Assembly: GCA_022538095.1 (NCBI GenBank) | Contig: JAKYXN010000058.1 | Span: 1-32,212 of the forward strand | Source of the DNA: Puniceicoccaceae bacterium K14 | Lineage (GTDB): Bacteria; Verrucomicrobiota; Verrucomicrobiia; Opitutales; Opitutaceae | DNA length: 32,212 nt | Reading direction: 5' to 3' | In this document: positions 1-32,212 of the stretch, one piece after another | Position numbering within the stretch: the first letter of the stretch is position 1 | Layout of the letters: the number at the start of each line of letters is the position of its first letter | Position numbers and translations under genes: made by a program | The notes under the pieces: generated by a model | What the model saw: the letters and a program-made list of their open reading frames with translations, nothing else | Database searches by the model: none | What the model was told of the DNA's origin: nothing

Positions 1-120
1 CCATGCTTAACGGTTTCATGGAAGAGGCACCCTAACTGCTTTTTGAGAAAAAGCGCTATTAAAATGCGACTATTTTAAAGAAAATTGCTCTAGTCGGACT
101 AATTTTGTGCTCCGCTTGAG

Positions 121-2685
121 TTAGTTCTCAGCTCCGAAAAAATCTAATTGATTATCATCAACTTGCACGTGGATTTTCTTTCGTGGCTTCGCTTTGGGAG
201 TAGGCGATGACACGGTGACAGAGGCGTCGTCTGACTCTAATCGCTCGAGAATTTCTTTTGCTCGAGCGATTACGGGTGAGGGGAGCCCGGCTAGCCTTGC
301 CACCTGAATTCCGTAGCTGCGATCAGCGGCACCCTCTATCACTTGTCGGACAAAAACGATGTCGTCGTTCCATTCTTTGACAGCAACTGAGAAATTTTTT
401 AATCGATCCAGGTGTTTGTCAAGTTGTGTAAGTTCCTGATAGTGAGTAGCAAAAAGAGTTTTAGGGCCGTCCTGAGATTCTCGGTGTAGGTGTTCTACAA
501 CGGACCAGGCGATGCTTAGCCCATCGTAAGTACTCGTGCCGCGGCCGATCTCGTCTAAGATGATTAAACTCTTACTGGTGGCATTGTTTAGGATGTTAGC
601 CGTTTCGTTCATCTCGACCATAAAAGTAGAGTTGCCTCTTGCTAAGTCGTCGCTAGCGCCGACTCGCGAGAAGATACGGTCCACGATCCCGATATTTGCT
701 TGAGTCGCTGGTACCCAAGAACCGATTTGGGCAAGAAGCGTTATTAGAGCAACTTGTCGAATGTATGTACTCTTACCCGCCATATTGGGGCCGGTTATGA
801 GGTGAATCTGGCTTTCGCTGGAACTCAGTTGCGTGTGATTGGGGATAAATGCGTGACTTCCCGCCATTCCGGCAGATTGCTGCTTGAGCATTTGCTCTAC
901 GACCGGATGTCGACCTTCAGTTATCTCTATCTGATCGTTATCGCCCAAGTTTGGCTTGCAGTAATTCCACAAACGGGCGATTTCAGCCCAACCGCAAAAG
1001 ACATCGATTTCCGCTAGAGCGTTTGCAATTTGACGAAGAGCAACAGACTCCTCCAGAGTGGCCTGAACAAGTCCGACGAAGAGCTCTTCTTCGCGCCGTT
1101 TGCTGTTTTCTTCAGCGTGGAAAATTTCTTTTTCTTTAATTTTGAGCTCCTCGGTTACGAAGCGCTCGCAGTTGACCATGGTTTGCTTGCGTATATAATT
1201 ATCGGGTACGTTGCCGAGATTTGATTTGGTAACTTCTATGAAATATCCAAATGCTCCATTGTACTTGATTTTCAGGTTTTTGATCCCAGTGCGCTCGCGT
1301 TCCTCCAATTCCAGAGCGGACAGCCATTGTTTGTTGTCCGTTGTCATGGACAGCATTTTGTCTAGTTCCTCGTCGTAGCCCTTTGCGATATAGCCACCGT
1401 CTTGCAGGTTGTTTGGAAGCTCGTCCTTGAGTGCACGATTGAGAAGCTCGTTTAAGTGAGGAAGATCATGTATTTTGGCAGAAACTGTATCGAGAGCTGT
1501 TCCTGAGAATTCGCCTAAGGTTTCTTGAATCAGTGGTAGCTGATTTAAAGTCTCTTTGATTCCACCTAGTTCGCGAGGATTGCGGAGCTTGTTCTGCAGG
1601 CGTCCCAATATTCTGACTACGTCTCGGATCGATTTTAGGAGATCTTGAAGTTCACCTTTCGCTAAAGGAGATCCAATAAGCGCTTCTATGCAGTCTTGCC
1701 TGCGTTCCAGTTCTTGTATGCATCGCTCTGGAGCGATTAGCCATTGCTCAAGTAGGCGGGCCCCTGCGGCGGTCGCAGTCTTGTTAATAGCCTGAAGGAG
1801 GCTACCTTCGCGGGTTCCGCGAGTAGAGCGAAATACTTCGAGGTTTCGTAGGGTAGACGGATCGATTAAAAGAGCTGCCTCGCTTTTGTATTCTTTGATG
1901 GATGACAGGTTTTCAGGCTTTGCTCGTAGGTTTTCCTTAACGTAGTGCAAGAGAGCTCCAGCAGAGCCCAGTGCCTTGTGCTGAGTGTCTAGGCCGAAGC
2001 CTTCCAGATTGATGACTCCAAGCGTTTCCATGACGCCTTGAGCGCCTGCGTCGTTATCGAAGTGGTATCCAGGAAGTTCTGTTACGGAACGAGAATTTAG
2101 AAAATGTACGATTTCGTTTTGCTGCGAACCATCATGGGCCTCCGCCATCCATTTTTCCTTTTCTCCTTCAATTATTAGCATTTCTGCTGGATCGATGGAG
2201 CTAAGGACTGGCATGAGGTCATCCAAATTTTTTTCAAACGCGATTTGGAATTCTCCGGTGGAAAGATCGAGCCAGGCGAGGGCTGCTCCGCTTTTGTCGT
2301 TTTCGAAGGCAGCTAAGTAATGGTTGCGAGTCGATTCGAGTTGATTGTCCTCGATTGTGGTACCTGGCGTTAAAATCCGAGTGAGGGCTCGTTTGACTAG
2401 CTTACCGGTTTGCGGCGTTTCTACTTGTTCACAGATCGCGACTTTCTTACCCGCTTTGAGCGCTTTTCCGATGTATTGTTCCGCAGCATGATAGGGGATG
2501 CCTGCCATCATGTAATCGCTGCGTTTGGTCAATGTGATACCTAGAATTTGAGCCCCAATCTCAGCGTCTTCGTGAAACATTTCATAGAAGTCTCCAAGGC
2601 GGAATAGGAGTAAGGTATTTGTAGGAAGTGACTTCTTCACTTCGTAATACTGCTCCATCATTGGGGTAATCTTTTTCTTAGCCAT
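121..2685 (-). CDS. mutS: DNA mismatch repair ATPase MutS
   Basis: MutS recognises base mismatches and small loops in DNA and starts methyl-independent or MutL-dependent repair. The 854 residues match the usual length of bacterial MutS. The N-terminal mismatch-binding domain carries the Phe-X-Glu element (FYE, residues 33-35) in the GDFYEMF context. The C-terminal ABC-type ATPase has Walker A GPNMAGKST (about 632-640), Walker B ending in Asp711-Glu712 followed by IGRGTST, and the FATHYQEL switch. The C-terminus ends in a hydrophobic LDFFGAEN tail, as many MutS proteins do (an interaction tail is inferred). The ATG at 2685 starts at MAKKKITPMM, as in the family, and no clear Shine-Dalgarno precedes it. 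The gene stands alone and diverges from the hydrolase at 2930. All key motifs are intact, so it should be functional. Confidence 0.98.
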   Translation of the reverse strand: MAKKKITPMMEQYYEVKKSLPTNTLLLFRLGDFYEMFHEDAEIGAQILGITLTKRSDYMMAGIPYHAAEQYIGKALKAGKKVAICEQVETPQTGKLVKRALTRILTPGTTIEDNQLESTRNHYLAAFENDKSGAALAWLDLSTGEFQIAFEKNLDDLMPVLSSIDPAEMLIIEGEKEKWMAEAHDGSQQNEIVHFLNSRSVTELPGYHFDNDAGAQGVMETLGVINLEGFGLDTQHKALGSAGALLHYVKENLRAKPENLSSIKEYKSEAALLIDPSTLRNLEVFRSTRGTREGSLLQAINKTATAAGARLLEQWLIAPERCIQELERRQDCIEALIGSPLAKGELQDLLKSIRDVVRILGRLQNKLRNPRELGGIKETLNQLPLIQETLGEFSGTALDTVSAKIHDLPHLNELLNRALKDELPNNLQDGGYIAKGYDEELDKMLSMTTDNKQWLSALELEERERTGIKNLKIKYNGAFGYFIEVTKSNLGNVPDNYIRKQTMVNCERFVTEELKIKEKEIFHAEENSKRREEELFVGLVQATLEESVALRQIANALAEIDVFCGWAEIARLWNYCKPNLGDNDQIEITEGRHPVVEQMLKQQSAGMAGSHAFIPNHTQLSSSESQIHLITGPNMAGKSTYIRQVALITLLAQIGSWVPATQANIGIVDRIFSRVGASDDLARGNSTFMVEMNETANILNNATSKSLIILDEIGRGTSTYDGLSIAWSVVEHLHRESQDGPKTLFATHYQELTQLDKHLDRLKNFSVAVKEWNDDIVFVRQVIEGAADRSYGIQVARLAGLPSPVIARAKEILERLESDDASVTVSSPTPKAKPRKKIHVQVDDNQLDFFGAEN

Positions 2686-2929
2686 AAAGTAAGGTATTCA
2701 CTGCTTTTGAGAAGAGGGGAAGGCAAGCTTCTGCCTATTCTCGGGGCAAGAAAAATCGCGACTTGAGAGGTGTCGTTGCGAAGACTTTTGAACGTCTAGC
2801 CATTTTGTTGAACGGTCTTAACCATGGTGAGAAATTCAAGGAGGTCTTTGAACGAGCGTCTCTATCGGCTCAAGTATCTCTTAAAAAAGTTTTGGACTTT
2901 TAAGGTCCATGGCCGCTTGCTCGAAGTGT

Positions 2930-3706
2930 ATGGACTTATTCTATCGAGAGTTTGGGGAAGCGGGAAATCCGCAAATGGTGATCTTGCACGGTCTTATGGG
3001 ATCCTCGCGTAATTGGCAAGCGGCTGCAGCGGATCTCGGAGCCAAGTATCATGTTTTTTGCTTGGATTTGCGCAATCATGGCGAATCACCTCATGTCGCA
3101 CCACATTCTTATGATGGCATGGCGGAAGACGTACTTGATTGGATGGCATCCCATAGTGTAACGAAACCTATTTTGATGGGGCATTCGATGGGCGGGAAGC
3201 TCGCAATGAAGTTGGCTTGTGAGAATCCCGAAAAAATAGGATCTTTGATCGTAGTGGATATTGCTCCTAAAACATATCCAAACTCCCACGACACAGAATA
3301 TGTGGCGATGAGAAAGGTTGATATGGTTTCTCTCAAAAGTCGAACGGAAGCCGCGAGATTACTTGAGGAGGATATAGATGATTGGGCAATGCGCCAGTTT
3401 CTTGTGACCAATATCGTTCGTGATAAGCAAACTGGAGGCTATCGTTGGCAAATAAACTTGGGTGAGTTGGAGTCGAATCAGCGGTCGATTGAAGCCTCAT
3501 CGTTAGAAGATGGACAGTGCTACCTCGGAGAGGTTATGTTCGTTGTAGGTGGAATGTCTGCGTATTTCAAGGATGGTGACGAGCCGATTGTTAGAAAACA
3601 TTTTCCAAAAGCAGAAATTAAGACGATCGTAGAGAGTGGGCATAATCCTCATTTTGAACGTCGAGAAGAGTTTGTCTCCCTTGTGAATGAGTTCGTTGGT
3701 CCATAG
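2930..3706 (+). CDS. Alpha/beta hydrolase, YbfF/ABHD11-like esterase
   Basis: This is a soluble alpha/beta-hydrolase of the YbfF-type esterase group. It shows the oxyanion segment HGLMGSSRNW, the family block DLRNHGESPH, the nucleophile elbow GHSMGG, and a C-terminal catalytic His in SGHNPHFE. These are all the elements of a Ser-Asp-His triad enzyme. Substrates of this family are short acyl esters or thioesters in vitro; the physiological substrate here is unknown. An upstream in-frame ATG at 2909 would add seven residues (MAACSKC), but family members normally begin just before the FYREFG-like strand, so I chose 2930. The gene stands alone between mutS (divergent) and the M50-like gene, with about 185 nt downstream that hold no obvious terminator. 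Confidence 0.9.
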   Translation: MDLFYREFGEAGNPQMVILHGLMGSSRNWQAAAADLGAKYHVFCLDLRNHGESPHVAPHSYDGMAEDVLDWMASHSVTKPILMGHSMGGKLAMKLACENPEKIGSLIVVDIAPKTYPNSHDTEYVAMRKVDMVSLKSRTEAARLLEEDIDDWAMRQFLVTNIVRDKQTGGYRWQINLGELESNQRSIEASSLEDGQCYLGEVMFVVGGMSAYFKDGDEPIVRKHFPKAEIKTIVESGHNPHFERREEFVSLVNEFVGP

Positions 3707-3893
3707 TGACTGCGGTGATTCAGAAGATCTTAAGGTTGTCTTTATGATTAACGGATGCGAATGGTTTTGAGTTATTAGAAGCGTACTTAATTTGATTTTC
3801 CTTAAAAGTGAGTGAAGGCTACAGGGTGCGATTGTTGAAAATGCTCGTCATTCGGGTGTGGTTGCTTAATTTTCGAGCGAGTCTAATTTATTG

Positions 3894-4406
3894 ATGGAAG
3901 GTGCAAGTAACGGAGAGATCTTTTTGAAGTTAACCATTTTGTTGGTATGTTACCCGTTGGGCTTGGTTGTTAGCGTGTTTGTTCATGAGTTGGGCCACTC
4001 GATGGCTGCTTTGGCTGTGACAAAACAACCAATACATTTGGCGATAGGAAAGGGCGAGCTTCTTGAGAGAATAAGCATTGGGCGTTTGAGTGTTCACGCT
4101 TCTTGGAGAGGCATGCAGTTTGGGTCGACTCGTTATGATCGCTCGTTGGAGTCGCGCAATACTCAGTTGCTGATTGCTTTGGGTGGCCCTCTTTTAACGG
4201 TCTTGCTGGCGGTTTCGCTCGGGTGGTTCTTGAAGGATATACCGCTTGGCGGATGGCAAGGCCTATCGAGTCTTGCGTTATTTGTCGCCAATTTCCGGAT
4301 ATTGATTGTCTCGCTCTGGCCAATGGAGTATCGACCTAATAGTGACGGCGAAGAAATCTGGCTAAGTGATGCCTTGGATATCTGGCGCCTGTTACGGAGA
4401 AAGTAG
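3894..4406 (+). CDS. Small M50-like (site-2 protease type) membrane metallopeptidase
   Basis: A 170-residue integral membrane protein. An HExxH zinc motif (HELGH) sits in the first hydrophobic segment (LVVSVFVHELGHSMAAL). Near the C-terminus, LWPMEYRPNSDGEEIW resembles the Asn/Pro...Asp-Gly element that gives the third zinc ligand in M50/S2P proteases. A further hydrophobic segment starts at LLIALGGPLLTVLL. It is shorter than most S2P enzymes and has no PDZ domain, so it is either a minimal M50B-like protease or a catalytic relic. A TTG at 3891 could also start translation; the ATG at 3894 is preferred. No neighbouring gene suggests its substrate. Confidence 0.72.
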   Translation: MEGASNGEIFLKLTILLVCYPLGLVVSVFVHELGHSMAALAVTKQPIHLAIGKGELLERISIGRLSVHASWRGMQFGSTRYDRSLESRNTQLLIALGGPLLTVLLAVSLGWFLKDIPLGGWQGLSSLALFVANFRILIVSLWPMEYRPNSDGEEIWLSDALDIWRLLRRK

Positions 4407-4488
4407 AGTTGATATTCAGGAAAATATGGCATTCAGCGAGCTGAAGGCCACGGATGCGGAAGAGATACTATGGGACGCCTCGCTTGCG

Positions 4489-5385
4489 CTATTCGTCAGG
4501 ATTGTAGGCTGACAGCTCGGATTCTTTAATTTCGAATAATTCCATGCCTTCGTTGGTTACGATGAGGGTTTCTTCGTCGTCCCAACAAATCGCCTCGCAT
4601 TGGCCTGCTTTAATTTTCAGACGAAATGCTTCTCCGTTGAGGTAGTTGTCACTGCTTTCTGGTTTATGGAAAACCCAGATGGACTTGTAAGTGAGAACGG
4701 CTATTTTCGAACCGTCAGGGGAGGAGTCGGCACCGGTGACTTGCGCTCCGATCTCGAAGTCGTTGATATAAGTTAACTCATTTATTGAGTCGCTATCTTC
4801 TGTATCTAGGCGGTACAATTTCGTGCTCGTATCGCTACGGTGCTTGGTAAGGAAATACAATTTTTCGTTGGATACGAAGAAAGCTTCGCAATCGAAATTA
4901 CGCTTGCTTGGAGGAAAGGCCGTTTGGTCGGGATATGCGAAGGGGATGGTCTTAAGAGTCCGTGTAGAGTTTTGTTCGATTGGATTGGGTTCTCGTATTT
5001 TGTATACTGCTAGGTCTTTACGTGTGTTTGCGTTGTTTCCAAAGGCTCCGATGTACAAATTGCCGTTGCTGTCCATCGCGAGCTCTTCCCAGTCGATGTT
5101 TATCGCATCTCCAATTTTTAAGCCTTTGTAGGAATCTGCATCCCATTCGGGCTGAATTGTTTGCCCATCTCGTGTGACCGCAAAAATTCGAGCAAAGTCG
5201 CCTGAATCGTTATGAGTCCAATAGGTGTTCGCCAACGTTCTGCTTTTCACAAAGCCGCTAGACTCGTTGATTTCTTTGGATTGAAACTTAGCGTAAGCTT
5301 CGAGCTTTTTTGATTTGGCTTGGCAGGAGTTTGTGAAAGTAAGCAAGCCGACGATTACGAATAGTGAGCGAGATGGAATTTTCAT
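4489..5385 (-). CDS. Exported or lipoprotein beta-propeller-like protein, unknown function
   Basis: The 298-residue protein starts with a hydrophobic signal (MKIPSRSLFVIVGLLTFTNSC). Its Cys could be a lipobox Cys, although TNSC is a poor lipobox, so cleavage by signal peptidase I remains possible. The mature part has repeated strands of the type WTHNDSG...IFAVTRDG, NGNLYIGAFGNN, EKLYFLTKHRSD and DGSKIAVLTYKS. These resemble the blades of a beta-propeller, and the conserved-looking DWEELA segment (around residue 100) resembles proteins annotated as SdiA-regulated or esterase-like propellers. I do not recognise a specific function. It faces the M50-like gene tail to tail (83 nt between stops) and diverges from the sigma54 activator. 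Confidence 0.75.
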   Translation of the reverse strand: MKIPSRSLFVIVGLLTFTNSCQAKSKKLEAYAKFQSKEINESSGFVKSRTLANTYWTHNDSGDFARIFAVTRDGQTIQPEWDADSYKGLKIGDAINIDWEELAMDSNGNLYIGAFGNNANTRKDLAVYKIREPNPIEQNSTRTLKTIPFAYPDQTAFPPSKRNFDCEAFFVSNEKLYFLTKHRSDTSTKLYRLDTEDSDSINELTYINDFEIGAQVTGADSSPDGSKIAVLTYKSIWVFHKPESSDNYLNGEAFRLKIKAGQCEAICWDDEETLIVTNEGMELFEIKESELSAYNPDE

Positions 5386-5531
5386 AGGTTGGTGAACCGG
5401 TAGTTACGTGGTGGAGTCGAATTTGTCGAGGCTCGTTTCGGTTACGAATTCACGTTTATTTACAGAGCAGGGCTATCTTGAACTTTCAAAAGTATGCAGT
5501 AAATTTACAAAAGGTAATATTTTTCGAAAAT

Positions 5532-5547
5532 TGGCCTAAATCATGCA
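5532..5547 (+). promoter_or_regulatory. Candidate sigma54 promoter upstream of the NtrC-like gene
   Basis: The sequence reads TGGCCT-AAATC-ATGCA. It keeps the GG-N10-GC core of the sigma54 (RpoN) consensus TGGCAC-N5-TTGCW but deviates at three positions. A start about 12 nt past the GC would give a ~100 nt leader before the ATG at 5663. Autoregulation by the encoded activator would fit, but the match is weak. The rest of the 5386-5662 intergenic region shows no other clear signal. Confidence 0.3.
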
Positions 5548-5662
5548 TTGTGGTTCGGTGCAAAAGTTATTGCTAAACTTACAGGTTCCCTTGCAATAGG
5601 GGCCAAACTTTCCGTCGACCGATAACATTTACAGGTCGATCTTCTACTATCTTATCTACGAT

Positions 5663-7243
5663 ATGCTTCCTGACAAAAGCCAATTTACAGTTCTAATTGT
5701 TGATGATGACGACGAAATCCGCTACTCGCTAGGCCGAGTCCTAGGCAGCCAAGGATACAGTATCGTACCGGCCGGAAGTGGCGAAGAAGCTATTGAGAAA
5801 ATCAAGTCGGGCCTCAGCCCGGACTTGGTCTTTATGGACATCCGTATGGGTGGTATTACGGGGATTGAAACGCTACAGCATATGCGTTCGCTGGATTCTA
5901 ACCTGCAGATCATTTTGATGACGGCTTTTGGGACGGCGCAGACGGCGATCGAAGCGATGAAGTTTGGAGCTCATGACTACATTATGAAGCCGTTTGATGT
6001 GGATAAGGTTTTGGGTCTGGCGGAGGCTGCGATTTCTGCAGCGAACGATCTGAAGACGGCTGATAGCTACGAGGTTAAAGTTAACAGCGAAGACTACAAA
6101 GATGGCATTGTTGGGAATTCTCCTGCGATGCAGGAAGTCTTTAAGATAATTGGTCAAGTTGCAGCGAGCGATGCCACTGTGCTGATTACGGGCGAAAGTG
6201 GTACTGGTAAAGAGTTGATCGCCAATTGTATCTACAAGCACAGCTTGCGTTCAGGGGGTCCATTTGTAGCGGTAAATTGTGCCGCGATCCCGGACAACCT
6301 TATCGAGAGTGAGCTGTTTGGTCATGAGAAAGGTGCCTTCACTGGAGCGACTACGCAGCGCATCGGCAAGTTTGAGCAATGTGATCGAGGAACGATTTTC
6401 TTAGATGAAATCGGAGATATGGCTCTGGCTACTCAAACGAAGATTTTGCGAGCGGTTCAAAGTGGCGAAATTCAACGTGTCGGTGGTACGGAAACAATCA
6501 CAGTGAACGTACGTTTAATCGCTGCCACGAATAAAGATTTGGAGAAAATGGTGGAGGAAAAGACTTTTAGAGAGGATCTTTACTACCGCTTAAACGTTTT
6601 CCGGATAAAGCTACCATCCCTCGTAGAGCGCCGCGAGGACATTCAAGATATCGTGGATTATATGCTACAGAGCCTCTTGAAGGAGCGTAAGGCAAAGGCG
6701 AAGAAAGTAACTGCAGACGCAATGAATGCCTTGGTGAGCTATGACTGGCCGGGTAATGTTCGAGAGTTGGGTAATGTCGTTTATCACAGCGCTGTGGTTG
6801 CTCAAGGAGACACTATTTTGTTGAAGGATCTCCCAAGTACGATCCTGCAGGCTGTGGGATCCATTGGTGGAGCTGCACCGGCTGTTTCGCCAACAGTAGA
6901 GAGTGCGCAGGCTGTTGATGTTGAGAAACCTCGCTTCGATCCATACGCAGTGACTAGTAAGCCTGCAAAGCCGGTTGTGGCTGAAGTTCAGGAAAAGGTT
7001 AGCGCTGTGGAATCCATTTTGCCACAGCCGCAAACGTTTGTTAGATCTTTGCCGGAAACCTACGATTTTCTCTACGGGGAATTGAAGGAGCAAAAAAAGA
7101 AGCGGATCTTATCGCTCATTGAGAAGGAAATGATTGAAAGAGCGATCGAAGATACCGGTGGCAATCAAGCGAGGGCGGCTGAGATCTTGGGTATTACACG
7201 TAATACTCTCAAGAAGAGGCTAGACGAGTACGCTGGCCGCTGA
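5663..7243 (+). CDS. NtrC-family sigma54-dependent response regulator
   Basis: A 526-residue activator in the standard order receiver, AAA+, Fis. The receiver (about 8-120) has acidic Asp14-17, phosphoacceptor Asp59 (LVFMDIRMG), Thr87 and Lys109. The AAA+ domain (about 150-395) has Walker A GESGTGKE (177-184), the sigma54-contacting GAFTGA loop (224-229), Walker B FLDEIGD (247-252), and the arginine-rich [13 protein letters not shown] and [10 protein letters not shown] blocks. The Fis-type helix-turn-helix is at the end ([21 protein letters not shown]). A ~80-residue Pro/Ala/Val-rich linker separates AAA+ and Fis. All residues needed for phosphorylation, ATPase and sigma54 contact are present. 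No histidine kinase is adjacent, so the input is unknown. The nearby nitrate locus with a candidate sigma54 promoter makes a nitrogen role plausible but unproven. No Shine-Dalgarno is visible before the ATG. Confidence 0.96.
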
Positions 7244-7376
7244 GTTTCGACAAGCCTATTGAAGATCCTTTCTTCTTTGCTGGAAATTCGCGATGAGGTG
7301 ACTTCCGGTTGGCAGTCACTCTGTATGCGAATATTGCGCTTGCCCCGCTGTTGAAATTGGTATGGCAAAGTGGCTT

Positions 7377-8288
7377 ATGAAGAAAGCGTTACTATTTTCT
7401 GGTCAAGGCGCTCAAAAAGTGGGCATGGGCAAAGATCTCTATGACAATAGCGATCTTGCTCGCTCGTTGTACGACAAGGCCGATGAGATTCTCGGTTGGA
7501 AGTTGACGACCGCGAGCTTTGAAGGTCCGGATGAGTTTTTGACCGAAACAAAAGTATGCCAACCAGCATTGTTTGTGCATGGTTATGTGCTCTACAGTTT
7601 GCTGAAAGAGTCATCTGCTTTGGAAGGGGCATCTATCGCGATGGGGCTTAGCTTGGGTGAGGTCACGGCTTTGACAGCTGCGGGCGTTTTTGATTTTGAA
7701 ACGGGGCTGAAAGTTGTCGCTGAGCGTGGGCGTTTGATGCAGGAAGCATGCGAGGCGACTCAGGGATCAATGGCCTGTATCATCGGAGTTGATCGTGAGA
7801 CTGTTGCGAGTTTCTGTGCAGAGCAGGACGTAGATATGGCAAATTTGAATTGCCCGGGGCAGATAGTGATCTCTGGAGAAGCCGATAAGATTGCAGGTGC
7901 AGTGAAAGCTGGAACTGAGAAGGGGTTCCGTCGCGTGATACCTTTGAATGTTGCGGGTGCCTATCACAGTCGCTTGATGGAACCAGCCCGTACGGCATTT
8001 GCGAAATATTTGAGTACTGTAGAATTTAAAGAATCGGCACTTGTTACCTTAACGAACACGACGGGTAAGGAAGTTGCGGGAGCGGATGCGATCAAGGAAG
8101 CACTTGAAAAGCAAGTGGTCTCCTCAGTGCTCTGGGAGGACTGCATGACGCGTGCGGCAGAACTTGGAGTGGAAGAATTTGTGGAGCTTGGCGTCGGAGG
8201 TGTTTTGAAGGGAATGGTAAAACGCACTAACAAAACGTGGGCAAATACCAGCTTTGATAAGTGGGAAGACGTACAGTCTGCCGGTTAG
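7377..8288 (+). CDS. fabD: Malonyl-CoA:ACP transacylase FabD
   Basis: FabD transfers malonyl from CoA to acyl carrier protein to feed fatty-acid elongation in the cytoplasm. The protein begins with the family block LLFSGQGAQKVGMG. The nucleophile elbow is GLSLGE (the Ser lies 97 residues from the ATG at 7362, or 92 from 7377). The malonate-binding Arg is in ERGRLMQ and the catalytic His in VAGAYHSRLM. GLSLG instead of GHSLG is also the form I recall from plant and cyanobacterial enzymes, so it is not a defect. An in-frame ATG at 7362 would add MAKWL; I prefer 7377 because KKALLFSGQGAQ is the normal family N-terminus. Other fab genes are not adjacent, and a terminator follows directly. Confidence 0.96.
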   Translation: MKKALLFSGQGAQKVGMGKDLYDNSDLARSLYDKADEILGWKLTTASFEGPDEFLTETKVCQPALFVHGYVLYSLLKESSALEGASIAMGLSLGEVTALTAAGVFDFETGLKVVAERGRLMQEACEATQGSMACIIGVDRETVASFCAEQDVDMANLNCPGQIVISGEADKIAGAVKAGTEKGFRRVIPLNVAGAYHSRLMEPARTAFAKYLSTVEFKESALVTLTNTTGKEVAGADAIKEALEKQVVSSVLWEDCMTRAAELGVEEFVELGVGGVLKGMVKRTNKTWANTSFDKWEDVQSAG

Positions 8289-8317
8289 TTAATTTGTCTC
8301 TCCCAAGGAGTTTCCAG

Positions 8318-8353
8318 GCGTTCGCTCTTTAAATAGGACGAGCGCTTTTTATT
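8318..8353 (+). terminator. Intrinsic terminator after fabD
   Basis: A 7-bp stem GCGTTCG/CGAGCGC (one G-T pair) encloses a 14-nt loop and is followed by TTTTTATTT. It lies 30 nt past the fabD stop and reads in the plus direction; the LysR gene converges from the other side. Confidence 0.75.
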
Positions 8354-8362
8354 TGGATACGG

Positions 8363-9274
8363 CTAACCTTTTACTCCGTCGAAGACGCTTTCGCACAGAC
8401 CGATGAAGGTTTCCTCCATCAGAGTAGGTTTGCGACCCTTGAGGTGACAGACTGCCCAACTGCGTTTCACTTTCTTTTGTCCCAGGCCAACAACGAATAG
8501 GGATTCTTCTTCTGATTCTTTTTGAACGATCCATGGAGCAACGATTCCGACTCCAATCCCGATTTTAACAAGCTCTTTGATGGCCTCCATACTGCCCAAC
8601 TCGATGACGTTTGAAAGATCATGGCCTTCTGAGCGGAAGTGCTTCCTTACTAATTCAAAGGTGTAACTTTTTTTGCTATAGGTTACATAGCTTTGCTGTT
8701 CTATTTCGTTGAGCGGCGCGTTTTTCCGACTCGCCCAAGGATGCATGGGAGAAACTACAAATTGTAAGGCGTCTTCGAATACGATCTGGTGCTGAATGTC
8801 ATCTTGTCCTGGTGGAATAAGGGTCAGAGCCATGTCGATTTCGTTGGACCGTAGCAGTTCAAGGAGTTCTTTAGCGTCTCCTGGTACTACTGAAAGCTGA
8901 CAATCTGGAAAGGTTTGGCGGAATTCGCGAATCAATGATGGTAATACATATTGGCATGCTGTGGTGCCTGCTCCGATCCGTAATCTGCCTGCTCCCCATT
9001 TGCCCAGTGAATCCAGCTCTGTGCGCACGTGCTGCATTTGTCTTATCATGCGCTCTGCAGCTGACAGGAAATTTTCACCAGCTTGAGTCAGGTGAATTTT
9101 GCGCCCTAGTCGCGAAATAAGTGAGCAATTTAGATCATCTTCAAGCGCTTTGATTGAGTGGCTGACCGCTGATTGTGTCAGGTTGAGTTGCTTGGCTGCG
9201 AGGGTGAAGCTCCCTGTATGTGCCAAGGTGCGGAACGCAAGTAATTGTCTGCTATCTATGATCTCTTCTCTCAT
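8363..9274 (-). CDS. LysR-type transcriptional regulator, probable regulator of the nitrate uptake genes
   Basis: A typical 303-residue LysR regulator. The N-terminal winged helix-turn-helix (about 9-66) contains the LysR signature AHTGSFTLAAKQLNLTQSAVSHSIKALE. It is followed by a two-lobed effector domain starting at GRLRIGAGTTACQYVLP. The gene diverges from the NasS-like/nrtABCD cluster with only 66 nt between starts, the usual arrangement for a LysR protein that controls the divergent operon and itself. Cyanobacterial nrt operons are controlled by the LysR protein NtcB, and gamma-proteobacterial sulfur/nitrogen genes by CysB/Cbl, so a nitrate or nitrogen effector is a reasonable inference. 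I cannot assign the effector from sequence. A 17-bp palindrome in the shared intergenic region is a candidate operator. Confidence 0.93.
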   Translation of the reverse strand: MREEIIDSRQLLAFRTLAHTGSFTLAAKQLNLTQSAVSHSIKALEDDLNCSLISRLGRKIHLTQAGENFLSAAERMIRQMQHVRTELDSLGKWGAGRLRIGAGTTACQYVLPSLIREFRQTFPDCQLSVVPGDAKELLELLRSNEIDMALTLIPPGQDDIQHQIVFEDALQFVVSPMHPWASRKNAPLNEIEQQSYVTYSKKSYTFELVRKHFRSEGHDLSNVIELGSMEAIKELVKIGIGVGIVAPWIVQKESEEESLFVVGLGQKKVKRSWAVCHLKGRKPTLMEETFIGLCESVFDGVKG

Positions 9275-9301
9275 GAATTCAATTAATAAATGTCATGAAA
9301 G

Positions 9302-9318
9302 AATTAAAAATATTAATT
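9302..9318. promoter_or_regulatory. Candidate LysR operator palindrome
   Basis: AATTAA-AAATA-TTAATT is a perfect 6-bp inverted repeat with a 5-nt spacer. It lies 27 nt from the LysR start and 22 nt from the first transporter-cluster start. It fits the loose T-N11-A LysR box, but AT-rich palindromes also arise by chance. Confidence 0.4.
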
Positions 9319-9340
9319 TCAAGCAAAATGATACGTTGGC

Positions 9341-10525
9341 ATGAAGGTCGCTAAAGATGGGGGCGTGAGCACTAATGAGCAGACAGTAGTTAAACTTGAA
9401 TCCCCGGCGATTCGCACATCCAAGCGTAGGACTATTACGCGTTTGGGATTTGTGAGCCTTGTGGATGCCGCTCCATTTTTCGTAGCTCAAGACAATGGTT
9501 TTTTTGCTAAGTATGGCTTGAATGTAACGCTCAGTCGAGAAGTGGGATGGGCTACAATTCGCGAAAAAATTCTTTATGGAGAGCTGGAAGCAGCGCACTC
9601 CATTTGTCCAATGCCGATGGCAGCTACTTTGGGTATGAATTCGATCGCAATGCCATGTGTCACGGGCATGATTTTGAACCGAGGCGGTAATGCGATCATA
9701 CTATCAGAAGACCTCTGGAAACGGGGTGTTCGCGATGGAAAAAGCCTTCATCAAGATATTACGAATCGTCGTCATTTTAGAAAATATATTTTTGCTACGG
9801 TGTTCCCGTGTTCGACTCACGCTTTCATTTTACGCGATTGGTTCAAAAGCGTAGGCATCGATCCTGATATCGATATTCAGATGGTTACGTTGCCACCTAG
9901 TCAGATGTGCCGCAACTTAGCGGCGGGTACGATCGATGGTTTTTGCGCTGGTGACCCTTGGACCAGTTTAGCGATTGCTCAAGAAACCGGTTGGTCTCCG
10001 GCGTGTTCAGTTGATATATGTCCTGATCACCCGGAAAAGGCTTTGATGGTCAAAGAGTCATTTGCGGAAGATCACAATGAGGAGCATTTGGCCGTTATAG
10101 CTGCTTTATATGAAGCATGTGCCTACTGTGATGATACGGCGAACCATGAGAGTATTGCACGATCGATGGCTTCACGAAACCGTGTTAATTGCGATTATTC
10201 TTTAATTATGAAATGTCTCTCGTCGCAATTTGATTACGGCATGGGACGCGTAGAACGGAAACCCGGTTATCTTGTATTCAATCGCTTCGATGCGAATAGA
10301 CCAACACAGGAACAAGCCGATTGGGTTGCTAAACGAATTTCTAGCTGTGGTCCGGACTTAAACGAGCAACAGCTGGACAGTCTTAAAAGACGTGTATTCA
10401 GAGAAGACTTATACGATGAAGCTATCGGCCGAATCGATTCGTCAATAATTTCGAAATTCCCCCCTAATCCGATAAAAGATGAACATACTAAAACGATCAA
10501 TCGTTACGATCACAGCTGCGGCTAG
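9341..10525 (+). CDS. nasS: NasS-like cytoplasmic nitrate/nitrite-binding protein (NrtA family, no signal peptide)
   Basis: A 394-residue periplasmic-binding-protein fold of the NrtA/CmpA/NasS family. The core starts at [23 protein letters not shown] and continues with [22 protein letters not shown], which is very close to the NasS/NrtA pattern. It has [10 protein letters not shown] in the hinge region, where NrtA here has [10 protein letters not shown]. The N-terminus ([14 protein letters not shown]...) is polar with no hydrophobic signal, so the protein should stay in the cytoplasm, as the nitrate sensor NasS does. NasS normally works by holding the antiterminator NasT, but no NasT (ANTAR) gene is in the window. 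Its last 47 nt overlap the start of nrtA, which indicates co-transcription and translational coupling. It could instead be a cytoplasmic regulator of the transporter ATPases. Confidence 0.82.
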
Positions 10526-11831
10526 CGCAGCACTAACACAAGCGGAGCTTCTCGATCTTGAAAAGGATGAGTTAAAGTTCGGCTTTATTAAACTAACAGA
10601 CTGCGCTCCTATCGTAATCGCTAAAGAAAAGGGTTACTTTGAGGACGAAGGTCTTCAGGTTGAGGTTATTGCTCAGCCTAACTGGAAGCAGTTGCTTGAT
10701 AATGTAATTAACGGCGAGCTTGATGGCGCTCATATGCTTTCGGGGCAACCAATTGCCGCGACAATTGGTTTTGGTACTAAGGCGCACATTGTGACTCCTT
10801 ATACCTTGGACCTGAATGGCAATGGCATCACTGTATCCAACGACATTTGGAAGCAAATGCAGGAGAACGATCCAGAGTTGGATACAGATACTCCTCCGCA
10901 CCCAATTACAGCGGACTCATTGAAGCCAATCGTTGATGAGGCGAAGGACGAAGGTAAGTTGCTTCCAATGGGAATGGTGTTCCCTGTATCCACTCACAAT
11001 TATGAAATTCGTTACTGGTTAGCGGCTGCTGGGATTCATCCAGGGATGTACACCTCGACTGATATCAAAGGATTTACAGGAGGCGATATTGAGCTATCAA
11101 CAACTCCGCCACCGCAAATGCCAGCGACACTTGAATCTGGTAAAAACGTAGCTTACTGTGTAGGTGAGCCTTGGAATCAACAAGCAGTTGCAAAGGGGAT
11201 TGGTGTTCCTGTTACAACCAACTACGACATCTGGAAGAATAATCCAGAGAAAGTATTTGGTGTAACGAAGAAGTGGGCAGACGAAAATCCAAACACACTC
11301 ATCGCGGTTACTAAAGCGCTCATCAGAGCAGGTAAGTGGCTTGATGAAACAGACGACGATGGCGATCTCGTTAATCGTGAAGAAGCATGTACAATCCTTT
11401 CCAAGAAGAACTATGTTGGAGCTGATTACGATGTTTTGAAGAACTCAATGACTGGATTCTTCTACTTCCAAAAGAGCGACAAGCGTGAGATGCCTGATTT
11501 CAACGTATTCTTTAAATACCACTCTACTTACCCATGGTACTCAGATGGAGTTTGGTTCCTCACTCAAATGCGTCGTTGGGGCCAAATTACAGAGCCTAAG
11601 ACTGAAGAATGGTACCACGAAACAGCCAAGGAAGTTTACTTGCCAGAAGTCTACTTGGCAGCTGCTAAGCACCTTCTCGAAGAAGGCTATATCGCAGAAG
11701 AAGATGTACCTTGGGATACTGATGGATACAAAGAGCCTACAAGCGATTTCATCGATGGTATCACTTACGACGGTAAGGATCCGGTCGGTTACTTGAACTC
11801 CCACGAGATTGGTAACAAGGACACATTCTAA
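10479..11831 (+). CDS. nrtA: Nitrate/nitrite ABC transporter substrate-binding protein NrtA
   Basis: The exported solute receptor of the ABC nitrate importer, 450 residues. A signal peptide (basic MNILKRS, hydrophobic core, probable cleavage after ALTQA near residue 22) is followed by the binding fold [27 protein letters not shown], then ANGELDGAH-type and [13 protein letters not shown] blocks. GEPWNQQA marks the hinge. Known NrtA/CmpA proteins bind nitrate/nitrite or bicarbonate between two lobes; the neighbouring NarK-type transporter supports nitrate. There is no lipobox Cys, so it should be a soluble periplasmic protein rather than the lipoprotein form known from cyanobacteria. The C-terminal ~150 residues are richer in acidic and aromatic residues than those of the upstream NasS-like paralogue. 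It overlaps the upstream gene by 47 nt, and a hairpin follows its stop. Confidence 0.92.
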
Positions 11832-11877
11832 GTCATTTTCTACGACGAATAACGTAGTTAATTTTTAAACAAATTAT

Positions 11878-11904
11878 TGCCCTCCTTTCTATGGAAGGGG
11901 GGCA
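11878..11904 (+). terminator. Intercistronic hairpin between nrtA and nrtB
   Basis: A 12-bp GC-rich stem (TGCCCTCCTTTC pairing with GGAAGGGGGGCA, two G-T pairs, 3-nt loop) lies 47 nt past nrtA and 58 nt before nrtB. No real T-run follows. It is therefore more likely a leaky attenuator or RNA-stabilising element that raises binding-protein dosage over permease than a full terminator. Confidence 0.6.
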
Positions 11905-11961
11905 TTAAAATAAACAGAAGTCAGTCACCCTGCGTTTTCTGTTCTATCATAACTCTCTATC

Positions 11962-13590
11962 ATGGCGGATAAAACTACAGATGAAATTAAGTACCGTATT
12001 CTGCGGTACCTCGATATAACCGGATTCACGGTATTCGATCCTATCGTAAGACTATGCTTTGGCGAAGAGCCCAAGAAGCAGGTAGAGTCGATCGCGAAAT
12101 TTTTAATTGTTCCTATAATCTTCGTCGCAATCTGCGTTGGCGTTTGGTGGAAGGTGGCGCCGGAACATAAAACCAAGTCAGGGGAGGTTCCGACTCCCGA
12201 TGTTGTTTTTGAATCGGCTGTGATCAATGACACTTTCAGTAAACGGGAAAAGATGAAAGAATCTGACTTTCTACTAGTTGGTTCAGAGCGCGAAGAAACC
12301 TTAGCTGAAGTTGAAAAAGCAATCGTAGAAAACGATGTGCTAGTTGTTGAATACAAGGCGAAGCTTGCGAAGCACGAAGCGGATTACGAAGCGAAGCTTG
12401 AAGAGCAGCTCTCACCGCTTCAAGCGAACTTGGCTAAATTGAAAGCAAAGAATAAAGAACTTGCTGCTGAGCTTAAAGCTGCGTCGGCTGTGGAAGCTGA
12501 GAAGTTTGAAAACGGCAATGGGTCGAAAGAAGGTCTCCTTGCTGCATTGCGAGCGGAAACAGAATTTAAAGATGCTAGTCGTATTGATGAAGGAATTATC
12601 AAAGACAAGATAGACGCTATTCGTTCTGAAAAATACAAACCGATGGAAGAAGCTCGCTTGGATTTGAGCGCAGCTAATAACGAAGCTCAATTTTTAAGCA
12701 AACGAGTGGATTTCTTAACGAGAGCTAATCGTAGCATGAAAGTGGAAGTTGCAAAAGAAAAGTTGGAAGCTAGTTTAGCTAAACTTGATGATGCTACTAC
12801 TGCGAAAGCGGCGCTATCTGAATCTAAAAAAGTAATACGGCAAGAGGATTCGATTACTCGATTGGAAGAGCAAAAATATGCGTCTGCTATGACTGTTTAT
12901 ATGCAGATAAAACGTAGTTTGTTTACTGTTTTTATTGGTTTTCTCGTAGCGGCGGCAATTGCGATTCCAGTGGGCGTTTTGTGTGGCTTGAGTAAGATTG
13001 CGATGGCTTGTTTAACTCCTATCATTTCAATTTTTAAACCGGTTTCGCCAGTCGTATGGCTTTTGATTTTCCAGATTGTCGTTGGGGCATTTTTCCCGGA
13101 CCCGGAATCTCACCCGTTCTTCCTTTTGATGAATAAATTGCCGTTTATTGGTTCTCTGGGAGTTAATCCAGCTTTGATATTCTCGGCATGTACAGTTGCT
13201 ATGTGCGCTGTTTGGCCTGCTTTGGTGAATACTGCGCTTGGTGTGTCTTCAATCGATCAAGACCACATAAATGTAGCACGCGTTCTTCGCCTTGGTTTCT
13301 GGGATCGACTCACCAAAATTATTATCCCTTCTGCTCTTCCATTGGTTTTCGCCGGCTTGCGTATTTCTCTAGGTGTTGGGTGGATGGTACTAATTGCTGC
13401 TGAGGCTCTTTCGTCTTCTGATGGTCTGGGCAAGTTCGTTTGGGATGAGTATCAGAATGGTTCTTCTTTCTCCTTCGCGAACATACTTTATGCCTGTTTT
13501 GTAGTCGGGATCATAGGATTCTTACTCGATCGCATGATGATAATACTTCAGCGCTTCGTCTCATTCGACGGTGGTGAAACGTCACTTTAA
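11962..13590 (+). CDS. nrtB: Nitrate ABC transporter permease NrtB with inserted periplasmic coiled coil
   Basis: The membrane subunit of the importer. The first transmembrane segment lies at about 46-66. A charged, helical, heptad-like region (about 100-310, rich in Lys/Glu/Ala/Leu with no Pro over long stretches) follows. The normal permease core resumes at [23 protein letters not shown] (about 316-340) and runs to about 530 with 4-5 more membrane helices. The EAA coupling loop, which contacts the ATPases, is clear in [26 protein letters not shown] (about 435-460). Canonical NrtB proteins have about 270-320 residues; this one has 542, the excess being the coiled coil in the TM1-TM2 periplasmic loop. 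It starts 130 nt after nrtA and is followed by nrtC after 14 nt. The insertion may span the envelope or hold the binding protein (inference). Confidence 0.9.
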
Positions 13591-13604
13591 TCGAATAAAC
13601 GAAT

Positions 13605-14507
13605 ATGTCGTACTTAGAAATTAGAGACGCGTGCATAGGATTTGGTACGGTTGATAATCGGACTGAAGTCTTGAGCAATATCAACTTATCGGTTGAAGAA
13701 AACGAGTTCGTTGCGGTTATCGGATTTTCCGGTAGTGGTAAGAGTACTTTGATGTCGCTCCTAGCTGGATTGCAATTACCAGATAAAGGCGGTGTGTACT
13801 TAGACGGTAAGAAAGTGACGGAACCGGGGACTCACCTGGGGATCATGTTTCAAAATTATTCGCTGTTACCTTGGCTGTCTGTATCGGAAAATATAGGGCT
13901 TGCGGTGAAGCAGGTTTTTCCGAAGTACAGTAAAGATGAATTGCAAGAGCACGTTGACCATTATCTCAAAATGGTTAGTTTGTTGCCTGCAGCGGAAAAG
14001 AAGCCTCATGAGCTTTCAGGTGGTATGCGTCAACGTGTATCGTTGGCTCGGACACTTGCGATGAAGCCTGATGTTTTGCTTTTGGATGAACCATTGAGCG
14101 CTTTGGATGCGTTGACCCGAGCAAATATCCAGGACGAAATTATGCGCATTTGGAATGAGGATAAGCGCACTGTGGTCATGATTACTAATGACGTAGATGA
14201 GGCTTTGCTCATGGCTGATAGGATCGTTCCATTGACAATGGGGCCTGAAGCGACGTTGTCGAAACCGTTTGAGGTGAAACTAGATCGTCCTAGAGATCGG
14301 ACTACAATTAATAACGACCCAGACTACAGGAGTTTACGTACGGAGATTTCCAAGTTCTTGATCTCAATGAACAAAGAAGCGAAAGCTCTGCGTGTTACCT
14401 CAAACGTTGAAATGCCGGACGTACAGCCACGCGATTATAGTGAAGTGCGTCGTAAGGCAATTGGACCTATTAAAATTTACGAATACGAAGACGATGAACA
14501 AGGATAA
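13605..14507 (+). CDS. nrtC: Nitrate ABC transporter ATP-binding subunit (NrtC-like, single domain)
   Basis: ABC ATPase, 300 residues. Walker [10 protein letters not shown] (40-48), Q-loop [10 protein letters not shown] (Gln83), signature LSGGMRQRV, Walker B VLLLDEP (158-163) and D-loop SALD are all present. The switch position, normally a catalytic His, is Asn195 (MITNDVDEA), so this site may hydrolyse ATP poorly and the NrtD partner may do most of the work. As far as I recall, a similar ITND form exists in relatives, so it may be a group feature. A ~60-residue C-terminal tail follows the ATPase, but the NrtA-like regulatory domain of cyanobacterial NrtC is absent. The gene lies 14 nt after nrtB and overlaps nrtD by 14 nt. 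Confidence 0.9.
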
Positions 14508-15312
14508 GCATTTAGTAATTTCACAATTGGTTAAGGCCTACCCGAATCCTTTCGGTCCCGATGTTCGTGTTGTCGACGGGTTCGATATGACGATAAAGCA
14601 AGGTGAGGTAATTGCTGTCATTGGTCACTCTGGATGTGGCAAGTCTACTGTTTTGACAATGGTCGCTGGGCTTAACCCAATTTCAGAAGGTGGTATTTTC
14701 TTAGGAGGTAAGGAAATCGAAGGGCCTGGCCCCGACCGAGCAGTTGTTTTTCAGGCTCCTTGTTTGCTTCCGTGGCAAACGTCTTACCAGAATGTATATA
14801 TGGGTGTTAATCAAACATACGCCCATGTTTCTAAAAAGGAGCGTAAGCAAATCACAGAGTACGCTTTGAGCTCTGTTGGCTTAGCTGATTCGATGCATAA
14901 GTATCCACGTGAAATGTCAGGTGGTATGCAGCAGAGAGTTGGAATCGCTCGTGCGATTGCGTTGAAGCCTAAGGTGCTTCTGCTTGATGAGCCGTTTGGA
15001 CGCTTGGACTCGCTTACGCGAATGGAATTGCAGGATGTTATTCTCGATATTCTGGATAAGCAGAAGATCACTACGATGATCATCACACACGATCCAGATG
15101 AAGCAATTTTTATGTCTGACCGTATTTGTATGATGACTAACGGCCCTGGAGCCAAAGTTGGGGAGATTATGGAGATTGATTTCGAGCGCCCGAGGAGCCG
15201 TGAGGAGATCTTAGAGACGGATCAGTTTTATGAGTATCGTAGACGTCTTCTTCAGTTCCTAGATGATTGCGAGCACGAGAAGGAAGAACGGAAAAAATCT
15301 AAGATAGTATAA
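14494..15312 (+). CDS. nrtD: Nitrate ABC transporter ATP-binding subunit NrtD
   Basis: The second ABC ATPase of the importer, 272 residues from the ATG that overlaps the nrtC stop by 14 nt. An open frame extends upstream to 14392, but that part lies inside nrtC and does not look like protein family sequence. Motifs: Walker [10 protein letters not shown] (44-52), Q-loop [10 protein letters not shown], signature MSGGMQQRV, Walker B VLLLDEP, and the intact switch His199 ([10 protein letters not shown]). The protein keeps the NrtD/CmpD-type block [19 protein letters not shown]. With NrtC it forms a heterodimeric engine under NrtB. It is the last gene of the cluster; a strong terminator starts 15 nt later. 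Confidence 0.94.
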
Positions 15313-15327
15313 GGAGATTCGAGTTCA

Positions 15328-15366
15328 AAATGAATCAGTGCTGGGCGCTGGTTCATTTTTTTATTT
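15328..15366 (+). terminator. Intrinsic terminator of the nitrate ABC cluster
   Basis: A long stem (AAATGAATCAGTGC against GCGCTGGTTCATTT, two G-T pairs, TGG loop) runs straight into TTTTATTTT. It is the strongest terminator in the window and separates the ABC cluster from the MFS transporter gene. Confidence 0.92.
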
Positions 15367-15504
15367 TGGAGTGGGCTGGTAAATGGTAATACGAATTGAG
15401 GACTTTGTAAGATGCTGTGGATTAGATGATTGCTTGATTGATTAATTAAATTCATGGTTCTTTGGAAAAAGTTGAAATGTATTAATTTAACCGATTTGTA
15501 TTAT

Positions 15505-15520
15505 TGGCATATCCATAGCT
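15505..15520 (+). promoter_or_regulatory. Candidate sigma54 promoter of the NarK-type transporter gene
   Basis: TGGCAT-ATCCA-TAGCT differs from the RpoN consensus TGGCAC-N5-TTGCW at two positions and keeps the GG-N10-GC core. The predicted start near 15531 gives a ~45 nt leader before the ATG at 15576 and would exclude the upstream GTG at 15525 as start codon. The region from the terminator (15366) to this site has no other good match. Confidence 0.45.
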
Positions 15521-15575
15521 TGAGGTGGGTGTATCGCAAAAATGGAAGATTACTCCTGTTTTTGCCTCTCTCTCT

Positions 15576-17045
15576 ATGTCACAAGATAAACTAAAACTCT
15601 CTAAGTTCTCCGATCCTCGGATATTTACACTGCACATTACCTGGTTTGCGTTTTTTCTGACCTTCGTAATGTGGTTTAGCCATGCTCCAATGAGAGATGC
15701 TATCATGTCTTCGTTTGACATGACGAAGGCTCAATGGAAAGCGCTGTTGATTCTGAATGTGGCATTGACGATTCCGTCGCGAATCGTGGTAGGCATGTTG
15801 GTCGATAAATTTGGCCCCCGTCATGTATACAGTTTCTTATTACTAATTGCGGGAGGGCTGTGCTTGTTTTTTGCTACAGCGAAATCGTATGAAATGCTTG
15901 CTCTTGGTCGTTTACTAATGGGTTTCATTGGCGCTGGTTTTGTAATTGGAATTAGGATGATTGGCGAATGGTTTCCTGCGAAACAAGTTGGTTTGGCAGA
16001 AGGGATCTATGGGGGATGGGGCAATTTTGGTTCGGCCGCTGCGGCATGGACTTTGCCGAGCCTTGCACTCTTTTTTGGAGGAGAAAGCGGATGGCGCTAT
16101 TCGATCATAACAGTGGGAGGAATTGCTTTTTTGTACGGGATTTTCTTTTTTATTAATGCCCGCAATACTCCGAAAGGATCTACCTATTTTAAGCCAAAGA
16201 AGTCCGGTGGCTTGGAAGTAAGCACCAAGAAGGATTTTTACTTTTTGATCGGGATGACTTTGCCGATGTATGCGTGCCTGGCTGTACTTGTGTGGAAGCT
16301 GTCGCCTGCTGGGGTAAAGCTTTTATCGGATGGTTTAGCAACTGGTTTTTATATTGGTCTTGCTGCATTGTTTGTCTTCCAGGTGAGTCAGATTTACAAA
16401 GTAAACAAAGACATGCTTAAGAATGGCTGCGAAGAGAATCAGCGTTATAAGTTCAAGCAAGTTGCGATTTTGGATATTAACTATTTTGTGACTTTCGGTT
16501 CGGAGCTTGCAGTTGTATCCATGCTTCCTGGGTTTTTTATTGATACATTTGGTTTGAGCCCAGCTTTGGCTGCTTTGTTTGGAGGTGGCTTTGCTTTGAT
16601 GAATTTGATTGCTCGTCCATTTGGCGGCTTAGTCTCGGACAAATTTGGTCGCCGAAAGACGATGTTGATATTTATCTGCGGATTGGCGATTGGCTATTTC
16701 CTTATGGGGCAGGTTGGCTCAACTTGGCCGATTTGGGCGGCGGTTGGATCTACAATGCTCTGTTCTTTCTTTGTGCAATCGGGGGAAGGGGCAGTGTTTG
16801 CTTTGGTTCCATTGGTTAAGCGTCGTCTATCCGGCCAAATTGCTGGAATGGTGGGTGCCTATGGAAATGTTGGAGCGGTGACCTTTTTGACTGTTTATAG
16901 TTTTGTGGACGCTTCTACATTTTTTATGGTAATTGGAGCCTCGTCAGTAATCGGTTTTGTCGCTTCGATGTTCTTGGACGAACCGGAGGGGCACACAGTA
17001 GAAGTCTTGGAGGATGGAACAGTGCAAATGATTGAGGTTTCTTAG
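15576..17045 (+). CDS. narK: NarK/NrtP-family nitrate/nitrite MFS transporter
   Basis: A 489-residue, 12-helix major facilitator of the nitrate/nitrite porter family, which moves nitrate (with H+) or exchanges nitrate and nitrite across the inner membrane. Both family signatures are visible: GGWGNFGSA in TM5 (about 146-154) and GAYGNVGAV in TM11 (about 427-435). The two substrate-binding arginines of NarK correspond to Arg69 (TIPSRIVVG) and Arg347 (LIARPFGG). The MFS loop motifs VDKFGPR and SDKFGRR follow each half. A large cytoplasmic loop with a poorly conserved charged stretch sits mid-protein. A GTG at 15525 could add 17 residues, but they are not family-like. It has its own terminator and a candidate sigma54 promoter, so it can be induced separately from the ABC importer. 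Confidence 0.95.
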
Positions 17046-17072
17046 GGGAGGCCGCTCATTTTATTTTGTTGG

Positions 17073-17101
17073 GGTCCGTCGATAATTCGACGGGCCTTTT
17101 T
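17073..17101 (+). terminator. Intrinsic terminator after the NarK-type gene
   Basis: A 10-bp stem GGTCCGTCGA/TCGACGGGCC (one G-T pair) with a TAAT loop is followed directly by TTTTT. It lies 28 nt past the narK stop and 33 nt before the phosphatase-kinase gene. Confidence 0.93.
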
Positions 17102-17133
17102 GTGCGTATGCAGGTTTTGGAATTAGATTTGAT

Positions 17134-18924
17134 ATGAGTGCTATTGACGCAGATGATGGCTTGGGGCAAGAAAGCTGTAATACCCCACGAATGAAGATAA
17201 ATACGAAGCTAGTCGTTGATGCAGGGTGCTCCACCGATGCAGGCGATAACGACGCGAATGAAGATAGCCTAGGCGTTCGGATTCCAGATGGTTTGGATCT
17301 GGGCCTGAAGGGGATGACGGCTGTGATCGCAGATGGAGTCAGTGCTGCGGAAGCTGGTAAGCAAGCGGCCGATATTTGTGTGAAGGGCTTTTTAAATGAT
17401 TACTATTCTTCACCTGAAGCTTGGACAACTGAAACCGCTGGGATCAAAGTAATAAGTTCGCTAAACCGATGGCTATACAGTTTAGGCCAAGGGTACTCAA
17501 GTGATGGAAGAGGGTATGTTACTACATTTTCTGCACTGGTAGTCAAAGCGATGACGGCTTACGTTTTTCACGTCGGTGATTCTAGAATTTACCGTTTTCG
17601 AAACGGTAAACTAGAAATGTTGACGCGTGATCATTCTGTGAAATTTGGCAAGGGGAATGTGGGCTTAGCTCGTGCCATGGGGATGGATACGAAAGTCGAA
17701 ATTGACGTGAAAAGTATCGCAATTGAGCCGGGTGATTTATTTCTCCTGACAACAGATGGCATACATGGTTTCTTGGATGATTCTGCAATTGCCGCTCATT
17801 TGTCTAAGAATGATCAAAACTTAGATGAGAGTTGCTCAGAATTGGTAGAGCTCGCATTAAAAGGCGGGAGCAATGACAATTGTAGTGCGGTTCTCGTTCG
17901 CATTGAGCAAGCGGGGGTGGCAAGTAATGAGGAAGTGTATAAGCATTTCCGACGTATGCCGTTTCCCCCAGAATTGTATCCGGGAATGATCATTGATGGT
18001 TATGAGGTTGTGAGTGAATTACAGGCGACATCCAGGAGTCAAACTTACGTCGTTAAGGATGGTGACTCTGGGGAGGAGTTTGTCATGAAGACGCCTTCAG
18101 TTAATTATGAGGATGACAATGCCTACATTGAACGCTTTACGATGGAGGGTTGGATAGGAACTAAATTAAAGAGCGATCATTTGGCGGCCTCGGTTAAGCC
18201 AGCACGCGGGCAGACGTTTTTGTATAACTTGCAAGAATACGTGAAGGGGCCAACTCTGGAGGAATGGATGAAGCAAAATTCAAACCCTGACATACGGCGT
18301 GTGATTGAGATAGCGAAGCAAATTATATCGGGGGTACGCGGTATGCACCGACAGGAAATGCTGCATCAGGATTTGAAGCCCGCGAATATCATAATAAACG
18401 AAGATCGAGGCGCGGTAATCATCGATTATGGATCGACGCATGTGCCCAGTATTCAAGAAATTCCGACATCGTTTAAGCGAGAAGTGGCTTTGGGCACGTT
18501 GAGTTATAGCGCTCCAGAATATTTTTTGGGAAGAAAGCCAAACCGGCAGTCTGATTTATTTTCCCTTGGAGTCGTCATTTATGAGATGCTGACAGGGAAA
18601 CTGCCTTATGGCGATTCGTTTGAGAAGTGCAGCTGCTTGCGTGATTTCGTAGCTTTAAAGTATTCGCCTGCAATGCGTTATAACAGACTAATTCCCAATT
18701 GGCTGGATGGTGCTCTAAAAAAGAGCGTTCAAGTTAGTCCTACTGCACGCTATGACTCGTTTTCTGAATTCGAATACGATTTAGAGTTTCCCAACCAAAA
18801 ATTCTTAGCAGCCGATGATTTGCCATTGATGGAACGGAATCCGATTGTTTTCTGGAAAATTGTGGCTGGGGCTTTGGCAGTATCCCAACTTGGGACGTTT
18901 CTGTGGATATTGCTAAGCAGGTAG
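17134..18924 (+). CDS. Membrane-anchored PP2C phosphatase / Ser-Thr kinase fusion
   Basis: A 596-residue bifunctional signalling protein. The N-terminal PP2C domain (about 24-257) has the metal-binding Asp residues in NANEDSLG, IADGVS (Asp67), TTDGIHGFLDD (Asp208) and SNDN (Asp248). The Hanks-type kinase domain (about 285-550) has the ATP lysine in VMKTP (Lys319), the catalytic loop HQDLKPANI (HQD instead of HRD; Asp413, Asn418), DYG instead of DFG (Asp431) and SAPEY. The glycine-rich loop is poor. One transmembrane helix (about 572-594) ends the protein, so both domains face the cytoplasm. Similar kinase genes sit between nasA and nirB in Pseudomonas (PA1782), which supports a role in nitrate assimilation. 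Its proximity to the envelope module next door leaves a second possibility. ATG 17191 is an alternative start. Confidence 0.93.
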   Translation: MSAIDADDGLGQESCNTPRMKINTKLVVDAGCSTDAGDNDANEDSLGVRIPDGLDLGLKGMTAVIADGVSAAEAGKQAADICVKGFLNDYYSSPEAWTTETAGIKVISSLNRWLYSLGQGYSSDGRGYVTTFSALVVKAMTAYVFHVGDSRIYRFRNGKLEMLTRDHSVKFGKGNVGLARAMGMDTKVEIDVKSIAIEPGDLFLLTTDGIHGFLDDSAIAAHLSKNDQNLDESCSELVELALKGGSNDNCSAVLVRIEQAGVASNEEVYKHFRRMPFPPELYPGMIIDGYEVVSELQATSRSQTYVVKDGDSGEEFVMKTPSVNYEDDNAYIERFTMEGWIGTKLKSDHLAASVKPARGQTFLYNLQEYVKGPTLEEWMKQNSNPDIRRVIEIAKQIISGVRGMHRQEMLHQDLKPANIIINEDRGAVIIDYGSTHVPSIQEIPTSFKREVALGTLSYSAPEYFLGRKPNRQSDLFSLGVVIYEMLTGKLPYGDSFEKCSCLRDFVALKYSPAMRYNRLIPNWLDGALKKSVQVSPTARYDSFSEFEYDLEFPNQKFLAADDLPLMERNPIVFWKIVAGALAVSQLGTFLWILLSR

Positions 18925-18939
18925 AGGCAGCTAATTTAG

Positions 18940-19689
18940 CTACTGAACGACGACGTTTTGCTCATTGATGCCTCTCTTTATGAACTGTACGCGTTCGTCA
19001 TCTTCCTTTAGTTTTACGTTTTGCTCACTGTCGCTGTCTTCACCAATATAGTCAGTCGCAGCAGAGGCCATGATCGGTAAGTATTCCCGCAAATCGTCGC
19101 TCTCATCCGTGTTGCGTACGCGCACGCTCCATATTTCGCTAGCGGGCGTGTCTCCTGAGGCTTCTTCAAGTTTGTTTTCGACAGCTACCATTTCGAGATA
19201 CTTCTCGTTTACGATTACTGATACTACCCGTTCTTTGTAGCCTGCGAGTTCGCGCCTCACTCTCCCAGGCACAGATACTTGGTAGAAAGTCGTCTTTCCT
19301 GTTTTAGGGTCGGTGTTAGCTACGGTTCGAATTTCATCAGGCCCTCGAACGCTCATGTAAACGGGCTCTTCAACGACTTTAAATTCTTGTCGAGGAGGCT
19401 CGATGCCGTAATCGATTTCGATGACCATGTCCGCTTTAAGAGGATCGGTTGCTTCGTACATTCCCTTTGCTGAGAGTGCGGTTTTTATCCAATTAACGGT
19501 TTCTTTGTAGCGAAGGTCGTTCGTGTCCGTATCAGGATCGCGCGGGACTAAAACGTAGGAGTCTCCTGCATAATCGATTTCAGGGTTTGTAATTGCGTCC
19601 ACTTCCATTTGGTAAGTGGTTTTACAGCCGTGGACAAACATGCTTATGAGGGCGATGGTCAACAAATTGATGGTGTATTTGCGTTTCAC
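18940..19689 (-). CDS. Lipoprotein, DUF4136-like
   Basis: A 249-residue putative lipoprotein: signal MKRKYTINLLTIALISMFVHGC, with lipobox VHGC and Cys22 as the lipidation site. The mature part has a stretch typical of DUF4136-type lipoproteins: SYVLVPRDPDTDTNDLRY, then a WIKTALSAKGMYEATDPLKADMVIEIDYG segment. In that family the protein binds nothing known but is often paired with other envelope genes. The C-terminal part has a charged tail (SDSEQNVKLKEDDER). It lies 35 nt downstream of the glycine-zipper lipoprotein on the same strand, so both are probably one transcript. It converges on the phosphatase-kinase gene with 15 nt between stops. The DUF4136 assignment is tentative. Confidence 0.8.
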   Translation of the reverse strand: MKRKYTINLLTIALISMFVHGCKTTYQMEVDAITNPEIDYAGDSYVLVPRDPDTDTNDLRYKETVNWIKTALSAKGMYEATDPLKADMVIEIDYGIEPPRQEFKVVEEPVYMSVRGPDEIRTVANTDPKTGKTTFYQVSVPGRVRRELAGYKERVVSVIVNEKYLEMVAVENKLEEASGDTPASEIWSVRVRNTDESDDLREYLPIMASAATDYIGEDSDSEQNVKLKEDDERVQFIKRGINEQNVVVQ

Positions 19690-19724
19690 GGTTGGTCTTT
19701 GTTTGATGATAACGAGAGGGCGTA

Positions 19725-20324
19725 TTACTCTATACTTTCGGTCAAATCTTCCTGCAAATCGTCGGAGCCTTCTAATTCTGCTAATTCTTTTTCGAGGCGA
19801 GCTATTTCATTAAGAGCGTCTTCCTCACGCTGCTCCATTTCGTCGAGCTCACGTTTTCTTTCTAAGGCGGCGTCACGCTTTGCTTGGAGCTTCTTGAGTT
19901 TGGACTCAGCCGATTCTGCACGTTCCGTCACTTCATCTAGCTCTGTTTCACTAATTCGAAATCCCTCGGCTATGTCTAGTTCTTCTTGCAATCGAGCTTT
20001 TTCCTTTTCCTCAGCACGCTTTTGCATGGCAATCGATTGATTGTGGGCACGCTGTTGAGCAAGTGTGTCCTGGCGCTTGCGTTCTTTGCCTTCCTGTACG
20101 GCCCCTATAACCCCGCCAATGAGTGCCCCAGCAGCTCCTCCTGCGATGATGCCTCCGGCGTCTTGCCCAGTTACTGCTGCGCCGATAGCTCCTACGGCAG
20201 CACCGGTACCGGTTCCTTTAGCGGTTTTAGATGCGGCGGGGCCCGCGCACCCAGAATTGAAAAGGAGCACAGAAATGCTTATTGTGAGCAAAATGATCTT
20301 AGAGAATGCTGTGACTCTATTCAT
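19725..20324 (-). CDS. Glycine-zipper coiled-coil lipoprotein
   Basis: A 199-residue lipoprotein with signal MNRVTAFSKIILLTISISVLL and lipobox NSGC (Cys26). Right after the Cys comes a glycine-zipper hairpin (GTGTGAAVGAIGAAVTGQDAGG and GGAAGALIGGVIGAVQEG), as in outer-membrane glycine-zipper proteins, which may insert in or oligomerise at a membrane. The rest (about 85-190) is a charged coiled coil rich in Glu/Lys/Arg/Leu, ending in an acidic tail (ELEGSDDLQEDLTESIE). It is the first gene of a two-gene lipoprotein unit that diverges from the MotA/ExbB-like gene across a 251-nt intergenic region. This position suggests it supplies the outer-membrane side of the neighbouring machine (inference). 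Confidence 0.85.
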   Translation of the reverse strand: MNRVTAFSKIILLTISISVLLFNSGCAGPAASKTAKGTGTGAAVGAIGAAVTGQDAGGIIAGGAAGALIGGVIGAVQEGKERKRQDTLAQQRAHNQSIAMQKRAEEKEKARLQEELDIAEGFRISETELDEVTERAESAESKLKKLQAKRDAALERKRELDEMEQREEDALNEIARLEKELAELEGSDDLQEDLTESIE

Positions 20325-20513
20325 GCGTTATTGAAAGATTACGATTGAAGAGGAAAATTGGATTCGCCGATTGGGTAGATTTGTTGAAACTAATTGGAAA
20401 GTAGACTCGTATAACATTTAGCTGTTTCCGAAAAATTGCAATTTCCCAATTGTGATTGAGTAGGCTCCCTAATAAATTAGTAAAAACGCAAGAGAGTTCG
20501 TATTGTGTGCGTT

Positions 20514-20519
20514 TATAAT
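20514..20519 (+). promoter_or_regulatory. Candidate -10 box before the MotA/ExbB-like gene
   Basis: A perfect TATAAT lies 57 nt before the ATG at 20576 in an AT-rich stretch, but no convincing -35 box is found at 16-18 nt. The divergent 20325-20575 region should also hold the promoter for the two lipoproteins. Confidence 0.35.
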
Positions 20520-20575
20520 TTAAATGAATTGTTAGTATAAGAGGTCTTAAGATATAGTATGGCACATTACGACAT

Positions 20576-21430
20576 ATGAAGAAAAAAGGGTTTTATTCGC
20601 TAGATTTTGTAATAATTGCAACGGGGTTGCTACTGTCTGTGTTGGTGGTAAATTTTGTTTACGAGTTGTATATCCGCCCGCTTGCGCAGGACATCGAGAT
20701 CACAAGCCGGCTCCAGAGCACTCAAAACCCTGATAAGTCCTTCGCCACGAATCGGTCGCTTGCGATCATAGTGAAAGACTACGAACAGCAAGTGTGTATT
20801 AGCCTTATGATGTGGGCTAGCGTTATAATTGGGTACAAGTTTATTAAGATTCGAAGGGAATCGTCTATGTTGAGTAAGCCGTTTTTAAGAATGTCCCGCG
20901 GGGAGCGAATTTTGCCGGAAGACGCTTTATCGCACTACAAAGAAGTTGAGGGGAAAGTGAGTGGAGTTTCAGGGTTAGCGGATAGGATCTTACCAGATAT
21001 CATTATGTCCGCTTTGCATCGGTTTGACTCGACTCGCTCGATACAGGATGCCGCCCATGCGGTGAAAGAGAGGGCGGAGTTGGCTTACGAAAAATTAGAG
21101 TCAGATTTGTCGCTGGTTCGGTATATCGCTTGGGCGATTCCATCGGTTGGGTTTATTGGAACGGTACGCGGTATTGGTGAGGCTCTTGCACAAGCGGACC
21201 AAGCCATCAGGGGAGATATTGAGGGCGTAACATCGTCGCTTGGATTAGCGTTTAATTCAACGTTGATCGCTCTTTTTCTTAGTATTATTCTAATGTTCTT
21301 CGTGCATTTGCTTCAGTCGAAACAAGAAACTTTGCTTATCGAGTTGGAAGACTTCGTTTCGCGAAATATCGTTGGCTTGATGAAGACCCCCAATAAGGAG
21401 GAAGAAACGAGCTCAGTGAGTTTTAGCTAG
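20576..21430 (+). CDS. MotA/TolQ/ExbB-type proton-channel subunit
   Basis: A 284-residue inner-membrane protein with hydrophobic helices at about 9-31, 72-90, 183-200 and 223-245, the layout of MotA-like stator subunits. The C-terminal half carries the family core: WAIPSVGFIGTVRGIGEAL (around 186-204) and the GVTSSLGLAFNSTLIALFLSIILMF helix (about 217-241), followed by a cytoplasmic helix LLIELEDFVSRNIV. In TolQ, ExbB and MotA these two helices line the proton path with a partner that supplies an Asp. Here the partners are most likely the two vWA proteins of the same operon, which have an Asp in their single membrane helix. The first two helices are less typical and are separated by a ~40-residue loop. 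It is the first gene of a four-gene operon. Confidence 0.88.
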   Translation: MKKKGFYSLDFVIIATGLLLSVLVVNFVYELYIRPLAQDIEITSRLQSTQNPDKSFATNRSLAIIVKDYEQQVCISLMMWASVIIGYKFIKIRRESSMLSKPFLRMSRGERILPEDALSHYKEVEGKVSGVSGLADRILPDIIMSALHRFDSTRSIQDAAHAVKERAELAYEKLESDLSLVRYIAWAIPSVGFIGTVRGIGEALAQADQAIRGDIEGVTSSLGLAFNSTLIALFLSIILMFFVHLLQSKQETLLIELEDFVSRNIVGLMKTPNKEEETSSVSFS

Positions 21431-21449
21431 AGAGAAACAAAAAATCTAA

Positions 21450-22919
21450 ATGACGACACTGGGAATTGAGTTAAGCGATGTAGGGATCTCTTGCGTCCAG
21501 CTAAAGGAAGACGGAAACTCTGCTTCAGTGAAGCTGGGTGTTCAATCGGACCACTTTCCAGCATATGCTTTGGCGGCGAACGGAACCTATGTTTTTGGGG
21601 CAAAAGCTCAAAGTGTATCCAGAATTTATCCGCGACGCGTGTGCTCTGAATTTTTGGATAACATTTCGTTCCAAACGTTGAAATTAGACGGAGCAGCAGG
21701 GCGTATTACTTATTCTCAGCTTGCTCATAAATTCGTAGGTGAACTTGTTACTCGGATACGTGTCCATTGCGACGAAATTGATCGTATCATTGTAGCGGTG
21801 CCTGGCAATTACTTGGAAAGCGATGAAAAGTCGGAGGAGCGTTTGGGCTTACTGCTTGCAATACTGCAAGATTACGATTTGCCGTTGGCGGGAATTATTG
21901 ATTTGGCGGCGGCTTCCCTTTATAGTGACGGCTTAGGCACTGTGCCCGAAGGCGATAGTGTTTTCCACGTCGATCTCTTGTTACATGCTACAAATATTAC
22001 AGTTTTTAATAAGAGGGCGGGGTTGCAGAGAGTTTATTTTTCGCATCAACCACAACGGGGCTTCGCCAAAATGCTGGAAAGGTTTTCAGGTGCATTGGCC
22101 AATCGATTTTTGAAGCATACCGCCTTTGATATTACTGAGGATCGACAGATCGAACAAGCATTTCATGCTCAGACGAATGACATGCTTTTTAATCTCGGTC
22201 AGATTGAGGAAGCAAGTATTGAGGTAACGACGAAAGATATTTCAAGGCACATGTCGATCACTCGAGATTCGGTTTCCTTGGATCTTGCTCCGCAGGTTAA
22301 ATTACTCACACAAACACTGCTTCGAGCCATTAATGATTTCGGCAGAGAAAGTAGTCGCGTGCAAATAATTTTGTCCCATAGAGCTGCGGCCGTTCATGGC
22401 TTGAAAGAGTCAATACAAGCGCAAGACGTAGGTCATGTTCGCGAATTGCCCGTTGAAAGCGCTGCCTTTGGCGCAGCTAATTTGGGGAAGAATTGGGCAG
22501 TTTGCGAAAATGTCGAAACCGTGCGCGTTGAAACGGGAATCGCTCAGCCTAATTTGATGAACGATGGCTCTGATGAGGCGAGGTTTTCCCTTTGCTCGAT
22601 TAGTTTGATTAAGAAAGGGAAGTCACTCGCGCCTTCTCATATTGTTTGTGATGGGCTTGCTTATGAACTGGTCGAGGACGGTTTTATCATTGGTTTAGGT
22701 GAGAGCGAGCGTTTTCATTTGGTTGTCGACCGCCATGGCTTGGGCGAGCCCGGAGAGCTCGCTAGGCTGGTTAAGAAAAACGAGCGTTGGGTGTTGGTTG
22801 AGAAGAGTAGTGAAAGCGTAGACGTTGATTCGCTTTCAGGTGTTCGTGCAGGCGATGAAATCGAGGTGACTATTCGAGGGCGACGTAAGAAGTTATTACT
22901 CATTCACTGCATGCAGTAG
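21450..22919 (+). CDS. Actin/Hsp70-fold ATPase-like protein with possible FHA-like C-terminus
   Basis: A 489-residue cytoplasmic protein. The first ~345 residues follow the order of the actin/Hsp70/FtsA/PilM fold: an N-terminal beta-hairpin (GIELSDVGISCVQL, phosphate-1 position), RIIVAVPGNY (113-121), the connect-type helix DLAAASLYSDG, a phosphate-2 position HVDLLLHATNITVF, and an adenosine-motif-like VQIILSHRAAAVHGLKES (304-321). The phosphate loops lack the usual glycines, so nucleotide binding may be weak or lost. The last ~95 residues (about 395-489) have an FHA-like strand pattern (FIIGLGE...FHLVVDR...RWVLVE...VRAGDEIEVTIRG) but lack the phosphothreonine-binding Arg, Ser and His. It lies 19 nt after the channel gene and 29 nt before the first vWA gene, clearly in the same operon. 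Confidence 0.72.
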   Translation: MTTLGIELSDVGISCVQLKEDGNSASVKLGVQSDHFPAYALAANGTYVFGAKAQSVSRIYPRRVCSEFLDNISFQTLKLDGAAGRITYSQLAHKFVGELVTRIRVHCDEIDRIIVAVPGNYLESDEKSEERLGLLLAILQDYDLPLAGIIDLAAASLYSDGLGTVPEGDSVFHVDLLLHATNITVFNKRAGLQRVYFSHQPQRGFAKMLERFSGALANRFLKHTAFDITEDRQIEQAFHAQTNDMLFNLGQIEEASIEVTTKDISRHMSITRDSVSLDLAPQVKLLTQTLLRAINDFGRESSRVQIILSHRAAAVHGLKESIQAQDVGHVRELPVESAAFGAANLGKNWAVCENVETVRVETGIAQPNLMNDGSDEARFSLCSISLIKKGKSLAPSHIVCDGLAYELVEDGFIIGLGESERFHLVVDRHGLGEPGELARLVKKNERWVLVEKSSESVDVDSLSGVRAGDEIEVTIRGRRKKLLLIHCMQ

Positions 22920-22948
22920 GTAGCCCCGTTTATGTCGAGATACATAGA

Positions 22949-24016
22949 ATGAAGTTTAAGCGACGCAGTACAGAAGTATTCAGTTTGTCATTCTTGGACT
23001 GTATTTGTTGTGGCTTTGGAGCTGTATTGCTTTTGTTTGTACTAACAGCTGGAAACAAGGCATCTATTTACAGTACGATCGAAGCCAAAATCTCACAAAT
23101 TATTGGCGAAATGACAGATTCTATCGCTAAGAAAGATAAGGAGTTAGAGACCTTGCGGGCGTACCTTTTAGACGTCAAAGATGAGCACGAAGAGATATCG
23201 ATTGAATTGGATGAAAAAAAGAGCCTACGTACCGATTTGGACGATTCCTTAGCGCTACTTATGAAAGAGTTGGCATTGATTGAGGAAGCCCTTGGCAAGC
23301 TTATGAAAGATAAGGAGGAGATTCCCAAGGTCGAGGAAAAGCCTCCGATTCCTATTCCAAATGAAGAACGAAGGCAGTATTTGACAGGCTTCGACATGAA
23401 GGGAGATCATATTTTATTTCTCGTGGAAGCGTCCGGTAGTATGCTTGACGATGAGGTAACCAAGGCGGCCGAGCGATTGCAGGATGAAGATGAGGAAAAG
23501 AAAAAGGCTCCTAAGTGGGTGCGTACGAAAAATGGCCTTCAGTGGCTGATCGCAAACTTTGTAGATAAAACGACGCGTTACAAAATAATATTCTTCAACA
23601 ATGAATTACATCCACTCGAAACAGACTCCGGAGGCACTTGGCATGATCCTTTTAATGCGGATACGACGTTAGAGGTATTAGACTTAATCGATGAAATAGT
23701 TCCAGGCGAAGGGGCAAACCTGGAGATAGCATTTGATATTGTGGATGATCTCGATGTTGTACCTAACAGGATCGTTTTAATCGCAGATGGCTTGCCCACC
23801 TTAGCGGACTCTTATTCTAAAGCAGGTTTGTTAAGCGATGTTGACCGTATCAATATGTTTCGTGCGGCAAAGAAAATTTTACTCTCAGGAGTTCCGGTGA
23901 ATACTATTTTGTACCCTATGCTTAACGACCCGGCAGCCGCCGTGCATTTTTGGAGGCTGAGTAACGAACGAGGAGGAGCGATGGTCTGTCCTTCGGAGTC
24001 TTGGCCTGATATATGA
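22949..24016 (+). CDS. TolR/ExbD-like membrane segment + coiled coil + vWA domain protein (vWA-1)
   Basis: A 355-residue protein in four parts. A short basic N-terminus (MKFKRRSTEV) precedes one membrane helix FSLSFLDCICCGFGA...LLLFVL (11-32) with Asp17 inside, which recalls the proton-carrying Asp helix of TolR, ExbD and MotB. A periplasmic coiled coil (about 40-125) and a Pro-rich hinge (EEKPPIPIPNEE) lead to a vWA domain (about 150-355). The metal-ion (MIDAS) motif is EASGSM, with Glu160 in place of the usual Asp, and the Thr position reads GEGANLE, so metal binding may be altered or lost. A later strand, RIVLIADGLPT, is typical vWA. The stop overlaps the start of its paralogue by 4 nt (ATGA). 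It is predicted to work with the MotA/ExbB-like channel protein. Confidence 0.88.
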   Translation: MKFKRRSTEVFSLSFLDCICCGFGAVLLLFVLTAGNKASIYSTIEAKISQIIGEMTDSIAKKDKELETLRAYLLDVKDEHEEISIELDEKKSLRTDLDDSLALLMKELALIEEALGKLMKDKEEIPKVEEKPPIPIPNEERRQYLTGFDMKGDHILFLVEASGSMLDDEVTKAAERLQDEDEEKKKAPKWVRTKNGLQWLIANFVDKTTRYKIIFFNNELHPLETDSGGTWHDPFNADTTLEVLDLIDEIVPGEGANLEIAFDIVDDLDVVPNRIVLIADGLPTLADSYSKAGLLSDVDRINMFRAAKKILLSGVPVNTILYPMLNDPAAAVHFWRLSNERGGAMVCPSESWPDI

Positions 24017-25104
24017 AAAAGAAGCGATCAACAGAGATTTTTAGTTTATCGTTCCTTGACTGTATATGCTGTGGTTTTGGGGCAATAATTTTGTTATTTG
24101 TTATATCAATGGGTGTGCAGACACGACGTATCGATGATTTGAACGATGTGTTGGAGACAATGATACAGCAACGAATTGCCAAGTTAAATGAGTACCAACT
24201 CGCTACTGAGGACTTGAAATTGTCGATTTCTATGTTCGAAACTGAAACTGCGAAGAAAAAGGATGAAATAGAAGAGTTGGATGCAATGATAGCTGAGCTT
24301 AAGCAACAGATACTCAATAACTCTAGCAGTAAGGATAAGTACCTGGTGGATATTGAACAGCTAAAAAAAGAGGTTGCAGCGATGCAGAAAGAGGCTGATG
24401 TCGAGCAGGTTGTAATCAAGCCTTCGCCGGTGGGCGTGCCGGTAGATAGCACTCATATCGCTTTTGTTATAGACACATCGGGTAGTATGAGGGATGAGAG
24501 CTCAAACCTCGTGCGGAGATATGTGGTACAAAAATTTCAGGAATCATTAGAAGCTTACCCTCAAGTTGATGGCATACAATTACTCGATGCTAGCGGCCAC
24601 TTTATTGTAGGGCGTACGATGGCAAGTAAATGGATCGAGGATACTCCGGAGAATCGCATGCTATTACTTAGAGCAATTCGATTGTATCCGAGAAATAGTG
24701 ATAGCAATCCTGTTCCAGGAATCGTGCGTGCGATTCGGCTGTTACATGATCCTGAAAACGATGATATGAAAATGGGGATCTATGTTTTTGGAGATGAATT
24801 TACTGGAAAGTCAGATCCAGTTTTGAGGACGATGCTCCAAATAAATAAAGATAAGAAAGGGGAGCGAATAAGCCGAATCAATGCGGTTGGCTTTCCAAAT
24901 GTAATTAGTCCGGGAGTGACTTTAGGACTAAGCCAATCGGGTCTGAAGTTTGCCAATTTGATGCGTGAATTAACCTTTGCCCATGGAGGAGCCTTTATTG
25001 CCCTGCAGCGAGAAGGCTTTAGGGATGAAGAAAGGCCTTTACCTGGGGTGCCCAATATTCCTCAACAGCCCAGAGCTCAGCCTCGAGTTGTTTGGCCGTA
25101 TTGA
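24013..25104 (+). CDS. TolR/ExbD-like membrane segment + coiled coil + vWA domain protein (vWA-2)
   Basis: A 363-residue paralogue of the preceding gene with the same order: a basic start MKKKRSTEI, a membrane helix FSLSFLDCICCGFGA...LLFVIS with Asp16, a coiled coil (about 38-128), a hinge and a vWA domain (about 145-345). Here the MIDAS motif is canonical, IDTSGSM (Asp154, Ser156, Ser158), so this copy should bind a metal ion and probably a ligand. A Pro/Arg-rich tail (PGVPNIPQQPRAQPRVVWPY) ends the protein. The membrane helix is almost identical in protein to vWA-1, although most of its codons differ by synonymous changes, so the duplication is old and the helix is under strong constraint. 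Start and stop of the pair overlap by 4 nt. Last gene of its operon; it converges on a minus-strand gene after 23 nt. Confidence 0.9.
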   Translation: MKKKRSTEIFSLSFLDCICCGFGAIILLFVISMGVQTRRIDDLNDVLETMIQQRIAKLNEYQLATEDLKLSISMFETETAKKKDEIEELDAMIAELKQQILNNSSSKDKYLVDIEQLKKEVAAMQKEADVEQVVIKPSPVGVPVDSTHIAFVIDTSGSMRDESSNLVRRYVVQKFQESLEAYPQVDGIQLLDASGHFIVGRTMASKWIEDTPENRMLLLRAIRLYPRNSDSNPVPGIVRAIRLLHDPENDDMKMGIYVFGDEFTGKSDPVLRTMLQINKDKKGERISRINAVGFPNVISPGVTLGLSQSGLKFANLMRELTFAHGGAFIALQREGFRDEERPLPGVPNIPQQPRAQPRVVWPY

Positions 25105-25127
25105 GTGGAAAACTTTAACTGTGAAAA

Positions 25128-25532
25128 TTATTCAACAGATCTCACGTTTTCCGAATCGTCGGTCGATTCAAAATTTCTGAAATCAAATCGAATGATGTCT
25201 ACCACGCTAGAGCTGAGGCTTGGGCTTTTGAGTACGGACGCGAGGCGAATTTGCTCAAGAGTCGCTTTTTGAATACGAGCGAATTCCAAGTCATCGAATG
25301 GGCCGAAAAGGTAGGTGAGTTGTTCGTGTCCATAGCGTACATACCATCCGATATCGACTAAGCCGATTCCTGTGATGTCGATGCCTGGATAACGTTTATC
25401 ATAAGCGGCTTTGTTGAGACGAGCGCTGTCTTGAATTGCTTCTGCAGGGTACACAATTGTTTTGGGCGTTTGAGCATTTAACAAAGTTGCTATGCTCAAT
25501 ACAGCCAATGGGATAAGTATTCTTTTTATCAT
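25128..25532 (-). CDS. Small secreted protein, unknown function
   Basis: A 134-residue protein with a clear signal peptide (MIKRILIPLAVLSIATLLNA, cleavage about after residue 20). The mature part contains GLVDIGWYVRYGHEQLTYLFGPFDDLEFARIQKATLEQIR and an acidic end (FESTDDSENVRSVE). I recognise no family. It starts 2 nt after the stop of the Gly/Ser/Gln-rich gene, so it is translated from the same transcript as that gene and the TPR gene. It probably acts in the periplasm with the neighbouring envelope module (inference from position). Confidence 0.75.
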   Translation of the reverse strand: MIKRILIPLAVLSIATLLNAQTPKTIVYPAEAIQDSARLNKAAYDKRYPGIDITGIGLVDIGWYVRYGHEQLTYLFGPFDDLEFARIQKATLEQIRLASVLKSPSLSSSVVDIIRFDFRNFESTDDSENVRSVE

Positions 25533-25534
25533 AG

Positions 25535-26305
25535 CTACAGTCCTTGAGGCATTTGGACCCCTTGTTCCGTTCCAGTTCCTCTTCGCGTACTTCCTTGTCC
25601 GTTACCCATATCGCCGGGCATCTCTTGGTTGTCGCTTTCACCTTGTTTCCCATCTCCAGATTCGGCAGAACCTGAGCTCTTGCTAGAGTTTTGGTTTTTC
25701 TGGCTGGATTCACTGCCCTCGCCAGTATCGATTTCGCTACCCTCCAGCCCTGACTGTTCACCAATCGGAATATCGGGAGGAGGAGGAGGAAACTGTCCTG
25801 TGGGTGAGTTGCCTATTTGCCCTTGGCTCTGGCCTTGCCCTTGGGGGAGTTGCATTTGACCGCTTTCGCCTGATTGTCCGCCTTGTCCTTGAGGGAAGGG
25901 GAGCGAGCTTGATTGTTGTCCATTGCTGTTGCCGCTACCGCCGCCACCTCCGAAGATTGGAGGTATTCCACTCGAGCCACCACTCATAGATACGCCACTG
26001 CCACTGCTTCCTGATTGGCCTATCGGAAGACTTATTCCGGAGCCCGTTTGGCCTATGGGTAAATTTATCCCTGAAATTTGCCCGATCGCTGGTAGTTGAC
26101 TTTCGTCTACGACACTAATCATTCCCCCCAGCGGGTCGTTGACAGTTTGTACATCTTGAATCTGATCTGCATTTCCGTTGCCGCCCGCGCCATTTTTTGT
26201 GGCGTCAAAGATATCTGGGTCAGGATCGAATGCGAGGGTCACGCCGATAGGATATAAAAACAATAGCGTGGTCGATTTTAGTAGGCGATGACGTTTCGTG
26301 TTCAT
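25535..26305 (-). CDS. Gly/Ser/Gln-rich secreted low-complexity protein
   Basis: A 256-residue protein. The N-terminal 25 residues (MNTKRHRLLKSTTLLFLYPIGVTLA) form a signal peptide, and the rest is strongly low-complexity. Short repeats of LPIGQ-Gly/Ser type lie at about 80-100, followed by a Gly run, a QGQGQSQGQ stretch, FPPPPPDIPIG, and an acidic Ser/Glu part. No folded domain is visible. Such composition fits a flexible linker, adhesive or surface protein. The frame is open for 256 codons in phase with its neighbours, so it is a real gene. It lies between the TPR gene (12 nt upstream) and the small secreted protein (2 nt downstream). Confidence 0.8.
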   Translation of the reverse strand: MNTKRHRLLKSTTLLFLYPIGVTLAFDPDPDIFDATKNGAGGNGNADQIQDVQTVNDPLGGMISVVDESQLPAIGQISGINLPIGQTGSGISLPIGQSGSSGSGVSMSGGSSGIPPIFGGGGGSGNSNGQQSSSLPFPQGQGGQSGESGQMQLPQGQGQSQGQIGNSPTGQFPPPPPDIPIGEQSGLEGSEIDTGEGSESSQKNQNSSKSSGSAESGDGKQGESDNQEMPGDMGNGQGSTRRGTGTEQGVQMPQGL

Positions 26306-26317
26306 TTTTTACTTTTT

Positions 26318-28021
26318 CTATTTGGCTCGTTTGTCGCAAATTACGCTAAGAGGCTCTTGGGTTGTTCCGCCTCTAATAATTAACGAGTAACGCACACTTT
26401 CATATTTATTTTTCCTACCACGTATAAGGTAGCGGCCTGGGAGTAAATTGAAGGTTTCTTTTTCAAGTTTTGCAGGCTTTTGTTTTGATGGGCCTTCGAT
26501 GCTGACCCATGTTTGGTTATCTGAAGAAATTTCTATCGAAACGGGTTTGCTTTGCAGCTGAAGGTAGCGGCGTAAGTTTTCGTTTTCAGGAGTGAGAGCC
26601 AAGTAGGCAGGCTTGGATTTCATTGCGGAGTCAAAGGTCCTAATTGAGCGCTGGAAGCTTAAACTTTTAGCTTCAACTTTTGCCACCTCTATGAGCTTTT
26701 CGTAACGCAGGATTGTGCGTATCATTTTTCCCGTACGGAGCATTCCGTTTTTTGCTTCTTCCAATTCTGGCTCTATCTCTAAAAGCTCTTCGTAGATATT
26801 TCTAGCCGCTTTCCATTGGTATTCGTGTTCAAGCGAATAGGCCTGAGTTACCATGCTTACGATATCGCTTTGCCGTTTATCGGCTTTTGTTTGACCGATT
26901 GCATCGGCAATATCCGTTCGAGTGGGAAAGACCTCCAGGGCCTTTTCTAAATGTTCAATCGCATCGTCGTACCGTAGGTCGTTTAGTGCATTGGCCGCTG
27001 AAGTATAGTGAAAGTTAAAGTCTCGGTTTTCAATTTTTCGTCTAACTCGGGAGACGCCTTGTTGCGACTTTGCAGATCGGCTATCTATGGCGAAGGCTTG
27101 TTCGTAGTTTTCTAGTGCTTCTTCGAGTTGTCCTTGGTCTTCGTTTAGTTTTGCCGCAAGGAGTAGAGAGTGAGTCTTCTTAGCGTATTTTGCTCGCTCG
27201 AGCTGGATTATGGCGTCCTCGTTGTCCGGAGCCATTTTTAAGACGTTCATAAAGGCTGCGATCGCTTCTCCACCCTGGCCTTGAGCAATTAAGCGGTGCC
27301 CCTGAGAGGCATTTTTTTGAACGTATTCATTTATTGAATTTTCAAGATCGCTTAGAAAGACTGCAGCTTCATCTAATTTGCTTTTTGCTATTGAGAAGGA
27401 GCCAGCATCTAAGAACTGCTTGCCGGTACTCGCAGCTTCAAATGCAGCTTCATAAGCGGCTTCGTTTAGATACTTCTTATCTTCTGAATATTCTACACGG
27501 GAGAGGAAACTATCGTAGAGTTCTCGAGAAGTTTGTTTGTTTTTAACCTCTTCTGAAAAACCATCAATGAGTTCGCTCACTCGATCGTATTGGGTAAGCG
27601 CTTTTGCATAGTTAGAACGCTTCATGAATGTTTCTGCGAGAAGGAATTCTTTTTCGACAGCGATTAGTTTTTGGGTAAGAACTTGGTGATTGGCTGGCAT
27701 TTCTCGGGCCGCCTCAATTTTTTTTGTTGTGGTTTCCTGTGCGAAATCTGCTTTTGAGCGGCTTACAAATGCTTCCTGGATATTTGGTTCGCCGGGACTC
27801 GCTTGACCGTCTCTTTCGTTATCACCAGCGTTTGTTTGCGTTGAAATGGCGTAAAACCCTAGTCCTCCTGCAACTAATATTGCGGTGATGGCGACGACTC
27901 CAAAGATCAATAGCTTCTTACTTGAAGACGACTGGCTCTCTAGCTTCTCCTCGTCTTCAGGATTCCAGTGGATTACTTTATGTTTTTTGGGTGAATCGGA
28001 AGAATTTTGGCTCATCGACAT
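26318..28021 (-). CDS. Membrane-anchored TPR protein with C-terminal PEGA-like beta domain
   Basis: A 567-residue protein. A ~35-residue cytoplasmic N-terminus (with KVIHWNPEDEEKLES) precedes one membrane helix (37-59). A helical region with several TPR units follows (clear ones: GGEAIAAFMNVLKMAPDNEDAIIQLERA, GQLEEALENYEQAFAIDSRSA, LRYDDAIEHLEKALEVFPTRT, YQWKAARNIYEELLEIEPELEEA; about 250-430). The C-terminus (about 485-567) is a beta-sandwich resembling PEGA-type domains (ISSDNQTWVSIEGPS, LLPGRYLIRGRKNKYESV). The repeats should face the periplasm and bind protein partners or cell wall. It is the first gene of the minus-strand operon that converges on the vWA operon. ATG 28015 is an alternative start. 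Confidence 0.88.
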   Translation of the reverse strand: MSMSQNSSDSPKKHKVIHWNPEDEEKLESQSSSSKKLLIFGVVAITAILVAGGLGFYAISTQTNAGDNERDGQASPGEPNIQEAFVSRSKADFAQETTTKKIEAAREMPANHQVLTQKLIAVEKEFLLAETFMKRSNYAKALTQYDRVSELIDGFSEEVKNKQTSRELYDSFLSRVEYSEDKKYLNEAAYEAAFEAASTGKQFLDAGSFSIAKSKLDEAAVFLSDLENSINEYVQKNASQGHRLIAQGQGGEAIAAFMNVLKMAPDNEDAIIQLERAKYAKKTHSLLLAAKLNEDQGQLEEALENYEQAFAIDSRSAKSQQGVSRVRRKIENRDFNFHYTSAANALNDLRYDDAIEHLEKALEVFPTRTDIADAIGQTKADKRQSDIVSMVTQAYSLEHEYQWKAARNIYEELLEIEPELEEAKNGMLRTGKMIRTILRYEKLIEVAKVEAKSLSFQRSIRTFDSAMKSKPAYLALTPENENLRRYLQLQSKPVSIEISSDNQTWVSIEGPSKQKPAKLEKETFNLLPGRYLIRGRKNKYESVRYSLIIRGGTTQEPLSVICDKRAK

Positions 28022-28299
28022 AGAATGTTCTATGGGTTGATTGTAAGACTCGGGTAATATTGCAGTTCGTTTTTTGAATGAAGTGTCTTAAAGTAAGTAA
28101 TATGTTCCAGGCTGGGCTCGTTTGCAAAACTTACCTGCAATAATTACGAAATTTGAATTTACTTGGATTCAGGTTTTGTTGCTGATCGTTAGCAGTTATA
28201 TGAAGGAACGTCCATTGGCGGATCTATATTGCAAATCGCGAGTCAGATACTAGATTCACCCGGAGTGCCATAAAATACCCAATAAAGAGCCCGCTAATT

Positions 28300-29097
28300 A
28301 TGAAGTTTAAATTGTATGCTACCGTTGTGTCGTCCCTGGTATTTACTCTACTTTTAACAAATTGTAGTACTACACCTGTTACGGGTAGGAAGCAGATGAA
28401 TTTGGTCTCGGAATCTGAAGTGGTTCGCATGTCGATGGCCTCTTTCGAGCAAATGAAAGCTCAGCTAGCTATTTCTTACGACCCGGAATACAATGAAATG
28501 ATGCAGCGGGTGGGGCATAAAATTTCACAAGAAGTTTTTTGGGATGTGCCGCTCGCCGAATGGGAATTTGTGATATTCGATGCTCCGCAGGTGAACGCAT
28601 TCGCTATGCCGGGCGGAAAGGTCGGTATTTATACTGGGCTTTTTCAGATCGTAAAGACTGAGGATGAACTCGCTTCCGTTTTAGCTCATGAGATTGCTCA
28701 TGTGAGTGCCCGGCACACGCACGAGCGAATATCGCAAGCAATGATAGCTGAAGCAGGGAATACCACCTTGGGTGTTGTCGGACTGATGTCCGTAGGTAGC
28801 TTAGCCACCTCGGGCATAATGAGTATTTATAATGTAGGAGCGACTGGCGCGGTGGCGGCATGGGATCGGAAAAAGGAAAGCGAAGCGGATGAAATTGGGA
28901 TGATTTATATGGCCCGTGCGGGATACAATCCAGAAGCTGCTATTACTGTAATGGAAAGAATGGTACAGCTAGATGGGGGATCTTCCGATCCTTGGTACTC
29001 GACTCACCCTTCGTCCTCAGAACGTTTGGATGCGATGCATGGCGTCTTAGAAGAAGCGGTTGAAGAATATGAAAAAGCAAAGGAATTTCAGTTTTGA
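28300..29097 (+). CDS. M48-family lipoprotein metallopeptidase (LoiP/YggG-like)
   Basis: A 265-residue zinc protease for envelope quality control. Signal MKFKLYATVVSSLVFTLLLTNC with a lipobox-like LTNC (Cys22) makes it a probable lipoprotein, as is LoiP. The catalytic HEIAH (130-134) and the third ligand in ESEADEIG (Glu193...Asp197) are intact. The block VNAFAMPGGKVGIYTGLF is the typical M48 pre-catalytic strand, and THPSSSERLDAM is the typical C-terminal motif. The length and domain order match LoiP (YggG), and there is no TPR tail as in BepA. Its substrates are damaged or misassembled outer-membrane proteins in E. coli; the role here is by analogy. It diverges from the TPR gene across 278 nt in which I see no clear promoter. 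Confidence 0.95.
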   Translation: MKFKLYATVVSSLVFTLLLTNCSTTPVTGRKQMNLVSESEVVRMSMASFEQMKAQLAISYDPEYNEMMQRVGHKISQEVFWDVPLAEWEFVIFDAPQVNAFAMPGGKVGIYTGLFQIVKTEDELASVLAHEIAHVSARHTHERISQAMIAEAGNTTLGVVGLMSVGSLATSGIMSIYNVGATGAVAAWDRKKESEADEIGMIYMARAGYNPEAAITVMERMVQLDGGSSDPWYSTHPSSSERLDAMHGVLEEAVEEYEKAKEFQF

Positions 29098-29222
29098 TGC
29101 TTTTCTTGGCTTTGAAATTTGGCAGTGTGACGAGAAGGTAAATTCAAATTGGGCTATGCAACGTATACTTGACAGTGCTTTAAGTTAGATTGCCTTGTTC
29201 TATTAAGAAAAACGATACCTCA

Positions 29223-30017
29223 ATGTTTACGAATCTCATCAGCTCTTACCAACGCATCAGGGACTTTATCCCGCCTTCGCCGACCTCGGCTTATCGTGTT
29301 CGGCTAGCGGAGAATCTCAAGGATGTAAACGCGGCTCAGAAACTCCGTTTTCGTATCTTCAATGAAGAACTGGGTGAAGGCTTGAAAGCTTCAGAGGCAA
29401 CCGGTTTGGACCAAGATCGATTTGATGAGGTGTGTGACCATTTGCTTATTGAGCATGTTAACGATCAATCTATCGTGGGAACGTATCGCTTGCAGACAGG
29501 TGAGAATGCCAAAGCAAATTTTGGCTATTATAGCGAGCAAGAGTTCTGTTTCGAACCTTTTGAAGGTATTCGTTCCAAAACCGTGGAACTCGGGAGAGCG
29601 TGCATTTCTAAAGAACACCGAAATATGGTTGTTTTGGGCCTATTGTGGAAAGGGATTGCTCAGTACACCAAAGTCTACGGAGCACGCTATTTGATTGGTT
29701 GTAGCTCATTGACTTCGACGGACCCCGTAGAAGGCATTGCAGCTTACGAGAAGCTAAAAGATTGTTTGGTAGAAGATCGGTTTCAGACAGAACCGACAGA
29801 TCGCTTTCGTATTACCATGACAGATTCCGATCGAATTCGATTGCCGGAAGCCTGCCGTTCTGTGGCGATCCCTCGCTTAATGCGGTCTTATTTGACACTT
29901 GGGTCCAAAGTCTGTTCTCCGCCTGCTTTAGATCGAGAATTTAAGACAATAGACTTTCTCACATTTCTAGATTTGCAGAATTTGGCTCCACGAGCATTGA
30001 AAAAGCTTCTTGGCTAA
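29223..30017 (+). CDS. GNAT-fold N-acyltransferase, OlsB-like
   Basis: A 264-residue protein of the GNAT acyltransferase group that includes OlsB (ornithine N-acyltransferase, using acyl-ACP). Clear pieces are the LRFRIFNEELGE start block, GLDQDRFDEVCDHLLIE, IVGTYRLQTGENA, ELGRACISKEHR and LIGCSSLTSTDP, all typical of OlsB-like ('hemolysin'-annotated) proteins. OlsB makes lyso-ornithine lipid, which an OlsA-type acyltransferase then acylates; a PlsC-like gene follows 48 nt later. The chosen ATG follows a TTG at 29190 that would add 11 unlikely residues. The acyl acceptor (ornithine or another amino acid) cannot be read from sequence. Confidence 0.85.
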   Translation: MFTNLISSYQRIRDFIPPSPTSAYRVRLAENLKDVNAAQKLRFRIFNEELGEGLKASEATGLDQDRFDEVCDHLLIEHVNDQSIVGTYRLQTGENAKANFGYYSEQEFCFEPFEGIRSKTVELGRACISKEHRNMVVLGLLWKGIAQYTKVYGARYLIGCSSLTSTDPVEGIAAYEKLKDCLVEDRFQTEPTDRFRITMTDSDRIRLPEACRSVAIPRLMRSYLTLGSKVCSPPALDREFKTIDFLTFLDLQNLAPRALKKLLG

Positions 30018-30065
30018 GCTGACTGAGGCTTGTCAGAAAGAAATCTGTTGTTTTGATTTCAAAGT

Positions 30066-30818
30066 GTGGAGACGTTTTTGAGACCCTTACGACGTGTGCA
30101 GCGTTTATCGCACATGTTAGTTGTTTTTGGTTTTGCAGGCTTGGATTATCTAATTCGTAGAGGCAAATATTGGAATTTACCCCAACGGTCCCAGTGGCTG
30201 AAGAAGTGGTCGAGTACCCTAGTGAGTGGTATGGGGTTCGATATTCATGTGATCGGAACTCCTCCGGAGAAGGGGTTTGTTGCCCCGAATCACCAGAGCT
30301 ACATGGACATACTTGTACTGAGCTCCGTAACGAATTTGAATTTTCTGTCCAAAAGCGAGGTAAGGAAGTGGCCATTGATTGGGAAATATACAGAGATGGC
30401 TGGTACTGTTTTTATCGATCGCAGCAGAAAGCGTGATGTGGCTAATAAAAATGATGCGTTTGGGAGAGCGATCGATGAGAGTGTCAGCTTGACGATATTC
30501 CTGGAAGGAACTTCCACAAATGGAGAAGAGGTCCTTTCTTATAGGAGTTCGTTGCTGCAGCCGATGGTTGAAAACGATTGGCCAATCACACCGGTGTACA
30601 TAAAATACGATTGTGTGGGCGGGAGCGTCGCAGACGAGGTTTGTTGGTGGGGGGACGCAGAATTTACACCACACCTTGTTAATATGCTAGCATTGCCACG
30701 AGTGAGTGCGACGATTGTTTTTGGTGAAATGCGTACGGTCGGTGGACGTGATCGAAAAGAACTGGCGGTTGAGTTGCGAGAGGATGTATTGCGTTTACGG
30801 AAACAAGTTGAATCGTAA
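30066..30818 (+). CDS. PlsC-family lyso-lipid acyltransferase (OlsA-like by context)
   Basis: A 250-residue acyl-transferase of the PlsC family. Motif I NHQSYMD (NHx4D), motif II GTVFIDRSRKRD, motif III FLEGTST (instead of FPEGTRS) and motif IV ITPVYIKY are in order. The N-terminal ~30 residues are hydrophobic (LVVFGFAGLDYLI) and should sit at the membrane. The Pro-to-Leu and Arg-to-Thr changes in motif III, which contributes to phosphate binding in PlsC, argue for an acceptor other than lysophosphatidic acid. With the OlsB-like gene just upstream, an OlsA role (lyso-ornithine lipid to ornithine lipid) is the best guess. It starts with GTG. Confidence 0.88.
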   Translation: METFLRPLRRVQRLSHMLVVFGFAGLDYLIRRGKYWNLPQRSQWLKKWSSTLVSGMGFDIHVIGTPPEKGFVAPNHQSYMDILVLSSVTNLNFLSKSEVRKWPLIGKYTEMAGTVFIDRSRKRDVANKNDAFGRAIDESVSLTIFLEGTSTNGEEVLSYRSSLLQPMVENDWPITPVYIKYDCVGGSVADEVCWWGDAEFTPHLVNMLALPRVSATIVFGEMRTVGGRDRKELAVELREDVLRLRKQVES

Positions 30819-31329
30819 GCGTCCGTTCGAGTACGTCTTGACTTGGCTTTGCTCCCAGTTTTTTACGGCCTTTGCGGTTAGTCGTAATTGGCGACCTTAT
30901 TAAGAATGTCGCTGAGGTAGACCATTGGCTCTGCTTCGCGGCAAGATATTCAGAGGAGTGCGTAGATTTTCTGCTGCAAATAAGCTTATGGCGGTAGGGG
31001 CGGGGGTGAGTGGTTTGTACCAATATTCCAAATGCGATTCCAGTCGCCTTCACTAGCTAAGGATCCAGTGGGGTCGCTGGATTGGGTTGAAGCAATGAAA
31101 GCAGTTTGAGAGGAAATTCAGACTTCTCGCTCAAGAGCCAATGTATATCAATTTACTAGTGTAAACCATTATTATTAATGAATAAATGTTTACATAAAGT
31201 AATTTATAATACTTATTTGTTTTCTTTGTAATATCTATAAAACAGTAATTCTATTACTTGTTTTTGCCTTAAAACCTGAAAACTATTAGTTACTAACTCG
31301 TGATTTTCTCATTAACACCTTATACAAAT
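30819..31329. other. Long intergenic region, no gene seen
   Basis: The first ~300 nt are of average composition with no credible gene on either strand; the open frames there are short and do not resemble proteins. A 6-bp inverted repeat ATCCAG/CTGGAT lies at 31063-31082. From about 31140 to 31329 the DNA is strongly AT-rich and holds the palindrome described separately, consistent with a promoter region for the small secreted protein. Confidence 0.6.
31160..31194. promoter_or_regulatory. 35-nt imperfect palindrome upstream of the small secreted protein
   Basis: TGTAAAC at one end and GTTTACA at the other are perfect 7-bp arms. In all, 13 of 17 opposing pairs match around a central A at 31177. 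It lies 136 nt upstream of the ATG at 31330 in an AT-rich region, which suits an operator or a symmetric protein-binding site better than a terminator (no T-run follows). Confidence 0.45.
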
Positions 31330-31809
31330 ATGAAATTGTTATTTTCAATTCTAGCGTTGTCTCTTTTTGCAAGCAGCAGTGCATTGGCACAGTTTTACAC
31401 CCCTGTAAGCGAAACGCTCACCTCTTCTTCGGTTAGCAATTATAACTTGGGGTCGTTCACGCTTACAGCTCCAAATACTCCTTGGATAGATGGCGAACAA
31501 AAGGTCATTGAAATAGATGTTCCTAATAAAACGACTATCACAGCAACGATTACCATCACAACGACTCTTAGTTATTTTGATTTGGATACAGAGGTCTATA
31601 GTTTTGTGCTAACTGATGATTGGCAATCGGTAGACGCTGGTAATTATTTGATCGATTCATGGCCTTATTGCTCTTCAGCCGAAGTGGTTACTGAAACCTT
31701 GACTTTCCCAAATGGGACTCGCTTGTCACTTAATCTTGAACTCTATGACTGGGATGAGATTGGAGCCGCGACGACGTCAACATATACTATAAGCTACACC
31801 AGTAGCTAG
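31330..31809 (+). CDS. Small secreted protein, unknown function
   Basis: A 159-residue protein with a textbook signal peptide (MKLLFSILALSLFASSSALA, cleavage before QFYT). The mature part is rich in Thr/Ser and beta-strand-like, with tandem polar strands (KTTITATITITTTLSYFDLD, EVVTETLTFPNGTRLSLNLELYDWDE). It is probably a small beta-sandwich in the periplasm or outside the cell. I know no family. A GTG at 31300 would add ten residues ahead of the signal and is less likely. The upstream AT-rich region with a palindrome suggests separate control. Confidence 0.75.
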   Translation: MKLLFSILALSLFASSSALAQFYTPVSETLTSSSVSNYNLGSFTLTAPNTPWIDGEQKVIEIDVPNKTTITATITITTTLSYFDLDTEVYSFVLTDDWQSVDAGNYLIDSWPYCSSAEVVTETLTFPNGTRLSLNLELYDWDEIGAATTSTYTISYTSS

Positions 31810-31822
31810 TCGTCTCGAGCCT

Positions 31823-31840
31823 AGGAAGGTTTCCTTTTTT
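31823..31840 (+). terminator. Short intrinsic terminator-like hairpin
   Basis: AGGAA-GGT-TTCCT (5-bp stem) followed by TTTTT lies 14 nt past the secreted-protein stop. The stem is short, so it may work poorly alone. Confidence 0.5.
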
Positions 31841-31908
31841 GTGAAGAATCATTTTTGCCAGGGAACTTTCGCTAAATTTAGGAAACGCGATTGAGCACAA
31901 TCATCAAT

Positions 31909-31939
31909 GCTCGGCTTATTGAATAAGCTGAGCTTTTTT
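31909..31939 (+). terminator. Strong intrinsic terminator-like hairpin
   Basis: A 12-bp stem GCTCGGCTTATT/AATAAGCTGAGC (one G-T pair, 1-nt centre) followed by TTTTTT. It stands about 100 nt past the nearest plus-strand stop and may be the real end of the secreted-protein transcript or part of a repeated element. Confidence 0.8.
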
Positions 31940-32212
31940 GTGGCCAGCCTTTATAGTCCTGGCCCGCCGTAGAGCTTAATCTCAAGCAGCATCTTCGCTT
32001 TGCGAAGATATCAAGCCGTGCTACTGCCAGATTTTCTTCGAAAAGAGCTCGCATTGTAGCAAAGGAGCAGGGCGGCACTGGTGGCGTTGTCACGGGCTCT
32101 GTCCGAGTTTAGTAAAGCGTAAGCGACACAGAATCTGCCCCTAGGATAGCCTTGCTTTCTTCCAGTTTTTCGGCGTCAGGGCCGATAGCTCTTCTTCGCC
32201 GAGTATGAGCGT
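31940..32212. other. Terminal stretch with hairpins, possible dispersed repeat or gene remnant
   Basis: There is no convincing gene. A perfect 8-bp hairpin ATCTTCGC-TTT-GCGAAGAT lies at 31991-32009. On the minus strand a 71-codon open frame (31878-32093) runs through the terminator hairpin and has unusual Cys/Pro/Arg composition, so I do not call it a gene. At the window edge a minus-strand frame ending at 32110 (...PDAEKLEESKAILGADSVSLTLY) could be the C-terminus of a protein cut off by the window. The stretch is more GC-rich than the DNA just before it. Confidence 0.4.

Follow-up and report, generated by a model that had tools for sequence, protein, structure and literature searches.

Which machine is encoded by an operon that sets a TolQ-like proton channel beside two vWA proteins and carries no ordinary TolR, ExbD or MotB? 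Only a few PMF-driven 5:2 motors are known, and these have been studied well: the flagellar stator and the Ton, Tol, Agl and Gld systems. In Puniceicoccaceae bacterium K14 such an operon is found on contig JAKYXN010000058.1, of which we analysed a stretch of 32,212 nucleotides (the window). The first-pass annotation had described nine envelope genes here as a putative undescribed envelope machine, and all nine envelope-type genes are present in the sequence at 18940-28021, around one operon. We conclude that the locus probably encodes a PMF-driven inner-membrane motor of the TolQ/ExbB/MotA kind, in which a moving pair, V1 and V2, replaces the TolR/ExbD/MotB dimer. Directly established for this reading are the gene linkage, the conserved residues, the predicted folds of V1 and of an Hsp70-like protein, and the lack of a nearby ExbD/TolR.

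Gene content of the locus

The nine genes and a recurrent neighbour are:

18940..19689, minus strand: lipoprotein with weak DUF4136 similarity (5.5e-06, below the Pfam cut-off); lipobox-like signal by eye
19725..20324, minus strand: glycine-zipper lipoprotein (below the Pfam cut-off), divergent from the channel gene; lipobox-like signal by eye
20576..21430, plus strand: MotA/TolQ/ExbB-like proton channel subunit (Pfam PF01618 at 1.3e-15; Thr196 and Thr229 by alignment)
21450..22919, plus strand: degenerate Hsp70-type ATPase domain (about residues 1-351) with an FHA-type C-terminal part (about 382-489)
22949..24016, plus strand: V1, an Asp-bearing membrane helix followed by a coiled-coil stalk and a vWA head
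24013..25104, plus strand: V2, an Asp-bearing N-terminal helix and a vWA domain with intact DxSxS motif
25128..25532, minus strand: small secreted protein with an N-terminal hydrophobic segment; no Pfam family at 0.1
25535..26305, minus strand: Gly/Ser/Gln-rich exported protein with an N-terminal hydrophobic segment; no Pfam family at 0.1
26318..28021, minus strand: TPR protein with one N-terminal membrane segment (37-55)
28300..29097, plus strand: M48 metallopeptidase, lipobox by eye; recurrent neighbour

The operon core consists of four genes in the order channel, Hsp70-like, V1 and V2, the last two overlapping by 4 bases. A second, deeply diverged full set is located elsewhere in the same genome and retains this order. 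Promoter and terminator scans returned no more sites than shuffled sequence did. The other genes of the window are ordinary ones (nitrate-type uptake, MutS, acyltransferase).

Distribution and linkage

Genes in other loci were located by six-frame profile searches. Records from Opitutia, Deltaproteobacteria, Acidobacteria and Gammaproteobacteria show the same four-gene order, which is stable within clades; since it recurs across phyla, the arrangement is far beyond chance. A cultured non-pathogen, Pelagicoccus mobilis (L019), is among the carriers. Of 194 sampled Verrucomicrobiota genomes, 15 contain V1 at E up to 1e-10; the channel subfamily, at E up to 1e-40, is found in exactly these 15. 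Over two profile-found samples the channel subfamily is present in 32 of 32 V1-positive genomes and usually adjoins V1. Thus the earlier view of channel and vWA pair as one unit holds, and a vWA pair that regularly occurs without the channel was sought among these 32 genomes and not found. The four exceptions concern linkage and not presence: in L025, L065, L113 and G158 the sole channel match lies away from V1, and in G158 the V1 contig ends early while the channel is found by itself within another contig.

A larger set of loci, the best 80 of at least 566, was found with DNA patterns taken from the V1/V2 membrane helix. From these we set apart by hand an Opitutia group (L010-L044, L071 and L072; some records are titled only Verrucomicrobia). 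After near-copies, fragments and likely off-target TPR matches had been excluded, the alignments kept 66 of 73 channel, 61 of 71 Hsp70-like, 74 of 81 V1, 73 of 79 V2, 58 of 64 TPR and 47 of 51 FGE proteins.

The channel subunit

The PF01618 match places the channel subunit in the MotA/TolQ/ExbB family, as had been noticed before. Thr196 (21161-21163) and Thr229 (21260-21262) occupy the alignment columns of TolQ T145 and T178, a correspondence read from sequence only, and both are invariant in the 66 aligned channels. According to the available text of PMC8928145, it has been proposed that the T145/T178 ring of TolQ stabilises protonated TolR D23.

Against ZorA models the channel gives a distant match (4.8e-07), and the TolQ score is similar (4.7e-08). 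Zorya is composed of ZorA and ZorB together with ZorC/ZorD or ZorE. The distant ZorA match is what speaks for an anti-phage defence system related to Zorya, a reading that we regard as very improbable. In the ten window proteins scanned, models of ZorB, ZorC and ZorD found no match, and apart from the distant ZorA match only generic kinase and coiled-coil matches appeared; the channel partner in the window is a vWA protein. The ordinary nature of the remaining window genes and the clade-wise stable gene order likewise argue against defence, in line with the former statement that the locus is not Zorya. The vWA/MoxR and GTPase/Hsp70 conflict systems were also considered and rejected, as the main text of PMC7159879 names no MotA, ExbB or TolQ.

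Two vWA proteins with an Asp-bearing helix

V1 and V2 are each predicted to have a single membrane segment (residues 15-33 and 17-35), with an Asp near its start: D17 in V1 (22997-22999) and D16 in V2 (24058-24060). This Asp is kept in 31 of 31 V1 and 28 of 28 V2 proteins of the two profile-found samples, which are the fair basis for such counts. It is also kept in 74/74 V1 and 73/73 V2 proteins of the pattern-found set, a figure partly built in by the search because its DNA patterns came from the helix itself. The single Asp-bearing helix that had been proposed to open both proteins is thus well conserved.

The predicted model of V1 consists of a single 110-residue helix (15-124) and a vWA head at about 151-355, which resembles solved vWA domains with Z up to 16.5; its membrane part is of low confidence, the first 17 residues scoring mostly below 50. 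For V1 this prediction agrees with the earlier suggestion that the outer part is a coiled coil plus vWA. Window V1 alone has no Pfam vWA match and window V2 a weak one (0.016), while VWA_2 is matched at 0.01 by 50 of 74 V1 and 27 of 73 V2 rows. The first MIDAS position of V1 is E in the window and other than Asp in 36/74 rows; the metal site of V2 is intact in all 73. With separate profiles and differing MIDAS conservation, V1 and V2 form a heterologous pair.

Neither protein matches PF02472 or the peptidoglycan-binding Pfam families. Profile-profile comparison of the V1/V2 helix with the helices of 20 ExbD proteins from the sampled genomes, whose reading frames were picked by motif, gave no significant match. 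Descent of this helix from ExbD/TolR was therefore set aside; position and chemistry agree by eye only. The source genome holds 11 matches to PF02472 (ExbD/TolR), and neither the window contig nor the one with the second copy has any of them; among the matches listed for 15 V1-positive genomes, any that shares a contig with V1 is at least about 48 kb away from it. The operon had been described as lacking TolR and ExbD, and within these matches it does. TolB_N (PF04052) occurs in 3 of the 194 Verrucomicrobiota genomes, none of them V1-positive, and is too rare to inform on a replacement of Tol-Pal.

The locus shares with the TolQR, ExbBD and MotAB stators the channel family, the proton-path threonines and an Asp in the single N-terminal helix of the partner. 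It differs in that the partner is a heterologous pair with a coiled coil and a vWA head, unmatched by PF02472. A motor of this kind is already in print: Williams-Jones et al. 2025 (PMC12204202, Fig. 4c,d) predicts, in the text available, TolQ-only 5:2 motors in which vWA pairs are the rotors. As described there, these TPH-vWA motors have a TolQ-like gene tightly linked to heterologous vWA pairs, free of tolR, exbD and motB, with a conserved Asp in a TolR-like N-terminal helix, and they occur in Proteobacteria and Verrucomicrobia. The window set has all this and, as far as alignment can tell, also the conserved channel Thr ring expected of such motors; we liken the two, including the Idiomarina vWA proteins of Fig. 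4c, by description. The word "undescribed" can hence not be kept for the motor core.

The same paper, in its available text, predicts that a different membrane-tethered vWA family acts as a side transducer. By analogy, V1 and V2 might sit beside the channel as TolA/TonB-like transducers while another small protein provides the proton-carrying helix, and a helix Asp is by itself no proof of pore insertion. We nevertheless consider this unlikely. The edge-binding family described in PMC12204202 has an SHLS motif with a His in the helix and an adjacent tolR-like pair; the window set has neither, and its helices (SLSFLDCICCGFGA) are without His. A lipid-facing acid in a membrane helix would be odd, yet the residue is conserved throughout both profile-found samples, and no ExbD/TolR gene stands near V1 in the 15 genomes, among the matches listed. 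Insertion of V1 and V2 into the channel is the reading that we prefer.

A degenerate Hsp70-like protein

The protein between channel and V1 had been annotated as an actin-fold protein. Residues 1-353 of its predicted model indeed belong to the actin superfamily, specifically to the Hsp70 nucleotide-binding domain (Z up to 34.7 in fold comparison), although the Pfam Hsp70 family finds no match at 0.01 among the 61 aligned rows. The phosphate-binding loops of Hsp70 read DLGTT and DLGGGT. In the window protein they read ELSDVG and DLLLHAT, and column counts reveal a like loss, mostly of the loop glycines, in most of the 61 rows. An active ATPase or a filament-forming actin was therefore rejected: the fold assignment stands, the domain is a degenerate Hsp70 ATPase domain, and the protein is no evident filament former. 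In place of the substrate-binding domain of Hsp70/DnaK it has an FHA-type tail, a part that was overlooked in the first-pass annotation. PF00498 (FHA) is matched at 0.01 by 19 of 61 relatives, not by the window member, and the strict IGR...SRxH pattern fits none of the 61.

Of the 31 sampled loci, 12 gave no profile match for the Hsp70-like gene. Five Verrucomicrobiota loci (L093, L094, L095, L097 and L098) match it weakly and over only about the first 200 residues. The gene thus lies outside the obligate core and is dispensable. We infer that the protein acts as a cytoplasmic regulatory adaptor and not as an ATPase. As a frequent motor partner, a protein of this build, chaperone-like but degenerate and with an FHA-type tail, seems to be undescribed in the open-access literature.

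Flanking genes and possible outputs

Both lipoproteins named as partners are present in the window. In the scan set (the best 80 of at least 566) the DUF4136-like gene adjoins the operon in 29 of 37 Opitutia-group loci and the glycine-zipper gene is found in 30 of 37; both were detected in Verrucomicrobiota loci only. Outside this phylum the operon is accompanied by a TPR protein (at times with a kinase domain), a PEGA-FGE protein and other lipoproteins. In other phyla, relatives of the TPR protein sit before the motor operon, and some of them bear a Ser/Thr kinase domain at the N-terminus; 14 of the 58 TPR proteins beside the motor family have a Ser/Thr kinase domain.

TPR and other envelope proteins are also joined to a TolQR-type motor with two different partner proteins in the Myxococcus AglRQS-Glt machine, according to the available text of PMC3169522, in which the term "FHA domain" occurs as well. 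A gliding or surface-adhesion output with adhesin-like vWA heads would fit this likeness and the intact V2 metal site (73/73); we hold it to be quite unlikely. The two partners AglQ and AglS are of the ExbD/TolR family (PMC3169522, available text), which is absent at the window locus, where the partners are vWA proteins. Moreover, the motor operon is also present in the HTCC2080 and Woeseiaceae lineages. To our knowledge, gliding is known in neither.

The M48 metallopeptidase is uncertain as a member of the system. Among the best 80 of at least 566 loci it is nearby in 10 of 37 Opitutia-group and 9 of 43 other loci, one of these 19 lying 11 kb off; in the profile-found samples it is nearby in 3/14 and 2/17. 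Its proximity in two phyla, together with the lipoproteins that flank the operon in many loci, would suit an envelope assembly or quality-control station, in which the vWA heads handle outer-membrane proteins or lipoproteins together with the peptidase. This output is possible but rather doubtful: in the majority of loci the stretch covered contains no M48 gene, and the handling of substrates is a supposition. Most likely, the V1/V2 motor would maintain or remodel the outer membrane or its attachment.

Proposed mechanism

In our model a pentamer of the channel protein would enclose two N-terminal helices, one from V1 and the other from V2. Protons might load the helix Asp residues facing the threonine ring (T196, T229) and so turn the V1/V2 pair. 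The helix would run unbroken into a long coiled-coil stalk that bears the two vWA heads towards the peptidoglycan or the outer membrane. There the metal-binding V2 head and the modified V1 head may pull on or remodel partners, for which the lipoproteins, the TPR protein and, in other lineages, the PEGA-FGE protein are candidates. For the Hsp70-like/FHA protein we envisage a regulatory adaptor role on the cytoplasmic side. All of this, from assembly and rotation to the direction in which force acts, the partners and the output, is put forward as prediction.

We also propose, more tentatively, a widespread class of trans-envelope PMF motors in which V1 and V2 form an obligate heterodimeric rotor, joined by a nucleotide-dead Hsp70/FHA adaptor and, in certain lineages, by Ser/Thr-kinase-TPR and PEGA-FGE subunits; such motors might be switched by protein phosphorylation. 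In such a rotor one vWA head would be metal-binding and the other often not. Two features point to phosphorylation-based regulation: the Hsp70-like/FHA subunit and the fusions between kinase and TPR. We know of no description of such regulation for Ton or Tol.

In the open-access literature, covered mostly by titles and the starts of abstracts, PMC12204202, which PMC12842022 cites as well, is the sole description of such a motor that we recognised; functional reports on these genes were not found there, nor was a phospho-regulated, Hsp70-containing machine. PMC10666116 contains none of the terms looked for. The main text of PMC12204202 does not contain Hsp70, PEGA, sulfatase, kinase, chaperone or formylglycine, has "fha" only as FhaC, and names a TPR gene only for its other, edge-binding vWA family. 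Thus, the motor-and-rod core is predicted already in that text, and the Hsp70-like/FHA, TPR/kinase and PEGA-FGE subunits beside this family go unmentioned in it. If V1 and V2 are the rotor, the output would be a directly driven pair of stalked vWA heads, with no side arm of the TolA/TonB type. The system lends itself to direct tests: its gene set is conserved, each presumed rotor protein has a marker Asp, and the genome carries two copies.

Results

A putative undescribed PMF-driven envelope machine of nine genes, without TolR, ExbD or MotB, had been proposed in the first-pass annotation for positions 18940-28021, and all nine genes are present there. The source assembly (5.72 Mb, 358 contigs) has a completeness of 97.36%. 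The central operon contains:

20576-21430, channel gene (MotA/TolQ/ExbB-like subunit), PF01618 match 1.3e-15
21450-22919, Hsp70-like gene, gene 2
22949-24016, V1 gene (vWA protein), gene 3
24013-25104, V2 gene (vWA protein), gene 4

The genes are tightly packed, with gaps of 19 bases between channel and Hsp70-like gene and 29 bases between the latter and V1, and a V1/V2 overlap of 4 bases. A single N-terminal membrane segment is predicted in V1 and in V2. Two lipoprotein-type genes diverge from the operon, and three genes for small secreted, Gly-rich and TPR proteins point towards it.

The window also holds a Ser/Thr kinase fused with a PP2C phosphatase (17134-18924), which adjoins nitrate-type uptake genes. 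Relatives of this kinase gene are absent from the clusters of other loci, and its place beside the motor may therefore be chance. At 9341-11831 two NMT1_2 (nitrate-type) binding proteins in tandem are followed by genes for a permease and two ABC ATPases, and at 28300-30818 M48 peptidase, Acetyltransf_5 and acyltransferase genes lie in tandem; the latter two presumably resemble ornithine-lipid synthesis genes. M48 peptidases recur near the motor in two phyla (10/37 loci of our hand-made Opitutia group and 9/43 other scan loci; 3/14 and 2/17 in the two genome samples described below).

A scan of genome contigs with DNA patterns taken from the membrane helix gave 80 loci, the best 80 of at least 566 relatives, among which Opitutales/Opitutaceae records are the closest named relatives of V1. 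All 80 contain V1 by profile. In 71 of them the gene immediately preceding V1 or the Hsp70-like gene is the channel; in seven (L021, L024, L031, L051, L059, L072, L088) the contig ends before the channel position, and in two (L025, L065) the channel is missing from the locus. The Hsp70-like gene was detected by profile in 70/80, while the channel abuts V1 with no such gene between them in L020, L048, L067, L079 and L089. Judged by record title, the full gene order occurs in Opitutales/Opitutaceae, Kiritimatiellia, Desulfobacterales and other deltaproteobacterial, acidobacterial and gammaproteobacterial records.

Two genome samples, searched with profiles, are free of the pattern bias. V1 (E up to 1e-10) and the channel subfamily (E up to 1e-40) each occur in 15 of 194 evenly drawn Verrucomicrobiota genomes, and the two sets of 15 are identical; among 230 genomes from the class of the marine gamma proteobacterium HTCC2080, V1 was found in 17. 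A six-frame search of the sample loci gave 31 with V1, 29 of them also with the channel, which follows V2 in L111 and otherwise adjoins V1 or the Hsp70-like gene. The other two are L100, which meets a contig end, and L113; the genomes of both, like those of L025 and L065, carry the channel elsewhere, with one strong match each. Thus, all 32 V1-positive genomes (15 and 17) have a channel, and the case that would refute the proposed machine, a vWA pair regularly occurring without the channel, was sought and not found in them. The Hsp70-like gene is found in 19/31 sample loci, in five of these only as its first ~200 residues, and is therefore frequent but not obligate.

In the genome of L100 (G158) V1, V2 and the Hsp70-like gene lie on a contig that stops just short of where the channel is expected, and a lone channel gene (L104 8270-9088), followed by a 1271-residue ORF, lies on another contig. 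The loci L101, L102 and L103, from one Verrucomicrobiota family, keep channel, V1 and V2 and have a diverged glycine-zipper neighbour; a six-frame profile search found no Hsp70-like gene between channel and V1/V2 in them.

The helix Asp is present in 31/31 V1 and 28/28 V2 proteins of profile-found loci, and in 74/74 and 73/73 of the pattern-found set, where the search pattern itself accounts for part of this conservation. T196 and T229 of the channel are invariant (66/66); in a profile alignment with TolQ (PDB 8odt, E 0.0024) they fall, counted by hand, on T145 and T178, which are described in PMC8928145 as forming a ring of threonines that has been proposed to stabilise TolR D23 in its protonated state. 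The MIDAS motif DxSxS of V2 is intact in 73/73, whereas the first MIDAS position of V1 (n=74) is occupied by D (38), R (19) or E (17); by these motifs the two heads differ from one another. As for an ordinary partner, none of the 11 PF02472 matches in the window's genome is on the window's contig (C312) or on C300, the contig of the second set described below. Among the PF02472 matches listed for the 15 V1-positive Verrucomicrobiota genomes, none lies less than ~48 kb from V1 on the same contig.

The V1 model (mean pLDDT 87.6; residues 1-13 and 15-17 below 50) has a single helix at 15-124, followed by a vWA head that matches solved vWA domains (Z 16.5, rmsd 2.8, 168 residues). At 1.5 A per residue the modelled helix measures ~16 nm, with ~13 nm expected beyond the membrane. 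In the Hsp70-like model (mean pLDDT 88.8) residues 1-353 match Hsp70 ATPase domains (Z 34.7, rmsd 3.0, 345 residues). In the window's protein the phosphate loops are ELSDVG and DLLLHAT, and across the family alignment most of the loop glycines have disappeared; ATPase activity is therefore improbable. The C-terminal part has an FHA match in 19/61 relatives and by profile resembles FHA-bearing chains (EmbR, 3.4e-06); the strict phosphopeptide-binding pattern was found in 0/61.

Upstream of the operon, a TPR protein is encoded in 34 and a PEGA-FGE protein in 37 of the 43 scan loci that do not belong to the Opitutia group, and these loci often have a ~410-residue lipoprotein as well (30/43). A Ser/Thr kinase domain occurs in 14/58 TPR proteins scanned, and the FGE proteins carry FGE-sulfatase (47/47) and PEGA (46/47) domains. 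Of the 37 Opitutia-group loci, 29 have a DUF4136-like lipoprotein and 30 a glycine-zipper protein flanking the operon; a TPR gene is present in 11/37, many of the 37 loci ending early. Figures in the samples are lower (TPR 5/14 and 11/17; FGE 2/14 and 14/17).

The window's own genome contains a second full motor set (L005 1-13748, contig C300), ordered TPR, PEGA-FGE, coil-rich protein, one more exported-type protein, channel, Hsp70-like, V1, V2; its upstream genes are similar to the proteobacterial arrangement. The two channels share 35% identity across their length, all four V1/V2 proteins have the block FxLSFxDCICCGFGA, and the C300 Hsp70-like protein is recognised by profile (E 1.1e-07, 442 columns). 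In the channel tree neither of the two large clades includes the C300 copy, which sits on a long branch of its own; because of that length its placement is unsure. A CsgG-family gene also lies around this set. The HTCC2080 genome (G194) likewise has a second, very diverged set (L121 6333-8976; V1 158 bits) with FGE and channel, in which no Hsp70-like match was found.

Discussion

The finding is real and its reading as a motor is well supported; the claim that the machine is undescribed did not hold for its core. Williams-Jones et al. 2025 (PMC12204202) describe a second membrane-tethered vWA family, in Proteobacteria and Verrucomicrobia, that shows very tight co-occurrence with homologues of tolQ in the absence of tolR/exbD, mostly as heterologous pairs, and whose TolR-like helix with a conserved Asp is modelled inside the pentamer. 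Compared by described features, the present locus shows each of those covered by the analysis that are stated there for TolQ-only vWA motors. A TPR gene is named in that text for its other, edge-binding vWA family; Hsp70, PEGA, sulfatase, kinase, chaperone and formylglycine are all absent from its main text. A later review (PMC12905483) cites the work, and 'vWA' is absent from the review's main text.

We can only infer the output of the machine. Several features look new against the open-access literature searched: the Hsp70-like/FHA subunit that accompanies the motor in many loci, the partners of kinase-TPR and PEGA-FGE type, the difference between the metal sites of V1 and V2, the exact co-occurrence at genome level, and the presence of two deeply diverged motor sets within one genome.
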